In this document: positions 1-64,000 of the stretch, in pieces
How the letters are laid out: each line of letters opens with the position of its first letter
Numbering within the stretch: position 1 is the first letter of the stretch
Source: Streptomyces sp. SLBN-118
GTDB lineage: Bacteria > Actinomycetota > Actinomycetes > Streptomycetales > Streptomycetaceae
Direction of reading: 5' to 3'
Assembly (NCBI RefSeq): GCF_006715635.1
Contig: NZ_VFNP01000002.1
Span: 2,108,001-2,172,000, forward strand
DNA length: 64,000 nucleotides
The notes under the pieces: model-generated
What the model was told of the DNA's origin: nothing
Seen by the model: only the letters and a program-made list of their open reading frames with translations
Database searches by the model: none
Made by a program: the position numbers and the translations under genes

Positions 1-4
1 GCCT

Positions 5-1288
5 TCAACGTCCAACCAAGACCCCGCCCAGGTACATCGCCTCATGGCAGGCACTCGGCTTCTGGTTGACCGGGTTGCCCACACGTCGGCAAGTGATCGT
101 GATTGACATGTCGCTCTCCCCGGGAACATGGATGGGCGTCACCCAGTGGTGGTCCTGATCACGGAAATTCTCCAAGGCGAGTTTGAGCAGCGGCTCGCCG
201 CCGCGTGCGACAACGAGTGTCCCCGCGTCGCCCTGAGGATTCTCCAGAACCATGTCGGTGAGCTGGAGCGTCTTGCCTTTGGGCACGGTGTATCCCTCGG
301 TGTCCGTGCCATCTGCTGCGGACGCCGACACAGGCAGGCGCAAGGAGAACGGCACACGCTTGACCGGCGACAGGGAGTCCTTCGATTGTCCCTGTCCACC
401 CCCTTTACCCCCCTTGCCCCCTCCCTTGCCCATCGCCTGGCCCGCCTTGTCGTCGGCAGCGGCCGCCTGCTCCCGGGCAGCAGCCGCTTCCTCGCGAGCT
501 GCCAGGACAACAGGGTCGGCCGCCACCGCCTCCCGGGCAGCCGCCTTTACCGTCGGCTTGAGAAGGCCGAACCAGATCGCCGCCAGCACCAGGAGGAGCG
601 CAAGCAGGATAAGCAGCACCTTGAAGATCCACTTCGGGAGCAGCGGCTTCTGCAGGTACGTCCCGTCCACGACGACGGGCGCGGCGTCCTCCTGACTCAG
701 CGCGAGCTGAAAGGGATGGACCAGCGGTTCACCGCGCCACAGCAAGCGGTTGGGCCGGACCGACGCAGAGACGAATGCCGCATGTCCCGGCTCCACTGCC
801 ACCGTGGCCGGACGGAACGCCAAGCGCAGCCGTTCGGCCGGATCCGCGCCGGTCAACGTCAGGATGACCGGCACGTTGCCGCGGTTGTCGACGGCCAGTT
901 GGTGGCGTGCGGCCCAGCGGCCGTGGGATGTCTGCGGCAGGAGCTCGGCGGAGGTGTCGTGGAACGGCTCAATCCGCACGACACCTTCGGGGATCACGGC
1001 ATTTTGGGGGAATTCGGCGGGTTGAACGCGAACGCCGAATGGCACTTCACCCGCGGGTACGTCCCATGACCGCGGTGGGTGCAGTTTCACCGTCGCGGTG
1101 GTCGAGTTGCCCGGGTAGAGGGAAACCGAAGCCGGTTCGACGTCCATCCAGTCCGCGGCTTCTCCCAGCACGTCGAACGAGTAGGCCTCCACGATGTCGC
1201 TGGTGTTGCGTACCTGCAGAAGGACGGTGACCTCACTGCCGGGCTCGATCGAAATATCAGTCATGTCCAGGCTGGCCGATGCAGTCAT
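5..1288 (-). CDS. Membrane-anchored Ig-like protein, probably part of a contractile injection system locus (CisA-like)
   Basis: 427 residues from the ATG at 1288; a second in-frame ATG at 1264 is possible, and neither has a clear ribosome binding site. The N-terminal ~200 residues read as beta-rich Ig-like or COG1470-type repeats with phrases such as EPGSEVTVLLQVRNTS. A single strong transmembrane helix (KWIFKVLLILLALLLVLAAIW) lies near residues 218-242, followed by an Ala/Glu-rich helical stretch, a Gly/Lys-rich linker (GKGGGKGGKGGG) and a C-terminal beta domain. There is no N-terminal signal peptide, so it looks bitopic. A DUF4255 protein and a CIS AAA+ ATPase follow within 2 kb. Streptomyces CIS clusters encode a bitopic membrane protein, CisA, that links the cytoplasmic particle to the membrane, and this protein has that architecture. 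The family assignment is inference; the membrane topology is seen directly. Confidence 0.6.
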   Translation of the reverse strand: MTASASLDMTDISIEPGSEVTVLLQVRNTSDIVEAYSFDVLGEAADWMDVEPASVSLYPGNSTTATVKLHPPRSWDVPAGEVPFGVRVQPAEFPQNAVIPEGVVRIEPFHDTSAELLPQTSHGRWAARHQLAVDNRGNVPVILTLTGADPAERLRLAFRPATVAVEPGHAAFVSASVRPNRLLWRGEPLVHPFQLALSQEDAAPVVVDGTYLQKPLLPKWIFKVLLILLALLLVLAAIWFGLLKPTVKAAAREAVAADPVVLAAREEAAAAREQAAAADDKAGQAMGKGGGKGGKGGGQGQSKDSLSPVKRVPFSLRLPVSASAADGTDTEGYTVPKGKTLQLTDMVLENPQGDAGTLVVARGGEPLLKLALENFRDQDHHWVTPIHVPGESDMSITITCRRVGNPVNQKPSACHEAMYLGGVLVGR

Positions 1289-1472
1289 GCGGCCGACTGT
1301 ACGAACGTGGGCATCCGTGGGCAGCGGCCGCGCGGGAGCACTTTCGTGCGGCAGTCGGCGCCCGAAGGACCGCCCGCGCCGGAGCTGTATCGCGCGGCGC
1401 TCACCAGCATCATCTGGACGGATGGCTTGGACAACTGGCCGGGCGGCCGGGGCTGCTGAAGGAGCGGGAATC

Positions 1473-2387
1473 GTGGGACGACGCAGACTGCCCGCAAAAC
1501 TCGGCGTCGCCGTGGGGCTTTTGGTGATCACATGGGCCGCCATCGCCTGGCAGTCGGCCACGGAGGATCCGGCGGCAACGGCAGGTTGCCGGGTGGGGTC
1601 CCTTGCCGTCGGCCATGTGGAGGGCATTTCGCAAGCGTCGGCCCCTCTCGGCCGGCAGGATTCCATCACTGAGGTCTCACCGCAGGCCTTCGTACCGGAC
1701 GCGGGATGGGTGAAGAGCCGGTCCGCCGCCCGGTCGCCGTGTTCGCCTGCCCTCGTGGCGACCGCCGCCGCTCCGACAACGACCCACGTCGGCAGCACAG
1801 CCGTCGTCACGTTCACCGTACGCAACCGGGGCGGGCAGCTGGCCAGGGGCGTACGTCTGACACTACGCGGCCCCCACTCTCTGCCCACAGCCGTCACCTC
1901 GTCCAACTGCTTGTTGAGCAAGAAAGGTTGTGAACTCGATCCGGGAGCGGCTCTGGCGGTACGAGTGGCCCTGACCCCCAAGACCGCCCAAACAGCAGAG
2001 CTGGTCGGTCTGGCCAGTACGACCAGTCGGGACGCCGACCTCTCCCATGCGTCCGCCAAGGTTCGGATCACGGTGAAGCGGCCACGGGCCAGTCTCAATT
2101 CGTACACCGGGCCACCTGGGTTCGTCGCCTCGGTCCACGGTGTCGACTTCCCTCCTGGTGCAAAGGTCGGTCTGACTTGGCTTCCCGGACTAACCGCGCA
2201 GCAGGAGCCGGTAACGGTAAGGGCTGACGGCACGTTCGACACTCACATGCTCGTCCTGCGCTCGGATCGGCCCGGCCCCCGGGACCTCGCAGTCTCTCCC
2301 GTCGCCGGACCGGCATTCTCGCGAGCGATAGCGGCATTCCTGGTCGTACCTCACGCACTCGAGGCGCCAAAGTTCCTCGACCGCTAG
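1473..2387 (+). CDS. Secreted or membrane-anchored Ig-like protein, function unknown
   Basis: 304 residues. I chose the GTG at 1473 because a GGAG sequence sits 8 bases upstream; the reading frame stays open further upstream but that part reads as non-coding. Residues ~7-28 form a signal peptide or signal anchor (LPAKLGVAVGLLVITWAAIAW). The rest is extracellular: a CARDB/DUF11-like domain around residues 105-210 (STAVVTFTVRNRGGQLARGV, with several Cys) and a second beta domain resembling an IPT-type Ig fold (YTGPPGFVASVHGVDFPPGAKVGLTW). I do not recognise a catalytic motif. It is divergent from the membrane protein on its left and lies 114 bases upstream of the DUF4255 gene, so it may belong to the same injection-system locus, perhaps as a surface or cell-wall-facing component. 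That role is inferred only from position. Confidence 0.6.
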   Translation: MGRRRLPAKLGVAVGLLVITWAAIAWQSATEDPAATAGCRVGSLAVGHVEGISQASAPLGRQDSITEVSPQAFVPDAGWVKSRSAARSPCSPALVATAAAPTTTHVGSTAVVTFTVRNRGGQLARGVRLTLRGPHSLPTAVTSSNCLLSKKGCELDPGAALAVRVALTPKTAQTAELVGLASTTSRDADLSHASAKVRITVKRPRASLNSYTGPPGFVASVHGVDFPPGAKVGLTWLPGLTAQQEPVTVRADGTFDTHMLVLRSDRPGPRDLAVSPVAGPAFSRAIAAFLVVPHALEAPKFLDR

Positions 2388-2501
2388 CGCCCCACGCACG
2401 TGATCCGACCACGGCACCACCGCGGGGCGGGGTCCTGCCATGCACGCTCAGACGTGGCCGTGGCCACGTACCGTCCCCGCGCAGGTGAAGGAGAGAAATC
2501 C

Positions 2502-3125
2502 ATGATTCATGAGATCGACGAGGCGCTGCGCTCCCTGATCAGCGCCGAGATGCTCAGCGGGGCTGATGTCAGCATGGTCTTCGACGCCCCTACCCGCGAC
2601 TGGGCGGCGCGGCGCAGCGGGCCGGTGATCGACCTCTACCTGTACGACATTCGGGAGGACCTCAAGCGGCGCGAGCGGGGTTTGGTCAACGAGTACGACG
2701 ACCGCGGGATCGTCGTCGCGCGCCGCCTGCCGCCGCGCTACTTCGCGCTCTCGTATCTCGTCAGCGCCTGGACCCAGCGCCCGGAGGACGAGCATCGTCT
2801 CCTTTCGACACTGCTCACCGGTTTCCTACGGCACGAGTCCCTGCCGTCCGAGCTGTTGTCCGGATTGATTGCGGAGAGCCAACTGCCCGTGCCGATGAGC
2901 ATCGCGCTGCCCCCGCCGGAAGACCGGGCGTTCTCCGATGTGTGGTCCGCCCTGGGCGGAGAACTCAAACCCTCGCTGGACCTTGTCGTCAGCGTGCCGC
3001 TCATCCCAGCCCGGGCATTCGAAGCCGGCCCGCCGAGCGAGTCCGGCCTGCGGGCCACGGTCGGTGACATGGCGGGAGAGTTCACGGATGCTCCCGTACA
3101 GACGAAGAGGGGCAACCGTGACTGA
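2502..3125 (+). CDS. DUF4255 / Pvc16-type contractile injection system protein
   Basis: 207 residues. The ATG at 2502 has an AAGGAGAG ribosome binding site 7 bases upstream. The protein opens with IHEIDEALRSLISAEML and has the conserved PVIDLYLYDIREDLKRRERG block typical of the Pvc16 N-terminal domain (DUF4255). In phage-tail-like injection systems (Afp, PVC, MAC and Streptomyces CIS) this protein caps or terminates the tube-sheath assembly and is encoded beside the AAA+ ATPase. Here its stop codon lies just inside the ATPase gene (8-base overlap), indicating translational coupling. No tube, sheath or baseplate gene is visible in the window, so the structural part of the cluster must lie to the left, lie elsewhere or be lost. 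Confidence 0.8.
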   Translation: MIHEIDEALRSLISAEMLSGADVSMVFDAPTRDWAARRSGPVIDLYLYDIREDLKRRERGLVNEYDDRGIVVARRLPPRYFALSYLVSAWTQRPEDEHRLLSTLLTGFLRHESLPSELLSGLIAESQLPVPMSIALPPPEDRAFSDVWSALGGELKPSLDLVVSVPLIPARAFEAGPPSESGLRATVGDMAGEFTDAPVQTKRGNRD

Positions 3126-5220
3126 TACGGCGGAGGAGACAACCGCTCTGCACACAGGTCACGGCACTGTCGGGCTGGTACACCTGATCGAACGGATACG
3201 ACTGCTCGAAGGTCGGATTCGACGGACCATCGATGCCCGGCGGCAAGGCGACCCGGACCCGGGTGACCCGTTCCGCGGCACGTACCTGTCCGACGACGTG
3301 GTTCAACGGCTGCTTGACCATGCCGATCGCGCAGCCTTCCCTGACGCGGCCGAGGCCGCGGAGTTGTCTGCGATCGAGACTCGGGCCGCCGCAGCAGAGC
3401 GGGACGGCGCCGATGTGCGGCTGCGGCGGCTGCAACGGGATTTCGGTCTGGATCCGCTCGACGTGGAGGTGCTGCTGTTCGCACTCGCCCCCGATCTGGA
3501 CAATCGGCTAGAGCATGCGTACGCCTACCTCAACGACGACGTGACCCGACGCCGAGCCTCCATCGCTGTGGCGCTGGAACTGTGCGGAGTGCCGGCGGCA
3601 TCCGCCGCGGCACGGGCGCGACTGGGCCTGAACGCCCCCTTGATATCCGGTGGACTGCTCCGGATCGATGACGCCGAGCGGCCCTTTCTCAGCCGGACGC
3701 TGCGGGTGCCGGACCGGGTCACGGCTCACCTGCTGGGAGACGACGGACCGGATGCCCGCCTCGCCGACGTCATACAGCCGCTCGAGTCCGGCGTGGGGAT
3801 CGTCGACCCCACTCGGCTTGCCGCCGCGCTCGCCTCCGGGATGCGCCTGGCCTACCTGCGTGAGTGCCCGGGCGGCGCGGCACGCTTGCTCGCCGCCTCG
3901 GCACTTGCCGCATGCGGCAGCCATGCACTCGGTCTCGATCTGGGGCGCGCCGTCCGTGACACCGATCCGGGCGAGCTGATGGCGATAGCGGCCCGCGAGG
4001 CGCGGCTCACCGACGCTGCCCTCGTCGCCGGCCCGGTGGAAGCGACCGCCGACCACCCGCAGGTAGTGCGGCGACTGGCGGGATCGCCGGTGCCTGTCCT
4101 GCTCGTGGGCTCGATGACCTGGGACCCCGCCTGGGCCGCAGCCCCCGCGCTCCTGATCGATGTCCCCCCGCTCGTGCCGGAAGAACGGATCACCTTGTGG
4201 CGAGCGGCCCTGGGCACGCCCGAGACCCTGGATCTCGACCTGGACCTGCCCCGCGTGACCGCTCCTTTCCTGCTGGCTCCTGACCAGGTGGCACGAGCGG
4301 CACAGTCGGCCCGTCAGCAGGCGGCGCTCGTCGGCGGCCCCGTCACCCAGGAGCATCTGCGTAACGGCGCACGCACGCAGAGCGCCGCCGGTCTGGAGAA
4401 GCTGGCACGCCGGATCGAACCAGCGGTGGGATGGGAAGACCTGGTGCTGCCGCCCACGGTGCTCGACCAACTGTCCGAGCTGGCGTCGCGAGCCCGGCAC
4501 CGCGAACAGGTGCTCGGCAGTTGGGGCATGCGTCCGGGCGGGGGGCGGGGCCGCGGCGTAATGGCTCTGTTCGCCGGCGACTCCGGGACGGGCAAGACCA
4601 TGTCCGCCGAAGTGATCGCAGCCCATCTCGGTCTCGACCTCTACACGGTCGATCTCGCCATGGTCGTGGACAAGTACGTGGGTGAGACCGAGAAGAATTT
4701 GGAACGCATCTTCACCGAGGCGGCCGGGGTCAACGGAGTACTCCTCTTTGATGAGGCAGACGCCATCTTCGGCAAGCGTTCGGAAGTCAAGGACGCCCAC
4801 GACCGGTACGCCAACGTGGAGAGCGCCTATCTGCTGCAACGTATGGAGAGTTTCGACGGATTGGCCATCCTGGCGACCAACCTGCGAGCAAATCTGGACG
4901 AGGCGTTCACCCGCCGACTCGATCTGGTCGTCGACTTCCCGACGCCCGATCAATTCCAACGGCGAGCACTGTGGGACCGATGTCTGGGCACCGCGCTGCC
5001 ACGGGAGCCCAACCTTGACCTCGATTTCTGCGCGAGTGCCTTCGAACTGGCGGGCGGCAACATCCGATCGATCGCCGTCACCGCCGCATACCTCGCCGCA
5101 GACGTGAACCGCCCGGTGTGCATGACCGACCTCGTGACAGCCGTTCAGCGCGAGTACCGCAAACTCGGCCGATTGTGCCTGGAGTCAGAGTTCGGCCCCT
5201 ACTTTGAGCTGATTCGCTGA
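3118..5220 (+). CDS. AAA+ ATPase of a contractile injection system cluster
   Basis: 700 residues from the GTG at 3118, which overlaps the DUF4255 stop by 8 bases and has GAGGGG 5 bases upstream. The N-terminal ~450 residues resemble the winged-helix/degenerate AAA portion of eCIS ATPases. The C-terminal AAA module carries Walker A GDSGTGKT (residues 487-494), Walker B LLFDEADAIF (Asp545, Glu546), sensor-1 ILATNLRANLDEAF and the arginine finger region FTRRLD. This is the ATPase conserved in eCIS/CIS loci; its exact mechanical role (assembly or remodelling) is not settled. It is the last gene of the locus: an insertion-sequence end starts three bases after its stop codon. Confidence 0.8.
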   Translation: MTDTAEETTALHTGHGTVGLVHLIERIRLLEGRIRRTIDARRQGDPDPGDPFRGTYLSDDVVQRLLDHADRAAFPDAAEAAELSAIETRAAAAERDGADVRLRRLQRDFGLDPLDVEVLLFALAPDLDNRLEHAYAYLNDDVTRRRASIAVALELCGVPAASAAARARLGLNAPLISGGLLRIDDAERPFLSRTLRVPDRVTAHLLGDDGPDARLADVIQPLESGVGIVDPTRLAAALASGMRLAYLRECPGGAARLLAASALAACGSHALGLDLGRAVRDTDPGELMAIAAREARLTDAALVAGPVEATADHPQVVRRLAGSPVPVLLVGSMTWDPAWAAAPALLIDVPPLVPEERITLWRAALGTPETLDLDLDLPRVTAPFLLAPDQVARAAQSARQQAALVGGPVTQEHLRNGARTQSAAGLEKLARRIEPAVGWEDLVLPPTVLDQLSELASRARHREQVLGSWGMRPGGGRGRGVMALFAGDSGTGKTMSAEVIAAHLGLDLYTVDLAMVVDKYVGETEKNLERIFTEAAGVNGVLLFDEADAIFGKRSEVKDAHDRYANVESAYLLQRMESFDGLAILATNLRANLDEAFTRRLDLVVDFPTPDQFQRRALWDRCLGTALPREPNLDLDFCASAFELAGGNIRSIAVTAAYLAADVNRPVCMTDLVTAVQREYRKLGRLCLESEFGPYFELIR

Positions 5221-5223
5221 CTC

Positions 5224-5635
5224 ACGAGCTCGTGCATGGTTGGCGGTGGCGGGGTGAAGCCGTGATCGTTGATCATGCGCGAGCGGGCAGACCGGGATCA
5301 TCGATGGCACCGAGATCCGGTTACGCCGCCCGGCCGCGGGACGCAAGGACCGGGACACGTTCATCTCCGGCAAGAACAAGCAGAACGCCGTCAATCAGCG
5401 CAAAGCCCACTCCTCTCGGCGCATCCGGGTCGAGCACGGCATTGCGCACCTGAAGAACTGGCGAGCCCTCGCGCGCCATCAGGGCCGCCGTGAGCACACG
5501 ACCGCCACCATCCAGGTCGTCGCCGGACTGCTCTCACACCGGCACACCGCCACCGAGCCCAGCGATCCGCACTCGTGAACCCTGACGGCAAACCGCGGCA
5601 CTCGACGGGCCACCGCCGACCATGCACGAGCTCGT
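5224..5635 (+). mobile_element. Internally deleted IS5-like insertion sequence with intact terminal inverted repeats
   Basis: Two 27-base terminal inverted repeats (5224-5250 and 5609-5635) match at 26 of 27 positions; the outer part reads ACGAGCTCGTGCATGGT. Between them is only the C-terminal part of a DDE transposase, so the element has lost most of its gene but kept both ends. The left end is three bases past the AAA+ ATPase stop and the right end touches the stop codon of the oppositely oriented SDR gene. I see no convincing target-site duplication. The element marks the border between the injection-system genes and the lipid/steroid genes. Confidence 0.75.
5295..5578 (+). pseudogene. Transposase C-terminal fragment (DDE_Tnp_4 / IS5 family)
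   Basis: Reading forward, the frame gives IIDGTEIRLRRPAAGRKDRD, then TFISGKNKQNAVN, then RRIRVEHGIAHLKNWRALAR before a TGA at 5576-5578. These are typical of the C-terminal catalytic half of IS5-group DDE transposases from Streptomyces. There is no start codon or N-terminal half, and a segment between the NAVN and RIRVEH parts appears to be missing, so it cannot encode an active transposase. Confidence 0.7.
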
Positions 5636-6576
5636 TAGCCCCGCTTCAGGCCCAGAACCTCCGCCGCAGCGAACGTCTCGCCGCCCGGCCGTTCCGCGTA
5701 ATACGCGCCCAGCACCCCCTCCAGCTCCTCGAAGCTGAACACCTCCTTCGAGGTGTCGAACTTCGCCGCCACCTTCGGGCGTTCCACGATCGCCACCATC
5801 CCGCCGTGCACGACGAGCAGTTGCCCGTTGACCCTTTCCGCCGCCGGGGAGGCGAGGTAGCCGACCAGCGGGGCGACATGCTCGGGTGCCAGCGCGTCGA
5901 GTTCGCCCGGGGCCGGTTCGGCGAAGCCCTCGAAGACGTCCTGCGTCATGCGCGTACGGGCCCTCGGGCAGATCACATTGGCCCTCACCCCGTACTTGGA
6001 CAGCGCCAGGGCCGTCGACGTCGTCAGACCGACGATGCCGCCCTTGGCCGCCGCGTAGTTCGGCTGGCCCGCCGAGCCCGCGAGGAACGCCTCCGAGGAC
6101 GTGTTGACGATCCGGCCGTAGACCGGGCCGCCCGCCGACTTGGAGCGCTCGCGCCAGTGGACGGATGCGAAGTGGGTAGTGTTGAAGTGGCCCTTGAGGT
6201 GGACGCGGATCACCGAGTCCCATTCGCTCTCGGTCATCGAGAAGATCATCCGGTCACGCAGGATGCCCGCGTTGTTGACCAGGATGTCGAGCTTGCCGTA
6301 CGTCGTGACGGCCAGGTCGACGAGGGCGCGCGCGGACTCGAAGTCGGACACGTCGCCCAGGTGCGCGACGGCCCGGCCGCCCGCCGCGCGGATCTCTTCG
6401 GCGACGTTCTCCGCGGGGGCGGCGGACGCCTCGCCCGAGCCGTCGCGGCCCGGGCGGCCGTAGTCGTTGACGACGACCGCCGCGCCGAGCCGGGCGAGTT
6501 CCAGGGCTTCCGCCCGGCCCAGGCCCCGGCCCGCGCCGGTGACGATCGCGCTCAGGCCCTCAAGGGGGAGAGACAT
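5635..6576 (-). CDS. Short-chain dehydrogenase (hydroxyacyl-CoA/steroid type, ChsB1-like)
   Basis: 313 residues. The ATG at 6576 has an AAAGGA site 5 bases upstream. The Rossmann glycine motif TGAGRGLG is at residues 13-20, NNAG at 101-104, and the catalytic Ser160/161-Tyr174-Lys178 triad in NTSSEAF...PNYAAAK. Length and phrases such as NNAGILRDRM and HLKGHF resemble the hydroxyacyl-CoA dehydrogenases related to mycobacterial Rv3502c (ChsB1) and the dehydrogenase part of MFE-2 enzymes. It is the last gene of a maoC-adh-sdr operon (10-base gap to adh). In that setting it would oxidise the 3-hydroxyacyl-CoA made by the MaoC hydratase. The exact substrate is inference. Confidence 0.85.
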   Translation of the reverse strand: MSLPLEGLSAIVTGAGRGLGRAEALELARLGAAVVVNDYGRPGRDGSGEASAAPAENVAEEIRAAGGRAVAHLGDVSDFESARALVDLAVTTYGKLDILVNNAGILRDRMIFSMTESEWDSVIRVHLKGHFNTTHFASVHWRERSKSAGGPVYGRIVNTSSEAFLAGSAGQPNYAAAKGGIVGLTTSTALALSKYGVRANVICPRARTRMTQDVFEGFAEPAPGELDALAPEHVAPLVGYLASPAAERVNGQLLVVHGGMVAIVERPKVAAKFDTSKEVFSFEELEGVLGAYYAERPGGETFAAAEVLGLKRG

Positions 6577-6586
6577 GAAGGTCCTT

Positions 6587-7663
6587 TCAGATCTCGATGC
6601 AGGTGCGCAGGGCCTCGCCCGTACGCATCTGGGCCAGCGCCTCGTTGATCTCCGCGAGCTTCACCCGGTGGGTGATGAGGCTTTCGAGGTCGATACGGCC
6701 CGCGCGCCACAGGGCGATGGTCCTCTCGTACGAGGTGAGCACGTCCCCGCCCCCGTACATGGACGGCAGGATCCGCTTCTCGTCGAAGAACAGCTCGAAC
6801 ATGTTGAGCTGGAGGTGGTCGTCCATGGCGCCCGCGCCGACGATGCACAGGGTGCCGCCGCGCCGGGTCGTCTCGTACGCGGTGCGCGCGGTGGCCGATT
6901 TGCCGACGACCTCGAAGACGTTGTCGAAGCCCTCGCCCGCGGTGACGCGCTGCTTGGCGTCGACGAGTTCGTCCGGCGAGACGGCTTCCGTGGCGCCGAA
7001 CCTCAAGGCCGCCTCGCGCCGGGCGGCGACCGGGTCGACGGCGATGATCTGGGCCGCGCCCCTGAGCCGGGCGCCCTGGATCGCGGAGATACCGACGCCG
7101 CCGCAGCCGATGACGGCGACTGACGAACCGGCCGCCACGTCCGCGGTGTTGATGGCAGCGCCGAGACCCGTGGTCACTCCGCAGCCGATGAGCGCGGCGA
7201 TGTCGAAGGGCACGTCGGCGGGGATGGGCACGGCGCAGCCCGCGGGGACGACGACTTCCTCGGTGAAGGTTCCGGTGCCCGCGAAGCCGAAGACGTCGCC
7301 GCCGGGGCGCTTGAAGTTGGGGGTGCCGGCGTTCATGAATCCGGCGAGGCACAGTTGGCTCTGGCCGCGCTTGCAGGAGGGACAGACACCGCACGCGGGC
7401 AGCCAGCACAGCAGCACCCGGTCGCCCTGCGAGAGGCCGTTCACGCCGTCGCCGACGTCGATGATCTCGCCGGCTCCCTCGTGTCCGGGCACGAAGGGCG
7501 CGGGCTGCGGCAGGACGCCGTTCATGGCCGAGAGGTCGGAGTGGCACAGTCCGGTGGCCCGGACGCGGATCTTGACCTTGCCGGGGCCGAAGCCCACCGC
7601 CTCGATGTCGTCGAGGACTTCGAGCTTGTCCTGCCCTGTCTCGTGCAGTACGGCTGCGCGCAT
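6587..7663 (-). CDS. Zinc-dependent alcohol dehydrogenase (MDR superfamily)
   Basis: 358 residues. Catalytic zinc ligands are visible: Cys40 (GLCHSD) and His61-Glu62 (GHEGAGE). The structural zinc site is complete (Cys91, Cys94, Cys97, Cys105 in CGVCPSCKRGQSQLC). The NAD-binding GCGGVG motif is in the middle of the protein. It is of the class III/AdhD type. It lies 13 bases downstream of the maoC stop and 10 bases upstream of the sdr, so it is co-transcribed. In a steroid or fatty-acid pathway it could oxidise a terminal (C26) alcohol to the aldehyde, which fits the CYP125-like P450 and the aldehyde dehydrogenase elsewhere in the window. That substrate is inference. Confidence 0.85.
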   Translation of the reverse strand: MRAAVLHETGQDKLEVLDDIEAVGFGPGKVKIRVRATGLCHSDLSAMNGVLPQPAPFVPGHEGAGEIIDVGDGVNGLSQGDRVLLCWLPACGVCPSCKRGQSQLCLAGFMNAGTPNFKRPGGDVFGFAGTGTFTEEVVVPAGCAVPIPADVPFDIAALIGCGVTTGLGAAINTADVAAGSSVAVIGCGGVGISAIQGARLRGAAQIIAVDPVAARREAALRFGATEAVSPDELVDAKQRVTAGEGFDNVFEVVGKSATARTAYETTRRGGTLCIVGAGAMDDHLQLNMFELFFDEKRILPSMYGGGDVLTSYERTIALWRAGRIDLESLITHRVKLAEINEALAQMRTGEALRTCIEI

Positions 7664-7676
7664 GGCGCGGCTCCCT

Positions 7677-8531
7677 TCAGGACGTTTCCACGATGGTGTC
7701 GGCGAGGACCGGGGCGTCGTCCCGTTCCACTGCTGTCACCGACACCAGGACCTTGCTGTCTTGCTGCCACATCCGGATACGCAGGGTCTCGCCGGGGAAG
7801 ACAACGCCCGCGAAGCGCGTGGTGTACGAGCGGACGCGGCCGACGTCCCCGCCGAGGAGGGTGTCGACGACCGCCTTGAGGGTCATTCCGTACGTGCAGA
7901 GCCCGTGCAGGATGGGCCGGTCGAAACCCGCGCGGGCGGCGAACTCGGGATCGGCGTGAAGGGGGTTGAAGTCGCCGGAGAGCCGGTAGAGCAGCGCCTG
8001 GTCCTCGCGGATCCTGCGTTCGACGGTCTTGTCGGGCTCGCGTTCCGGCTGCTCCGCGCGTACGGACGGTCCGCGCTCGCCGCCGAAACCGCCTTCTCCG
8101 CGTACGAAGATCTGGGAGTCGCTCGTCCACAGCGGCCCGTCGCCGTCGGCGGCCTCGGTGCGCAGGACGATGACGGCGGCCTTGCCCTTGTCGTAGACGG
8201 CGGCGACGCGTGAGGTCGAGACGACCTTCCCTTCGACCGGGAGGGGCCGGTGCAGCCGGATGGTCTGTCCGCCGTGGAGTACGGATGCGAGGTCGATGTC
8301 GAGCCAGGGGCCGCCGAGTCCGCCGACGACGCCGAGGCCCGCGCCCGCCACGGTGGCGAAGCTGGGCAGTACGTGCAGCTTCGATTCGAGGGTGTAGCGC
8401 AGTTCGCCGGGGTCGGTGGCGGGCAGGCCCGCGCCGAGGCCGAGGTGGTAGAGCAGGACGTCCTTGCGGTCCCAGCGGATTTCGGCGCTGCGGGGTTCGG
8501 CTGCGACGGCCTTGGCGGCATCAATGGGCAT
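7677..8531 (-). CDS. MaoC-type double hot-dog enoyl-CoA hydratase (ChsH3-like)
   Basis: 284 residues. The protein has an N-terminal degenerate hot-dog half and a C-terminal hydratase-2 half. The C-terminal half carries YRLSGDFNPLHADPEFAARA, holding the Asp/His catalytic pair, followed by RPILHGLCTYG. Size and organisation match MFE-2-type hydratases and mycobacterial Rv3538 (ChsH3). It hydrates trans-2-enoyl-CoA. It is the first gene of the maoC-adh-sdr operon, and a perfect KstR-type operator lies 97 bases upstream of its start. Confidence 0.85.
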   Translation of the reverse strand: MPIDAAKAVAAEPRSAEIRWDRKDVLLYHLGLGAGLPATDPGELRYTLESKLHVLPSFATVAGAGLGVVGGLGGPWLDIDLASVLHGGQTIRLHRPLPVEGKVVSTSRVAAVYDKGKAAVIVLRTEAADGDGPLWTSDSQIFVRGEGGFGGERGPSVRAEQPEREPDKTVERRIREDQALLYRLSGDFNPLHADPEFAARAGFDRPILHGLCTYGMTLKAVVDTLLGGDVGRVRSYTTRFAGVVFPGETLRIRMWQQDSKVLVSVTAVERDDAPVLADTIVETS

Positions 8532-8627
8532 GGGGTTGCTGCTCCTTGACGAGGGGAAGACCCCGGCGCGGCCGTCCGCACCGTCGGCCGCACCGAGGTC
8601 GTACGGGACCGGCCCGGACGCCGGTTC

Positions 8628-8641
8628 TAGAACGCGTTCTA
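8628..8641. promoter_or_regulatory. KstR-type operator, perfect palindrome, upstream of maoC operon
   Basis: TAGAACGCGTTCTA fits the mycobacterial KstR consensus TNNAACNNGTTNNA at every fixed position and is a perfect palindrome (extending to 16 bases, CTAG...CTAG). It lies between the maoC start (8531, minus) and the ABC transporter start (8797, plus). Confidence 0.7.
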
Positions 8642-8796
8642 GGGTCGGTGGCCCCTATGTATAACGCAGCCCCCAGTACTTGTGAAGACCGCTGACTGCA
8701 TGTCAGATCCCGTGTCGCACCCAGGACATTTGTCACCGCCGAGTCCGTACAAGCGCATCTGCCGGGACCCTCCGACCCCTCCGTAGCGTGATCCGT

Positions 8797-9717
8797 ATGA
8801 CGCAGACACACGACACCGCCGTGGCGGTGAGCTTCGCCGGGGCGGCCAAGGTCTTCGGCGAGGTGCGCGCCGTCGACGGCATCGACCTCGGCATCCGGCG
8901 CGGCGAGACGGTCGCCCTGCTCGGCCGCAACGGCGCGGGCAAGTCCACCGCCATCAGCCTGATGCTCGGCCTGAACGAGCCCGACGCCGGCCGGGTCGAG
9001 GTCTACGGCCGCGCCCCCGGGCACGCCGTCGCGGCGGGCCGGGTCGGCGCGATGCTCCAGGACGGCCGCCCGATCCCCCGCGTGACCGTGCGCGAGGTGG
9101 TCACCTTCGTGGCCCGCACCTACCCGCGCCCGCTGCCGGTCGCCGAGGCGCTGGAGCTGGCCGGGCTCACCGAACTCGCGGACCGCCGCGCCGACCGGCT
9201 CTCGGGCGGCCAGGTCCAGCGCGTCCGCTTCGCCGTCGCGCTGGCGGGCAATCCGGAGCTGATCGTCCTCGACGAGCCGACCGCGGCGCTCGATGTCGAG
9301 GCGCGGCACGCCTTCTGGACGTCCATGCGCGGCTTTGCCGCCCGCGGCAACACCGTGCTCTTCTCCACCCACTATCTGGAGGAGGCCGACGCCAATGCCG
9401 ACCGCATCGTCGTCGTCGACCGCGGCCGGATCGTCGCCGACGGCAGCAGCGATCAGCTCAAGCGCGCGAACGGCGGCAATCTGGTCTCGTTCGACCTGGC
9501 GGGCCGGGGCACCGAAGGGCTCACCCGGCTCCCCGGCGTCGTCTCCGTGGAGGTCCGGGGCGACCGTGCCCGGCTGCGTACACAGGACTCCGACGCGACG
9601 GTCGCCGCACTCGCCCGGCTGGACGCGATCCGCGGCCTCGAAGTCGCCCCCGTCTCACTCGAAGACGCCTACCTGGCCCTCACCTCCGCCCCGGCCGCAC
9701 TGGAGACAGCACGATGA
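8797..9717 (+). CDS. ABC transporter ATP-binding protein
   Basis: 306 residues from the ATG at 8797; an in-frame GTG at 8788 is an alternative and neither has an obvious ribosome binding site. Walker A is GRNGAGKST, the signature is LSGGQVQRVRFA, Walker B is LIVLDEPTAALD, and the H-loop is in STHYLEEAD. The layout is that of DrrA/CcmA-type exporters (about 300 residues with a C-terminal accessory domain). The stop overlaps the permease start (ATGA). A sensor kinase and response regulator follow, so this is a signal-controlled ABC-2 export unit; the substrate is unknown (drug, lipid or peptide). Confidence 0.9.
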   Translation: MTQTHDTAVAVSFAGAAKVFGEVRAVDGIDLGIRRGETVALLGRNGAGKSTAISLMLGLNEPDAGRVEVYGRAPGHAVAAGRVGAMLQDGRPIPRVTVREVVTFVARTYPRPLPVAEALELAGLTELADRRADRLSGGQVQRVRFAVALAGNPELIVLDEPTAALDVEARHAFWTSMRGFAARGNTVLFSTHYLEEADANADRIVVVDRGRIVADGSSDQLKRANGGNLVSFDLAGRGTEGLTRLPGVVSVEVRGDRARLRTQDSDATVAALARLDAIRGLEVAPVSLEDAYLALTSAPAALETAR

Positions 9718-10433
9718 TCATCGCCTACGTGTCCCTGGAAGTCCGCCGCACGCTGCGCGACACCGGTTTCGTCGTCTTCGGCGTCGCGATGCCGGTGATG
9801 ATGTACCTGCTCTTCACCAACCTCGGCGAGAACGACCCCCAGTGGAAGACCGCCTCCATGGTCGGCATGGCGGCGTACGGAGCGCTCGGCGCGGCCCTGT
9901 CCACCGGGACGGGGGTGGCCGAGGACAAGGCCCTCGGCTGGCTGCGGCAGTTGCGGATCACGCCGATGAGCCCGCGCCAGGTCGTCACCGGGCGCGCGGC
10001 CACCGGCTCGGTGACCGTACTGCCCGCGATCGTCGCCGTCCTGGCGGCCGGCGGTCTGGTCAACGGCGTACGGCTGGATGCCTGGCAGTGGGCCGCGCTC
10101 GCCCTGCTGCTCTGGCTCGGTGCCCTTCCCTTCACACTGCTCGGGCTCGGCAACGGCTACCGGCTCTCCGCGCAGACGACGGGGGTGGTGAACATGGCCT
10201 GCAATCTGGGGCTCTCGGTCGTCGGCGGACTGTGGTTCCCCTCTGCCCTGTTCCCCGGCTGGCTGCAATCGGTGTCGCGGTACACCCCGGCCAACCGCTT
10301 CGCGGATCTGGGCTGGTCCACGACGCACGGCAGCGCACCGGGGCCGATGACGGTGGCCGTGCTGGGTGTCTGGCTGCTGGTGTTCGGGTCGTACGCGGTG
10401 ATCTCATACCGTCGGGCCGCGAGGACGGCGTGA
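9714..10433 (+). CDS. ABC-2 type transporter permease
   Basis: 239 residues with about six hydrophobic helices, typical of ABC-2 membrane subunits: FVVFGVAMPVMMYLLFTNL near the start, later NMACNLGLSVVGGLWFPSALFPGWLQ. It starts inside the ATPase stop codon (ATGA) and its own stop overlaps a possible GTG of the kinase gene, so the four genes are translationally linked. Partner of the ATP-binding protein upstream. Confidence 0.9.
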   Translation: MIIAYVSLEVRRTLRDTGFVVFGVAMPVMMYLLFTNLGENDPQWKTASMVGMAAYGALGAALSTGTGVAEDKALGWLRQLRITPMSPRQVVTGRAATGSVTVLPAIVAVLAAGGLVNGVRLDAWQWAALALLLWLGALPFTLLGLGNGYRLSAQTTGVVNMACNLGLSVVGGLWFPSALFPGWLQSVSRYTPANRFADLGWSTTHGSAPGPMTVAVLGVWLLVFGSYAVISYRRAARTA

Positions 10434-10462
10434 CGAGGCCAGCGGCACAGGGGGGAGCGATC

Positions 10463-11611
10463 ATGCGCTGGAGGAACAGGCGGTACTCCGGGCAGCGGGG
10501 CGCCGAGGAGATGGGTCCGCCGGGCGGCTTCGCGATGCTGCCCTGGCTGCTGATGGGGATGGGCGCCTTCTCCAACCTCCTCCAGGGCAAGACTCCCAAC
10601 CCCTGGATCGGCGGCATCGGCCTGCTGGTCTTCAACTCCCTCTATATCTCCGTGGTGTTCCGCGCCTTCAGGAAGGAGGCACGTGAAGCACCCGCCACCC
10701 GGTGGCTGCTCGTCGCGATGACCGCGGTCACCTGCGGCCTCGCCATCGGGTACGGCGGCAGCTGGCTGCTCTTCTTCCCCCTCCTCGGCCTGGCCGTCGG
10801 CTCGGTCGTACGGGGGCGGCGGCTCGGCCCCACCGTGCTGGGGCTCAGCGCCCTGGCCGGGGTGATCGCCGGGGTGCGGGACGGCTGGGGCGCGGTCAAT
10901 GTCGCGTACGGGACGTTCATCTCCGGCATGGTGACCGCCGCGATCCTCGCGCTGTCCGAGACCGTGCGGGAACTGCGGGAGACCCGGCAGGAACTGGCAC
11001 GCGCCGCGGTCGAGAAGGAACGGCTGCGCTTCTCGCGCGACCTGCACGACCTGCTCGGCCACACCCTCTCGGTGATCGTGGTCAAGTCGGAGGCCGCACG
11101 CCGCCTGGCTCCTCGCGACATGGACGCCGCGCTCGTCCAGATCAGCGACATCGAGTCGGTGGGCCGCCAGGCCCTCACCGAGATCCGTGAGGCAGTCACC
11201 GGCTACCGCGAGGGCAGCCTCGCGACGGAACTCGACCGGGCACGCTCGGCGCTCACGGCCGCCGGCATCGAACCGGTGGTCCGCCAGTCGGGCCCGCCGC
11301 CGGCGCCCCAGACGGCGGCGCTGCTGGGCTGGGTGGTGCGCGAGGCGGTGACCAACGCGGTACGCCACAGTAACGCTGCCCACTGCGAGATCACCCTGGA
11401 GGGCACCCCGGAGCGGGTGCGGCTCACCGTCGCCGACAACGGGCGGGGCGCCAAGGCGCCTGCCTCGCCCGGCGGCACCGGTCTGAAGGGGCTGAGCGAA
11501 CGCCTCTCCGCCTCGGGCGGCTCCCTGGAGGCGGGCCCGTCTCCCAAGGGCGGCTTCCTGGTGCGGGCCCAACTCCCCGTGGATGCACTCCAGTCGGCGC
11601 CGAGCTGCTGA
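10463..11611 (+). CDS. Sensor histidine kinase, DesK/NarX-type (HisKA_3)
   Basis: 382 residues from the ATG at 10463, preceded by GGGGGGAG; a coupled GTG at 10431 is an alternative. The N-terminal ~165 residues hold four or five transmembrane helices. A coiled linker (ETVRELRETRQELARAAVEKERL) leads to the HisKA_3 phosphoacceptor motif RDLHDLLGHTLSV, with His195 as the likely phosphorylated residue. The ATPase domain has the N-box EAVTNAVRHSNA and the G-box DNGRGAKA...GGTGLKGL. DesK-type kinases typically sense membrane state or envelope-active drugs. It is paired with the response regulator downstream and very likely controls the ABC transporter. Confidence 0.9.
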   Translation: MRWRNRRYSGQRGAEEMGPPGGFAMLPWLLMGMGAFSNLLQGKTPNPWIGGIGLLVFNSLYISVVFRAFRKEAREAPATRWLLVAMTAVTCGLAIGYGGSWLLFFPLLGLAVGSVVRGRRLGPTVLGLSALAGVIAGVRDGWGAVNVAYGTFISGMVTAAILALSETVRELRETRQELARAAVEKERLRFSRDLHDLLGHTLSVIVVKSEAARRLAPRDMDAALVQISDIESVGRQALTEIREAVTGYREGSLATELDRARSALTAAGIEPVVRQSGPPPAPQTAALLGWVVREAVTNAVRHSNAAHCEITLEGTPERVRLTVADNGRGAKAPASPGGTGLKGLSERLSASGGSLEAGPSPKGGFLVRAQLPVDALQSAPSC

Positions 11612-11647
11612 TCGTCCCCGCCCCGCGACCGCTTTGACCTGCTACGC

Positions 11648-12328
11648 ATGACCGCCGAAGTCCTTGATCCGCCCTACCCTTACGTCGTGGAAGAGATGCC
11701 TCAGGATCACCGGCCCGCCAAGTCCGTACGCGTACTCCTCGCCGAGGACCAGGGCATGATGCGCGGCGCACTCGCGCTGCTCCTCGGGCTCGAACCGGAC
11801 ATCGAGGTCGTCGCACAGGTCGCCCGGGGCGACGCCATCGTCGACACCGCGCTCACCACGCGCCCGGACGTGGCCCTCCTCGACATCGAACTACCCGGCC
11901 GCAGCGGCCTCGACGCGGCCGCCGACCTGCGGGACGAGGTCCCCGACTGCCGGGTACTGATCCTCACGACCTTCGGCCGCCCCGGCTATCTGCGCCGCGC
12001 GATGGAAGCCGGAGCCGCGGGCTTCCTGGTCAAGGACGGCCCCGTGGAGGAACTGGCCGCGGCGATCCGCAAGGTCCTGACCGGCGAGACGGTCATCGAC
12101 CCGGCCCTGGCCGCGGCGGCCCTGAGCGCGGGCCCGAGCCCGCTCACGGCGCGCGAGCGGGACGTCCTGAACGCGTCGGTGGACGGGACGACGGTCTCCG
12201 ACATCGCGGGGACGCTGCATCTGTCCGAGTCGACAGTACGGAACTATCTGTCGTCGGCGATCGGCAAGACGGGCACCCGCAACCGCATGGAGGCGGTTCG
12301 GGCCGCACGGCAGCAGGGCTGGCTGTAG
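11648..12328 (+). CDS. NarL/FixJ (DesR-type) response regulator
   Basis: 226 residues from the ATG at 11648; later in-frame starts (GTG near 11687, ATG near 11696) would remove a weakly conserved leader and are plausible. The receiver domain has the acidic pair in LLAEDQGMM, phosphoacceptor Asp79 (VALLDIELPGRSG), the Thr in LTTFG and Lys in FLVKDG. The C-terminal LuxR-type HTH is SPLTARERDVLNA...LHLSESTVRNYLSSAIGKTGTRNRMEA. It lies 36 bases after the kinase and is its cognate regulator. Confidence 0.92.
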   Translation: MTAEVLDPPYPYVVEEMPQDHRPAKSVRVLLAEDQGMMRGALALLLGLEPDIEVVAQVARGDAIVDTALTTRPDVALLDIELPGRSGLDAAADLRDEVPDCRVLILTTFGRPGYLRRAMEAGAAGFLVKDGPVEELAAAIRKVLTGETVIDPALAAAALSAGPSPLTARERDVLNASVDGTTVSDIAGTLHLSESTVRNYLSSAIGKTGTRNRMEAVRAARQQGWL

Positions 12329-12403
12329 GGCAGACTGCGCGGCTGGGCCGCACGCTCGGCCCGTCCGGCGTTCGAGGACATACCGCCGCTCCCCTACGGC
12401 GAT

Positions 12404-12420
12404 CCGGGGGTTGCCCCCGG
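12404..12420. terminator. Hairpin between convergent genes
   Basis: CCGGGGG-TTG-CCCCCGG forms a perfect 7-bp stem with a 3-base loop, followed by further GC-rich repeats. It lies between the converging response regulator (ends 12328) and phosphatase (ends 12460) genes. There is no U-tract, as is usual in Streptomyces. Confidence 0.45.
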
Positions 12421-12459
12421 GTTCAGGGCCCGGGGCTTGCCCCCGGTTCAGGGCCCGGT

Positions 12460-14841
12460 TCAGGGCACGATCGTTCTCTCGTGCAGCCCGAGGGTGAACC
12501 AGGTCGTCTTGCCCTCGTCGGTGGGACGCACTCCCCAGCTGTCGGCAAGAGCACGGACGAGGATCAGTCCCCTGCCGGACTCCTCGTCCTCGGCCGCGAC
12601 CCGGGGCTGGGGCAGATGGGGGCTGCGGTCGCTGACCTCGACGGTGAGATCGGCCGTCGTGCGGCGCAGGTGCAGGCCGATGGGTCCCTGGGCGTGCTGG
12701 ACGGCATTGGTCAGGACCTCGGAGAGCAGGAGCCGTGCCTCGTCCTCGGCCTCGGTGCAGTCCCAGGAGGTGACGGCCTTGCTGAGGAAGGCGCGGCCCT
12801 CGGGCACGGACTCCGGGATGGCGGGCAGGTCGATGGTGACGGAGGCCAGGGGCGCCTCGGGCAGCCGGGTCAGCAGCAGGGTGACGTCGTCGTTGTGGCC
12901 CTCGGCGTCGGGCAGCAGGGCGGCCAGGACGTGATCGGCGGCGCCCTCCAGATCGGGGGTGGCGGCGAAGAGGTCGCTCAGGGTGGCGGTGAGCTGGGCG
13001 AGTTGGTCCTCGATGTCGCTGCCGGGGGTTTCGATCAGGCCGTCGGTGTAGAGGACGAGGGTGGCGCCGGGCGGGATGACGGCGCTGGACTGCTGGTAGA
13101 GGACGCCGCCGACGCCAAGGGGCGCGTTCACGGGTGCCGGGAGCGCCTGGGCGCCCTCGCCCGGAGTCGCTATCAGGGTGGGCAGATGGCCGGCCGAGCA
13201 GACCGTGACCTCGCCTGCGTCGGCGGCGATGACCAGATAGCAGCAGGTGACCAGTTGGTCGGGGACGTCCAGGTCGGCGACGCAGGTGTCCAGGGCCTGC
13301 ATGAGCTGGCGGGGCTGCATGCCGGTCTTGGCCAGGGCGTGCGCGGCGGAGCGCAACTGGCCCATGACGGCGGCGGCTTCCAGGCCACGGCCCATCACGT
13401 CGCCGATCAGGACGCCTACCCGGCCGGCCCCGAGCGGGATGAGGTCGAACCAGTCGCCGCCGACCCCTGCGCCCTGGGTGGCGGGCCGGTAGCGGCTGGC
13501 GGTGGCCAGGCCCGGGATGGCGGGCGGGGTACCCATCAGGCTGCGCTGAAGGGTGAGGGCAATGTGTCGCTGCTGCTCGTAGAGGACGGTCAGTTCGGCC
13601 TCGGCCTGCTTGCGGTCGCTGATGTCGCGGACGATGGCGCATGCGCCGGTGACGGTGCCGTTGGCCGCGCGGGTGGGCCAGAGGGTGATGTCGACGTCCA
13701 GCAGGCTGCCGGAGCGGGTGAGGCGCAGGGTCTCGAAGTGCTCGACCCTCTCTCCGTTGCGCAGCTCCTCCATGAGTGCGGTGATCTCGTCCCGGCGTTC
13801 GGGCGGGGCGAGCAGGGACACGTGCTGGCCCAGGACCTCGGCCGGGGTGTAGCCGTACAGCCGCTGGGCTGCGGCGTTCCAGTAGGTGATGTGGCCGTCG
13901 AGGGTCGTGGCGAGGATCGCGTCCTGGGAGGACTCGACGAGCGCGGCGAGTTCGGCGATGCGTTCCTCGGCGGCTTTGCGGTCGCTGACGTCGCGGACGG
14001 CGGCGGACACAAGGAGTCCGTCCGTGGTCTCCAGCGGGCTGAGGCTGATCTCGACAGGGAACTCAGTACCGTCCTTGCGCAGCCCGTGCAGCTCCAACCC
14101 CGCACCCATGGGACGCACTTGACGATTGTTGGCATAGCCGTCCCGATGCTCCGCGTGATGCGCACGAAAACGCCCCGGGACAAGCAACTCCACAGGCTGA
14201 CCCAGCAGCTCCTCACGCTGATACCCGAACAGAGCCTCGGTCTGCGCATTGACCAGCTTGATGACCCCGCTGTCGTCAACGATGACCATGGCGTCCGGCG
14301 CCGCCTCCAGCAGCCCGCGGAACCGATCCTCGGCGGCTTTGCGGTCGCTGACGTCACGGACGGCGGCGGACACAAGAAGCCCGCCGTTGGTCTCCAGCGG
14401 GCTGAGGCTGATCTCGACAGGGAACTCAGTACCGTCCTTGCGCAGCCCGTGCAGCTCCAACCCCGCACCCATGGGACGCACTTGACGGTTGTCGGCATAA
14501 CTGTCCCGATGCTCCGCGTGATGCGCACGAAAACGCCCCGGGACAAGCAACTCCACAGGCTGACCCAGCAGCTCCTCACGCTGATACCCGAACAGAGCTT
14601 CAGTCTGCGCATTGACCAGCTTGATGACCCCGCTGTCGTCAACGATGACCATGGCGTCCGGCGCCGCCTCCAGCAGGCCCCGGAACCGATCCTCGGCACC
14701 TCCCGGCTCGCCCTCGTGAGCCTCGGCACGACACGGGCAAAGCTTCCGGGCCGCCGCGTCCCCGGACCGCGCCGATGCTGCTGCTCCAACAAAGTCACTC
14801 ATGTCCGCCCCAGACGTGCCGACTACCGTGAATCGGCTCAT
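12460..14841 (-). CDS. PAS-PAS-PAS-SpoIIE phosphatase-HATPase regulator
   Basis: 793 residues from the ATG at 14841 (AGGT 9 bases upstream); ATG 14874 and GTG 14892 are alternatives. PAS1 (~50-170) and PAS2 (~171-291) are near-identical copies of 121 residues. A divergent third PAS domain (~292-420) follows, then a PP2C/SpoIIE phosphatase (~425-660; GGDWFDLIPL, IGDVMGRG, DDVTLLL) and a C-terminal anti-sigma-like HATPase (~665-793; SEVLTNAVQHAQG, GRGLILVRALADSWG). Such proteins dephosphorylate anti-anti-sigma factors and can bind sigma factors, so this is a partner-switching stress or development regulator that senses a small ligand or redox signal through PAS. No dedicated STAS partner is adjacent. 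Confidence 0.9.
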   Translation of the reverse strand: MSRFTVVGTSGADMSDFVGAAASARSGDAAARKLCPCRAEAHEGEPGGAEDRFRGLLEAAPDAMVIVDDSGVIKLVNAQTEALFGYQREELLGQPVELLVPGRFRAHHAEHRDSYADNRQVRPMGAGLELHGLRKDGTEFPVEISLSPLETNGGLLVSAAVRDVSDRKAAEDRFRGLLEAAPDAMVIVDDSGVIKLVNAQTEALFGYQREELLGQPVELLVPGRFRAHHAEHRDGYANNRQVRPMGAGLELHGLRKDGTEFPVEISLSPLETTDGLLVSAAVRDVSDRKAAEERIAELAALVESSQDAILATTLDGHITYWNAAAQRLYGYTPAEVLGQHVSLLAPPERRDEITALMEELRNGERVEHFETLRLTRSGSLLDVDITLWPTRAANGTVTGACAIVRDISDRKQAEAELTVLYEQQRHIALTLQRSLMGTPPAIPGLATASRYRPATQGAGVGGDWFDLIPLGAGRVGVLIGDVMGRGLEAAAVMGQLRSAAHALAKTGMQPRQLMQALDTCVADLDVPDQLVTCCYLVIAADAGEVTVCSAGHLPTLIATPGEGAQALPAPVNAPLGVGGVLYQQSSAVIPPGATLVLYTDGLIETPGSDIEDQLAQLTATLSDLFAATPDLEGAADHVLAALLPDAEGHNDDVTLLLTRLPEAPLASVTIDLPAIPESVPEGRAFLSKAVTSWDCTEAEDEARLLLSEVLTNAVQHAQGPIGLHLRRTTADLTVEVSDRSPHLPQPRVAAEDEESGRGLILVRALADSWGVRPTDEGKTTWFTLGLHERTIVP
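13968..14699 (-). repeat. 363-bp tandem duplication inside the PAS gene
   Basis: Two adjacent units with a period of exactly 363 bases (for example GATGACCATGGCGTCCGG at 14281 recurs at 14644). They encode two 121-residue PAS copies that differ at only a handful of residues (SYADN/GYANN and ETNGG/ETTDG). The near-identity at DNA level points to a recent in-frame duplication. Confidence 0.9.
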
Positions 14842-15186
14842 CCCAGTACACCTGGACCGCGTCTGCTGCGACATGTCACTTAATGGCTTCACAACGGCCG
14901 AACCTGTCCGACAACAGCACCCCGGTGACCGTCCGCCGACCTGGTCACTCCACTGACGAGGTGCTCCAGCAGCGGGGCGGGCAGGGGCCGGCAGACCCTA
15001 GGGCCTGTCGTTTGGATCAGGCCGGATCAGTGAGCGGGGTCTGGCGCGTGCAGATGCAAGGCGGAGGATGGGGGTCCCCCCGCCGAAGGCAGGGGGAGAG
15101 CCCACGCGGAGCGTAGGCGACTGACGACAACGCAGCAGATGTGCGTGCCAGGGCACGCGAGCCCGGCAAGATCCGAACGACAGACC
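14842..15186. other. Intergenic stretch, upstream half without recognisable feature
   Basis: Bases 14842-15000 hold the possible alternative starts and promoter of the PAS phosphatase; I see no gene. Bases 15015-15135 hold a dispersed intergenic repeat (separate entry). The rest has no recognisable coding sequence on either strand. Confidence 0.5.
15015..15135 (+). repeat. Dispersed Streptomyces intergenic repeat, copy 1
   Basis: A 23-base block (15015-15037, GATCAGGCCGGATCAGTGAG...) and a 71-base block (15065-15135, starting AGGATGGGGGTCCCCCCGCC) recur in the same order at 28581-28603 and 28654-28724. The 71-base blocks are identical. The block contains a GGGGGTCCCCC palindrome and a CCGCCGAAGGCAGGGGG hairpin. 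It lies outside genes, downstream of the SCP-x thiolase gene. Confidence 0.8.
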
Positions 15187-16377
15187 CTAGCTCTTCCGCA
15201 GCAGCGTCACCACCGCCGCCCCGCCCAGCCCGATGTTGTGCGCGAGCCCCACCCGCGCGTTCGCCACCTGCCGCGGGCCCGCCTCTCCTCTCACCTGCCG
15301 GACCACTTCGGCCGCCTGGGCCAGTCCGGTCGCGCCGAGCGGATGCCCCTTGGAGATCAGGCCGCCGGAGGGGTTGACCACCCACCGGCCGCCGTACGTC
15401 GTCGCCCCGCTCTCCACGAGCTTGCCGGACTCGCCGTCCGCGCACATGCCGAGCGCCTCGTACGTCAGCAGCTCGTTGATGGAGAAGCAGTCGTGCAGCT
15501 CGATGACGTCGACGTCCTCGATGCCGAGCCCGGATTTCTCGTACACGCTCCGCGCCGCCTGACGCGACATCGGCTTGCCCACGACGTCGATACAGGAGCC
15601 GGAGGCGAAGGACTCCTCGGTGTCGGTGGTCATGGCCTGGGCGACGATCTCCACGGCCTGGTCGTGCAGCCCGTGCCGGACGACGAAGCGCTCGGACACG
15701 ACGACGGCCGCGGCAGCGCCGTCCGACGTGGGCGAGCACTGGAGTTTGGTCAGCGGCCGGTGGATCGTCTTCGCGGCGAGAATCTCGTCGACCGAGTACA
15801 CGTCCTGGAACTGGGCGTCGGGGTTGTTCGCCGAGTGCCGGTGGTTCTTGGCGCCGACGGCGGCGAGCTGCGCCTCTGTGGTGCCGTACCGCTCCATGTG
15901 CTCACGGGCGGCGTTGCCGAAGATCTGCGCGGTGGGCGGAGACATCTCGAAGCCGTGGGCGGCAGCCATGACACCGTAGTGCCGGGCGACGGGCGAGGCG
16001 CTGAAGTCTCCCCCGCCGGAACCGGCGCCCAGCGCGCCGCGGGTCATCTTCTCGAAGCCGAGCGCCAGTACGCAGTCGCTGATACCGCCCTCGACGAACT
16101 GCCGCGCCATCATCAGCGCCGTCGAGCCGGTCGCGCAGTTGTTGTTGACGTTGTAGACGGGCACGCCGGTCAGGCCGAGTTCGTACACCGCCCGCTGGCC
16201 CGCCGTAGACGCCTGGAAGCAGTACCCGACGGGCACCTGCTCGACAAGCGCGTACGCAACCCCGGCGTCGGCGAGCGCCCGCGTCCCCGCCTCCTTCGCC
16301 ATGTCCCAGTACTGCCAGTCCCTCGACTCGGGCTTCTCGAACTTCGTCGTCCCGACCCCGACGATGTACGCCTTCAT
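15187..16377 (-). CDS. SCP-x type thiolase (acetyl/propionyl-CoA acyltransferase)
   Basis: 396 residues from the ATG at 16377, preceded by AGGGA. The sequence closely follows the thiolase domain of animal sterol carrier protein x: [34 protein letters not shown] with catalytic Cys81, [44 protein letters not shown] with the catalytic His. The second Cys of classical thiolases is replaced by His in the [11 protein letters not shown] motif, as in SCP-x/Ltp enzymes. These enzymes cleave 2-methyl-branched 3-oxoacyl-CoAs, including sterol side chains, releasing propionyl-CoA. It lies 10 bases downstream of the fadE34-like gene, in one operon. Confidence 0.88.
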
Positions 16378-16387
16378 GGCTTCCCTC

Positions 16388-18538
16388 TCAGTCCCTGGGC
16401 AGGCCGAGGATGCGCTCGGCGACGACATTGAGCTGTACCTGTGTGGTGCCGCCGGCGATGGTCAGGCAGCGCGACATGAGAAAGCCGTGCACGGCCCGCG
16501 CGCCCATGCCCTCACCCAACGCGCCCCCGGGACCCAGCAGTTCGAGTCCGAGCTCGGCGGTCTTCTGCTGGTGCACGGTCTGGACGAGCTTGCGTACGGA
16601 CGCGCCCGCGCCCGGTTCGAGCCCGGACACCTGCCGCATCGTGGTCCGCAGCCCGATACAGGCGAGGGCGTGCGCCTCGGCGGCCAGCGCCCCGATCCGC
16701 ACTCGCTCCGCGCCGCCCAGGCCGGGCGCCCGGGTGAGCAGTGCCTCAAGGCCCGTGTCGAAGGCCAGCTGGTCGGCCATGTGGACGCGTTCGTTGCCGA
16801 GGGTGTTGCGGGCGACCTTCCAGCCCTCGCCGATCTTCCCCACGACCGCGTCGTCAGGCAGCAGCGCACCGTCGAAGTACACCTCGTTGAAGAGGGAGTC
16901 CCCGGTGATCTCCCTCAGCGGCCGGATGTCGATTCCGTCCGTCCGCTTCATGTCGACGACGAAGTAGGTGAGCCCCTTGTGCTTGGGGGCCTCTGGGTCG
17001 GTACGGGCCAGCAGAATGCCGTAGTCGGCCTGCTGGGCGGAACTCGTCCACACCTTCTGGCCACTGACGAGCCAGCCGTCCGCGGTCTTCTCGGCCCTGG
17101 TGCGCAGACTCGCCAGGTCCGATCCGGCGCCCGGCTCGGAGAACAGCTGGCACCAGCGCAGTTCGCCGCGCAGTGTCGGCCGCAGATAGCGCTCCTGCTG
17201 CGCGGGCGTCCCGTACGCGAGGAGCGAAGGCACCACCCATGTCGCGATCCCGAGGTCGCTCACCTGCACCCCGGCGGCCAGTAACTCCTCCTGTACGACG
17301 AGTTGCTGGACGGCTCCCGCCCCTAGTCCGTACGGCTCCGGCAGATGCGGCGCGGCGTACCCGGTGGGTGCGAGCTCCCTGCGTACGGCGGCAGGGTCGA
17401 GCCCTCGTACGCTCTGTGCCGCCGCGCGGGCCGGTGGCCGGTATGCCGCGGCCTGTGCCGGCAGCTCCAGCCGCAGCTCCAGCCGCGCCCCGCCCGCCGC
17501 GAGCCGGACCGCCCGCAGCCGATGGCTGTCGCCCGGTCCCAGCAACTGGCGTACGACAAGGGCGCGGCGCAGATACAGATGCGCGTCGTGCTCCCAGGTG
17601 AAGCCGATCCCGCCGAGCACCTGAATGCAGTCCTTGGCGCAGGAGTACGCGGCGTCCAGCGCGACACTCGCCGCCAGTGCTGCCGCGAGCCCACGCACCT
17701 CTTCGGTCTCGTCCACCGCGCGTGCCGCGTCCCAGGCGAGCGCGCGGGCCTGCTCGACGCGCAGCAGCATGTCGGCGCACAGGTGCTTGACCGCCTGGAA
17801 CTGCCCGATGGGCCGCCCGAACTGCTCGCGCACTTTCGCGTACTCGGCCGCGGTGTGCAGCGCCCAGGCGGCGGTTCCGCACGCCTCTGCCGCGTACAGC
17901 ACGCAGGCGAGGTCCCGTACGAGTTCGGCGTCGATGTCCAGCACGCGGTCCGGGGGCACGGTCACGCCGTGCGCGGTGACCTCGGCGGTGGGCCGGGTCG
18001 GGTCGGCGCTCTCGTGCACGCGGACGGTGAGCTGATCCGCGTCCACCGCGAACCGGCCCGTGGGGGTTTCGAGTACGAACAGATCGGCCTGCCCGCCGCC
18101 GAGCACGGGCGGTGCGGTGCCGTCGAGCCGGTAGCCGTCCGGGGTTTTGGTGGCGGTGAGCGTCCCGGGATCGAGTGCTACGGCCCCGATGCGCTCGCCG
18201 CCCGCGAGTGCGCCCGCCAGATCGCCTCTGCCGGCGCGGGCCAGCACCGCCCCCGCGAGCACGCTGGGCAGATACGGCCCCGGCAGCGCGGCCCGGCCCG
18301 TCTCCTCCAGGACCACGGCGAGGTCGAGCACCGTCCCGCCACCGCCGCCGTGCTCCTCGGCGAGATGCAGGCCGAGGATGCCCTGCTCGGCGGCGGCGTC
18401 CCAGTACCTGGGCCGCCCGGTCCCGTCACCGGGAGCGTCGAGCAGCTTCCGCACGGCCTCGGGCGGTACGGCCCGCGCCAGCCAACCGCGTACCGACTCG
18501 GCCAGCGCACGCTGATCCTGCGTGATTCCGATGCCCAT
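16388..18538 (-). CDS. fadE34: Two-domain acyl-CoA dehydrogenase, FadE34 (ChsE3)-like
   Basis: 716 residues containing two complete acyl-CoA dehydrogenase units in one chain. The N-terminal unit is ~1-350 (with [19 protein letters not shown] and [22 protein letters not shown]). The C-terminal unit is ~380-716 ([66 protein letters not shown]). A fused chain of this length is characteristic of mycobacterial FadE34 (Rv3573c), a cholesterol side-chain dehydrogenase encoded next to kstR; most related enzymes are alpha2beta2 complexes of two separate genes. A KstR-type box sits only 10 bases upstream of the start codon. Confidence in the family is high; the steroid substrate is inference. Confidence 0.88.
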
Positions 18539-18548
18539 GCGGGCAGAC

Positions 18549-18562
18549 TAGAACACGTTCCA
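18549..18562. promoter_or_regulatory. KstR-type operator at fadE34
   Basis: TAGAACACGTTCCA fits TNNAACNNGTTNNA at all fixed positions. It begins 10 bases upstream of the fadE34 start in a 37-base gap between fadE34 and the DUF397 gene. Such a short distance suggests a leaderless or nearly leaderless transcript, with the repressor covering the promoter. Confidence 0.65.
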
Positions 18563-18564
18563 AT

Positions 18565-18579
18565 CTGACGGAAGGTCAG
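18565..18579. promoter_or_regulatory. CTGAC-N5-GTCAG palindrome next to the fadE34 KstR box
   Basis: CTGAC-GGAAG-GTCAG starts two bases beyond the KstR-type box upstream of fadE34 and overlaps the end of the DUF397 gene. The same arms and spacing occur at 22873-22887 upstream of the LLM/F420 gene. A second TetR-type operator is a possibility. Confidence 0.35.
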
Positions 18580-18842
18580 ATGCGGATGCTCGCAACGAAG
18601 GCCGCGAAGGCGGCGGGCGTGACGGTGAAGGCGGGGCCGTCGGGGTTCTTGGAGTCGCGGACGGCGATACGACAGGGCTGGGCGGCGACCTCGATGCACT
18701 CGCCGCCGGTGTTTCCGCTGTACGTCGACTTATGCCAGGCGGCGGCGCCGAGGGGGGCGCACTCGACGCAGTCGCCGCCGGTATTTCCGCTGTAACTGGA
18801 CCTACGCCACCGCGCGCCCGTCAGGTCCTGGCTGGTGCCCAT
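18576..18842 (-). CDS. DUF397 protein
   Basis: 88 residues. It contains two copies of the DUF397 core (WRRSSYSGNTGGDCVECA at ~12-29 and WHKSTYSGNTGGECIEVA at ~36-53) and ends RDSKNPDGPAFTVTPAAFAAFVAS, all typical of the family. DUF397 proteins are regularly encoded with an XRE/DUF5753 regulator and an RsbW-like ATPase in Streptomyces. Here it overlaps the end of the XRE gene by 41 bases, and the ATPase is divergent 2 genes away. Function is not established; inhibitor or modulator of the XRE partner is the usual idea. Confidence 0.9.
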   Translation of the reverse strand: MGTSQDLTGARWRRSSYSGNTGGDCVECAPLGAAAWHKSTYSGNTGGECIEVAAQPCRIAVRDSKNPDGPAFTVTPAAFAAFVASIRI

Positions 18843-19650
18843 AACGTTCCTCCATTACGCGGGTGATCAGTGCCGCTGAATCCTCTACGGAGAGGGCAGC
18901 GGCCTGCACGTGAGCGTAACGAAGCGCGGCTTCCTTGACGGTGTCGGGGTTGGCGGTCATGTGCCCCGAGATGAGGTCCTCCGTGTAGACGAGGTCCGGA
19001 TCGTCGTCGAACCGCAAGGTATTGAACGAACCAATCAGGCTTGCGTGTTCGCCGGCCGCGAAGGGCAGCACCTGGATCCTCACCCAGCGTTTCTCGCGGA
19101 GACTCAACAAGTGGGCGAGTTGGTTCCGCATGACTTCTGGGCCGCCGATCGGCCGATACAGTGCTGCCTCATCCAGTACCACCCAGACCATCGGTGGATG
19201 CTCCCGGCCCAGGATCCGATGTCGCTCCATCCGAGCCGCCACCAACTCGTCCAGGCTTCCTGGCAGCCCCGTCGCAAGCACCGCCCGGGCGTAGTCCTTC
19301 GTCTGCAGCAAGCCGTACACCAACTGCGCCTGATACGTGGAGATGTACGCCGCTTTCGCCTCCATCTCGGCGTACGGCTGGAACCAGCTCGGCAACTGGC
19401 TGCGCAGCACCAGCCCCACCAGCCGCGAGAACACCCCGCCCGTCCCCAGCGCCGCGTCCACCCGTTCCGAGAAGTCCCGCGTCGGCACCTTTCTCGCCGT
19501 CTCGATCTGGCCGATCAGCGAGGCCGTACAGAAGACACTGACGCCCAGCTCGCCCTGCTTCAGCCCGGCATCCTCTCTCAGGCGCCGCAATTCGGAGCCG
19601 TAGTAGTCCAGCGGCGATGCGCTGGGATCGAGATCGCGGATGTTGACCAC
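18802..19650 (-). CDS. XRE-family regulator with DUF5753 domain
   Basis: 282 residues. An N-terminal helix-turn-helix (LRRLREDAGLKQGELGVSVFCTASLIGQIETARKVPTRDF, residues ~21-63) is followed by the DUF5753 domain (QLVYGLLQTKDYARAVL, RMERHRIL, WVVLDEAALYRPIGG, VRIQVLPFAAGEHASLIGSF). Members of this family pair with DUF397 proteins and affect development or antibiotic production in Streptomyces. It overlaps the DUF397 gene and is divergent from the ATPase gene. Confidence 0.92.
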   Translation of the reverse strand: MVNIRDLDPSASPLDYYGSELRRLREDAGLKQGELGVSVFCTASLIGQIETARKVPTRDFSERVDAALGTGGVFSRLVGLVLRSQLPSWFQPYAEMEAKAAYISTYQAQLVYGLLQTKDYARAVLATGLPGSLDELVAARMERHRILGREHPPMVWVVLDEAALYRPIGGPEVMRNQLAHLLSLREKRWVRIQVLPFAAGEHASLIGSFNTLRFDDDPDLVYTEDLISGHMTANPDTVKEAALRYAHVQAAALSVEDSAALITRVMEERYGHQPGPDGRAVA

Positions 19651-19734
19651 GCGGCGGTCACCCCCAAGCTCACGCCTCGCGGCGTTCGTTTCCAGTCGTA
19701 GCCGACAGTAACCGGGTCACCGCACCCTGGTGAC

Positions 19735-20154
19735 ATGAATCACGTAACTGACTGCCCACCAGCGGAAATCAGCGAGAGCTACCGCGCGGGCTTCACCCTC
19801 GGTGAGCACTCGGCGCGGCATCTGCGGCGCATCCTGCGGGCGTTCCTGACCCGCTGGGAGATGCCGGGCCTGAGCGACGCCGCCGAGCTGGCGCTGACCG
19901 AGCTGGTCGCCAATGTGGTGCGGCATGTGCCCGGCAGGCGGTGCACGCTGCTCATCCTGCGGCGGCCGGACGGGCTGCGGGTAGAGGTCGGGGACGAGCA
20001 CCCGCGCTGTCCCCGCCCGGTGCGCCCCGGGTGCGGAGGCGACGAGCTCGACGAGGGCGGGCGCGGGCTGATGCTCGTCGAGGCGGTGACCGACCGCTGG
20101 GGTGTGATCCCGGTGCCGGGCGGCAAGACGATGTGGTTCGAGTGCGACGCGTGA
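19735..20154 (+). CDS. RsbW-like ATP-binding protein (anti-sigma type HATPase)
   Basis: 139 residues. A single GHKL ATPase domain: N-box ELALTELVANVVRHVPG, G1 box LRVEVGDEHP, G2 box GRGLMLVEAVTDRWGV and a terminal GKTMWFEC. It is the size of stand-alone Streptomyces regulators that accompany XRE/DUF397 pairs. It is divergent from that pair, with an 84-base shared promoter region, completing the common three-gene module. Confidence 0.9.
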   Translation: MNHVTDCPPAEISESYRAGFTLGEHSARHLRRILRAFLTRWEMPGLSDAAELALTELVANVVRHVPGRRCTLLILRRPDGLRVEVGDEHPRCPRPVRPGCGGDELDEGGRGLMLVEAVTDRWGVIPVPGGKTMWFECDA

Positions 20155-20196
20155 GGCACGATGGGCGGCCGGACACCCGTACGACCAGGAGGAACC

Positions 20197-20847
20197 ATGG
20201 CCGCCGCGCCCAAGCCGGAGACCCTCGCCGCCTTCGAGGCCGCCAAGGGCTTCATGCCGGTGGGGGAAGGGCTAGCCCTGTACGCCGCGGCCGCCGAGGC
20301 GGGCGGACTTGGCCTCCCGCTCCTTGAGGTGGGCACGTACTGCGGGCGCTCGACGATCCTGCTCGCCGACGCCGCGCGTGAGGCGGGCACGACGGCCGTC
20401 ACGGTCGACCACCACCGGGGCAGCGAGGAACAGCAGCCTGGCTGGGACTACCACGACCCCGAGACCGTGGACCCGGAGGTCGGCCGTATGGACACGCTTC
20501 CCACCTTCCGCCGCACTCTGCACAGGGCCGGTCTTGAGGACCACGTCATCGCGGTCGTGGGCCGGTCGCCGCAGGTTGCGAAGGTGTGGGGTTCGCCACT
20601 TGGCCTGGTCTTCATCGACGGCGGGCACACCGACGAGCACGCGGCGGGGGACTACGAGGGCTGGGCGCCGCATGTCGCCGAGGGCGGCCTGCTGGTGATC
20701 CACGACGTGTTCCCCGACCCGGTCGACGAGTGGACCGGCCAGGCGCCGTACCGGGTGTACCTGCGGGCACTCGCGTCCGGGGCGTTCACGGAGGTCTCGG
20801 TGACGGACTCGCTGCGCGTCCTGCGTCGTACCGGGCCTGGGATCTGA
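20197..20847 (+). CDS. Class I SAM-dependent methyltransferase (Methyltransf_24)
   Basis: 216 residues. I chose the ATG at 20197 because it follows a strong AGGAGGA site; the frame is open further upstream. Motif I is LLEVGTYCGRSTILLAD, motif II-like LVFIDGGHTDEHAAGDYEGW and motif III GGLLVIHDVFPDP. The GGHTDEHA and HDVF blocks are typical of Methyltransf_24 O-methyltransferase-like enzymes. It lies 42 bases after the ATPase gene; the substrate is unknown. Confidence 0.85.
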   Translation: MAAAPKPETLAAFEAAKGFMPVGEGLALYAAAAEAGGLGLPLLEVGTYCGRSTILLADAAREAGTTAVTVDHHRGSEEQQPGWDYHDPETVDPEVGRMDTLPTFRRTLHRAGLEDHVIAVVGRSPQVAKVWGSPLGLVFIDGGHTDEHAAGDYEGWAPHVAEGGLLVIHDVFPDPVDEWTGQAPYRVYLRALASGAFTEVSVTDSLRVLRRTGPGI

Positions 20848-20868
20848 GGCCCAGCTAGCATCGCGAGC

Positions 20869-21825
20869 GTGTCGTACGACGAGAACCAGCCTTCTGCCCG
20901 GCCGCGCCGTAGCGGCCGGGGCAATCTCATCATCGCGATCGCCGCGCTGGTGCCGACCGCCCTGGCGGGGTGGCTGGTGTGGCAGACGATGAGCGGCCCG
21001 GAGGAGAACGAGCCACCGAAGGCGCTGCCGCTGCCGAGCACGCCGACGACCGCGGGCAAGCCGGGCGGCCCGACGGCCACCGCGCCCTCCCCCGGCACCT
21101 CGCCGTCGACGTCGCCCTCGAAGCCTTCGGGCGGGAAGAACGGCGCGACGGGGCCGCTGTCCGGAAAGGTCGTGGTCGTCGACCCGGGGCACAATCCCGG
21201 CAATTTCCAGCACACGAGCGAGATCAACAAGCTCGTGGACATCGGAACCAATCGCAAGGAATGCGACACGACGGGCACGGCTACCGTTGACGGCTACACC
21301 GAGGCCGAATTCACCCGCGATGTTTCACAGCGTCTTCGCAGGCTGCTGGAAAAGCAGGGCGCAACGGTTCAATTCACCCATGACAACGACCGGGCGTTCG
21401 GACCCTGCGTCGACGAGCGCGCCCGGATCGGCAACAAGGCCAAGGCCGACGCCGTCGTCTCCGTCCACGCGGACGGCGCGTCCGTCGGCGACCGCGGCTT
21501 CCATGTCATCCTTCCCGCCCTGGTCAAGGCGGGTGCCGCGGACACAACGAACATCGTGGGCCCTTCGCGTGAACTGGGGACAAGGATCGCCGGACGGTTC
21601 GTACGGGCGACCGGCAGCGCACCCTCCAACTACATCGGCGACGGTACCGGGTTGGATGTGCGCAAGGATCTCGGCGGCCTCAATCTGTCCACCGTGCCCA
21701 AGGTGTTCATCGAATGCGGCAATATGCGCGACCCGAAGGATGCCGCCCTGCTGAAAGACTCGGAGTGGCGCCAACTGGCTGCTCAGGGAATGGCGGACGG
21801 CATCGCCGGCTACCTCCAGGGGTAA
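20869..21825 (+). CDS. N-acetylmuramoyl-L-alanine amidase (Amidase_3), membrane-anchored
   Basis: 318 residues from a GTG. Cytoplasmic N-terminus, then a transmembrane anchor (NLIIAIAALVPTALAGWLVW, ~19-38), a Pro/Thr/Ser linker (~48-95) and an Amidase_3 domain (~98-318). Zinc-binding and catalytic signatures are visible: VVVDPGHNPGN (His), YTEAEFTRDV (Glu), VSVHADGA (His) and VFIECGNMRDPKDA (catalytic Glu). It hydrolyses the bond between MurNAc and the stem peptide, acting outside the membrane. Confidence 0.9.
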   Translation: MSYDENQPSARPRRSGRGNLIIAIAALVPTALAGWLVWQTMSGPEENEPPKALPLPSTPTTAGKPGGPTATAPSPGTSPSTSPSKPSGGKNGATGPLSGKVVVVDPGHNPGNFQHTSEINKLVDIGTNRKECDTTGTATVDGYTEAEFTRDVSQRLRRLLEKQGATVQFTHDNDRAFGPCVDERARIGNKAKADAVVSVHADGASVGDRGFHVILPALVKAGAADTTNIVGPSRELGTRIAGRFVRATGSAPSNYIGDGTGLDVRKDLGGLNLSTVPKVFIECGNMRDPKDAALLKDSEWRQLAAQGMADGIAGYLQG

Positions 21826-21972
21826 CTGCGATACCCGGCAGACGGCCGCATCGGGCAGACGATACATTCACCTTTACGATGGGGAGCCACCCCCGCGCTC
21901 CGCGCCGTGCACACCGCCGTACCGGCGGCAGCGACGACCGCCCCGATGAGACGACCGACGAAGGACTTTTAC

Positions 21973-22800
21973 GTGAACATCCGCTCCCTCACTCGAGGCG
22001 ATGGCGTGGTGATCGGAGCAGCGGTGTTGCTGTTCATCGCCTCGTTCCTCGACACGTTCGACTGCTCCGGTTCCAACTGCGACGACGTGCCGACCGCCTG
22101 GGACAACGGGTCCCTGCTCCTGGGTGTCTACTTGGCGGGCATCATCGGCGCGGCACTGATCGTCGTTTCGCGCGGGCTGCCGCAGCCGCCGAAGGTCATC
22201 GGTCTCGACCTCGGCCAGCTCGGTGTCGCCATGGCGCTCTTCACGGCATGGAGCTCGCTCGGCGCGATCTTCGACCCGGCGGGCTCACTCGACGTCGGCA
22301 GCAGCATCGACGCGGGCACCGGCCTCATCCTCGGCTTCATCGCGGCGCTCGCGCTCGCGGCCGGCGCGGTCTGCTCGCTGCTCGTCCCGGCGTTCAAGGC
22401 GCCGCTCATGGGCGCCCCGAAGCCTCCGGCGACTCCGTACGGCGCGCAGCAGGGCGTTCCCGGAGCCGGCTACGGCTACCCGGGCGCCCAGCAGCAGCCC
22501 TACGGCGCTCAGCCGGGTCACCCCCAGCCCTACAGCGGCCAGCCGCAGCCGGGTCAGCAGCAGCCGGCTCCGGCCGCGCCGCAGCAGGCGGGCGCTCCGT
22601 CCGACTTCACGCCGTTCTGGTTCGCGGTGCCGGTGGCCCGTCCACTGTTCGGCGAGGACGGTTCGCCGAGCCCGATCGCCGAACTGGCGCCCGGCACGTG
22701 GTACCTCGCGGTCGAGCAGCGCGGTCCGGGCCTGGTGGCCCAGACGCAGGACGGCCGCCGGGGTGTCCTTCAGGACACGAGCGGCATCCAGCGCGGCTGA
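21973..22800 (+). CDS. Tetraspanning membrane protein with Gln/Pro/Gly-rich domain, function unknown
   Basis: 275 residues. The GTG at 21973 follows AAGGAC at a good distance; the frame is open to 21907 but earlier starts lack such a site. Four transmembrane helices lie within ~10-140, with a short CSGSNCDD loop between the first two. A low-complexity cytoplasmic segment (~150-205, repeats of YGAQQ, GYPGAQQQPYGAQPGHPQPY) follows, then a compact C-terminal domain (FWFAVPVARPLFGED, WYLAVEQRGPGLVAQTQDGRRGVLQD) resembling the SH3-like tails of other actinobacterial proteins. I do not recognise a specific function. Confidence 0.8.
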   Translation: MNIRSLTRGDGVVIGAAVLLFIASFLDTFDCSGSNCDDVPTAWDNGSLLLGVYLAGIIGAALIVVSRGLPQPPKVIGLDLGQLGVAMALFTAWSSLGAIFDPAGSLDVGSSIDAGTGLILGFIAALALAAGAVCSLLVPAFKAPLMGAPKPPATPYGAQQGVPGAGYGYPGAQQQPYGAQPGHPQPYSGQPQPGQQQPAPAAPQQAGAPSDFTPFWFAVPVARPLFGEDGSPSPIAELAPGTWYLAVEQRGPGLVAQTQDGRRGVLQDTSGIQRG

Positions 22801-22819
22801 TCTCGCGCGCCGGTCGAGC

Positions 22820-22851
22820 ACGGCCCCTCGCCCTTCCGGGCGAGGGGCCGT
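22820..22851 (+). terminator. Strong hairpin terminator after the membrane protein gene
   Basis: A 14-bp perfect stem (ACGGCCCCTCGCCC / GGGCGAGGGGCCGT) with a TTCC loop, 19 bases after the stop codon at 22800 and before the promoter of the LLM gene. Confidence 0.75.
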
Positions 22852-22872
22852 TGTCGTACAGTCCGGCGTGAC

Positions 22873-22887
22873 CTGACATACCGTCAG
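22873..22887. promoter_or_regulatory. CTGAC-N5-GTCAG palindrome upstream of the LLM/F420 gene
   Basis: CTGAC-ATACC-GTCAG ends 11 bases before the ATG at 22899. It has the same arms and spacer length as the site at 18565-18579 near fadE34, suggesting a shared regulator. Confidence 0.35.
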
Positions 22888-22898
22888 AAGGGATCGCC

Positions 22899-23909
22899 AT
22901 GCGACTCGGCCTCGCACTCGGCTACTGGGGCCGCGGCCCCGACCCCGCGCATCTGGAACTCGCCCGCGAGGCCGAACGCCTCGGCTACGACTCCGTGTGG
23001 ACGGCGGAGGCCTGGGGCTCCGACGCCTTCACCCCGCTCACCTGGATCGCCGCGCACACCTCCCGGATCCGCCTCGGCACTGCGGTCGCGCAGATGGCCG
23101 CCCGCACGCCGACGGCCACCGCCATGCACGCGCTCACCCTCGACCATCTCTCCGGCGGCCGGATGATGCTCGGGCTCGGTCTGTCGGGACCGCAGGTCGT
23201 GGAGGGCTGGTACGGGCGTCCATTCCCCAAGAGCCCACTGACGGCGACCCGCGAGTACGTCGACGTCATCCGCCAAGTGCTGCGGCGCGAGGCGCCCGTT
23301 GAGCTTGCGGGCCGCTACAACTCCCATCCGTACCGCGGCGACGACGCCACCGGCATCGGCAAGCCCCTCAAGCCGATCACGCATCCCCTGCGCGCCTCAC
23401 TGCCGCTGCTGCTCGGCGCCGAGGGCCCGAAGAACATCGCCCAGACGACGCGCATCGCCGACGGCTGGCTCCCGCTGTACTGGTCCCCGCTGCGGACGGA
23501 CGTGTACGAAGCCTCGCTCACCGACCTTCCGGAAGGCTTCCTGATCGCCCCCATGGCCCGCGCCAAGGTCTGCGACGACGTCGCCGAAGGACTGCTGCCC
23601 GTCAAGGCGATGCTCGGCTTCTACATCGGCGGCATGGGCCATGCGGCCCGTAACTTCCACGCCGACCTGATGGCGCGCATGGGATACGAGTCGCAGGCCC
23701 GGCACATCCAGCAACTGTTCGCCGAAGGCCGCCGGGAAGAGGCCGTGCTGGCGGTGCCCGACGCCTTCGCCGACGAGATCTCCCTCGTCGGACCGCGCGG
23801 CCGGATCGCTGAGCGGCTGGAACTGTGGCGCAAGGGCCCGGTCACGGACTTGCTGGTGACCGCGCCGGACCCTCAGACGCTGCGAGTGCTGGCCGAGCTC
23901 AACTCGTAG
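22899..23909 (+). CDS. LLM-class F420-dependent oxidoreductase (Rv3520c-like)
   Basis: 336 residues; the ATG follows an AAGGGA site. Luciferase-like TIM barrel: MRLGLALGYWGRGPDPAHLELAREAERLGYDSVWTAEAWGSDAF at the start, RIRLGTAVAQMAARTP and LDHLSGGRMMLGLGLSGPQVVEGWYG, all typical of the F420-dependent subgroup. It resembles mycobacterial Rv3520c, which belongs to the cholesterol/KstR gene set; its reaction is not known. The upstream region holds a CTGAC-N5-GTCAG palindrome but no KstR-type box. It is monocistronic, bounded by a terminator on its left. Confidence 0.88.
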   Translation: MRLGLALGYWGRGPDPAHLELAREAERLGYDSVWTAEAWGSDAFTPLTWIAAHTSRIRLGTAVAQMAARTPTATAMHALTLDHLSGGRMMLGLGLSGPQVVEGWYGRPFPKSPLTATREYVDVIRQVLRREAPVELAGRYNSHPYRGDDATGIGKPLKPITHPLRASLPLLLGAEGPKNIAQTTRIADGWLPLYWSPLRTDVYEASLTDLPEGFLIAPMARAKVCDDVAEGLLPVKAMLGFYIGGMGHAARNFHADLMARMGYESQARHIQQLFAEGRREEAVLAVPDAFADEISLVGPRGRIAERLELWRKGPVTDLLVTAPDPQTLRVLAELNS

Positions 23910-23963
23910 CTGAACACCAGTCGGTGACTGTCCAGGTTTCACACACTCACAAGCGGCAACCCG

Positions 23964-24260
23964 ATGTGTATGAGCCTTAGTCGTCGAAACGGAACGCTGC
24001 AGGCTGCGAAGGTCATCACCATCGTGGCCGATGTCATGGCCGTCATACTCGGCCTCTGGATCCTGATGTACCTACTGGACGCCAACCGCGCCAACGACCT
24101 GGTGAGCTTCATCCAGGACACCGCCCGCTGGCTGGCCGGCTGGTCCTACGACCTGTTCACGTTCGACGAGGCGTGGGCGCGGGTCGTCGCCGGGTACGGG
24201 CTGGCGGCGGTGGTGTACCTGTTCGTGGGCCACGCGGTGGCGGGTCGCCTGCGGAGGTAG
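23964..24260 (+). CDS. Small two-helix membrane protein, unknown
   Basis: 98 residues (or 96 from the ATG at 23970). Two hydrophobic helices: VADVMAVILGLWILMYLLDA (~22-41) and VVAGYGLAAVVYLFVGHAVAG (~74-94), joined by an amphipathic segment with several Trp and Asp (DTARWLAGWSYDLFTFDEAW). The family occurs in other Streptomyces as a short hypothetical membrane protein. No function can be assigned. It is convergent with the toroid protein gene and ends before a large bidirectional hairpin. Confidence 0.75.
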   Translation: MCMSLSRRNGTLQAAKVITIVADVMAVILGLWILMYLLDANRANDLVSFIQDTARWLAGWSYDLFTFDEAWARVVAGYGLAAVVYLFVGHAVAGRLRR

Positions 24261-24321
24261 TGGGGAGCGGGGGGGTGCCGCTGCGCGGGGCCTATTCTGG
24301 GGCTCCGCCCCAGACCCCGCG

Positions 24322-24388
24322 CCTCAATCGCCGGCGGGGCTGATGTGTGCGGCAAGGCCGCACACATCAGCCCCGCCGGCGATTGAGG
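24322..24388. terminator. Perfect 32-bp inverted repeat, bidirectional terminator
   Basis: Arms 24322-24353 and 24357-24388 are exact reverse complements (starting CCTCAATCGCCGGCGGGGCT) with a three-base AAG loop. It lies between two converging genes and would stop transcription from both sides. A GGCTCCGCCCCAGACCC block just upstream (24301-24317) is a common Streptomyces intergenic repeat. Confidence 0.85.
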
Positions 24389-24419
24389 ACACGCGCGAAG
24401 CGCGGCCACCAGTTCGGGG

Positions 24420-25490
24420 TTAGCAGCACCCCGGCGCAAGCCCCTTCGGCAGTCGCTCGCCGCCGAACACCGCAACCGTCGCCTCGTCTCCCCCGAGCGC
24501 CGCCACCGCCAGCAGCAGCGCACCGGCCGTCCACGTCGTGACCTCCTCCGGCCACACCGCCCGGTTGCCCTCGAAGACGTAACCCGTCCAGTACATCCCG
24601 CCCTCGGTCCGCAGGTGCTGCACGGACTGAAGGATCTCCAGCGCCCGGTCGGACTCCCCCATCACCCACAGCGCCAGGGCCAGTTCACAGCTCTCGCCGC
24701 CGGTCACCCACGGGTTGGGCAGCACACACCGCACGCCGAGGCCCGGCACCACGAAGTCGTCCCAGGACTCCTCGATACGGGACTTCGCCTCGGCGCCGGA
24801 CAGCGCGCCGCCGAGGACCGGGTAGTACCAGTCCATGGAGTAGTGGCTCTTGTCGAGGAAGCGCTCGGGGTGCCTGCGGATCGCATGCGCGAGCGCGCCC
24901 GCCGCGAGCTCCCAGTCCGGCTGCGGCTCCTCGCGTTCCTCGGCGATCGCCAGCGCGCACCGCAGCGCCTGGTGGACGGACGAACTGCCCGTCAGCAACG
25001 CGTCGTTGACCGGCGTGCCGTCCGCCTCGCGCTTCCAGCCGATCTGGCCGCCCGGCTGCTGGAGCTCCAGCACGAACTCGATCGCCGCGAACACGGCGGG
25101 CCACATCCGGTCGAGGAACGCCTCGTCCCCGGTGGCCAGATAGTGGTGCCAGACGCCGACGGCGATGTACGCGCAGAAGTTGCTCTCGCGGCCGCGGTCG
25201 GTGGGGCGGCCGGCCTCGCCGTCGTGGTAGGCCGCGTACCAGGACCCGTCCGGGTTCTGATGCCGCAGCAGCCACTCGTACGCGCGGGCCGCGGCCTCGT
25301 GCTCACCGGCCGCGTCCAGCGCCATGGCCGCCTCGGTGTGGTCCCAGGGGTCGAGGTGGTGCCCCCTGAACCACGGGATCGCACCGTCCTCGCGCTGCAT
25401 CGCGCGTATGCCCGCGACCGTTTCGGCGGCCTGCTCGGCGGTGAGCACTCCGGGCAGGACGAGGTGTTCCGTACGCCCGACAGACGTCAC
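24420..25490 (-). CDS. Alpha/alpha-toroid protein (prenyltransferase/glucoamylase-like fold)
   Basis: 356 residues. The GTG at 25490 overlaps the stop of the methyltransferase gene (GTGA), so it is translationally coupled. Repeated helical-hairpin motifs are visible: REDGAIPWFRGHHLDPWDHTEAAMAL, HQNPDGSWYAAYHDGE, QQPGGQIGWKREADGTPVN, TEGGMYWTGYVFEGNRAVWPEEVTTWTAGALLLA. They resemble six-hairpin glycosidase or squalene-cyclase-type barrels. No DxDD or QW catalytic set of terpene cyclases is apparent. With a GT4 glycosyltransferase and a methyltransferase in the same operon it may process a glycolipid or polysaccharide (inference). There is no signal peptide. Confidence 0.8.
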   Translation of the reverse strand: MTSVGRTEHLVLPGVLTAEQAAETVAGIRAMQREDGAIPWFRGHHLDPWDHTEAAMALDAAGEHEAAARAYEWLLRHQNPDGSWYAAYHDGEAGRPTDRGRESNFCAYIAVGVWHHYLATGDEAFLDRMWPAVFAAIEFVLELQQPGGQIGWKREADGTPVNDALLTGSSSVHQALRCALAIAEEREEPQPDWELAAGALAHAIRRHPERFLDKSHYSMDWYYPVLGGALSGAEAKSRIEESWDDFVVPGLGVRCVLPNPWVTGGESCELALALWVMGESDRALEILQSVQHLRTEGGMYWTGYVFEGNRAVWPEEVTTWTAGALLLAVAALGGDEATVAVFGGERLPKGLAPGCC

Positions 25491-26221
25491 TTGGCAGCCA
25501 CCGCGGGCAGGTGCGGCTTGGTCGCGTACGCCACAAAGCTCTTGCCGACGACCGGGTTGAGCGCCTGTTCCGCGAGCCGCGTGACCAGCGGCTTCTTCAT
25601 GATGTCCCAGACGAGCAGCTTGTGGTACGCGCGGACCGGCAGCGCCTTGTCGTTGTCGACGCCGAACGCGCACTTGAGCCACCAGTACGGCGAGTGGAGC
25701 GCGTGCGCGTGGTGCGTGCCGTACGGCCTCAGACCGGCTTCCTTCATCCTGCCGAGCAGCTCGTCCGCCTTGTAGATGCGGATGTGGCCGCCCTCCACCT
25801 CGTGGTACGCGTCGCTGAGCGCCCAGCAGATCTTCTCGGGCCCGTAGCGGGGCACGGTGACGGCGATCCGTCCGCCGGGCTTCAGCACCCGGACCATCTC
25901 GGCGAGGACGCCCTTGTCGTCGGGGATGTGCTCCATGACCTCGGAGATGATCACGACGTCGAAGGACTCGTCGGGGAAGGGGAGGTTGAGTGCGTCGCCC
26001 TCCATGGCGGTGGCGGTGGCGCCCTCGGGAGCCTCACCGGCTTCCTTCATCGCGGCGAACCACTTGGCGACCTCGCGGATCTCCTCGCCGTTCTGGTCGA
26101 GGGCCACGACCTGGGCGCCGCGCCGGTAGCACTCGAACGCGTGCCGCCCGGCGCCACAGCCGAGGTCGAGCACGCGGTCGCCTGCGGCGAGCGGGAAGCG
26201 GGAGAAGTCGACGGTCAGCAC
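25487..26221 (-). CDS. Class I SAM-dependent methyltransferase (Methyltransf_11)
   Basis: 244 residues from the GTG at 26221, with AGGT 5 bases upstream. Motif I is RVLDLGCGAGRHAFECYRRGA, the acidic loop ALDQNGEE, motif IV FDVVIISEVMEHIPDDKGVLAEMVRVLKPGG. The C-terminal half has aromatic residues (HSPYWWLKCAFG) and amphipathic stretches, as in lipid or quinone methyltransferases; mycobacterial Rv0224c is similar in organisation. It is in an operon between the GT4 gene (169 bases upstream) and the toroid gene (overlap). Confidence 0.88.
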   Translation of the reverse strand: MLTVDFSRFPLAAGDRVLDLGCGAGRHAFECYRRGAQVVALDQNGEEIREVAKWFAAMKEAGEAPEGATATAMEGDALNLPFPDESFDVVIISEVMEHIPDDKGVLAEMVRVLKPGGRIAVTVPRYGPEKICWALSDAYHEVEGGHIRIYKADELLGRMKEAGLRPYGTHHAHALHSPYWWLKCAFGVDNDKALPVRAYHKLLVWDIMKKPLVTRLAEQALNPVVGKSFVAYATKPHLPAVAAK

Positions 26222-26390
26222 GTGGACCTGCTTTCGCGGTCGGGGGTGGTTCGAGTTGCCGGGGCGGTGGCCCGGCGGGCGGTGGCCGGGCAGGCCCGGA
26301 CCGTGGGCCGGCGGCCCGCGTCTGTGGCCGCGGAGCGGCCCGGAAGCCCGACCGCGGAGCGGGGAGGAGCAGCGGGGCGCCGGATCACCG

Positions 26391-27725
26391 TCACCGCGCG
26401 ACCTCCCGAGCCGCGAGGTCCCGCGCCGCGAAACCACGTGCCCCGATCGCCTCGCGGTACAGCTCCGCCGTTCCCTGTGCCGCCCTCGCCCAGGTGAAGC
26501 GCGCCAGCACCCGTTCCCGGCCGGCTCTTCCCAGCCGGGACCGCAGTTCGGGGTCCTCCAGCAGCCGGCCCAGCGCCGCGGCGAGCGCGCCCGCGTCGCC
26601 CGGCGGGACGGCCAGGCAGGTCTCCCCGTCCGGCCCGGAGACCTCCGGGATCGCGCCCCCGGTCGTGGCGACGAGCGGCGTCCCCGTCGCCATGGCCTCG
26701 GCCGCGGGCAGCGAGAAGCCCTCGTACAGCGACGGCACACACGCGATCTGCGCGCTGCGTACGAGGTCGACGAGCTCCGCGTCGGTGACGCCCTTGACGA
26801 ACCGGACCGCGTCCTTGAGCCCGTACCGCTCGATGAGCTGCGCGACCGGCCCGTCCTCGGCCCGCTTGCCGACGACGACGAGGTGCGCGGCCGGGTTCTC
26901 CGTACGGAGCTTCGCGAGTGCTTCGACCAGGTGCACGAGGCCCTTGAGCGGAACGTCCGCGCTGGAGGTGGTGACGATCCGCCCCGGCACCTCGGCCACC
27001 GCCGGGTGGGGCGACCAGAGATCCGTGTCGGCGCCGATGTGGACGACCCGGACGCGCTCAGGACGCACACCGAGGTGGTCGACGATCTCCTGCTGCGAGG
27101 AACCGGAGACGGTCAGTACGGACGGCAGCCGTCGGGCGACCCGCTTCTGCATCCGTGTGAAGCCGTACCAACGGCGTACGGAGGCCCGCCGCTTCCAGCC
27201 CTCCGCGGCGTCGAGCTCCAGCTGCCGGTCGACGGTGATGGGGTGGTGGATCGTGGTGACCAGAGGCGCGCCGAGGTCGCCGAGCAGCCCGTAGCCCAGA
27301 GTCTGGTTGTCGTGGACGACGTCGAACTCGCCGCGCCGCGCGACCAGATGACGCCGCGCGCGCAGCGAGAAGGTCAGCGGCTCGGGAAAACCCCCGGTCC
27401 ACATCGTCGCGACTTCGAGCGCGTCGATCCAGTCGCGGTACTCGCCGCGCTTGGGGGTGCGGAAGGGGTCGGGGCTGCGGTACAGGTCGAGGCTGGCCAG
27501 CTCGGTGAGCGGCACGCCCTCGTCGAGTACGGGATAGGGCTGTGCGCCGATCACTTCGACGCTGTGCCCGAGGCGGGCGAGTTCGCGCGAGAGGTGGCGT
27601 ACGTAGACGCCCTGGCCGCCGCAGAAGGGGTTGCCCTTGTAGGTGAGGAGCGCGATGCGCAGCGGCTCGTCACCGCCACCGGACCGACCCGTACGAGGGC
27701 CGGCCTCTATGGCCTCAGCGGTCAC
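26391..27725 (-). CDS. GT4-family glycosyltransferase
   Basis: 444 residues from the GTG at 27725, chosen for the AAGGGGG site 6 bases upstream. The N-terminal GT-B domain opens with LRIALLTYKGNPFCGGQGVYVRHLSRELARLGHSVEV. The C-terminal donor-binding domain has VLTVSGSSQQEIVDHLGV, IHIGADTDLW-type and EGFSLPAAEAMATGTPLVAT with the EX7E motif. Mycobacterial Rv0225 is a plausible relative. It is the first gene of a GT-methyltransferase-toroid operon and diverges from the kstR-like gene with a KstR-type box between them. The acceptor is unknown. Confidence 0.9.
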   Translation of the reverse strand: MTAEAIEAGPRTGRSGGGDEPLRIALLTYKGNPFCGGQGVYVRHLSRELARLGHSVEVIGAQPYPVLDEGVPLTELASLDLYRSPDPFRTPKRGEYRDWIDALEVATMWTGGFPEPLTFSLRARRHLVARRGEFDVVHDNQTLGYGLLGDLGAPLVTTIHHPITVDRQLELDAAEGWKRRASVRRWYGFTRMQKRVARRLPSVLTVSGSSQQEIVDHLGVRPERVRVVHIGADTDLWSPHPAVAEVPGRIVTTSSADVPLKGLVHLVEALAKLRTENPAAHLVVVGKRAEDGPVAQLIERYGLKDAVRFVKGVTDAELVDLVRSAQIACVPSLYEGFSLPAAEAMATGTPLVATTGGAIPEVSGPDGETCLAVPPGDAGALAAALGRLLEDPELRSRLGRAGRERVLARFTWARAAQGTAELYREAIGARGFAARDLAAREVAR

Positions 27726-27778
27726 CCACGGCCCCCTTCTCACTGCGTTTCGCCGGAGCGTAACCGCTCACGCTAATC

Positions 27779-27792
27779 TAGAACAAGTTTCA
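27779..27792. promoter_or_regulatory. KstR-type operator between the GT4 operon and kstR
   Basis: TAGAACAAGTTTCA matches TNNAACNNGTTNNA at every fixed position. It is 53 bases from the glycosyltransferase start (27725) and 131 bases from the regulator start (27924), so it may control the GT operon, autoregulate kstR, or both. Confidence 0.65.
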
Positions 27793-27923
27793 GACTTGAT
27801 CGCTCAAGGAGCTTCGAATCTACCGGCAGGTAGCGCAGCTGTAAGGGCCGGATCAGGTGATTCGCGCCACGACAGACACACTGGCATGCTGTGCGATCCG
27901 GACTCGTGCATGGAACGGGACAT

Positions 27924-28571
27924 ATGACAGCGGAAGCCAAGTCGGCGGGGCCTGCGTCGCCGCCCCTGACAGAACGCCAGGAGGCGCGCCGCCGTCGCAT
28001 CCTGCACGCCAGCGCGCAGCTGGCCAGCCGCGGCGGTTTCGACGCGGTGCAGATGCGCGAGGTCGCCGAGGCCGCCGGGGTCGCGCTCGGCACGCTCTAC
28101 CGTTATTTCCCGTCCAAGATCCATCTGCTGGTCGCCACGATGCAGGACCAGCTCCAGCAGATGCACACGACGCTGCGCAAACGCCCCCCGGCCGGCGACA
28201 GCGCGGCGGAGCGTGTCTCCGAGACGCTGATGCGGGCCTTCCGCGCGCTGCAGCGCGAGCCGCATCTCGCGGACGCGATGGTGCGGGCGCTGACCTTCGC
28301 GGACCGCAGCGTGAGCCCCGAAGTGGACACGGTCTCCCGGCAGACGACAGCGATCATCCTGGACGCGATGGGCCTGGAGAACCCGACGCCGGAGCAGCTG
28401 TCCGCGGTCCGCGTGATCGAGCACACCTGGCACTCCGCGCTGATCACCTGGCTGTCGGGGCGTGCGTCGATCGCCCAGGTGAAGATCGACATCGAGACGG
28501 TCTGCCGGCTGATCGACCTGACGACTCCGTCGTCGCCGTCGCGGCCGTCTGCGCCGGGGCGCACCCGATAG
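27924..28571 (+). CDS. kstR: TetR-family repressor, KstR homologue
   Basis: 215 residues from the ATG at 27924; the frame is open upstream to 27891. The N-terminal HTH region (RRRRILHASAQLASRGGFDA, then VQMREVAEAAGVALGTLYRYFPSKIHLLVATM, residues ~22-72) closely follows mycobacterial KstR. The C-terminal ligand domain keeps KstR-like blocks (LADAMVRALTFADRSVSPEVD, VIEHTWHSALITWLSGRAS, VCRLIDL). KstR represses cholesterol catabolism genes and is released by 3-oxo-cholestenoyl-CoA-type ligands. Sites fitting the KstR consensus occur here and upstream of several side-chain degradation genes in the window, which supports the assignment. Confidence 0.88.
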   Translation: MTAEAKSAGPASPPLTERQEARRRRILHASAQLASRGGFDAVQMREVAEAAGVALGTLYRYFPSKIHLLVATMQDQLQQMHTTLRKRPPAGDSAAERVSETLMRAFRALQREPHLADAMVRALTFADRSVSPEVDTVSRQTTAIILDAMGLENPTPEQLSAVRVIEHTWHSALITWLSGRASIAQVKIDIETVCRLIDLTTPSSPSRPSAPGRTR

Positions 28572-28580
28572 GCACTGTTC

Positions 28581-28724
28581 GATCAGGCCGGATCAGTGAG
28601 CGGCCCGCCCGCGGAGCGGCTGAGTCACCGCGGTGCGTGCAGGTGCAGGCCGCAGGATGGGGGTCCCCCCGCCGAAGGCAGGGGGAGAGCCCACGCGGAG
28701 CGTAGGCGACTGACGACAACGCAG
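28581..28724 (+). repeat. Dispersed Streptomyces intergenic repeat, copy 2
   Basis: Contains the same 23-base (28581-28603) and 71-base (28654-28724) blocks as copy 1 at 15015-15135; the 71-base blocks are identical. Here it starts 9 bases after the kstR stop and may act as its terminator. Confidence 0.8.
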
Positions 28725-28794
28725 CGTGGGGGCACCTCCCGTGCCCGAAGGGCTACGGGGGAGTGCGTGTGCTTCGCTCCTCCCGTCGGGGATA

Positions 28795-29183
28795 CGGCGC
28801 CCGGCCGCCGCGCCCCCTCGGCGGTGCGTACGGCGCAGCACGACCGTGAGCCGCGCGCCTGATGTCCCGAGGCCCTGCATCAGCGACTGCAGGGCGGGCA
28901 GCAGGGACTGGCTCAGACAGGGCGAGGGCGCCGACCAGCGCGCCCGCGCTCACGCCGCGCGTGAGCAGCCAGGGCGCGGTGACCAGCAGCACTCGCCGGA
29001 GAGCGAGGGCAGCGGGACGCCGTCGATGAGGACGGCGCCCGCGTCGGGGTCCGCCAGCCGTCCGGCGACGGCGGCCAGCGCGGCCCGCTCGCGCTCCAGC
29101 CGCGTGACGCCGTCCGCCCCGTCGGCGGCGAGTCCGGCATGGGGCCGCGCCTCCTTGAGCACCACCGGCTCGCCGCTGCTGGG
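28795..29183 (-). pseudogene. Degraded ABC exporter remnant (CydC/CydD-like)
   Basis: No intact frame, but minus-strand translations give recognisable pieces. ERERAALAAVAGRLADPDAG followed by AVLIDGVPLPSL resembles a nucleotide-binding domain. LLVTAPWLLTRGVSAGALVG and, in another frame, SLLPALQSLMQGLGTSGARL resemble the end of a CydC/CydD-type transmembrane domain. The pieces are in shifted frames and unusual order, and the remnant abuts the ferredoxin stop. The region between 28725 and 28795 shows only GC-rich repeat-like sequence. Confidence 0.4.
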
Positions 29184-29417
29184 CTACTCCTCGGGCGGGA
29201 AGACCGGCTCCCCGCTCTCCAACAGCGTGATCGCGATCGCCTCGACCGGGCAGTTCTCCGCGGCCGCGAGGATCCGCTCATTGGCGTCGGTCTCCTCGGC
29301 CCGCGGATGCGACTGCCGCCCCGAGTCGAGCTTGAAGCCGTCCGGAGCGTGCCCCACGCACATGCCGGAGCCGATGCACACGCTCCGGTCGACGTCGACG
29401 TGCCAGCGGTCCCCCAT
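29184..29417 (-). CDS. 3Fe-4S type ferredoxin (P450 partner type)
   Basis: 77 residues. Cluster ligands Cys14, Cys20 and Cys56 (CIGSGMCVGHAPDGF...ENCPVEAI) give the three-cysteine pattern of [3Fe-4S] ferredoxins that feed electrons to actinobacterial cytochrome P450s. Its ATG shares one base with the stop of the aldehyde dehydrogenase gene (TGATG), so the two are co-expressed. The CYP125-like P450 at 40.3 kb is a plausible partner. Confidence 0.9.
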   Translation of the reverse strand: MGDRWHVDVDRSVCIGSGMCVGHAPDGFKLDSGRQSHPRAEETDANERILAAAENCPVEAIAITLLESGEPVFPPEE

Positions 29418-30877
29418 CAGTTCTCTCCATGTCCGGCGGGCAGATGGATCATCTTGTGCTCCAGGTACTCGCCGTACCCCTCGGGCCCGAACTCCCGCCC
29501 CAGGCCCGAGTTCTTGTAGCCGCCGAACGGACCGAGCATGTCGAGACTGAACGTATTGATGTTGTACGTCCCGGTCCTGACCTGCCGCGCGAAGTCGATG
29601 CCGCGCTCGACGTCGGCCGTCCAGACGCTGCCGCTGAGCCCGTAGTCGGAGTCGTTCGCGATCTTCGCGGCCTCGCTCTCGTCGCCGTAGGGCAGCAGAC
29701 AGATGACCGGCCCGAAGATCTCCTCGCGGGCGATGCGCATGGAGTTGTCGACCCCCCCGAAGAGGGTCGGCTCGACGTACCAGCCCTGTTCGAGACCGGC
29801 CGGCCGGCCGCCGCCGGTGAGGATCCTGGCGCCCTCCTCCTGGCCGATCCGGATGAAGTCGAGCGAGCGCTGCTGCTGACGGCGGGCCACGAGCGGCCCG
29901 ACCTGGGTCGCCGGGTCGAGCGGGTCCCCCACCACCAGCGCGGAGGCGGCGGCAGCGAACGCCTCGGCGATCTCGTCGTAGCGACTGCGCGGCGCGAGGA
30001 TACGGGTCTGGGCCACACACGCCTGCCCGTTGTTCATCCAGGCCGCGGGCACGATCCCGGCGACCGCCGACTCAAGATCCGCGTCCGGCAGGATCACGGC
30101 GGCCGACTTTCCGCCGAGTTCCAGGGTGACGCGGGTCAGATGGCGGGAGGCGACCTCCATGACCCGCTTGCCCGCGGTGACGGACCCGGTGAAGGACACC
30201 TTGTCGATCCCGGGGTGCCCGACCAGATACTCGCTCACCTCGCGGTCCGCGGGCAGGATCGACAGAACACCGTCCGGCAGTCCGGCCTCCTTGGCGATCT
30301 CCCCGAGGATGTACGAGTCGAGGGGCGACTCGGGCGACGGCTTGAGCACGACCGCACAACCGGCGAGCAGCGCGGGCCCGAGCTTGGCGGCGGCGGTGAA
30401 CTGCGGCACGTTCCACGGCACGACGGCCGCGACGACCCCAACGGGCTCCCGCCGCACCAGAATCGGCCCGAGCACCCCGGCCCGCCGCTCCTCGTGCTCG
30501 TAACCGCGCGCGACGGTGATGGCCGCGTCCCAGACCATCATCGCGCCGAGCGCCTGCGCGAGCACGCTCCAGGAGTACGGGGAGCCGTTCTGCGAGCTGA
30601 TGGACCGGGCGATCTCCTCGTGCCGTACGGCGATGGCGTCCTTGATCCGCGACACGACGCCGATCCGCTCCTCCAGGGCCATGCGCGGCCACGGCCCGTG
30701 ATCAAACGCCTCCCGCGCGACGGCCACGGCACGGTCGACATCCGCCCGGGAGGCGTGGGGCACACGCCCGATGACCTGCTCGGTGTGCGGCGAGACGACC
30801 TCGATGGCGTCGCCGCCGATGGGATCGGTCAACTCCCCGCCGATGAACAGCTTTCCGTGTTCGACAAGCTCGGTCAT
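29417..30877 (-). CDS. Aldehyde dehydrogenase (ALDH superfamily)
   Basis: 486 residues from the ATG at 30877, preceded by GGGAGG. Active-site Glu253 (LELGGKSAAV) and nucleophile Cys287 (NNGQACVAQTRI) are present, as are the cofactor-binding VVPWNVPQF and FTGSVTAGK motifs. It oxidises an aldehyde to the acid with NAD(P). It is the first gene of an aldH-ferredoxin operon and diverges from a metallo-hydrolase gene. An inverted repeat and a near-match to the KstR consensus lie in the 74-base divergent region. In a sterol pathway it would act after P450/alcohol dehydrogenase at the C26 end (inference). Confidence 0.9.
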   Translation of the reverse strand: MTELVEHGKLFIGGELTDPIGGDAIEVVSPHTEQVIGRVPHASRADVDRAVAVAREAFDHGPWPRMALEERIGVVSRIKDAIAVRHEEIARSISSQNGSPYSWSVLAQALGAMMVWDAAITVARGYEHEERRAGVLGPILVRREPVGVVAAVVPWNVPQFTAAAKLGPALLAGCAVVLKPSPESPLDSYILGEIAKEAGLPDGVLSILPADREVSEYLVGHPGIDKVSFTGSVTAGKRVMEVASRHLTRVTLELGGKSAAVILPDADLESAVAGIVPAAWMNNGQACVAQTRILAPRSRYDEIAEAFAAAASALVVGDPLDPATQVGPLVARRQQQRSLDFIRIGQEEGARILTGGGRPAGLEQGWYVEPTLFGGVDNSMRIAREEIFGPVICLLPYGDESEAAKIANDSDYGLSGSVWTADVERGIDFARQVRTGTYNINTFSLDMLGPFGGYKNSGLGREFGPEGYGEYLEHKMIHLPAGHGEN

Positions 30878-30919
30878 GGCTGCTGCCTCCCGGGGGGCCG
30901 ACGCTTCTGACGCAGTTTC

Positions 30920-30946
30920 AGAACTGATACCAGTTCTAGTTATAGT
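30920..30946. promoter_or_regulatory. Divergent operator/promoter with inverted repeat and KstR-like half
   Basis: AGAACTG-ATAC-CAGTTCT (30920-30937) is an 18-base inverted repeat. Within it, TGATACCAGTTCTA (30925-30938) fits TNNAACNNGTTNNA except for one position. Immediately next is TATAGT (30941-30946), a good -10 hexamer placed 5 bases before the ATG at 30952, suggesting a leaderless transcript of the hydrolase. A repressor here would block both directions. Confidence 0.55.
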
Positions 30947-30951
30947 GAGCA

Positions 30952-32022
30952 ATGGCCCTGCCGCCGACGAGAGATGAGAGCCTCATGACTCCGGTGATCG
31001 ACCACGGCGGTGGCGTCTGGTCCATCGAGGTGCCCATCCCCGACAACCCCCTCGGCCACACCCTCGTCCACCTCCTCGACACCGACCGCGGACCCGTCCT
31101 CATCGACACCGGCTGGGACGACCCCGCCTCCTGGGACACCCTCGTCGCCGGGCTCGGCTCCCTCGGGGTCGGCGTCGGTGATGTTCACGGCGTCGTCATC
31201 ACCCATCACCATCCCGACCACCACGGACTGTCCGGGCAGGTGCGTGAGGCGTCCGGGGCCTGGGTCGCGATGCATGCCGCCGACAGTGCCGTCGTGCGGC
31301 GGATCCGCGAGGCCGAACCCGAGGTCTGGCTCGACTACTTGACCGACAAGCTCACCAGAGCCGGTGCGCCCGACGAGCACACCCGCCCGCTGCGCGAGGC
31401 CCGCGCGTCGGGGCGGATGCGTACGCTGCCCGGACTGCGGGCCGCCCTGCCCGACCGGGAGATCGTGCCCGGTGAGCTGCTCGATCTGGCGGGGCGACGG
31501 CTACGCGCGATCTGGACGCCGGGGCACACGCCCGGACACGTCTGCCTGCACCTGGAGGAGGACCATCCCGCGAACCGGCCCGGGAACGGCAGGCTGTTCT
31601 CCGGCGACCATCTGCTGCCCGAGATCACCCCGCACATCGGCCTGTACGAGGACCCGGACGACGCCACCGTCGCCGACCCGCTCGGTGACTATCTCGACTC
31701 GCTGGAACGCATCGGGCGCCTCGCCCCTGCCGAAGTGCTCCCGGCGCACCAGTACGCCTTCCCCGACGCGGCCTCCCGCGTACGGGAATTGCTCGCCCAC
31801 CACGAGGAGCGTCTGGCCGGGTTGCTCGCGCTGCTCGCCGAGCCGCTCACCCCGTGGCAGGTCGCCGAGCGCATGGAGTGGAATCGGCCCTGGGACCGGA
31901 TTCCGTACGGGTCGCGGAACATCGCGGTCTCGGAGGCGGAGGCGCATCTGCGCAGGCTGGTGAAGCTGGGACGGGCCGAGGTGCGGACGGCCGGTGCCCC
32001 CACCTCGTACGTGGCGGTCTGA
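30952..32022 (+). CDS. Metallo-beta-lactamase-fold hydrolase
   Basis: 356 residues from ATG 30952 (possible leaderless start); ATG 30985 gives 345. The metal-binding motif THHHPDHHG is at residues 84-92, with further ligands in TPGHTPGH and FSGDHLLP. A C-terminal winged-helix extension (ERMEWNRPWDRIPYGSRNIAVSEAEAHLRRLVKLGRAEV) is typical of the LACTB2/GloB-like subgroup. The substrate is unknown; thioesters such as acyl-CoA are plausible. It shares a divergent promoter with the aldehyde dehydrogenase operon. Confidence 0.88.
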   Translation: MALPPTRDESLMTPVIDHGGGVWSIEVPIPDNPLGHTLVHLLDTDRGPVLIDTGWDDPASWDTLVAGLGSLGVGVGDVHGVVITHHHPDHHGLSGQVREASGAWVAMHAADSAVVRRIREAEPEVWLDYLTDKLTRAGAPDEHTRPLREARASGRMRTLPGLRAALPDREIVPGELLDLAGRRLRAIWTPGHTPGHVCLHLEEDHPANRPGNGRLFSGDHLLPEITPHIGLYEDPDDATVADPLGDYLDSLERIGRLAPAEVLPAHQYAFPDAASRVRELLAHHEERLAGLLALLAEPLTPWQVAERMEWNRPWDRIPYGSRNIAVSEAEAHLRRLVKLGRAEVRTAGAPTSYVAV

Positions 32023-32114
32023 CCGGGGTCGTCGCACCAGGCAGCCGCGCGCCGCGGACCTTTCCGCGCGGCCGTGCGCCGGGGGATGCGCCCCGTCGGG
32101 TGCTGGTGACCGCC

Positions 32115-32240
32115 GGGTACAGTGAGCGCGTCGTCATCACACCCGTACGGGGGAAAGCCGGTGCAAATCCGGCACTGACCCGCAACCGTGAGCCGCCGTC
32201 GCAGGCGGTGAGTCGGAATGCCCCGTACACACGTGTGACC
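32115..32240 (+). ncRNA. Cobalamin (B12) riboswitch
   Basis: Contains the highly conserved B12 box region: GGGGAAAGCCGGTGCAAATC followed by CGGCACTGACCCGCAACCGTG (about 32150-32190) and the downstream GAGTCGGAATGCC block (about 32210-32222). These are diagnostic of AdoCbl-type riboswitches. A perfect 9-bp hairpin (GCCACCGGC/GCCGGTGGC, 32248-32270) follows and could be the expression platform. The five downstream genes form one operon for cobalamin capture and import. Confidence 0.9.
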
Positions 32241-32355
32241 GGCTCGCGCCACCGGCAGCCCGCCGGTGGCCGGCACCGTCGAGGAATACGGAGCCGGAGC
32301 CCCGGTGCCCGAGCGCGCCTGTGCCCGGCTCCCCAGTGGAGAGGCACCGCCCGCC

Positions 32356-33573
32356 ATGACCGTTCGCCGCAGCGCAGCCGCGCTCGCCGCATCCGCCGTA
32401 CTCTGCGTGGCCGCTGCCCCCGCTGCCGTCGCGGCGCCGACGCCGACGCCCCCGGTCCCCTCGGGTCTGTACGGCACCGGCGACCCGACCTATGACGGCG
32501 TCTGGCGGCAGTCGCTCGCCCTGCTCGCGCAGGACACCGTGGGCGTGCGGCCCGCGGCGAAGGCGGTCGACTGGCTGACCGGACAGCAGTGCGACGGCGG
32601 GGCCTTCCCCTCGTACCGCGCGGACACGGCCAAGCCGTGCGACGCCAAGCTGCCGCTGGACTCCAACGCCACCGCGGCCGCGGTGCAGGCTCTCGCGGCG
32701 CTCGGCGGGCAGGACGCCGCCGTGAAGAAGTCGGTGGGCTGGCTGAAGTCCGTACAGAACGCGGACGGCGGCTGGAGCTACAACCCCGGCGGGGCCAGCG
32801 ACGCGAACTCCACGTCGATCGTGATCGGCGCACTGGCGGCGGCGGGCGAGAAGCCGGAAGGGGTGAAGTCGAAGGGTGGCAAGACCCCGTACGACGCGCT
32901 GCTGACGTTCGCGCAGCCGTGCGGCGGGAAGAACGGCGGCGCGTTCGTCTACCAGCCGAAGCAGCCGGGAATCGTCGCGGACTCGACCGCGGCGGCGGTC
33001 CTCGGGGCGCACGGCATGACGTTCGTCGCCACCGCAGGCGCGAGGGACGCGAAGGGGACGGTCTGCGAGACGTCGTCGACGACGGTCGAGGGTGCCGCGC
33101 ACAACGGCGCGGCCTACCTGGCGAACGCGCTCGCCAAGACCGGCCACCTCAACACTCCCCCGATGCCGGGCTCCGAGGACCCTGCCGAGAAGCCGGACTT
33201 CGGGAACACGGCGGACGCGGTCGTGGCGCTCAGCGCGCAGGGCCTGGGCGACCAGGCGAAGCAGCCGCTTCAGTGGCTGGAAAAGAACTCCGCGGCGTGG
33301 GCGAAGGGCGCGGGTCCGGCGGCGTACGCACAGCTGATCTTCGCGGCTCACGCGGCCGGTGGGGACCCGAAGACCTTCGGGGGTACGGACCTGGTGGCGG
33401 GCCTGAACGCGACGGGCCCCGCGCCTCAGAAGGCCGCGGTGGCCGAGACGAAGGCCCCCGCCGCCGACTCCGACTCCGACATGTCTGCCTGGTGGATCGT
33501 CGGCGTCTTCTTCGTCGCGAGCATAGGCGTCGGCATCCTGATCAGCGGCCGCCGGAAGAACCAGCAGCGCTGA
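32356..33573 (+). CDS. Secreted, membrane-anchored alpha6-toroid protein (prenyltransferase/intrinsic-factor-like)
   Basis: 405 residues. A signal peptide covers ~1-27 (RSAAALAASAVLCVAAAPAAVAAP). Toroid repeats follow (DWLTGQQCDGGAFPSYRAD, NATAAAVQALAALGG, SVGWLKSVQNADGGWSYNPGGASDANSTSIVIGALAAAGE, QLIFAAHAAGGDP). The C-terminal anchor WWIVGVFFVASIGVGILISG ends with RRKNQQR, so the barrel is displayed outside the membrane. It sits directly under a B12 riboswitch and in front of an ECF transporter. Human intrinsic factor and transcobalamin also use an alpha6/alpha6 barrel to hold cobalamin, so an extracellular corrinoid-binding role is attractive but is inference. Confidence 0.82.
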   Translation: MTVRRSAAALAASAVLCVAAAPAAVAAPTPTPPVPSGLYGTGDPTYDGVWRQSLALLAQDTVGVRPAAKAVDWLTGQQCDGGAFPSYRADTAKPCDAKLPLDSNATAAAVQALAALGGQDAAVKKSVGWLKSVQNADGGWSYNPGGASDANSTSIVIGALAAAGEKPEGVKSKGGKTPYDALLTFAQPCGGKNGGAFVYQPKQPGIVADSTAAAVLGAHGMTFVATAGARDAKGTVCETSSTTVEGAAHNGAAYLANALAKTGHLNTPPMPGSEDPAEKPDFGNTADAVVALSAQGLGDQAKQPLQWLEKNSAAWAKGAGPAAYAQLIFAAHAAGGDPKTFGGTDLVAGLNATGPAPQKAAVAETKAPAADSDSDMSAWWIVGVFFVASIGVGILISGRRKNQQR

Positions 33574-34223
33574 TGCGTACGCGACTTCTCTCCCTGGTCC
33601 TCGCGCTCGGCGCCGCGCTGACAGTGCTGGGCGCGGGGCCGGCGCAGGCGGCCGGGTACCGCTACTGGTCGTTCTGGCAGAGCAGTGGCGACACCTGGAC
33701 CTACGCCACCGAGGGCCCGGCCACGGCTCGGCCCGAGGACGGCGCGGTGAACGGCTTCCGCTTCTCGGTGAGCGAGGACGGCGCGGACTCGGCACGGCCG
33801 CGCAGGGCGCCCGACTTCGCGGCGATCTGCGCCGGTACGCCCGCGAAGGCGGACGCCAAGCGGATCGCCCTCGTCATCGACTCCGGCACCCCGGCGGACG
33901 CCCCGTCGGGTGAGACGCCGCACACGCTGAGGGTGGCGTGCGCGCAGGTGCCGAAGGACGCGACGAGCGCGGAAGCGCTGGCGTCGGTGGCGAAGCCGCT
34001 GCGCTACAACAGCGAGGCGCTGCTGTGCGCGATCTCGGGCTACCCGAAGACGGGCTGCGGCGAACAGGTCGCACCGTCCGAGCCGAAGTCGTCCGCATCA
34101 CCGAAGCCTTCGGCGGGCGGCAAGGACGATGGCGGCCCGTCGGTCGGCGTCGTCGCGGGCATCGCGGCGGTGGCAGCGCTGGGAGCGGCGGCGGTGTGGC
34201 AGTCCCGTCGCCGAAGGCGATGA
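33573..34223 (+). CDS. SCO2322-family secreted protein with C-terminal anchor
   Basis: 216 residues; the ATG shares a base with the stop of the toroid gene (TGATG). Signal peptide ~1-26, then a compact domain opening AAGYRYWSFWQSSGDTWTYATEGPATARPEDGAVNGFRFSV, a Ser/Pro/Lys linker and a C-terminal helix (GVVAGIAAVAALGAAAVW) ending in RRRRR. The YWSFW...W.YA..GP...P.DG pattern recalls DUF4430-like domains, the type that forms the second (beta) half of intrinsic factor. Together with the upstream toroid protein it could form a split two-domain binder. This is hypothesis; the location and topology are seen. Confidence 0.75.
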   Translation: MRTRLLSLVLALGAALTVLGAGPAQAAGYRYWSFWQSSGDTWTYATEGPATARPEDGAVNGFRFSVSEDGADSARPRRAPDFAAICAGTPAKADAKRIALVIDSGTPADAPSGETPHTLRVACAQVPKDATSAEALASVAKPLRYNSEALLCAISGYPKTGCGEQVAPSEPKSSASPKPSAGGKDDGGPSVGVVAGIAAVAALGAAAVWQSRRRRR

Positions 34224-35638
34224 CGACGACCCCCGGCCTGCGGCCGGGCTCGCACCCGGGTTCGTGGTGGACGTCTGCCAGGGGGCGTTGGTGGTTGCTG
34301 CCGGTAGTGGGTCTCGCGGGCGAACCCCCGCGCACGCAGCCCCACGGCAGGGGAAGGGGCCGTGAAGGGTCGTCCCCGCAGGCGATTGGCGGCCAAGACC
34401 GGGTACTCAACGCGGACGCCTCATTGCCGCCGACGCCGAGGAGTCGAGCCCGTAAGGGGCCCGGATCCCGCACCCTACGGTCGGCCCGCACCGCGGACGC
34501 CGAACCCCGCCACCCCCGCCGGCCGAGGCTCCGCGCGCCCGAGGCCGACCGCAGCAACGCCCTGCATGCCGGGGCATGGTGGCTCTGGGCCCTCGGGCTG
34601 GCCGTCGCCGCGTCGCGGACCACCAATCCGCTGCTCCTCGGGCTCATCGTCGGTGTCGCCGGATACGTCGTCGCCGCGCGCCGTACCGACGCGCCCTGGG
34701 CCCGCTCCTACGGCGCCTTCGTCAAGCTCGGCCTTGTCGTCATCGCCGTCCGCGTCCTGTTCTCCGTCGTCCTCGGATCGCCGATCCCCGGTACGCACAC
34801 CCTCCTCACCCTGCCCGAAGTCCCCCTCCCCGACTGGGCGAAGGGCATCCGCGTCGGCGGCCGGGTCTCGGCGGAGCAGCTGGTCTTCGCGCTGTACGAC
34901 GGCGCGAAGCTCGCCACCCTCCTCATCTGCGTCGGCGCGGCCAACGCCCTCGCCAACCCCGCGCGCCTCCTCAAGTCCCTTCCGGGCGCGCTGTACGAGG
35001 CCGGTGTCGCCGTCGTCGTCGCCATGACCTTCGCGCCGAACATGGTCGCCGACATCGTGCGCCTGCGCACCGCCCGCCGACTGCGCGGACGCCCCACCGG
35101 CGGCATCAAGGCACTCGTTCAGATCGGGCTGCCCGTCCTGGAGGGCGCGCTGGAGCGCTCCGTCGCCGTCGCCGCGTCGATGGACGCGCGCGGATACGGG
35201 CGCAGTGCCCAGGTTCCGCCCGCCGTCCGGCACACCACCACCGCCCTCACCCTCGGCGGACTCCTCGGCGTCTGTGCCGGTTCGTACGGCTTGCTCGACC
35301 CGACGAGCCTCGCCTACGGGGTGCCCCTGCTGGTCGCAGGGCTCGCGGCGGCGGCGGGTGGCCTCTGGCTCGGCGGCCGCCGTTCCGTACGCACCCGCTA
35401 CCGCCCCGACCGCTGGGGGCTGCGGGCCTGGCTGGTCGCCGGTTCCGGCGCGGCGGTCGCGTTGCTGATGATCCGGGCGAACGCGTACGACCCCGAGGCA
35501 CTGCACCCCGGCGTCGTACCGCTGACCGCGCCCACGCTCCCCCTGTGGCCCGCGATGGGCATCATGATCGGCCTGCTGCCCGCCTTCGTCGCTCCCGCCC
35601 CCGCGCAACCCTCGCAGCTCTCGCAGGAGAAACCGTGA
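34220..35638 (+). CDS. ECF transporter T component (EcfT/CbiQ family)
   Basis: 472 residues from the ATG at 34220, which overlaps the previous stop (ATGA). The first ~110 residues are unlike EcfT proteins and low in conservation, so an unrecognised downstream start is possible. From residue ~115 on there are five or six helices (AGAWWLWALGLAVAAS, LLLGLIVGVAGYVVAA, LGLVVIAVRVLFSVVLG). The coupling region has RLRTARRLRGRPTGG and SVAVAASMDARGYGRS, the two Ala-Arg-Gly-type signatures of EcfT. It transmits ATP hydrolysis to the S component. Confidence 0.85.
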   Translation: MTTTPGLRPGSHPGSWWTSARGRWWLLPVVGLAGEPPRTQPHGRGRGREGSSPQAIGGQDRVLNADASLPPTPRSRARKGPGSRTLRSARTADAEPRHPRRPRLRAPEADRSNALHAGAWWLWALGLAVAASRTTNPLLLGLIVGVAGYVVAARRTDAPWARSYGAFVKLGLVVIAVRVLFSVVLGSPIPGTHTLLTLPEVPLPDWAKGIRVGGRVSAEQLVFALYDGAKLATLLICVGAANALANPARLLKSLPGALYEAGVAVVVAMTFAPNMVADIVRLRTARRLRGRPTGGIKALVQIGLPVLEGALERSVAVAASMDARGYGRSAQVPPAVRHTTTALTLGGLLGVCAGSYGLLDPTSLAYGVPLLVAGLAAAAGGLWLGGRRSVRTRYRPDRWGLRAWLVAGSGAAVALLMIRANAYDPEALHPGVVPLTAPTLPLWPAMGIMIGLLPAFVAPAPAQPSQLSQEKP

Positions 35639-37332
35639 TCCGCTTCGAAGATGTGTCGGTGACCTACGGCGACGCGGACGCGCCGGCAGTCCGGGGCGTC
35701 GATCTGACCGTCCCCGAGGGCGAGTTGGTGCTGCTCGTCGGCCCGTCCGGCGTCGGCAAGTCGACCCTTCTGGGCGCCGTGTCCGGGCTCGTCCCGCACT
35801 TCACCGGCGGCACACTGCGCGGGCGCGTCACCGTCGGCGGCCGCGACACCCGCACCCACAAGCCCCGCGAACTCGCCGACCTCGTCGGCACGGTGGGCCA
35901 GGACCCGCTCGCCCACTTCGTCACCGACACGGTCGAGGACGAGCTGGCCTACGGGATGGAGTCGCTCGGTCTCGCGCCGGAGGTGATGCGCCGACGTGTC
36001 GAGGAGACGCTGGACCTTCTCGGACTGGCCGAACTGCGCAGCCGGCCGATCGCGACGCTGTCCGGCGGCCAGCAGCAGCGGGTCGCCATCGGCTCGGTGC
36101 TGACCCCGCATCCCAGTGTGCTGGTCCTCGACGAGCCGACGTCGGCGCTGGACCCGGCGGCGGCGGAGGAGGTGCTGGCGGTGCTGCAGCGGCTCGTCCA
36201 CGACCTCGGTACGACTGTGCTGATGGCCGAGCACCGGCTGGAGCGGGTGGTGCAGTACGCGGACCAGCTCATCCTGCTGCCCGCGGCGGGCGAGGCACCG
36301 GTCGTGGGGACACCGGCCGGCATCATGGCCGTCTCCCCCGTCCACCCCCCGGTGGTGGGCCTGGGCCGCCTGGCGGGGTGGGATCCGCTGCCGTTGTCGG
36401 TACGGGATGCGAGGCGGCGGGCGGCGGGCCTGCGGGAGCGCCTGGAGGGTTCATTCCCTCGCCCCGCCCCTCCCCGTAGCCGTGGCTCCGCCCCAGACCC
36501 GGCCGGGGCTCGGCCCCGAATCCCGCTTCTCAAGCGCCCAAGGGCCTGGATTTCCCGGCCGGCCCCTGAGGGCACCCGGGGCGGCCCGCTCGCGCACGCC
36601 ACCGCCCTCACCGTCCGCCGTGACCGAGTCGAAGCTCTGCGTGATGTCGGTCTCACCGTCGGCTCAGGCGAGGCCGTCGCGCTCATGGGACGCAACGGCG
36701 CAGGGAAGTCCACTCTCCTCGCCGCCCTCGTCGGCATGATCGAGCCCACCTCCGGCACCGTCCTGGTCGGCGGGCACACGCCCCACCGCACCCACCCGCG
36801 CGAGATGGTCCGCCGCGTCGGTCTCGTACCGCAGGAGCCGCGCGATCTGCTGTACGCGGACACCGTGGGCGCCGAGTGTGCGGCCGCAGACGCGGACGCG
36901 GGCGCGGCGCCCGGCACCTGCCGTGACCTGGTGGGTGAGTTGCTTCCCGGTGTGGCGGACGCCGCCCACCCCCGCGACCTGTCCGAGGGGCAGCGCCTCG
37001 CGCTCGCGCTGGCCGTCGTCCTGACCGGCAGGCCCCCACTGCTGTTGCTCGACGAGCCGACCCGTGGCCTGGACTACGCGGCGAAGGCTCGTCTGGTCGC
37101 CGTGCTGAAGGGCCTCGCCGCCGAGGGCCACGCCATCGTCCTGGCCACCCATGACGTGGAGCTGGCCGCCGAGCTCGCGCACCGCGTGGTGATCCTGGCC
37201 GACGGCGAGGTCGTGGCGGACGGCCCGACCGCCGATGTCGTCGTGTCCTCGCCCGCCTTCGCGCCGCAGGTCGCCAAGATTCTGGCTCCTCAGCCGTGGC
37301 TGACCGTCACCCAGGTCGAGGAGGCCCTGTGA
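35635..37332 (+). CDS. ECF transporter duplicated ATPase (EcfA-EcfA' fusion)
   Basis: 565 residues; the GTG at 35635 overlaps the EcfT stop (GTGA) and follows AGGAG. NBD1 has Walker A GPSGVGKST, signature LSGGQQQRVAIG and Walker B LVLDEPTSALD. NBD2 has GRNGAGKST, a variant signature LSEGQRLALALA and LLLLDEPTRGLD. The two halves are joined by a ~70-residue Pro/Arg-rich linker (GSFPRPAPPRSRGSAPDPAG onward) that coincides with an intergenic-type repeat at DNA level (36484-36500). Both ATP sites look functional. It energises cobalamin or a related corrinoid's uptake, judging from the riboswitch. Confidence 0.9.
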   Translation: MIRFEDVSVTYGDADAPAVRGVDLTVPEGELVLLVGPSGVGKSTLLGAVSGLVPHFTGGTLRGRVTVGGRDTRTHKPRELADLVGTVGQDPLAHFVTDTVEDELAYGMESLGLAPEVMRRRVEETLDLLGLAELRSRPIATLSGGQQQRVAIGSVLTPHPSVLVLDEPTSALDPAAAEEVLAVLQRLVHDLGTTVLMAEHRLERVVQYADQLILLPAAGEAPVVGTPAGIMAVSPVHPPVVGLGRLAGWDPLPLSVRDARRRAAGLRERLEGSFPRPAPPRSRGSAPDPAGARPRIPLLKRPRAWISRPAPEGTRGGPLAHATALTVRRDRVEALRDVGLTVGSGEAVALMGRNGAGKSTLLAALVGMIEPTSGTVLVGGHTPHRTHPREMVRRVGLVPQEPRDLLYADTVGAECAAADADAGAAPGTCRDLVGELLPGVADAAHPRDLSEGQRLALALAVVLTGRPPLLLLDEPTRGLDYAAKARLVAVLKGLAAEGHAIVLATHDVELAAELAHRVVILADGEVVADGPTADVVVSSPAFAPQVAKILAPQPWLTVTQVEEAL

Positions 37333-38150
37333 GCGCCCCCGCGATCAGGCTCGGCCCGCGTTCCGTCGCCGCCCTCGCCCTGATCGGCGGTATCGGTGTG
37401 ATCGCCTTCGGCTGGCCGCTGCTCGCCGACGCCGATTCCGGGCTGGCCCACTCCGCCGACGCCCCGTGGCTCTTCGCCGCGCTGCTGCCGCTGCTCGTGG
37501 CGGTCGTCGTGGCGACCATCGCCGACACCGGTATGGACGCCAAGGCGGTGGCGATGCTGGGCGTGCTGGCGGCGGTCGGCGCCGCGCTGCGGCCCCTGGG
37601 CGCGGGCACGGCGGGCCTGGAGCCCATGTTCTTCCTGATGGTGCTGAGCGGCCGGGTCCTCGGCCCGGGCTTCGGATTCGTCCTCGGCTCGGTGACGATG
37701 TTCGCGTCCGCCCTGCTCACGGGCGGTGTGGGCCCCTGGATGCCGTTCCAGATGCTGTCGATGGGCTGGTTCACGATGGGCGCCGGGCTCCTGCCGGGCC
37801 CGGACCGTCTGCGCGGCCGGGCCGAGCTGGCGATGCTCGGGCTCTACGGGGCACTCGCCGCGTTCGCCTATGGCACGGTGATGAACCTGCAGGGCTGGAC
37901 GTACATCGGCGGCCTGTCCTCCGGGGTCTCCTTCCACCCCGGCGATCCCGTCCACGAGAACCTGGTCCGCTTCCTCACCTACTGCGCCGCGACCTCCTTC
38001 GGCTGGGACCTGGGGCGCGCGGCTCTCACCGTCGTACTCACCCTCACCATCGGCTCCACCGTCCTCAAGGCACTGCGCCGTGCCACGCGACGCGCCAATT
38101 TCGAGGCGCAGGTCACATTCGAGGCCCCCGGAAGGGTCCCTCCGGGGTGA
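37329..38150 (+). CDS. ECF transporter S component, probable cobalamin-binding (CbrT-type)
   Basis: 273 residues; the GTG overlaps the ATPase stop (GTGA). Six hydrophobic helices, including VAALALIGGIGVIAFGWPLLA, AALLPLLVAVVVATIADTG, FFLMVLSGRVLGPGFGFVLGSVTMFASALLTGGVGPWMPFQMLSMGW and ATSFGWDLGRAALTVVLTLTIG. The GPGFGFVLGS and GGVGPW(M)PFQM segments are typical of ECF substrate-binding subunits. Control of the operon by a B12 riboswitch makes cobalamin the likely ligand. Last gene of the operon. Confidence 0.85.
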   Translation: MSAPAIRLGPRSVAALALIGGIGVIAFGWPLLADADSGLAHSADAPWLFAALLPLLVAVVVATIADTGMDAKAVAMLGVLAAVGAALRPLGAGTAGLEPMFFLMVLSGRVLGPGFGFVLGSVTMFASALLTGGVGPWMPFQMLSMGWFTMGAGLLPGPDRLRGRAELAMLGLYGALAAFAYGTVMNLQGWTYIGGLSSGVSFHPGDPVHENLVRFLTYCAATSFGWDLGRAALTVVLTLTIGSTVLKALRRATRRANFEAQVTFEAPGRVPPG

Positions 38151-38334
38151 GCCGCCCCACACGGCCCAGGTCCCGTACTAGGCGGATCAGGAGTCTCCCG
38201 ACACCCCGGACAAACCCTCCCTTTGCGTCCGTGGCCTGTGCGAACGCTCCCCGTCAAGCCCCCCTGCCGTTTCGGCACGGGTGCGACCTCCACTAGTAAC
38301 AACGCTCGTTGCCAGGAGCTGAACCCGTCGCTAG

Positions 38335-38445
38335 AACTGTTCAGGTCGCAAGGCGCCGACGGGCTCCACAGAGCCGGATCGCGCCACCGGGCGGCCGGAA
38401 TCCCCTCGCAGACACGAGAGTCCGGCATGCCCGCGCGACCGCCCT
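38335..38445 (+). ncRNA. Probable ydaO/yuaA-type c-di-AMP riboswitch
   Basis: A closing stem GGTCGC (38344-38349) / GCGACC (38435-38440) encloses CCGACGGGCTCC, AGAGCCGGATCGCGCC, GGGCGGCCGGAATCCCC and AGAGTCCGGCATGCC blocks, which look like Streptomyces ydaO elements placed upstream of cell-wall hydrolase genes. The downstream gene is exactly such a hydrolase. In this class c-di-AMP usually turns expression off. I cannot score it against the family model, hence moderate confidence. Confidence 0.6.
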
Positions 38446-38467
38446 GTTCCCGACGTCAGGAGTCTTT

Positions 38468-38890
38468 GTGTCCCGCTCGATCATCCGCCGCATCGCCGAC
38501 CGTCCGAAGACCGCCCTGGTCGGCTCCGCGCTCGTGGTGAGCTCCGCCGCCATGGTGCTGGGCGCCAACCCGGCCTCGGCCGCCGCCGCTCCCGCGCAGA
38601 CGGGGTCCGCGCGGGCGATCGCGCAGCAGATGATCAAGGACGACGGCCAGTTCCAGTGCTTCAGCAACATCGTGTCGCACGAGAGCGGCTGGGACGCCAA
38701 CGCCTCCAACCCGTCCTCCGGCGCGTACGGCCTGGTCCAGGCACTGCCGGGCAGCAAGATGGCCTCCGCAGGCACGGACTGGAAGACCAACCCCGCGACG
38801 CAGATCAAGTGGGGCCTGGACTACATGAACGACCGCTACGGCAGCCCGTGCGGCGCCTGGTCCGCATGGCAGTCCCAGGGCTGGTACTGA
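38468..38890 (+). CDS. Small secreted lytic transglycosylase-like cell-wall protein
   Basis: 140 residues from the GTG at 38468, preceded by CAGGAG. An N-terminal signal peptide (~1-40, ending NPASAAAA) is followed by a short lysozyme-like domain: ARAIAQQMIKDDGQFQCFSNIVSHESGWDANASNPSSGAYGLVQALPGSKM. The Glu in SHESGW is the expected catalytic acid, and the YGLVQALP and WGLDYMNDRYGSPCGAW blocks match transglycosylase SLT-type proteins of Streptomyces. Two Cys could form a disulfide. It cleaves peptidoglycan outside the cell; a c-di-AMP riboswitch upstream fits that role. Confidence 0.88.
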   Translation: MSRSIIRRIADRPKTALVGSALVVSSAAMVLGANPASAAAAPAQTGSARAIAQQMIKDDGQFQCFSNIVSHESGWDANASNPSSGAYGLVQALPGSKMASAGTDWKTNPATQIKWGLDYMNDRYGSPCGAWSAWQSQGWY

Positions 38891-38924
38891 GCCCTGTCCG
38901 CCGGGCGGAGCCAGGCGCGGACAG

Positions 38925-40109
<1,185 letters not shown>

Positions 40110-40150
40110 TCACACAGCCGCCGGGCGTCCCGGCGCCCCACGGCTGGAAC

Positions 40151-40164
40151 TAGTACGCGTTCTA
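40151..40164. promoter_or_regulatory. KstR-like operator upstream of fadA5
   Basis: TAGTACGCGTTCTA matches TNNAACNNGTTNNA except for T at the first A; the surrounding GGAACTAG...CTAGTTCC adds further symmetry. It lies 57 bases upstream of the fadA5 start. Confidence 0.5.
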
Positions 40165-40270
40165 GTTCCCCGTGCAGTCTGATGAGAGTTACCCCCGGTA
40201 CGCAAGACTCTTGCACGCCACTGCTGCGAGTACCGGCGGCAACAGTTCCCGCCACGACCCTTGCCACTTG

Positions 40271-40284
40271 TAGAACTCGTTACT
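40271..40284. promoter_or_regulatory. KstR-like operator upstream of cyp125
   Basis: TAGAACTCGTTACT matches TNNAACNNGTTNNA except for the last base. It ends 19 bases before the ATG at 40304. Confidence 0.45.
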
Positions 40285-40303
40285 ACCTTTCGGTCAACTT
40301 CTG

Positions 40304-41617
40304 ATGGGTCGTCAGAGAAATCCGTGTTCGCTGACACCGCCGCCAGACCTGGAGTTGACCTTGAAGCTGCCGAAGGACTGCCCCCATCTGCCCGAAGGGT
40401 TCGACTTCACCGATCCCGATCTGCTCCAAGCCCGCATTCCCCACCCGGAGTTCGCCGAGATGCGGCAGACCGCCCCGGTCTGGTGGTGCACGCAGCCGGC
40501 CGGCATCTCCGGCTTCCAGGACGAGGGCTACTGGGTCGTTACCCGGCACGCCGACGTCAAGCACGTCTCCACACATCCCGAACTGTTCTCCTCCAACACC
40601 AACACGGCCGTCATCCGCTTCAACGAGTCCATCAGCCGCGACCAGATCGAGGTCCAGAAGCTGATCATGCTCAATATGGACCCGCCGGAGCACACCCGCG
40701 TACGCCAGATCGTCCAGCGCGGCTTCACCCCGCGGGCGGTCCGCTCCCTGGAACAGGCCCTGCGCAGTCGCGCCCGCACCATCGTCGAGACCGCGCCGGC
40801 AGGCGCGAAGGACGACGGCAGCTTCGACTTCGTCACCAATATCGCCGCCGAACTCCCGCTCCAGGCGATCGCCGAGCTCATCGGCGTACCGCAGGAGGAC
40901 CGCGCCAAGATCTTCGACTGGTCCAACAAGATGGCGGCCTACGACGATCCCGAGTACGCGATCACCGAGGAGATCGGCGCCGAGGCGGCGATGGAGATCG
41001 TCTCGTACTCGATGAACCTCGCCGCGGCCCGCAAGGAGTGTCCGGCCAAGGACATCGTCAGCCAGTTGGTCGCCGCGGAGGACGAAGGCAACCTCTCCAA
41101 CGACGAGTTCGGCTTCTTTGTGATCCTGCTGGCGGTGGCCGGCAATGAGACGACGCGCAATGCCATCAGCCACGGCATGCACGCCTTCCTCACCCACCCC
41201 GAGCAGTGGGAGCTCTACAAGCGCGAACGCCCCGAGACCGCCGCCGAGGAGATCGTGCGCTGGGCGACACCCGTCGTCTCCTTCCAGCGCACCGCCACCC
41301 AGGATCTCGAACTGGGCGGAGCGCAGATCAAGAAGGGCGACCGGGTCGGGCTCTTCTACTCGTCGGCCAACAACGACCCCGAAGTCTTCGACGTTCCCGG
41401 GCAGTTCGACATCACCCGCGACCCGAACCCGCACCTCGGCTTCGGCGGCGGAGGCCCGCACTTCTGCCTCGGCAAGTCCCTCGCCGTCATGGAGATCAAC
41501 CTGATCTTCAACGCCATAGCGGACGTTCTGCCCGGACTGCGCCTGGCGGGCGACCCCCGCCGGCTGCGCTCGGCCTGGCTCAACGGCATCAAGGAGCTCC
41601 AGGTCAGCCACGGCTGA
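40304..41617 (+). CDS. cyp125: Cytochrome P450, CYP125 (steroid C26-monooxygenase)-like
   Basis: 437 residues from the ATG at 40304; a later TTG near 40357 is possible. Heme-binding loop FGGGGPHFCLG with axial Cys388, I-helix AVAGNETTRN, ExxR in EEIVRW. Many stretches match CYP125A1, such as IEVQKLIMLNMDPPEHTRVRQIVQRGFTPRAV, ELPLQAIAELIGVPQEDR, DEFGFFVILLAVAGNETTRN, EQWELYKRERPETAAEEIVRWATPV and the C-terminal RSAWLNGIKELQV. CYP125 oxidises cholesterol or cholest-4-en-3-one at C26, the first side-chain step. The [3Fe-4S] ferredoxin at 29.2 kb could supply electrons. Confidence 0.88.
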   Translation: MGRQRNPCSLTPPPDLELTLKLPKDCPHLPEGFDFTDPDLLQARIPHPEFAEMRQTAPVWWCTQPAGISGFQDEGYWVVTRHADVKHVSTHPELFSSNTNTAVIRFNESISRDQIEVQKLIMLNMDPPEHTRVRQIVQRGFTPRAVRSLEQALRSRARTIVETAPAGAKDDGSFDFVTNIAAELPLQAIAELIGVPQEDRAKIFDWSNKMAAYDDPEYAITEEIGAEAAMEIVSYSMNLAAARKECPAKDIVSQLVAAEDEGNLSNDEFGFFVILLAVAGNETTRNAISHGMHAFLTHPEQWELYKRERPETAAEEIVRWATPVVSFQRTATQDLELGGAQIKKGDRVGLFYSSANNDPEVFDVPGQFDITRDPNPHLGFGGGGPHFCLGKSLAVMEINLIFNAIADVLPGLRLAGDPRRLRSAWLNGIKELQVSHG

Positions 41618-41618
41618 C

Positions 41619-41686
41619 GCGCCTGGGGCGCGCCCCAGGCGCGGGAGGCAGGGGCTCCGATCCCACGCCCCGCCCCTGCCTCCCGC
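41619..41686. terminator. Double hairpin between convergent cyp125 and GT87 genes
   Basis: A perfect 24-base palindrome (41619-41642, GCGCCTGGGGCG/CGCCCCAGGCGC) begins right after the cyp125 stop. A second stem has exact 15-base arms (GCGGGAGGCAGGGGC, 41641-41655 and 41672-41686) with a 16-base loop. Together they form a strong bidirectional terminator. I see nothing recognisable in 41687-41822. Confidence 0.8.
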
Positions 41687-41822
41687 CACAACGCCCTGGC
41701 GCAGCCGCTCCGTCCCCGAGTGGCGAAACCGGCGCCGTGGGCGGATCCTGGCAAGAACGCGACGATCCACCCCAAGGGGTACGGGACTTCCCGTGCTCCC
41801 TGGGGCCACGCGTCTTCGCGTA

Positions 41823-43850
41823 CTACTTCGGTGCGGCCGCGACCGGCTCTTCCGGCTGCGCGGCGGCGTCGGCCCTCGCGCGCGGCAGTGCGCCTCCCGG
41901 AAGCCTCAGCTGCCGGCGTCCGGCCAGCAGATACGTCAGGCCGAAGCCCGCGCCGACGACCGCGGCGCCGCCCGCCGCGTCCAGAACCCAGTGGTTCGCC
42001 GTGGCGACGATCGCACAGACGGTGAACAGCGGGTGGAGCAGGCCGAGCAGCTTCATCCACAGCTTGGGCGCGAGGACGACGATGACGAGCCCGCACCACA
42101 GCGACCAGCCGAAGTGCAGCGAGGGCATCGCCGCGTACTGGTTGGTGACCGCGGTCATCGCCCCGTAGTCCGGGTTGGCCAGGTCCTGCGGGCCGTGGAC
42201 CGTGTCGACGAAGTCCATGCCGGGCATCAGGCGCGGCGGGGCCAGCGGGTAGAGCCAGAAGCCGAGCAGCGCGAGAAGCGTGGCGAAGGCGAGGGAGGCG
42301 CGCGCCCAGCGGTAGTCGGCGGGGCGGCGGGCGTACAGGACACCGAGGATGGTCAGCGGCACCACGAAGTGGAAGGACGTGTAGTAGAAGTTGAAGAAGG
42401 TCTCGGCCCACTTCGTGTCCAGCACCGCGTGGTTGATCCAGTGCTCGATGTCGATGTGGAGCGCCCGCTCGATGCCGGCGATCTGGCGGCCGTGCTCCTC
42501 GGCCGATGCGACGCCGCCCGTCGCGGCGGCGCGGATGTGCGAGTACGCGGAGTAGCCAACCCGGATCACCAGGAGTTCGAGCAGCAGGTTGGGGCGGCTG
42601 ATCACCCGCCGCCAGTAGGGCAGCAGAGGCACCCGGCTCCAGTGGGCGGGCGCCGGGATCGCGTACTGGGTCGGGACGGGCCTGCGGAAGTGCGGCGAGG
42701 TGCGCGGCAGGAACGGCACGGCGCATGCCGCGGCGAGCGCCGCTGCCAGCAGGACGTTGTCGCGTACGGGTTGGAGCACCGGCATGTTGGGCAGCAGCAT
42801 CGTCCCGGGAAGGGTCATCGCCATGATGATCAGGACCGGCCACAGCATGCGGTCGGACGCGCGCTTGCCGACGCGGCCGACGACGGCGAGCAGCACCCAC
42901 AGGAGCTGGTGCTGCCAGGCGGTGGGCGAGACGGCGACGGCCACGCAGCCCGTCAGGGCGACGGCGAGAAGCAACTGGCCGTCCTGGGCGTAGCGGACGG
43001 CGCGGCGCAGGCCTACGAAGGAGACGGCGGCGGCGAGCGCGACCCAGACGGCGATTTCGAGGGGGCCCTCCAGGCCGAAGCGGAGGAGGGCTCCGTGGAG
43101 GGACTGGTTGGCGAGGCTGTCCGGGCGGGCGCCGAGCCCGGCGCCCGCGACATGGTGGACCCAGTACGTCCACGAGTCGCTGGGCAGCATGGCCCAGGCG
43201 AGCCCCGAGCACAGCACGAAGGTTCCGGCCGAGGTGACGGCGGTGCGTCTGCGTCCGGTGAACCACAGCAGGGGCGCGAAGAGCAGGACGGTGGGCTGCA
43301 GGGCGGCGCCGACACCGATCAGTACGCCGGAGGTTCTCTCGTCGCGGGCGGCGAAGCAGCCGAGCAGCACCAGCAGGACCGGGATGATGCTGGTCTGCCC
43401 CAGATAGAAGCTGTTGCGTACGGGCAGCGACAGCATCAGCAGGCTGATGGCGACAGGAGCGGCGAGCACCGTGCTTCGGCGCGACACGGGGCCCGGCAGC
43501 GCGCGGGCCACGACCAGGCCGATGCCGACGACCAGCAGAAGCGTGCCGAAGGTCCATGCGACGCCGAGGCTCTGCTCGGCGGAGCGTGCGAGGGGTTTGA
43601 GCACCAGCCCGGCGAAGGGCGTGCCGGTGAACTTGTCGGTGTCGTAGAGCGAGCCCTTCAGATGCAGGACACCGTTCTCGCCGATCCAGGTCTCCAGGTC
43701 GGTGAGCCGCTCACCCGGCGGTTGCCTGAGCACTGCTGCCGTCTGCCGTATCGCGAGTACGGCGGCTACGAGCCACAGGGCGGCCCTGGCCGCGCCCATC
43801 TTCGAGTCCGTGGTCGTACTCCCGTGCACACTGTGCTCCGCGTTCGCCAC
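41823..43850 (-). CDS. Bifunctional GT87 glycosyltransferase / PAP2 phosphatase membrane protein
   Basis: 675 residues from the GTG at 43850; ATG 43799 (just before the first helix) is an alternative and the frame is open to 43955. The N-terminal ~400 residues have about ten transmembrane helices and resemble GT87 polyprenyl-phosphate-mannose mannosyltransferases (YDTDKFTGTPFAGLVLKPLA, RNSFYLGQTSIIPVLLVLLG). The C-terminal ~250 residues are a PAP2/inositol-phosphorylceramide-synthase-like domain with WLYPLAPPRLMP, NQYAAMPSLHFGWSLWCG and ANHWVLDAAGG, keeping the conserved His residues. It probably mannosylates and remodels a membrane lipid at the outer face of the membrane. It is divergent from the DUF2330 gene. 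Confidence 0.85.
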   Translation of the reverse strand: MANAEHSVHGSTTTDSKMGAARAALWLVAAVLAIRQTAAVLRQPPGERLTDLETWIGENGVLHLKGSLYDTDKFTGTPFAGLVLKPLARSAEQSLGVAWTFGTLLLVVGIGLVVARALPGPVSRRSTVLAAPVAISLLMLSLPVRNSFYLGQTSIIPVLLVLLGCFAARDERTSGVLIGVGAALQPTVLLFAPLLWFTGRRRTAVTSAGTFVLCSGLAWAMLPSDSWTYWVHHVAGAGLGARPDSLANQSLHGALLRFGLEGPLEIAVWVALAAAVSFVGLRRAVRYAQDGQLLLAVALTGCVAVAVSPTAWQHQLLWVLLAVVGRVGKRASDRMLWPVLIIMAMTLPGTMLLPNMPVLQPVRDNVLLAAALAAACAVPFLPRTSPHFRRPVPTQYAIPAPAHWSRVPLLPYWRRVISRPNLLLELLVIRVGYSAYSHIRAAATGGVASAEEHGRQIAGIERALHIDIEHWINHAVLDTKWAETFFNFYYTSFHFVVPLTILGVLYARRPADYRWARASLAFATLLALLGFWLYPLAPPRLMPGMDFVDTVHGPQDLANPDYGAMTAVTNQYAAMPSLHFGWSLWCGLVIVVLAPKLWMKLLGLLHPLFTVCAIVATANHWVLDAAGGAAVVGAGFGLTYLLAGRRQLRLPGGALPRARADAAAQPEEPVAAAPK

Positions 43851-44047
43851 GTCGCGCCGAGCCTCCCCTGTGTTGTGTCGTCCGTCCAGGATCAGTCCGT
43901 CCCGGATTTGCGATCCATAGAGGGTCGCACTGCCCCATGAAGGAGACTCAGGCAACCCCCTCTTCGCCTGAGTGTCACTCCGTTTTGACTGATTATCTCG
44001 CTGAACGGCACCGGAACCGAGTGGTCCGCGACGTCGTCACAGCAGGC

Positions 44048-45199
44048 ATGCGGGGGAAGATACAAGACTTCGGGCCTGGCCACATACCAGGTCGTAAGCG
44101 GCAGAAAGCGCTGTTCGTGGTGTTCGCGCTGCTCGTGCTGCAGCTCGGATCGCTGATCAGCCCGGCGTACGCCTGCGGCTGCGGTGCGATGGTTCCGGAC
44201 AGCGGATCTCATATGGCGGTCGACCGGGAGACCTCGGTGATCGGCTGGGACGGGCGTACGGAGCAGATCGTCATGCGCTTCACGGTTGACGGGGACGCCC
44301 CGAAGGCCGCGTGGATCATGCCGGTGCCCAGCCGGGCGACGGTCGAACTCGGTGACGCGGCCCTCTTCGAGGCGCTGGAGACGGCCACGGCGCCCGAACA
44401 CCGCAAGCGGTACTACTTCTGGCCACGGGGCAGGGACTGGCCCTTCACGGGCAGTGACACGGACGGCGCGGCCGCTGAGGCGCCGAGGGCCGGAGCCCCG
44501 GTGGGCGTGGTGGGGCGCGAGCGCCTCGGCGACTTCGATGTCGCACGGCTGACGGCGGCCGATCCGGGCGCGCTGCGAAGCTGGCTGGAGAACAACGGCT
44601 TCGAGCTGCCGGACGGGCTGGCGCGCGAGCTGAAGCCGTACGTCGAGCAGAAATGGGAGTACGTCGCCGTACGGCTGGCGCCCGAGGCCGAGGGCGCGGT
44701 GCTGCGCGGCACACTCGACCCGCTGCGGCTGCGCTTCGCCAGCGAGAAGCTGATCTATCCGATGCGCCTGTCGCGGCTCGCGAAGACCGCGCAGTCGCTG
44801 GGCCTGTACGTGCTCGCACCACACCGGATGGAGCCGCGGAGCTCGATCGGCGGGATGCGCCCGGAGGTCACGTACGCGGGGAAGATCGAGCCGAACGGGC
44901 CGCTCGCCGGGTTCACCGGCGGCCGGGAGACCTTCCTGACGGCACTGGATCAGAGCTTCCCCGAGCCGGGGCGGATCGACGATGACCATGAACTGCGCGC
45001 GGCGGGGGCGGACACCCCGTTCCGGCGGGTGGTGTACGAGGACGAGCTGCTGGTGGCGGGCGGTGTGCCGGTGTGGCTGCTGACGGTGGGCGGGGGCCTG
45101 GTGGTGCTGGTGGCCGCGTGGGTGTGGCGGGCGACGGCACGGCGGAGGAGGCCGGTGGTGGTGCCGCCGCCCGTGTACGTACCGCCGCCGTTGCCCTGA
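44048..45199 (+). CDS. DUF2330 secreted protein with C-terminal membrane anchor
   Basis: 383 residues from the ATG at 44048 (frame open to 43937). Signal peptide (KALFVVFALLVLQLGSLISPAYA) followed by the family hallmark CGCGAMVPDSGSHMAVDRETSVIGWDGRTEQIVMRFTVDG and AAWIMPVPSRATVELGD. C-terminal helix VWLLTVGGGLVVLVAAWVWRA and a Pro-rich tail. DUF2330 proteins occur in actinobacterial envelopes; their function is unknown. Confidence 0.88.
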   Translation: MRGKIQDFGPGHIPGRKRQKALFVVFALLVLQLGSLISPAYACGCGAMVPDSGSHMAVDRETSVIGWDGRTEQIVMRFTVDGDAPKAAWIMPVPSRATVELGDAALFEALETATAPEHRKRYYFWPRGRDWPFTGSDTDGAAAEAPRAGAPVGVVGRERLGDFDVARLTAADPGALRSWLENNGFELPDGLARELKPYVEQKWEYVAVRLAPEAEGAVLRGTLDPLRLRFASEKLIYPMRLSRLAKTAQSLGLYVLAPHRMEPRSSIGGMRPEVTYAGKIEPNGPLAGFTGGRETFLTALDQSFPEPGRIDDDHELRAAGADTPFRRVVYEDELLVAGGVPVWLLTVGGGLVVLVAAWVWRATARRRRPVVVPPPVYVPPPLP

Positions 45200-45231
45200 A
45201 AACGCCCGCCGCCCTGAAATAGGTTGGGCCC

Positions 45232-45903
45232 ATGAACCAGGAGCAGTGGAACGCAGTCGACCGCTATGTCACCGATCTCCTCGTACCCGCCGACGAAGCC
45301 CTGACCGCCGCACTCGCGGCGAGCGACGCGGCCGGAATGCCCGCGATCAATGTCGCGCCGAACCAGGGCAAGCTGCTGCATCTGCTCGCCAGGATGCAGG
45401 GGGCGCGGACGGTGCTGGAAATCGGCACGCTCGGCGGCTACAGCACGATCTGGCTGGCCAGGGCGCTGCCGGAGGACGGCAGGCTGATCTCGCTTGAGTA
45501 CAGCCCCGGCCACGCGGAGGTCGCCGTTGCGAACCTCGCTCACGCGGGCCTCGACAAGATCGCCGAGGTCCGGGTGGGGCCGGCGCTGGAGATCCTGCCG
45601 AAGCTCGTGAAGGAGCCCGGGGCGGGGCCGTTCGACCTGGTCTTCATCGACGCGGACAAGCAGAACAACGCGCACTACGTGGAGTGGGCGCTGAAGCTCA
45701 CGCAGCCCGGCAGCGTGATCATCGTCGACAACGCGATCCGCGGCGGGGCGGTGGTCGACGCGGGCAGCGCGGACCCGGCGATTGCGGGGACGCGGGCGAT
45801 GTATGAGCTGGTGGGGCGGGAGGACAGGCTGGAGGCGACGGCGGTGCAGACGGTGGGGACGAAGGGCTGGGACGGGTTCCTGCTGGCGCGGGTGGTTGCC
45901 TGA
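45232..45903 (+). CDS. O-methyltransferase (Methyltransf_3, catechol/caffeoyl-CoA type)
   Basis: 223 residues. Motifs: APNQGKLLHLLARM, VLEIGTLGGYSTIWLARALP, LISLEYSPGHAEVAVANL, FDLVFIDADKQNNAHYVEWALKL and GSVIIVDNAIRGGAV. These are the SAM-binding and metal-ligand (D, DN) residues of the cation-dependent O-methyltransferase family. The substrate is unknown. It starts 33 bases after the DUF2330 stop. Confidence 0.92.
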   Translation: MNQEQWNAVDRYVTDLLVPADEALTAALAASDAAGMPAINVAPNQGKLLHLLARMQGARTVLEIGTLGGYSTIWLARALPEDGRLISLEYSPGHAEVAVANLAHAGLDKIAEVRVGPALEILPKLVKEPGAGPFDLVFIDADKQNNAHYVEWALKLTQPGSVIIVDNAIRGGAVVDAGSADPAIAGTRAMYELVGREDRLEATAVQTVGTKGWDGFLLARVVA

Positions 45904-45984
45904 GGCGGGCGCCCGCGGCGGGACACGCGGCACAGCCGCGCATCGACACAGCTCCTGACGGCCTTCGGCCGCATGTCCTCGAAC

Positions 45985-46015
45985 GCCGGACGGGCTGAAA
46001 TTCAGCCCCTCCGGC
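45985..46015. terminator. Hairpin between convergent O-methyltransferase and DUF3291 genes
   Basis: GCCGGACGGGCTGAA / TTCAGCCCCTCCGGC pair over 15 positions with one mismatch and a one-base loop, between convergent genes. The adjoining GTCCTCGAACGCCGGACGGGC also occurs inverted at about 12359-12379, so it is a common intergenic terminator repeat. Confidence 0.7.
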
Positions 46016-46060
46016 GTGAGTGACCCGGCCCGGGGACGGGGGCGGCCCCGGGCCGGGAGT

Positions 46061-46474
46061 TCAGGTGGTGCGGTTCGCGTCCGCCACGGCCTGCTCGTCG
46101 ATGCGGCGCTTCGCGTCCTTCCAGGAGATCGGCAGCTCCTCCACCGGCACCTCCCAGAAGGTGAACGTCGAACCGCTCATCGTGGACCGCAGGCCCGTCA
46201 TCACGCTCTTGTGGGGCTCGGTGCGCGCGTACTTGTACAGCGCGTCCCTGTCCTCCCACGCCGAGAGGGTGAAGAAGACGCCCTTGAGCAGCTGGGCCTC
46301 CAGGGACGCCCCGAGCGCTCCGGGCGCGGACCGCACCTGGCCCCAGGCGGACAGGGACTTCAGGAAGAAGCGCGGTACGTCCTTCTTGGACTTCACCTCA
46401 AGACGCGAGGCCATGACGAAGGCGCGGGTGTTGGGTCGGGCAGGGTTCGGCGTCGTCCACGGAAGAGTCGGCAC
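46061..46474 (-). CDS. DUF3291-type monooxygenase-like small protein
   Basis: 137 residues from the GTG at 46474 with GAGG 5-6 bases upstream. The dimeric alpha/beta-barrel style sequence FVMASRLEVKSKKDVPRFFLKSL...KGVFFTLSAWEDRDALYKYARTEPHKSVM is typical of DUF3291/spheroidene-monooxygenase-like proteins. The reaction is unknown. It is divergent from a MerR regulator gene, which may control it. Confidence 0.82.
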   Translation of the reverse strand: MPTLPWTTPNPARPNTRAFVMASRLEVKSKKDVPRFFLKSLSAWGQVRSAPGALGASLEAQLLKGVFFTLSAWEDRDALYKYARTEPHKSVMTGLRSTMSGSTFTFWEVPVEELPISWKDAKRRIDEQAVADANRTT

Positions 46475-46501
46475 GGTATCCTCGCATCCACAGTTGGTGA
46501 G

Positions 46502-46536
46502 TGGCAGTATCTATATTAGACAGTAGAGCTGCCCAA
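46502..46536. promoter_or_regulatory. AT-rich divergent promoter region of the MerR gene
   Basis: The stretch around TATCTATATTAGACAGTAGAG stands out by its AT content in this GC-rich window and lies in the 85-base gap between the DUF3291 gene and the MerR gene. It probably holds both promoters and a MerR operator; I cannot define the boundaries. Confidence 0.4.
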
Positions 46537-46559
46537 TTGCCAGTGGGAAGCGGGACCAG

Positions 46560-47210
46560 GTGAGAATTTCCGAGTTGAGCCGCCGCAGCGGAGTGGCCAC
46601 TGCGACGATCAAGTACTACCTGCGCGAAGGGCTGCTGCCCCCCGGCCGCGCCACCGCCGCGACCCAGGCGGAGTACGGGGAGTCGCATGTGCAGCGCCTC
46701 CGGCTGATCCGCGCCCTGATCGGGGTGCGGGGTCTGACCGTCAGTGCCGCCAAGGATGTTCTCGACGCCCTCTCCGAGGTCGAGACGGACACCCATGAAC
46801 TGCTTGGGCTCGTCTTCGGGGTCTGGCCCGCATCCGGCGCCAGGGACTCCGCCGCCAAGGATGCCGCCCAGGAGGAGGACTCCGACACCGACACGTCCGA
46901 AGTGAGCGCGCTGCTCGCCGAGATGGGCTGGAAAGTCTCGGAGCACAACCCCGCCCGGCACGTCATAACCCAGACACTGCACACCCTCAGATCACTCGGT
47001 ATGGACTACGACTGGCAGTCCCTTGTTCCCTACGCCCAGCTCGCCGAAAAGACGGCTGCCCTGGATCTCGATCAGCTCCAGGAACCGGCCGAGCCGATCG
47101 AAAAGGCCGAGCGTGCCGTCCTGTTGACGTTCCTCCTCGAACCGGCGCTGCTGGCCCTGCGCCGGCTCGCGCAGGAAGCCGAGTCAACCGTCAGATACCG
47201 CGGCTGTTAG
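46560..47210 (+). CDS. MerR-family transcriptional regulator
   Basis: 216 residues from a GTG. The N-terminal winged HTH is RISELSRRSGVATATIKYYLREGLLPPGRATAATQAEYGESHVQRLRLIRALIG (residues 2-55). An unusually long C-terminal half (~80-216) without a conserved cysteine-metal site suggests a small-molecule ligand rather than metal. It contains an acidic segment (AAQEEDSDTDTSEV). Confidence 0.92.
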   Translation: MRISELSRRSGVATATIKYYLREGLLPPGRATAATQAEYGESHVQRLRLIRALIGVRGLTVSAAKDVLDALSEVETDTHELLGLVFGVWPASGARDSAAKDAAQEEDSDTDTSEVSALLAEMGWKVSEHNPARHVITQTLHTLRSLGMDYDWQSLVPYAQLAEKTAALDLDQLQEPAEPIEKAERAVLLTFLLEPALLALRRLAQEAESTVRYRGC

Positions 47211-47438
47211 CGCTTCCGGCGCCTCGCCTACTTCACCACGCCGCGCCCGCCCCTACGTGAGTGATCAGTACTCACATGGCTGGAAAGTCACGTGCCCCCC
47301 GGGGCCCGGCTCACCCGGCCCGCGGCGGGCGAAGGTGAGTACCCACGACTCAGGCCCGGCGTGCCGCCGGGTGGTCTGCTCGTGAGCTGAACGCAGAGCA
47401 CGGCGAACGCCGTGGACGGCGCACGGGGAGGCAAGAGC

Positions 47439-48389
47439 ATGCAGTTCCGGATTCTGGGCTCGCCCGAGTTGTACGACGAGAAGCGGCACCGGCGCGTCCC
47501 GCTGACCAGCCCCAAGCAGCGGCGGCTCCTCGGCATTCTGCTCGCCCGTCCCAACTCCCCCGTCCCGAGGGAGCGGTTGATCCGGGAACTGTGGGGCGCA
47601 CTGCCCCCGCTGAAGGCGCGCAACACCCTCAACGCCCATGTCTCCGGGCTGCGCAAGGTCCTCCTCGAGGTGGAGCCCGAGCGGGCCAACACCCCGCGCA
47701 TCGTCGCCCGCGCGGCGGGATATCTGCTGGAGGCCCACCCGGCGGAGACCGACAGCGCACGGTTCTGCCTGGCGGTTACACAGGCCCGGCGCATGGCGCC
47801 GGACGATCCGCGCGGCGCGTACGACTCGCTGCGCAGGGCGCTCGGGCTCTGGCGCGGCAGCGCCCTGGAGGGCGGCTCCCACGGTCCCGTCTGCGCCGCG
47901 CTGGTCGCCCAGCTGGAGGAGGAGCGGCAGCAGGCTCTGGAGATCCTCTTCGACTGCGCCCTGCGCACCGGCGAGCACCGTCGCATCATCCCGGAGCTGG
48001 AGGAGCTGACCGCCGCGCACCCGCTGCGCGAGCGCTTCTTCGACCAGTTGATGCTGGCCCTGTGCCGCTGCGGGCGCGGGGCAGACGCGATCCGCGTCTA
48101 TACGCGGGCCCGCCGGCGGCTGACCGCGGCGCACGGCGGTACCCCGCTGCTGACCGCTCGTCTTGAGCAGATCAGCGTGCAGGCCCCCGCGTTGTTCGCG
48201 CACGAGGCGGAACGCCCGGAGGCCAGGAGGCGCGCCCGGGTGACGGCCCCCGGCGCCGGCGTGCGCGAACTCGACCGGCTGCGCCACGAGATGAACCAGA
48301 TCGAGGCAGAACAGCAGACGGCCCGGTCGGCCGTCGGCTATCTGACGAACATCCTCAGCGGGCAGGCTCTGCGCACCGGCGGCGTGTGA
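47439..48389 (+). CDS. SARP-family transcriptional activator (OmpR-like HTH + BTAD)
   Basis: 316 residues. The ATG at 47439 follows GGAGG by 8 bases. The N-terminal OmpR-type winged helix (QFRILGSPELYDEKRHRRVPLTSPKQRRLLGILLARPNSPVPRERLIRELWG, then NTLNAHVSGLRKVL) is followed by the bacterial transcriptional activator domain (LWRGSALEGG, LEEERQQALEILFDCALRTGEHRRIIPELEELTAAHPLRERFFDQLMLALCRCGRGADAIRVYTRARRRL). SARPs activate antibiotic clusters. It converges on the lipid-synthase operon and is the likely pathway activator. Confidence 0.93.
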   Translation: MQFRILGSPELYDEKRHRRVPLTSPKQRRLLGILLARPNSPVPRERLIRELWGALPPLKARNTLNAHVSGLRKVLLEVEPERANTPRIVARAAGYLLEAHPAETDSARFCLAVTQARRMAPDDPRGAYDSLRRALGLWRGSALEGGSHGPVCAALVAQLEEERQQALEILFDCALRTGEHRRIIPELEELTAAHPLRERFFDQLMLALCRCGRGADAIRVYTRARRRLTAAHGGTPLLTARLEQISVQAPALFAHEAERPEARRRARVTAPGAGVRELDRLRHEMNQIEAEQQTARSAVGYLTNILSGQALRTGGV

Positions 48390-48421
48390 TCCGGCACACC
48401 GGACACCACCGGACAACACGA

Positions 48422-48457
48422 TCGCCCCTGCGTACCGGATGCGGTACGCAGGGGCGA
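48422..48457. terminator. Bidirectional terminator between SARP gene and lipid-synthase operon
   Basis: TCGCCCCTGCGTACC / GGTACGCAGGGGCGA form a perfect 15-bp stem with a GGATGC loop between the convergent SARP (ends 48389) and FAD oxidoreductase (ends 48474) genes. Confidence 0.85.
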
Positions 48458-48473
48458 CTGTTGTGCGCGGGGT

Positions 48474-49763
48474 TCAGAGTTCGCGGATGAGCTGGGCCGC
48501 GATCTCCATTCCGGAGGAGTAGCCGGCTTCGTGCGAACCGATCTGGTCCACGCCGTGCCGCTTGGCGTGGAAGTAGGAGCCGCACAGCTTCACGCGGGTT
48601 CCCTCGTTGACGTTGTAGATGTCGTTCTGCATTTCGCGCACATCGACATTGATGATCGGGTGCGTGTACGGGAATTCCGCGATCACCGTCGCCGGGTCGA
48701 CCTCTCCCGGATAGTCGAGGGTGACGAAGTAGTCCTTCTCGGCGGTGAATCCGTGCAGCTTGTTCATGTAGTACGCGACATACGTCTTGGGCTGACCGCC
48801 GACCTCGACCTTGCCGTAGTTCCAGGCCTCCCAGCGGCTCTTGTCCTCGGGGACCACCGAGGGGTCGGTGTGCAGAATGACCTTGGACGAGTTGTACTCC
48901 ACCTTGGAGAGCACCTCGTGCTGGCGCTCGGTGGGGTTGTCGAGCATCGCGAGCGCCTCGTCCGCGTGGGCGCCGACGACCACGTAGTCGAAGGTCTCGC
49001 TGCCCTTGTCCGTGGTCACCGTGACCCCGTCGGCCTCCTGGTGGATGCTACGGACGGCCTCACCCAGGCGGACCTCCGGGCCGATCGCGGCGATCGCCTT
49101 GCGTACGTAGGAGATCGAACCGCCGCCGACGGTCCGCCAGTCGACGTGCTGGCCGCCCAGACCACCCTCGTCGTGGCCCATGAAGAAGGCGATCGCGGTG
49201 CTCGCGGGCATCTCCCAGATCAGCTCGGCGGGAATCGACCAGACCGCGGAGCAGAGCAGGATCACATACGAGTGGCGGAAGGCCTGGCTGTATCCGCCGC
49301 GGTCGAGGTACTCACCGAGGGGAATGTCGGCCCGCTTGCGGACGAAGTCCTTGCGGCCCTCGGTGTGGAAGCGCCTGGCCTCCCGCCAGATGGTCAGGAA
49401 CTCCTCGGAGTAGCGCCCGGCCACCTCCTCCTCGCTGAGGCCGAGCTCCTTCGTGCCGTACTCGAGACCGGAGTCGAGGTCGAAGAAGTTGAAGGCGCCA
49501 CGGTGCTCGACAGCGTCCACGCCCAGCTCGTCGAAGAACTCGCAGAGGTTGGTGTAGGCGGGACGGTTGAAGACGACGAACGCCGTGTCGATGCCGAGGA
49601 TCCTCCCGTTCTCCTCGACCTCGACGGTGTTGGCGTGCCCGCCGAGGCGGTCCTCCCGCTCGAAGACGGTGATCCGGGCGCGGTCGCGCAGGTGATAAGC
49701 GGCGGAAATGCCGGCGACGCCGGCACCGACGACGGCGACTCGTGGGGTGGTGGGCTGCGGCAT
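48474..49763 (-). CDS. FAD-dependent oxidoreductase of the lipid-synthase operon (COG2907/phytoene-desaturase-like)
   Basis: 429 residues. I chose the ATG at 49763 because AAGGA lies 8 bases upstream; ATG 49790 would overlap the PPTase stop (ATGA) and add nine residues. The N-terminal dinucleotide-binding motif VAVVGAGVAGISAAYHL...ITVFEREDRLGGHANTVEV is that of amine-oxidase/phytoene-desaturase flavoproteins. The remainder (IDTAFVVFNRPAYTNLCEFFDELGV, GQHVDWRTVGGGSISYVRKA, C-terminal FAD contact GSYFHAKRHGVDQIGSHEAGYSSGMEIAAQLI) fits the COG2907 group often found with lipid-modifying enzymes. It is the last gene of the operon and probably desaturates or oxidises the assembled lipid. Confidence 0.85.
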   Translation of the reverse strand: MPQPTTPRVAVVGAGVAGISAAYHLRDRARITVFEREDRLGGHANTVEVEENGRILGIDTAFVVFNRPAYTNLCEFFDELGVDAVEHRGAFNFFDLDSGLEYGTKELGLSEEEVAGRYSEEFLTIWREARRFHTEGRKDFVRKRADIPLGEYLDRGGYSQAFRHSYVILLCSAVWSIPAELIWEMPASTAIAFFMGHDEGGLGGQHVDWRTVGGGSISYVRKAIAAIGPEVRLGEAVRSIHQEADGVTVTTDKGSETFDYVVVGAHADEALAMLDNPTERQHEVLSKVEYNSSKVILHTDPSVVPEDKSRWEAWNYGKVEVGGQPKTYVAYYMNKLHGFTAEKDYFVTLDYPGEVDPATVIAEFPYTHPIINVDVREMQNDIYNVNEGTRVKLCGSYFHAKRHGVDQIGSHEAGYSSGMEIAAQLIREL

Positions 49764-49786
49764 GAGCTTGTCCTTCATGGTCGGTC

Positions 49787-50518
49787 TCATACGTACGAGA
49801 GGTCGGAGAGCGAGAGGTCGGAGAGGTCGGTGCGGCGCAGGGCTCCTGGCCGTCCGTTCTCGGTGGCGACGGCCAGGACGTGCCCCGGGCCGGGGTGGAG
49901 CAGGTCGAACCACCAGCGGGCATCGGTCCCCGCCGGCTGCTGCGGGTCGTGCACCGCGATCCGGTCCGCGGTCCGCGGCGCGAAGGAGAAGCCGCCGAGG
50001 CCCCGGGACAAACCGGTGCCCAGCGCCTTGAGATACGCCTCCTTCAGCACCCAGAACTCGCTGACCAGCGCGGCGCGGACGCCGGGAGGGGCGGCGGCGA
50101 GCTCCGCGCGTTCGGCGGGGGCGAGCCGGGGCGCGAGATGGGTCGTCAGCCGGTCCGTGGAGGGTGTGGGGCCCACATCGACGCCGCATCCGCGCCCCCG
50201 GGTGACGACGCAGGCGATGAGGCCTTCGGTGTGGGAGAGGTTGAACCGCACGCCCCCCTCGTCGGGTTCCGGTTCGGGGCGCCCGAAGTCGCCGGTGCGA
50301 AAGCGCCACCGGTCCGGCGGCCGGCCGGTGCGGGCGCTGAGCGCGTAGCGGCACAGCAGCCGCGCACCGAGGTACCGGCGCCGCGCACCCGCGGAGAGCC
50401 GCCGTTCCATCCCGGCGCGTTCCTGCGCCGTGAGCAGCCGCGTCCCGCCGAGCGCGGTGGCGAAGCCGTCCACGGCATGCTCGGGCAGCAGCCACAGGAA
50501 CGTCGGGTCGGATTGCAT
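49787..50518 (-). CDS. Sfp-type 4'-phosphopantetheinyl transferase
   Basis: 243 residues. The three family motifs are present: P1 FGRPEPE, the RFNLSHTEGLIACVV block with P2 GCGVDVG (Mg2+ ligand Asp), and P3 FWVLKEAYLKALGTGL with the catalytic Glu/Lys. It converts apo-ACPs to holo form. In PUFA gene sets the equivalent is PfaE, and here it would load the ACP repeats of the PKS encoded beyond the right edge. It lies 20 bases downstream of an acyl-CoA dehydrogenase gene. The C-terminal tail is irregular (DLSDLSLSDLSYV). Confidence 0.92.
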   Translation of the reverse strand: MQSDPTFLWLLPEHAVDGFATALGGTRLLTAQERAGMERRLSAGARRRYLGARLLCRYALSARTGRPPDRWRFRTGDFGRPEPEPDEGGVRFNLSHTEGLIACVVTRGRGCGVDVGPTPSTDRLTTHLAPRLAPAERAELAAAPPGVRAALVSEFWVLKEAYLKALGTGLSRGLGGFSFAPRTADRIAVHDPQQPAGTDARWWFDLLHPGPGHVLAVATENGRPGALRRTDLSDLSLSDLSYV

Positions 50519-50538
50519 CGGCGTCGGTCCCCGGCCCG

Positions 50539-52332
50539 TCAGCGCCGGGTGGCGGCGTCGTCGACGGTGCGCTCGGCGAGCGGGAACTGCCAGTGCGAGA
50601 ACAGCAGGTTCTCGCGGTGCAGATGGCGCAGTACGCGCATCACCTCGTCGATGACCACCTGGTCCGTGACGGACTCGTACGGGTAGAGGTGCTTGCGCAG
50701 CCGTTCCATCTGGAGCAGCAGCAGGGCGCCGCTGGGCAGCGGGTCCTCCAGCACGTCGTGCGAGTGGACGAAGGTGAGCACGCAGGCCGCGGTGGCGTGG
50801 AGCAGGCAGTACTCCTTGGACAGCTCGAAGAGCTCCGTCGACTGCGCGTACTCGCGGCCCAGTTCGGCTTTGAGCGCCACCGACCGCTCACTCATCGAGG
50901 CGACCCGGCCGAGCAGCTCGTCGGCCACGTCGGCCGCCTTCAGCAGCCAGTCGCGCTCGTTGCCCTTGGCGTCCTCGGCCAGGACACGCAGCCGGCGTAC
51001 CGCGTCGGGTCCGGCAAGCAACGCGTCGTCGAGCCCGCGGCTGAACATCTCCTGCTTCACCGGCTCGTACGGCGGCAGCTCGCTGTCCATGCCGAAGAGG
51101 GTGGCGGCACGTTCGGCCGATGCCTGACGGACCTCCGGGGCGGCGCCGCCCGCGCTGGTCAGCAGACCGCCCAGCTGCTGGCCGATGTTGCGCAGGTTCA
51201 CCACGGTGTTGCCGTCGGCGAAGTTGGCGACCATGAGGTCCCGCAGCATCTTCTGGTGCATGCCGTAGTGCGGGTGGTCCCGCAGGAAGAAGCGCGCTCC
51301 GAGGATCACGTTCAGCTGCGACATGGTCTTCTCGAGCAGCGTCGGCACCAGGTACTTGACCACCGACGACCACACGCTGATCTGCTCGGGCGCCGCCTGC
51401 AGCGCGCGGACCGCGCCGAGGCTCACTGCGTCGGCCAGCATCAGGTCGGCGAAGGACTCGGTCAACTGGCGGCGGCTGTAGGGGACATCGCTGACGGTGT
51501 CGCCCATCAGCACCCGGACCTCGGTGAAGTCCAGTACGAGCCGCAGCGTCGTGTCGGCGGCCGACATCGCGAAACTGCTGATCACGGCGCGCGCCAGCTG
51601 GCCGGACTTGAGCGCGAGCTCCAGGCCCTGGCCCTCGGCTCCGATGCGCGCGGACTCGGGGACGAACGCCCCCTTGAAGCGCAGTCCGCTCAGGTCGAGT
51701 GCGCGCAGCCCGTGCAGCTTCTCGACCGGCAGCTCCTCGACGGTGTCGGCGTCGAGCAGCCACTTGTCCACCATGAGGATGGAGTGGGCCGCGGGGCCGC
51801 CGCGCTTGCCGGTGCGGGCGTGGACGGCCACCTTGTCGCACACGGTGGCGTTGCCGATCAGCCACTTCTCGCCGGTCAGCCGATAGCCGCCGTCGACCTT
51901 CTCGGCGACGACCTCGTTGGCGAGCAGATCGCTGCCGTGCTCGCGCTCGGTCAGTCCCCAGGACAGTCCGCGGCCCCGCTGCATCTCCTCGATCAGGGAG
52001 CGCTTCTGCTCGTCCGTACCCCCCACCCACGCGGGCAGGAAGCCGAGCACGTTGATGACCAGGGCGGTGGCGGTCGTCACGTCGCGACGGGCGACGAGCC
52101 GCATCAGGTTGAAGCCGGTCTCGATGTCGTCGGCCCGGGCGCCGTGTGCGGCGGGCAGGGTGTGGTCGAGCACGCCCCAGCGGCGGAGCTGGTTGACGAA
52201 GGCGTGCGGGTACTCCTGGTTCTCGTCGTGGTCCAGCACCCGGGTGAACGGAATCCGGCTGCCCGAATCGTGCGGGTCGCCGAGGTGCTCCTCCAACTGC
52301 GCGGCCAGCGCGGTCAGGTCGGCCTTGGACAT
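50539..52332 (-). CDS. Acyl-CoA dehydrogenase 1 of the lipid-synthase operon
   Basis: 597 residues, longer than the ~380-400 of ordinary enzymes because of a helical C-terminal extension (~395-597). The FAD/acyl-binding segment WGLTEREHGSDLLANEV (~125-141) and GEKWLIGNATVCD (~154-166) are clear. The loop that normally holds the catalytic Glu-Gly reads ANFADGNTVVNLRNIGQQL, placing Asp373 where glutamate is expected (by eye). It starts 9 bases after the second dehydrogenase gene ends. It probably introduces an alpha,beta double bond into a thioester-bound chain, CoA- or ACP-linked (inference). Confidence 0.85.
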   Translation of the reverse strand: MSKADLTALAAQLEEHLGDPHDSGSRIPFTRVLDHDENQEYPHAFVNQLRRWGVLDHTLPAAHGARADDIETGFNLMRLVARRDVTTATALVINVLGFLPAWVGGTDEQKRSLIEEMQRGRGLSWGLTEREHGSDLLANEVVAEKVDGGYRLTGEKWLIGNATVCDKVAVHARTGKRGGPAAHSILMVDKWLLDADTVEELPVEKLHGLRALDLSGLRFKGAFVPESARIGAEGQGLELALKSGQLARAVISSFAMSAADTTLRLVLDFTEVRVLMGDTVSDVPYSRRQLTESFADLMLADAVSLGAVRALQAAPEQISVWSSVVKYLVPTLLEKTMSQLNVILGARFFLRDHPHYGMHQKMLRDLMVANFADGNTVVNLRNIGQQLGGLLTSAGGAAPEVRQASAERAATLFGMDSELPPYEPVKQEMFSRGLDDALLAGPDAVRRLRVLAEDAKGNERDWLLKAADVADELLGRVASMSERSVALKAELGREYAQSTELFELSKEYCLLHATAACVLTFVHSHDVLEDPLPSGALLLLQMERLRKHLYPYESVTDQVVIDEVMRVLRHLHRENLLFSHWQFPLAERTVDDAATRR

Positions 52333-52341
52333 GAAGAACTC

Positions 52342-54048
52342 CTATCGGGTGGTGGCCAGTCGGACGGGCAGGGCGGAGAACAGCCGGCCGGTCTCCCGCA
52401 GCGCCACGACGGCGTCGAGCGCCGGCGTCAGTACGGCCCCGTGGTGGCGGGGGTCCACGCCGTCGGCCCGCGCGAGCAGATAGCCGAGCGTCGCGCCCAG
52501 CCAGCCGGCGGAGCCGGGCTGCGTGCCGTACAGCGAGCGGTCCCGGTTGGCCCACCACAGATGGACGCAGGACGCGGCGGCGTGCAGCCAGGCATACCGC
52601 TCGGCGGCGTCGACCAGCGCGTTCGGGTCGGCGCCGCGCTCACGTGCGGCCCGGGTCAGATCGCCGAGCCCGGCCACGGCCCGGGCAAGCTGCCCGACCA
52701 GCTCGACGACGGGGGCCGCGCTCTCGTCGTCGCCCAGGGCGTCGGCCACGTCGGTGGCGACGTCCGGGAGTCCGGCGAGCACGGGGTCGACGCCCCGGGC
52801 GAACATGTCGAGCCTGGCGGGTTCGTACGCGGGCAGATCGGCGTCGAGGCCGTAGACGGCGGCCACGGCCGCCGGGTCCGGCTCCGCCGCGCCCTCCGTC
52901 AGCGTGGGCAACTGGCCCGCGAAGGAACGGAGGTTGGCCAGGGTGCTCGCGTCGATGACCCGGACGACCGCCGAGTCCCGCTGAAGCTTCTGGAACAGGC
53001 CCGCCCCCCGCTCGCCCTCACGCAGGACCGAGCGAGTGGCGAGCACTGTGCCGCAGCGGCGGATGAGCTCGTCGGTAGCCTCCGCCACTACGTGTTTGGC
53101 GGCCAGCGCCCAGACGCTGAAAGCCTCGGGCACCACATGGACGCCGCGGGCCGCGGTCAGCGCCACCGTGTCGGCGGCCAGCAACGCCGCGGCGGCGACG
53201 GCCAGTTCACGCCGGGGGTGCGGCGATTCGGTGAGGACGGTACGGCCGATCCTGCGGGTCGTGGCGAAGTCCAGCGCGAGCCGTACCGCGGTGTCCGCGA
53301 TGCCCAGGCTGCCCGCCATGCTCATCAGCCGGACGGCCTGCTGGGCCTTGACGGCCGCCTCCAGCCCCTCGCCCTCCTTGCCGACCAGTGCCTTCTCGGG
53401 CACCGTCAGGCCGTTGAAACGCAAGCAGGCCATGTCGATGCCGCGCATACCGCCGGTTCGGACCGCGGGAGTGCGCTCCAGCTGCCCGTCGGGGACGTCC
53501 GCAAGATCGAGGAGGACCGCAGAGAAGGCGCCGGGGCCGCGCTCGCCGGTGCGGGCGATCACGTACACCGCCTCGCAGCTCATACCGAGGCCGACCATCC
53601 ACTTCTCGCCGGTCAGTTCGCCTTCCGGGCTCAGCCGGACCTCGTTGGTGAGCAGATCGCTGCCGTGCTCCGCCTCGGTGAGCGCGAAGGCCACGGCCCC
53701 GCCGCGGGTCAGGATCTCGGCGGCCCGGCTCTGCTGCTCCGGTGTGCCGTGCAGTTGCAGACAGGTCGCGGCGATGATGCTGAACATCGTGCCGGGCATG
53801 ATGTTGACGTCCCGGCGGGCCGCCGACCGTACGAGGGTCAGGCTGCGGTCGAAGGACTGCAGCTCACCGCCCCACTCCTTGGGCAGGTAGTTCAGGTGGA
53901 ACCCGGCCCGGCGCAGCTCGTCGCAGAGCGCGGTGGGGAACTCGTCGCGCTCGTCACGCTCGACGGCTGCGGCGAAGCCGTACGGATTGGTGTTGTCGCC
54001 GGGGTCGCCGAGCAGCGCCTCCAGCTCGTCCGGCGTGAGCAGGGTCAT
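52342..54048 (-). CDS. Acyl-CoA dehydrogenase 2 of the lipid-synthase operon
   Basis: 568 residues. The ATG at 54048 overlaps the enoyl-reductase stop (ATGA). Related to dehydrogenase 1 with the same extended layout: FALTEAEHGSDLLTNEVRL (~121-139), GEKWMVGLGMSCEAVYVIARTGERG, GMRGIDMACLRFNGLTVP. At the active-site loop it reads VVRVIDASTLANLRS, so Asp366 replaces the usual catalytic glutamate, as in its neighbour. The two proteins may form a heteromer, as other paired FadE proteins do (inference). Confidence 0.85.
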   Translation of the reverse strand: MTLLTPDELEALLGDPGDNTNPYGFAAAVERDERDEFPTALCDELRRAGFHLNYLPKEWGGELQSFDRSLTLVRSAARRDVNIMPGTMFSIIAATCLQLHGTPEQQSRAAEILTRGGAVAFALTEAEHGSDLLTNEVRLSPEGELTGEKWMVGLGMSCEAVYVIARTGERGPGAFSAVLLDLADVPDGQLERTPAVRTGGMRGIDMACLRFNGLTVPEKALVGKEGEGLEAAVKAQQAVRLMSMAGSLGIADTAVRLALDFATTRRIGRTVLTESPHPRRELAVAAAALLAADTVALTAARGVHVVPEAFSVWALAAKHVVAEATDELIRRCGTVLATRSVLREGERGAGLFQKLQRDSAVVRVIDASTLANLRSFAGQLPTLTEGAAEPDPAAVAAVYGLDADLPAYEPARLDMFARGVDPVLAGLPDVATDVADALGDDESAAPVVELVGQLARAVAGLGDLTRAARERGADPNALVDAAERYAWLHAAASCVHLWWANRDRSLYGTQPGSAGWLGATLGYLLARADGVDPRHHGAVLTPALDAVVALRETGRLFSALPVRLATTR

Positions 54049-55679
54049 CGCATACCCGCCGGGGAACCGTGGGCCGGGGTCTCCAGCGGCACCGGACGGT
54101 AGTCGCCCGCCGTGGAGGGGATGTGCACACCGGCGCTGCGCAGTTGCGCGAGCCGGGTGTGGAAAGCGGCACCGAGCATCAGGTGGTGGGCCACGTCGGC
54201 GACCCGCCGGTTGCCCGGGGTCTTCAGATAGCTGCCGGTCACCCAGTCGTTGAAGCTGCCCATCGCCGGGCCGCACCAGATCTGGTAGTCCATGGCGCGG
54301 TCCTTGTCGCCGACGACCGCCCAGCGCGAGGACATGCCCAGATACCAGCGGAAGATCAGCGCCATCTTGCGCTTGGGGTTGCCTGCCGCGCGGGTGAGCT
54401 GCTCCGGGTCGCGGCGCTGGAAGTAGCCGACGCACTCCTGCCAGACGTCCTCCAGCGGCCGCCGGAAGATCTGCTGCTCCAGCTTGGCCCGGTCGGGCGC
54501 GGGGATCGCATCGATGCCGTCGTAGGCCTGGTAGATCTGGTACAGCCGACGGGCCCGCATCGGGAAGAGGGTGCCCTTCTTCAGGACCTGGAGGTCCACC
54601 CCCATCTCGAACATGTCGGCGGCCGGGGCCATGTCGACATCGGCGATGCCCGCCTCGGCGAGCATCGCCTTGGACTCGGTGGACGCCCCGGACTCCAGGC
54701 AGGACTGGTTGACCGAGCCGGTGACGACATACGCGGCGCCCATCGCGAAGGTCGCGGCCACCGCGACCGGTGTGCCGAGGCCGCCGCCGGCCCCGACCCT
54801 GATCGGCACGGCGTAGCGGTGCTCGCGCTGGACGGTGTCACGCAGCCGCAGGATCGTCGGCAGCAGCGCGGGCAGCGGGCGCCGGTCGGTGTGGCCGCCC
54901 GAGTCCGCCTCGACGGTGATGTCGTCGGCCAGCGGCACATGGTGGGCAAGTGCCGCCTGGTCGTGGGTGATCAGGCCCAGCTCGAGCAGGGAGCTGACCA
55001 GGGTGGCCGGGGCCGGGCGCATGAAGCGCTCGGCCGTCTCGGCCCGGGAGATCTTGGCGATCAGCCGGTTCTCGGAGACCACCCGGCCGTCCTGGTCGGT
55101 GCGCAGTCCGGCCAGCCGGTAGCGCACGACATGCGGGGTGAGGTCCATGAAGGCGGACGCCTCCACACACCGCACACCGTGCCGCAGGAACAGCTCCACC
55201 GCCTCCCGCTCGAGCCGGTCCTCGCTGGGGCTGTGGATCAGATTGACGGCGTACGGAAGTCCCGGGATCTCGGCGGCGAACCGGCCGAGCGCCTTCTCGA
55301 TCGTCTCGGGGAGCAGCCCGGCCGCGCCGTACGAGGCGAGGAAGCCCTCACGGGCCAGGGCGATCACCATGTCGGCCGAGGCGATCCCGCCCGCCATGGC
55401 GCCCGCCATGTACGGCTGGCGCACCCGGTGTGCGGCCAGGAAGGCGGCCGAACCAAGCCGCTGCGGGGGCAGCGGCTGGGCGGCGGCGAGCAGCGGCAGC
55501 CCCGTCGAGGAGGCGCTGCCGCCGGTCACCGAACCGCCGGAGACGGCACCGATCCCGTCCGGGGTGACGACGATGAAACAGGGCTGGTCCAGGTCTGCCA
55601 GCGCGTTGTAGATCCCGGCCGGGTCGGTGCTGGGGTACCGCTCTCCGGTCCACCGGAGAGGGGTGTCGCGAATATCCAT
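54045..55679 (-). CDS. pfaD: PfaD-type trans-acting enoyl reductase (FMN)
   Basis: 544 residues. 2-nitropropane-dioxygenase/TIM-barrel enoyl reductase of the PfaD family: QPYMAGAMAGGIASADMVIALAREGFLASYGAAGLLPETIE, GVRCVEASAFMDLTPHVVRYRLAGL, ADDITVEADSGGHTDRRPL, IRVGAGGGLGTPVAVAATFAMGAAYVVTGSVNQSCLESG and the C-terminal PKRKMALIFRWYLGMSSRWA. FMN-phosphate-binding Gly-rich turns are in the GAGGGLGTP region. It reduces selected enoyl intermediates of the iterative synthase; skipping reduction leaves double bonds. It lies 28 bases downstream of the KS-CLF-AT-DH-DH gene. Confidence 0.93.
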   Translation of the reverse strand: MDIRDTPLRWTGERYPSTDPAGIYNALADLDQPCFIVVTPDGIGAVSGGSVTGGSASSTGLPLLAAAQPLPPQRLGSAAFLAAHRVRQPYMAGAMAGGIASADMVIALAREGFLASYGAAGLLPETIEKALGRFAAEIPGLPYAVNLIHSPSEDRLEREAVELFLRHGVRCVEASAFMDLTPHVVRYRLAGLRTDQDGRVVSENRLIAKISRAETAERFMRPAPATLVSSLLELGLITHDQAALAHHVPLADDITVEADSGGHTDRRPLPALLPTILRLRDTVQREHRYAVPIRVGAGGGLGTPVAVAATFAMGAAYVVTGSVNQSCLESGASTESKAMLAEAGIADVDMAPAADMFEMGVDLQVLKKGTLFPMRARRLYQIYQAYDGIDAIPAPDRAKLEQQIFRRPLEDVWQECVGYFQRRDPEQLTRAAGNPKRKMALIFRWYLGMSSRWAVVGDKDRAMDYQIWCGPAMGSFNDWVTGSYLKTPGNRRVADVAHHLMLGAAFHTRLAQLRSAGVHIPSTAGDYRPVPLETPAHGSPAGMR

Positions 55680-55707
55680 GGGGAAACGAAGCTCCTTGGG
55701 CTGAGCG

Positions 55708-58700
55708 TCAGGCGCCGGCGGGACGGACCTCGATGGCCACGTCGGTGAGTTCGTAGATGCGCAGGCCCGGCTTCGACAGATCCGCGTCGGCGATGATCAG
55801 CAGGCGGTCCGCCTCGCGCCGGACCTCCTTGATGTGCACGTCGAACTGCAGCTCACGGTCGTGGCGCAGGATCTGGCCGCGGTACTTCCAGGCCATCTCC
55901 ACATCGGTGGCCATCGCGAACCGGGGCTGCTCCATCCCGTCGGCGAGGTTCTGGTCGATCACGAAGAGGCGCATGGCCTGGAGGATCGCCTCGACGCCGA
56001 GCGAGCCGGGCATCACCGGGTCGCGGTGGAAGTGGCAGTCGAAGTACCACTCGTCGGGGCGGATCTCGCGGTACCCGTGCAGATAGCCGTGTCCGTGCCG
56101 GCCGCCCTTGTCGACGACATCGACCCGGTCCACGAGCGCGAACTGGCCGCCGGGAAGGTGCAGATGGCCGCCCGTCGGGTCGGTGAAGGCGGGTGCGCCC
56201 TCGGGGAGTTCGATCCGGCGGATCCGGTCGGCGGGGATCTGCTCGGTCTCGATCCAGGGGGCGACGTACTTCCCGTTGTCCAGGCCCACCTGGTTGGCGA
56301 GGGCCGCGTCGCTGAAGTAGCCGAACAGCGACTCGCCGGTGTAGAAGACCTCGCCGTCGGCGGAGAGTTCGTAGCTGAAGTTCTGCAGGACCGCACCGGA
56401 GACGGCGCTGGTCATCAGCAGCTTGGAGTGGTGGCGGATGGTCTTGCCGCGCAGGTCGATGTCCTTGACCAGGGTCGCCCGGCCGTCCAGGTTGCGGATC
56501 GCGTACTGCTCCTCGGGCCGGGTGAGGGTGGCGCCGAGGTAGTAGCCGAGGAAGATCGCCGCCTGGAGCGAACTCTCCATGTAGACCGCGTTCGGCATGT
56601 GCGGGTGGGAGTTCTGCTCGTAGTACCAGGCGTCGGCCGGGGAGTCGTACTCCGTGACCATCTCCGAGCCGGGGCTCAGATCGCCGCGGGTGCCCTTGAG
56701 GGACATGACGCGGTCGACGAACTGGAAGGCCCCGTTGGGGATGTACGGCGCGCGGCTGTTGCGGTAGACCTCGAACTCCGGTCCCATCGCCATGTCCAGC
56801 CGGCCCTTGGCGGCGTGCGCCAGGTGCAGCTCGTTGATCATCGCCGCCTCGCCGTCACGGTTGCGGCGGCCCAGGAACTTCGGCACACCGCCGGTCTCGG
56901 GACGGTAGGGCGAGCCCTCCTTCTCGCGGACCTGGAGGCCGAGGCCCTTCATCTTGATGACCGGCTTGTCGCCCAGGTAGATCAGCACGTCGGCGATCAC
57001 CGTGGCGCGCGGCAGGAGCGTGAGCTCCATGACCTCGACCTCGTAGCGGATCTCCTCGTGCTGCTGGGTGATCTGGCCGCGGACCTGGACCTCGATCGGG
57101 ACGTCGGTCACGCACTGGAAGCGCGCGTCCGGCAGCGTCAGGTGCATGCCCTGGTGCATCAGGTAGATCTGCAGCAGCTGCACCGCGCCCTCGGCCACCA
57201 GCGAGCCGGCCAGCACGTGGTCGTCCGGGAAGTGGCAGGTGAAGTACCAGGCGTCGGGCGTCAGCTTCTTGATCGCGCTGAGTGTGCCGAGCCCGCGCGG
57301 ACCGGCCTTGCGGTCGATGGTGACCTCGTCGACCATCCGCAGCTTGGCGTCGGGCAGCCGGATCGCCGGGTTGATGCCCGGGTCCTGGGCATGGTCGGGG
57401 CCGAAGACCTCACCGATGCGGCCCTGGGCGAGCAGCTCCAGGTCGCCGGAGGTCAGATGGTTCTTCTCGGTGTACGCGAGCGGTTTGAACCAGCCCTTGG
57501 TGAGCTTCGCCCGCTCGGCCTTCTCCTTCTCGGTGATGACGACACCGAGGGGGGTGTCGAGCTCCGCCTGGCTGAAGAACCCGGCGCAGGCGTCGTGGAG
57601 TTCGAGGATCAGCTCACCGTCGGCGTAGCACTTGTAGCTGAAGAAGAAGAGCGTGGTGTCGCCCTGGTGGACGAAACGGTCGATGGAGATGTCGTAGCGC
57701 AGGGTCTGGCCGACCTGCGGCAGGTTGCCACGGAAGATCAGCGTGCTGTCGAGCAGCCGGTAGACGCGCTCGCCCTTGTTGCGGAAGTCGATGCCGAGGT
57801 AGCTGACGAGCAGCAGGTCGCACTGCCCGGCCTCGACGGTCACGGCCGGCGGCACGCCGCCGTCCACGGCGTACCAGGCGTCCTCGGGGACGTCGTACTC
57901 GGTGGTGATGGTGGCGGGCTTGAACTCGCCGGTCGTACCGCTGAGTTCGGTGACCCGGGTGACGAAGTGGTAGGGAGGTGCGGGCAGCCGGACGCGCTTG
58001 GCGTATCCGTCGATGACGCCGAACTCCGGGCCGAAGACCTTGGCGACGGAGCCGACGGCGAACTCCAGCAGATCCGCCTCGTCCCAGATCACACCCTCCT
58101 TGACCTCGCGGTCCGCGGGTGCGGCGGGCGGGGGCACGGGCGTGCCGGGACCGGACGCGACGGGCTCCGCGGGGCGGGCGGGAGCGGCCGGGGGCAGGGC
58201 CGGGCGTACGGCCTGGTCGGACACGGCCGCCGTCAGAGCCGGCTGCTGTGCGAGGTCCGCGGTACGCGGGGCGGGTGCGGGTGCCGGGGCGGTGGCCGGG
58301 TCGAGGAGCGCCTCCATCCGGCTGAGCGTGGCGCCCTGGAGGATGCGCTGGGTCTCCATCACCACCGAGTGGGTGGCGACCATCTGCCGGCGGATCTCGC
58401 GCACCAGATCGGCGGCAGGGTCCCCGGAGGCGGCGGCCGGGGCAGGGGCGGCCCCGGTCGCGGCAGCCGGTGTCGGCGTGGAGGCAGCCGGTGCGGCGAC
58501 CGGCAGGGCGACCGGCGCCGAGGGCACCGGGCCTGCGGCAGCGGGCTCGGGTGCCCCGGGCGCGGGCGGCGCCCACGGCAGGAAGGAGATCGGGGTGCCG
58601 TCGAAGGCGATGACCTCCGCGTCAGCGAGAGTCGGGTCGGCAGGCATGACGGAGTCCTCCGGCGGTACGGACGGGACGGGCGCGGGCGATACGGGAACAG

Positions 58701-61700
58701 GAGCAGGGGCTGGGACGGGGGCGGACGCGGCGGGTGCCGCCGCGGCGGCCACGGGCCGGGGTGCTTGAACCGGGCCGGCCGCGGGAGGAGTTGCGGCGAT
58801 CCCCCGGGCGACGCGCGCCGGTACGGGGTCACCGCCGCCCACCCGGAACCGGGAGGCCCGGGCGGACCTGGCCGGGGCCCGGTCCGCGTCGGTACCCAGC
58901 AGCGGCGTCAGGTCCAGCTGAACACCGTGGCTGACCAGACGGGCCACGAGCTGGGCGACGGACTTCGTGGCCGGCGCCCCGCGCCGGTCGACCGGCAGCG
59001 CGACATGGGCCGCGTCGCCGAGCGTGTCGTGGATCCAGCGCGAGCAGGTCGCGCTGGGGCCGACCTCCAGGAAGTAACGGAATCCGCGGTCGTGCGCGCC
59101 CTGGATGAGGCGCGGGAAGTCGATCGGGGAGCGCAGAGTGTGGGCGATGCGCCGGGCGATCTCCTTGCGGTCCAGGACGGGCAGCGCCTCGTAGTCGTAG
59201 GCGCTGAACAGCTCCAGATCGCCGAACGAGCCGGTGGGGTAGTCGTTCAGACCGGCCAGGCCGCCGACTTCGGCGTCGACGACCGGGCAGTGCATGACCG
59301 CGTTGACGGGAGAGCGCGCCGCGGGGCAGCCCAGTTCCTTGACCAGTGCCTTGCACTGGGCCGGGTCTCCGGCGATCACGAGCTCGTTGGGGGTGTTGAT
59401 GTGCGTGAGGTGGACCCGGTCGTAGCGCGTCAGCGCGTCCCGCACGGTGTCCGCGTCGGTCAGCAGCACATGGCTGGCCCACACCTCCCCGTCGGGGACG
59501 GACCCGGGCAGGTCCCAGTACGCGCGCACCGTCCGCTTCGCCCCGCACAGCCGGTCCTTGAAGACAGGCGTATCGCTGATCACCTCGTCGCGGCGGCTCT
59601 CGGGCAGCCAGCCCCGGGTGGCGAAGAGCATGCTCGACTCACCCAGGCTGTAGCCGAATCCGCCGTGTGCCCGGACGCCGAGCACATCCCGGACCAGGTC
59701 GGTGTAGAGGATCGCGAAGCTGGTGCCGGTGGCGAGCATGAACGGGATGTCCTCGCCCAGTTCGGCCTCCAGGCCCATCAGTTCGCGCCGCCCGGGAGTG
59801 ACCTGGGTGCGCGGGTAGAGAGCGCGGGAACGAAGGTGCAGTGCAGGCTCGTCGGCCTGGCTCTCGAACCGGTCGAGCAGCCCCGGGAAGGCACGGAAGA
59901 AGTCCCGGCCCAGCCCCGGGTAGGAGTTGAACGCGCCCGGGTAGACCAGGGCGACCTTGCCGTCGGGTCCGATGGGCCGGGCGGTGAAGAAGCTGCCGGC
60001 CGGAGTGGCCCACTCGGCGCCCTCGGCGTTCACGCCGGGCAGATCCCTTGCGGCGAGCTCCAGTTGGGCCCGCAGCTCGCCGCGGTCGCGGCCCACGAAG
60101 ACCGCGCGCAGCTTCCTGCCGACGAGCTCCTTGGCCGCTTCGCGGGCCAGCGCGTACGGGTCGGCGACTTCCAGCAGTTCCAGATGCTGCTCGATCGAGG
60201 CGTGCAGGGCGTCGAAGGAGTCGGCGGCGAGGGGCAGTACGACGGGGCCGCCCGCGCGCTGCCAGTCGCTCGGCGCGACCGTGCCGCGGGTGGCGTCGGC
60301 GGAGAGCACGAGGTGGCCGTGGGCTCCGGAGGCCCCGATGAAGCTGAGCGCCGCGTACCGCCGAGCGTCCTTGGTCTCGCGAAGCCACGGGCGTGACGCG
60401 TCCGGGACGTACAGCGAGGAGGCGGCGAAGTCGTCGGCCAGCTCACCGGCGGGGCGGCTCCAGCCGCTGGTGCCGGGGAGATAGCCGTGGTGCAGACAGA
60501 GCACGGACCGGATGAGTCCGGCCATGGTCGCCGCACAGCCCGCGTCGCCGATCTGCGCCTTGGCGCTGCCGAGGGCAACACTGCCGCCGTCCGCCGGGTA
60601 GACCCGGGCCAGTCCGGCGATCTCGGCCCGGTCCTGGATGTCGGTGCCGCCGGCGTGGGCCTCCAGATAGCCGATGTCCGCGGCGGTGACGCCCGCGGCG
60701 GTCAGTGCTTCTTCGGCCGCGGAGGCCAGGGTCGCCGCGTCGGCCTCGGGCACCGCGCCGTCCACCGGTGCGGCATGCCGGATGGCGACCGAGTCCAGGC
60801 GCGCGTACACCGTCGACTCCCACTCGCCGGGCCGGGTGACGACGACGGCGCCCGCGCCCTCGCCGATACGGCGGCCGCGGCTGCCCTCGCCGAAGGTCAG
60901 CCCCGCCTCCGCGACCACATCGGGCCGCAGCAGCAGGTTCTCCGCCGAGCCCGCCAGGTCGACCGCTCCGACCAGGACCGCCTCGATGCTGCGGTCGAGC
61001 AGCAGCAGCCGTGCGACCTCCAGGGCCTCGGCGGTGCCCGAACCGTCGGACGAGACGGTGAAGGACGGTCCGGTCAGGTTCCACAGCGAGGAGATACGGC
61101 TCGCCATCACGTTGCCGATGAAGCTGAGGACCTCGTTGGCGACGATCGGGTCGACCACCGCGTCGCGGCCGACCGCCGTCACGGCGGCCAGCTGCTCCTC
61201 GTCGATCGCGACTCCGGCCCGCTCGAACTCCTCACGTACGAAGGCCCCGAGCGTGCGGCGGGTCAGCCGCAGATGCGTCATGGGCTCGATCTCCATGGCC
61301 ACCACCACCGCGACCCGGCGCGGTTCGGGAGCCGTCCGGCCCTGGGCGACGGCGCGGCTGAAGCCGGCGTCGTGCAGGGCCTCGTCGGCCACCTTGCTGG
61401 CGAGCGCGTGCTGGAGGTTGTACGTCCGCAGGTCCGACGGCGGGATCTTGAGGTCCACGGGGTCGATGCCGAGCCCGTCCACGAAGGCGCCGTGCGGGAG
61501 CGCGTCGGGCGAGACGCCGGTGCCGTGCTCCAGGGAGCCGCCGCGGGTCTGGTCGAGGCCGCGCCAGCGGCGTTCGGGCAGCGGGCCCAGTGCGTCGCTG
61601 CCCTCGTGGACGGCACGTTCGAAGGCTTCGAGGGAGTCGAAGGAGCCGAAGTGCGCGCCCAGGCCCACCACATCGAGGGCGGGCACGGTGGCTGCGGCCG

Positions 61701-63072
61701 CCTCGGTGACGGCCTCGGCGACCGGCTCGGAGAGCACCACATGCGCGTTGGTGCCGCCGAAGCCGAAGGCGGAGACCGCTCCGCGGCGCGGGTCGTCCCC
61801 GCGCGGCCACTCCCGGCCCGTGCGGACCAGCGTGTCCTCGCCGACACGTCCGTCCTTGGAGGCGACCGGCTTCGAGACGCCGATGGTCGGCGGGATGTGG
61901 CCGTTGCCCATGGCCAGGATGACCTTGAGCATGCTGCTGAGCCCGGCCACGGTGAGGAGGTGGCCGATGTTGCCCTTGACCGAGCCGATCAGCGGGACCT
62001 TGCCCGCGTCACCGAAGAACGTGGCGACGGAGTCGGCCTCGGTCGAGTCGCCGATGGGGGTGCCGGTGGCGTGGCACTCGAGGTAGTCGATGGCAGTCGG
62101 GTCGATGCCGGCCTGCTGGTACGCCAGCTCGTACGACTGGAGTTGGCCGCCGCCCTGCGGGACCAGCAGATGGCGTCCGCTGCCGTCGTTCGTCAGGCCG
62201 ATGCCGTCGACGACCGCGTGGATCCGGTCGCCGTCGCGCACCGCGTCGGCCAGCCGCTTGACGGCGACCATGCCGGCGCCCTGGCCGGTGAGGATGCCGC
62301 CGGACCTGTCGTCGAAGGGTTGGCTGAAACCGTCGCGGGGGTAGGCCTGAAGGTCCGAGAAGGAGAGGTGGATCAGCGTCGGGTCCGGTGCGCAGACGCC
62401 GCCGGCCAGCACCAGGTCGGCCTGGCCCGCGGCGAGGTGGTCGCAGGCCAGCTTGAGCGCGTAGAGGGCGGACGAGCAGGCGGCGTCGAGCGCGTAGCGG
62501 GGGCCGCCGAGGCCCAGCGCGGTGGCGGCGACCGACGACGGGGAGCCGCTGACCCGCAGGTCCTCCGGCTTCAGGGCGTCGCGGTCGATACGGCGGTCCT
62601 GCCCGGCGAGCGCGCCGAGCGCCGGGTGTCCGGCCCGGCGCAGCCCCTCCAGCACCGCCTCCTGGACCAGCGGCACGCTGACCTCGGCGGAAGTGGGCGT
62701 GGGAAAGGAGTAGTTGCCCAGGATCAGGCCGGTGCGGGCGAGGACCTCGGGGCGTTCCGCGTGTCCGCTGTCGCGCAGCGCCTCCCTGGCGACATGCAGG
62801 GACCAGTGGAAGATCCGGTCGAGCCCCGCGAGATGTCCGGGGTCCAGGAGATAGCCGGACGGGTCGAAGTCGAAGTCGGTGATGAAGCCGCCCCGGCTGC
62901 AGTAGATGCCGTGCTGGGGGTCGGTGTCCCGGGCGTCGAGGGCGGGGCCGAAGACCTCTTCGCCCCCTTCCTTGCGGCTGTCCGCCCCGGTACGGAGGTT
63001 CTGCCAGAACTCGGCAGGTGTCTCCGCTCCTGGAAACAGGCAGGAGAGGCCAACGATGGCGTACTTGCTCAT
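55708..63072 (-). CDS. pfaC: Iterative PUFA-synthase-like PKS: KS-CLF-AT-DH-DH (PfaC/Pfa3-like)
   Basis: 2454 residues from the ATG at 63072 (MSKYAIVGLSCLFPG). KS (~1-450): Cys199 in DAACSSALYALKLA, His334 in HATGTPIGDS, His371 in KGNIGHL. Chain-length-factor-like KS (~465-925): Gly677 replaces the cysteine in TVSSDGSGTAEALEVA, and the last His is Asp (KAQIGDAG). AT (~1035-1385): GYSLGE with Ser1142. A Pro/Ala-rich linker (~1400-1655) contains a helix EIRRQMVATHSVVMETQRIL. Two double-hot-dog dehydratases follow: His1947 in YFTCHFPDDHVLAGSL and His2347 in YFDCHFHRDPVMPGSL. The order resembles myxobacterial Pfa3 without its acyltransferase tail. It extends and dehydrates the growing chain, with ACPs supplied in trans. 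Confidence 0.93.
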   Translation of the reverse strand: MSKYAIVGLSCLFPGAETPAEFWQNLRTGADSRKEGGEEVFGPALDARDTDPQHGIYCSRGGFITDFDFDPSGYLLDPGHLAGLDRIFHWSLHVAREALRDSGHAERPEVLARTGLILGNYSFPTPTSAEVSVPLVQEAVLEGLRRAGHPALGALAGQDRRIDRDALKPEDLRVSGSPSSVAATALGLGGPRYALDAACSSALYALKLACDHLAAGQADLVLAGGVCAPDPTLIHLSFSDLQAYPRDGFSQPFDDRSGGILTGQGAGMVAVKRLADAVRDGDRIHAVVDGIGLTNDGSGRHLLVPQGGGQLQSYELAYQQAGIDPTAIDYLECHATGTPIGDSTEADSVATFFGDAGKVPLIGSVKGNIGHLLTVAGLSSMLKVILAMGNGHIPPTIGVSKPVASKDGRVGEDTLVRTGREWPRGDDPRRGAVSAFGFGGTNAHVVLSEPVAEAVTEAAAATVPALDVVGLGAHFGSFDSLEAFERAVHEGSDALGPLPERRWRGLDQTRGGSLEHGTGVSPDALPHGAFVDGLGIDPVDLKIPPSDLRTYNLQHALASKVADEALHDAGFSRAVAQGRTAPEPRRVAVVVAMEIEPMTHLRLTRRTLGAFVREEFERAGVAIDEEQLAAVTAVGRDAVVDPIVANEVLSFIGNVMASRISSLWNLTGPSFTVSSDGSGTAEALEVARLLLLDRSIEAVLVGAVDLAGSAENLLLRPDVVAEAGLTFGEGSRGRRIGEGAGAVVVTRPGEWESTVYARLDSVAIRHAAPVDGAVPEADAATLASAAEEALTAAGVTAADIGYLEAHAGGTDIQDRAEIAGLARVYPADGGSVALGSAKAQIGDAGCAATMAGLIRSVLCLHHGYLPGTSGWSRPAGELADDFAASSLYVPDASRPWLRETKDARRYAALSFIGASGAHGHLVLSADATRGTVAPSDWQRAGGPVVLPLAADSFDALHASIEQHLELLEVADPYALAREAAKELVGRKLRAVFVGRDRGELRAQLELAARDLPGVNAEGAEWATPAGSFFTARPIGPDGKVALVYPGAFNSYPGLGRDFFRAFPGLLDRFESQADEPALHLRSRALYPRTQVTPGRRELMGLEAELGEDIPFMLATGTSFAILYTDLVRDVLGVRAHGGFGYSLGESSMLFATRGWLPESRRDEVISDTPVFKDRLCGAKRTVRAYWDLPGSVPDGEVWASHVLLTDADTVRDALTRYDRVHLTHINTPNELVIAGDPAQCKALVKELGCPAARSPVNAVMHCPVVDAEVGGLAGLNDYPTGSFGDLELFSAYDYEALPVLDRKEIARRIAHTLRSPIDFPRLIQGAHDRGFRYFLEVGPSATCSRWIHDTLGDAAHVALPVDRRGAPATKSVAQLVARLVSHGVQLDLTPLLGTDADRAPARSARASRFRVGGGDPVPARVARGIAATPPAAGPVQAPRPVAAAAAPAASAPVPAPAPVPVSPAPVPSVPPEDSVMPADPTLADAEVIAFDGTPISFLPWAPPAPGAPEPAAAGPVPSAPVALPVAAPAASTPTPAAATGAAPAPAAASGDPAADLVREIRRQMVATHSVVMETQRILQGATLSRMEALLDPATAPAPAPAPRTADLAQQPALTAAVSDQAVRPALPPAAPARPAEPVASGPGTPVPPPAAPADREVKEGVIWDEADLLEFAVGSVAKVFGPEFGVIDGYAKRVRLPAPPYHFVTRVTELSGTTGEFKPATITTEYDVPEDAWYAVDGGVPPAVTVEAGQCDLLLVSYLGIDFRNKGERVYRLLDSTLIFRGNLPQVGQTLRYDISIDRFVHQGDTTLFFFSYKCYADGELILELHDACAGFFSQAELDTPLGVVITEKEKAERAKLTKGWFKPLAYTEKNHLTSGDLELLAQGRIGEVFGPDHAQDPGINPAIRLPDAKLRMVDEVTIDRKAGPRGLGTLSAIKKLTPDAWYFTCHFPDDHVLAGSLVAEGAVQLLQIYLMHQGMHLTLPDARFQCVTDVPIEVQVRGQITQQHEEIRYEVEVMELTLLPRATVIADVLIYLGDKPVIKMKGLGLQVREKEGSPYRPETGGVPKFLGRRNRDGEAAMINELHLAHAAKGRLDMAMGPEFEVYRNSRAPYIPNGAFQFVDRVMSLKGTRGDLSPGSEMVTEYDSPADAWYYEQNSHPHMPNAVYMESSLQAAIFLGYYLGATLTRPEEQYAIRNLDGRATLVKDIDLRGKTIRHHSKLLMTSAVSGAVLQNFSYELSADGEVFYTGESLFGYFSDAALANQVGLDNGKYVAPWIETEQIPADRIRRIELPEGAPAFTDPTGGHLHLPGGQFALVDRVDVVDKGGRHGHGYLHGYREIRPDEWYFDCHFHRDPVMPGSLGVEAILQAMRLFVIDQNLADGMEQPRFAMATDVEMAWKYRGQILRHDRELQFDVHIKEVRREADRLLIIADADLSKPGLRIYELTDVAIEVRPAGA

Positions 63073-63179
63073 GAGAGCTCTGGGGTCCCTTCTGAGGGGC
63101 GGCCGGCCCGGACGGCTGGGGCACACAGTGAGCGCCGTCCGGGCCGACCCGATCGCTTGCGTCAGCTACGAAGCGTCAA

Positions 63180-64000
63180 TCAGCTGCTGATGAACTTGGC
63201 CGCCAACTGCGGGGCCGAGACCACGGATACGCCGTCGAAGCGGGTGAGCACCCGTCCGTCGGGGGCGCAGGCGGTGATGGTGAGCGAGGCGCCGATGCTG
63301 CTGCCCGACGGTGCGGGCTCCACCACGATCAGGAACGGCTCGCCGTCCGGCAGCGGGTGGTGCAGATCGGCCCGGCCCACGGAGAGGGGCAGCCCCGCGG
63401 TGCCGCGGAACAGCCTCACCCACACAAGGCCCGCCTGGAGCAGCAGGTCCGCCGTACCCGGCGCGAAGCGGGAGCCGCCGAAGGCGCCCCCGGCAGGCCG
63501 GAGTTCGGGCAGTTCGCACTCGAGGACCAGCCGGGACTCGTCCTCGGCCAGCACCCGGCGCACACCGCGCAGGGCAGGTCCGTGGAAGAGGGTCCCGTCG
63601 CTGTAGAAGCCGGCGGCGTCCCTTCCCGAGCCGAGCGCGGGCAGTCCGACGACGGTGGCGCCGGCGAGCGACGTGCCCGGGGTGACGACGGCCGCGTAGC
63701 GCGGTCGTGCGACTCCCTCCGCGTCGGTCGCACGGATGGCCACCTTGACGGCGTCACCGGCCGGGGTCATCGCGAGGCTGACCTGCTCGGGCTGCGTACC
63801 GTCGAAGACGATGCCCTTGTGGACCGAGAAGTCACTGACCTGCGCCACCTCGGTGGCACCGGCCCGCTCGACCGCGCCGATCGCCCAGCCGAGCGCGACG
63901 GCCGCGGGCAGCACCGGCGCATCGCCGATCACATGGTCGGTGAGGATCGGGTCGCCCGCCAGCTCGCCGAGCCGTCGCTCGACGGTGACGGTGTCCGTGG
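63180..64000 (-). CDS. PKS C-terminal dehydratase domain (PfaA-like protein, cut by the window edge)
   Basis: 272 residues visible; the frame runs off the right edge, so the start is outside. The visible part is a PS-DH-type double hot-dog: ILTDHVIGDAPVLPAAVALGWAIGAV holds the catalytic His, FHGPALRGVRRVLAED begins the second half, and TADLLLQAGLVW gives the Asp/Gln pair. In PUFA synthases this domain ends the PfaA/Pfa2 protein (KS-AT-ACP repeats-KR-DH), which is the component otherwise missing here. The gap to the next gene is 107 bases. Confidence 0.88.
   Translation of the reverse strand, partial: TDTVTVERRLGELAGDPILTDHVIGDAPVLPAAVALGWAIGAVERAGATEVAQVSDFSVHKGIVFDGTQPEQVSLAMTPAGDAVKVAIRATDAEGVARPRYAAVVTPGTSLAGATVVGLPALGSGRDAAGFYSDGTLFHGPALRGVRRVLAEDESRLVLECELPELRPAGGAFGGSRFAPGTADLLLQAGLVWVRLFRGTAGLPLSVGRADLHHPLPDGEPFLIVVEPAPSGSSIGASLTITACAPDGRVLTRFDGVSVVSAPQLAAKFISS

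Follow-up and report, generated by a model that had tools for sequence, protein, structure and literature searches.

We analyzed a 64,000-nt stretch of the genome of Streptomyces sp. SLBN-118 (GCF_006715635.1, NZ_VFNP01000002.1, forward strand, positions 2,108,001 to 2,172,000), here called the window, which carries a minus-strand gene cassette centered on a polyunsaturated fatty acid (PUFA)-type synthase. The array described in the original prediction, comprising pfaC, pfaD, two acyl-CoA dehydrogenase (ACAD) genes, a phosphopantetheinyl transferase (PPTase) gene, and an FAD oxidoreductase gene, is present in full, and coordinates and domain scores agree (Table 1). Every gene named in that list is real, but the list missed a discrete acyl carrier protein (ACP), a DUF3291 protein, an MFS exporter, and a MerR regulator. 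By their coordinates, pfaA and pfaC are separated by 107 bases, pfaC and pfaD by 28, ACAD1 and ACAD2 by 9, ACAD2 and the PPTase gene by 20, and the PPTase and FAD enzyme genes by 8; pfaD and ACAD1 overlap by four bases (ATGA).

Table 1. Genes of the cassette and its left flank, in window coordinates
Feature	Position	Strand	Remark
DUF3291-like protein, predicted ABM (dimeric alpha+beta barrel) fold, 137 aa	46061..46474	-	Fold prediction
MerR-family regulator	46560..47210	+	Homologs in 33 of 53 named loci
SARP-type regulator, convergent	47412..48389	+	BTAD, 121.5 bits
FAD-dependent oxidoreductase (amine-oxidase superfamily), 434 aa	48474..49778	-	Nearest solved relative, LkcE
Sfp-type phosphopantetheinyl transferase, 243 aa	49787..50518	-	ACPS PF01648, 49.3 bits
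ACAD2, acyl-CoA dehydrogenase family, 597 aa	50539..52332	-	Acyl-CoA dehydrogenase family match
ACAD1, acyl-CoA dehydrogenase family, 568 aa	52342..54048	-	Own clade in tree
pfaD, trans enoyl reductase, 544 aa	54045..55679	-	TIGR02814, 649.9 bits (cut-off, 449)
pfaC (pfaBC fusion), KS-CLF-AT-DH-DH, 2454 aa	55708..63072	-	FabA-like domains, 264.6 bits
pfaA, 3' end	63180..64000	-	Gene runs to about window-equivalent 70349 (L002:180-7349)

The gene crossing the right edge of the window was expected in the original prediction to encode KS-AT-ACPn-KR beyond position 64000. It encodes a complete PfaA of 2389 aa with the architecture KS-MAT-ACP x4-KR-PS-DH, its 5' part lying right of the window, which rules out a modular PKS at that place. 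PfaA scored 2430.8 bits against TIGR02813 (cut-off, 1010), and the KS, AT, ACP, and KR motifs are intact across the synthase. In pfaC, which contributes a KS-CLF, a PfaB-like AT, and two FabA-like DH domains, the active-site Cys is retained in the KS and substituted in the CLF. Together with the PfaD enoyl reductase and the PPTase, these genes have the composition of a PUFA synthase, and pfaA, pfaC, and pfaD constitute a full PUFA-synthase-type secondary lipid synthase. Their domain orders are the same as in Pfa/secondary lipid synthases with fused pfaBC; for type C of these, Shulse and Allen (2011, PMC3098273) give the order KS-CLF-AT-DH2 and place pfaD last, at the 3' end. PfaB is reported to be a terminal long-chain acyltransferase (PMC12895367).

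The analysis covered 53 named loci whose ACAD2 reaches 41% identity or more. A set of 69 clustered loci overlaps, some genomes having entered by two routes, and counts are therefore quoted for the 53 named loci. Both pfaD and ACAD1 lie upstream of ACAD2 in 47 of the 53, and four of the other six end at contig edges; for L109, the stretch covered includes ACAD2 only, not ACAD1. Within the genus of the window, ACAD2 scores are bimodal: of the 295 genomes, 23 reach at least 917 bits, and the next best stands at 440. This is a count of the marker ACAD2 rather than of the whole gene set. The ACAD-positive PfaA proteins form a single clade (SH-aLRT, 93). The ACAD pair is thus not incidental to the PUFA synthase, and the co-occurrence of the dehydrogenases with pfaC and pfaD foreseen in the original prediction holds in many genomes. 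In a phylum sample of 296 genomes, a PfaA match at an E value of 1e-100 was seen in 14, four of them above the family cut-off. PUFA-type ACAD2 was found there in the window's genome only, which makes the cassette rare across the phylum. An apparent ACAD1-ACAD2 fusion in L081 was discarded, as the long frame runs through a stretch of N that marks an assembly gap.

ACAD pairs also occur elsewhere in the genus, and an FAAL gene lies within the stretch covered at 9 of 12 such loci, all but L179, L184, and L185. These 12 FAAL-type pair loci were entered in the tree (where the row L181_FaalSecond is short, at 390 aa) with 11 "single" ACADs, among which an FAAL was seen only beside L111, L118, L124, L186, and L188. 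Desaturation at delta-2 and delta-4, probably of carrier-bound chains, has been assigned to such pairs, and no mechanistic studies of these ACADs were reported as of 2021 (PMC9113097). Like the loci of taromycin (Tar5/Tar6), malacidin (MlcH/MlcI), and rotihibin (RthI/RthJ) (PMC9113097, PMC8552735), the cassette combines two ACADs, which share about 33% identity, with a discrete ACP that may be of the same kind, a comparison drawn at the level of loci with that gene order. In contrast to FAAL modules, the cassette has a PUFA synthase instead of an FAAL, and its ACP gene is at the opposite end of the operon. Neither the cassette of the window nor the stretch of the Streptomyces globosus plasmid includes an adenylate-forming gene, and AMP ligases are confined to a neighboring PKS region.

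Both ACAD1 and ACAD2 have Asp at the position of the catalytic base, Glu in medium-chain ACAD (MCAD). Glu is found there in 7 of the 11 single ACADs of the same kin. The first enzymes of the FAAL pairs all have Asp (12/12), whereas 10 of 11 second enzymes have His, so that the pairs read D/D in the cassette and mostly D/H in FAAL modules, and function is therefore not simply transferable. The PUFA and FAAL ACAD pairs each group separately in the tree (support of 93 and 91, respectively). A clade joining ACAD1 with the FAAL second enzymes was rejected (AU p = 1.35e-07), and one joining ACAD2 with the FAAL first enzymes was not (AU p = 0.136). The trees and the AU test give no support for one-to-one orthology, and a plain transplant of the lipopeptide ACAD pair was discarded. 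Kinship with FAAL-ACAD-ACAD-ACP modules supports carrier-bound desaturation as the probable role of ACAD1 and ACAD2. This gives substance to the original suggestion that the extra flavoenzymes serve desaturation or oxidation, which had left the mode of ACAD action unsaid.

The discrete ACP gene lies upstream of pfaA, outside the window. We found it upstream of pfaA in all 10 ACAD clusters with that side covered (8 plus the 2 plasmids described below); the 10-kb flanks leave this side out of view in most of the 53 loci. Five PUFA clusters that lack these ACADs, each covered for 8.9 kb or more on the upstream side, showed no match to it, and their genomes have no nearby ACAD2-like gene. The best NCBIfam match of the protein is the N-terminal ACP of Pks13. 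It is short and divergent, with 24 to 38% identity to 14 ACPs from FAAL/ACAD loci, a range that includes the ACP of the neighboring PKS (32%).

Many relatives also carry MerR, an LkcE-like FAD enzyme, a DUF3291 protein of ABM fold, and an MFS exporter. A thioesterase is present in 6 of 10 clusters examined but was not found in the window's clade. The FAD enzyme homolog adjoins the discrete ACP in L109, L139, and L141. From distant similarity, it may act like LkcE, a phytoene desaturase, or a polyenoic fatty acid isomerase; no flavoprotein fatty acid isomerase came up in a literature search for such enzymes. The DUF3291-like protein of the window, predicted to adopt the ABM fold, scored just under the DUF3291 cut-off and, at 16.7 bits, below the cut-off of 25 for PF13826 (af470/Fma-ABM monooxygenase), and no usable hit came from searching PDB sequences with either a relative from DUF3291 or the profile. 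In the window's clade, the MFS gene lies upstream, past a regulator, and its product shares only 33% identity with the MFS protein of the plasmid cassettes. The convergent SARP gene, read in the original prediction as a sign of secondary-metabolite-type control, is present, but matches of at least 54% identity occur only in near relatives of the window. Weaker ones (29 to 36%) occur in L076, L081, L084, L105, and L132, and we do not regard SARP as a general cassette feature.

Two Streptomyces plasmids hold nearly the entire gene set. On one of them, NZ_CP030864 of S. globosus, regulators, an IS element, and genes of a CRISPR system come after the cassette. The cassette is made up of a synthase with its PPTase, recurring ACAD paralogs, and a discrete, putatively FAAL-type ACP, and it occurs on plasmids. 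About a dozen genes form this defined and recurring set, which is in part plasmid-borne and small enough to be transferred to a laboratory host.

Bacterial Pfa-like clusters are widespread, and few have known products. The reading that we prefer, to which we give an even chance, is that an actinobacterial PUFA-synthase-type cassette gained a carrier-bound desaturation module and makes a conjugated polyenoyl product that is oxidized and exported. The PUFA synthase would stand in the place of the FAAL. PfaA, PfaC, and PfaD would use the four tandem ACPs to assemble a long unsaturated chain, which the PfaB-like AT of pfaC would transfer to the discrete ACP. ACAD1 and ACAD2 would then dehydrogenate the acyl-S-ACP beside the thioester, giving a 2-ene and next a 2,4-diene or equivalent, and these double bonds would join the PUFA-type ones, leaving the polyenoyl chain conjugated. 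A further desaturation or a shift of double bonds could be the work of the FAD enzyme, and the ABM-fold protein could oxidize or cleave the polyene, before release from the carrier (by the thioesterase where present) and export. If true, this mechanism would give PUFA synthases a second, post-assembly desaturation stage, and the discrete ACP could serve as substrate carrier in assays of ACAD pairs, which have been little studied. More tentatively, we envisage a two-stage, two-carrier lipid factory, with methylene-interrupted bonds made on the tandem ACPs and conjugating bonds on the discrete ACP. Its secreted conjugated polyene lipids or diacids would have been spread through actinobacteria by plasmids, and the window's clade would have lost the thioesterase and hand its chain to the PKS/aminobenzoate cluster as a hybrid.

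A different role for the discrete ACP, which we consider unlikely, is that of a hand-off carrier. As happens when lipopeptides are initiated, an alpha,beta-unsaturated acyl-ACP would be passed on to a second pathway, which for the window's clade would be the adjacent PKS/aminobenzoate-type cluster. The window's genome, G066, and G027 all have a large PKS/ligase/phzE-like region immediately upstream (58 to 90% identity), and in these three genomes we did not find the thioesterase that six other clusters have. However, L141, where it was likewise not found, is without that neighbor. G033, G010, G011, and G095 have no match above 45% identity to the upstream region beside the cassette, so the region was rejected as a core part, and the S. 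globosus plasmid cassette has no NRPS or PKS partner on the side examined, where the regulators and CRISPR genes lie.

We think it still less probable that the ACAD pair introduces no conjugated diene; what it makes might then be an isolated bond or a triple bond, or the pair might catalyze the oxidation with which a shortening of the chain begins. Both ACADs have Asp in place of the Glu of MCAD and most single ACADs, and regiochemistry may therefore differ; friulimicin LipB forms a delta-cis-3 bond (PMC9113097). The same Asp, however, is carried by all the FAAL first enzymes, the kind proposed for delta-2 bonds (PMC9113097), which by analogy would fit the conjugated product. An ordinary membrane PUFA cluster of the EPA/DHA type with chance-adjacent beta-oxidation genes is very improbable: the core genes do match PUFA synthases, and the S. 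coelicolor type L Pfa-type cluster was once suggested, not demonstrated, to make PUFAs (PMC3098273), but the ACADs co-occur tightly with one PfaA clade, their kin are carrier-dependent lipopeptide enzymes, and the efflux-type MFS and ABM-fold proteins of many relatives fit a membrane lipid poorly.

No paper on this gene combination was found in the titles and abstracts searched. Compared with the types in the Pfa survey, whose main text does not contain the word "dehydrogenase" (PMC3098273), the cassette adds the ACAD pair, discrete ACP, FAD enzyme, ABM protein, MFS, and MerR. It resembles the PKS-NRPS-PUFA hybrids of zeamine, megapolipeptin, and chitinimine, which have Streptomyces examples in clade V, in placing a PUFA-type synthase in specialized metabolism (PMC13291983). 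It differs in that no NRPS was seen in the cassette, and "dehydrogenase" in that paper refers solely to lactate dehydrogenase.

For limocrocin, polyene cleavage has been proposed for the Fma-ABM-like Lim18 together with the aldehyde dehydrogenase Lim16 (PMC11727611). The lim polyene comes from discrete ketosynthases, whereas the cassette has a PUFA synthase with ACADs, and the window's protein is DUF3291-like. The sister branch L140 shares the combination with lim, having a true af470-type monooxygenase (L140:3849-4316; PF13826, 144.7 bits) and an aldehyde dehydrogenase, in a family that also has MFS and thioesterase genes.

The genome of Streptomyces sp. SLBN-118 (7.79 Mb) carries the minus-strand, operon-like array that the original prediction had described. 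All the named genes are present, including those for two acyl-CoA dehydrogenases (ACAD1 and ACAD2), and are separated by 8 to 28 bases or joined by an ATGA overlap, with the exception of 107 bases between pfaA and pfaC. The KS-AT-ACPn-KR order anticipated in the same gene to the right of position 64000 was also found: with this DNA included, PfaA has 2,389 aa and consists of KS and malonyl-type AT domains, four ACPs in tandem, three of which are almost identical, a KR, and a PKS-type dehydratase, and it matches TIGR02813 at 2430.8 bits (cutoff, 1010). PfaC has KS, CLF, PfaB-like AT, and two FabA-like DH units, with the active-site Cys of the CLF replaced. Judged by predicted domains, pfaA, pfaC, and pfaD are a complete PUFA-synthase-type system. 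ACAD2 is 97% identical to that of a named near relative, Streptomyces sp. NBC_01481.

Features of the cassette and its upstream side in Streptomyces sp. SLBN-118 (L002 is the DNA directly right of the window)
Feature	Position	Strand	Remark
pfaA 3' end, pfaC, pfaD, ACAD1, ACAD2, PPTase, FAD oxidoreductase	64000 to 48474	minus	
Discrete ACP, 88 aa	L002:7718-7984	minus	just upstream of pfaA; PF00550, 47.1 bits
Large cluster directly upstream of cassette	L002:10547-20000, L003, L173 (G000:C2 ~2181500-2215500)		

Among 150 related genomes searched for the PfaD family, 24 had matches above the cutoff, and all 27 neighborhoods above it, the window's own excluded, were compared. By tblastn, both ACADs follow pfaD in 8 of them, one contig (L042) stops right after pfaD, and no ACAD was found in the fetched stretches of 18, where other PKS types account for some of the PfaD genes. 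Two of the 18 (L051 and L058) have little sequence after pfaD; a whole-genome search at E 1e-30, with at most eight candidates scored per genome, found no ACAD2-like match in their genomes. An ACAD2-alignment scan of named genomes yielded 71 loci, including 53 with ACAD2 identity of at least 41% (L061-L110, L115-L117). The expected co-occurrence of the dehydrogenases with pfa genes across actinobacteria was borne out, as pfaD and ACAD1 lie upstream of ACAD2 in 47 of the 53. Four of the six exceptions are cut by contig ends (L072, L076, L079, and L090), L070 holds an additional ACAD2 copy close to the main cluster L073, and in L109 the cluster is rearranged, pfaA following ACAD2. Two ACAD2-type genes lie about 15 to 18 kb apart on the same contig in Streptomyces coffeae (L070/L073) and in another genome (G439:C1:1230856 and 1245639). 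The pfaD frame is broken in G027 (L059:9281-10711), which is either real or a sequencing error.

Hosts of ACAD2 loci include Streptomyces, Kitasatospora, Wenjunlia, Sphaerisporangium, Catenulispora, Lentzea, Kutzneria, Actinocrispum, and Solirubrobacter. In the window's genus, PUFA-type ACAD2 (at least 917 bits) occurs in 23 of 295 genomes and is well separated from the next class (at most 440 bits); pfaD adjacency was checked for seven of the 23, the window's own included. PUFA genes with such an ACAD2 were found in 1 of 296 genomes of an Actinomycetota sample, the window's own only, and the cassette is rare at phylum scale. One clade (SH-aLRT, 93) unites the PfaA proteins of ACAD-positive clusters; the sole unlabelled row inside it, L193, repeats the window's own gene. 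L057 and L058, from genomes without such an ACAD, adjoin this clade.

The discrete ACP is present in all eight ACAD clusters with the upstream side covered (L002, L132, L134, L136, L138, L139, L141, and L109) and in two plasmid clusters (NZ_CP107856 and NZ_CP030864), with identities of 53 to 100% across these clusters. No such gene was found beside five of five ACAD-less PUFA clusters with at least 8.9 kb of upstream sequence covered (L034, L043, L050, L052, and L058; L049 and L057 were left out of this comparison). In the whole-genome search, four of these five genomes have no ACAD2-like match, and G048 has a 31% match on another contig. The best NCBIfam match of the discrete ACP is the N-terminal ACP of Pks13, an ACP loaded by the FAAL FadD32. 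Its identity is 24 to 38% to 14 ACPs of FAAL/ACAD loci, 21 to 23% to the PfaA ACPs, and 32% to the ACP of the neighboring PKS; because the last value falls within the FAAL/ACAD range, with the PfaA ACPs at 21 to 23%, the ACP alone is modest evidence.

Related tandem ACAD pairs elsewhere in the genus are mostly beside FAAL genes (9 of 12 pair loci, within the stretch covered); most adjoin an ACP-sized gene, and several have NRPS-sized genes in their vicinity. Published work describes the pairs Tar5/Tar6 of taromycin and MlcH/MlcI of malacidin, acting at the delta-2 and delta-4 positions, probably while the chain is bound to a FAAL or an ACP (PMC9113097), and RthI/RthJ of rotihibin (PMC8552735); our comparison used FAAL-type loci of similar make-up rather than these proteins themselves. 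In distant phyla, ACAD relatives adjoin FAAL and a discrete ACP in the cyanobacterium Oscillatoria (L111) and in Tumebacillus flagellatus (L118:8161-17587), where the FAAL-ACAD unit adjoins a single PKS module.

In a tree of 69 ACADs, ACAD1 and ACAD2 each form one clade (both 100) and group together (93), and the first and second enzymes of the FAAL pairs group with two single ones (91). Constraining ACAD2 together with FAAL first enzymes was not rejected (p 0.136); constraining ACAD1 together with FAAL second enzymes was rejected (p 1.35e-07). At the position that we take to be the catalytic Glu of medium-chain ACAD, Asp is found in ACAD1 (17 of 17), ACAD2 (17 of 18), and FAAL first enzymes (12 of 12), His in 10 of 11 FAAL second enzymes, and Glu in 7 of 11 single ones. 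Given the tree, the constraint tests, and these base residues (Asp/Asp versus mostly Asp/His), the cassette pair is not the same pair as that of the lipopeptide loci, but it may work like it.

Main-text word searches of a secondary lipid synthase survey (PMC3098273) and a 2026 hybrid PUFA cluster survey (PMC13291983) gave no mention of acyl-CoA dehydrogenases in such clusters, and searches of open papers showed none. Our observations concern gene content, conservation, and kinship only, and we propose the following route from synthase to export. The chain would be assembled PUFA-style on PfaA and moved to the discrete ACP by the PfaB-like AT, PfaB being described in PMC12895367 as a terminal long-chain acyltransferase. 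ACAD1 and ACAD2 would dehydrogenate the chain on this ACP, the FAD enzyme and an ABM-fold DUF3291 protein would tailor it, and the product would be released and then exported.

Neighbor clustering, tallied on the 53 named loci, found a PPTase in 42, an MFS exporter in 36, the DUF3291 protein in 35, and the FAD enzyme and MerR in 33 each. A PF13826-type protein occurs in 9 loci, all outside the 35 that have the DUF3291 protein. The MFS gene of the window's clade lies upstream, past a regulator, and its product is 33% identical to the plasmid MFS. In L109, L139, and L141, the FAD enzyme gene lies immediately upstream of the discrete ACP rather than downstream; that other branches have none downstream is therefore no evidence of loss. 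A thioesterase gene lies between the discrete ACP and pfaA in L109, L136, L138, L139, L194, and L195; none was found there in the window's genome (L002), L132, L134, or L141. L002, L132, and L134 have a PKS/phzE-like neighbor, and L141 does not. In two related genomes (L142:679-3609 and L095:11783-14717), a polyketide-cyclase-like gene and two ~410-aa genes follow ACAD2, at the position of the PPTase in other branches. A methylaspartate mutase gene, perhaps for an amino acid conjugate, is beside the PUFA cassette in a sister branch (L140:2424-10846).

Three Streptomyces plasmids carry ACAD2 of 55 to 73% identity. The annotated region was examined in two, NZ_CP107856 and NZ_CP030864; both have the order ACP, thioesterase, pfaA, pfaC, pfaD, two ACADs, FAD oxidoreductase, MerR, DUF3291, and MFS, with no NRPS or modular PKS seen inside the cassette. 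In NZ_CP107856, a PPTase gene comes next after MFS, and another ACAD and a type II PKS lie beyond the cassette. The NZ_CP030864 stretch, which begins at the ACP and thus covers one flank only, has no PPTase gene and continues after the cassette with genes for regulators and for an IS3 transposase, as well as type I-E CRISPR genes. Its presence on plasmids shows that the cassette moves.

The large cluster upstream of the window's cassette encodes an MFS protein, TetR, a 1,711-aa PKS (KS-AT-DH-KR-ACP), AMP ligases, a KASIII-like enzyme, an amidohydrolase, an SDR, a phzE-like chorismate enzyme, a class II DAHP synthase, a PPTase, AT-ACP, KS, and KR-DH proteins, a P450, and MMPL, and resembles benzoxazole-type (nataxazole-like) pathways. 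Of six other clusters compared, those of G066 and G027 alone have it next to the PUFA cassette.
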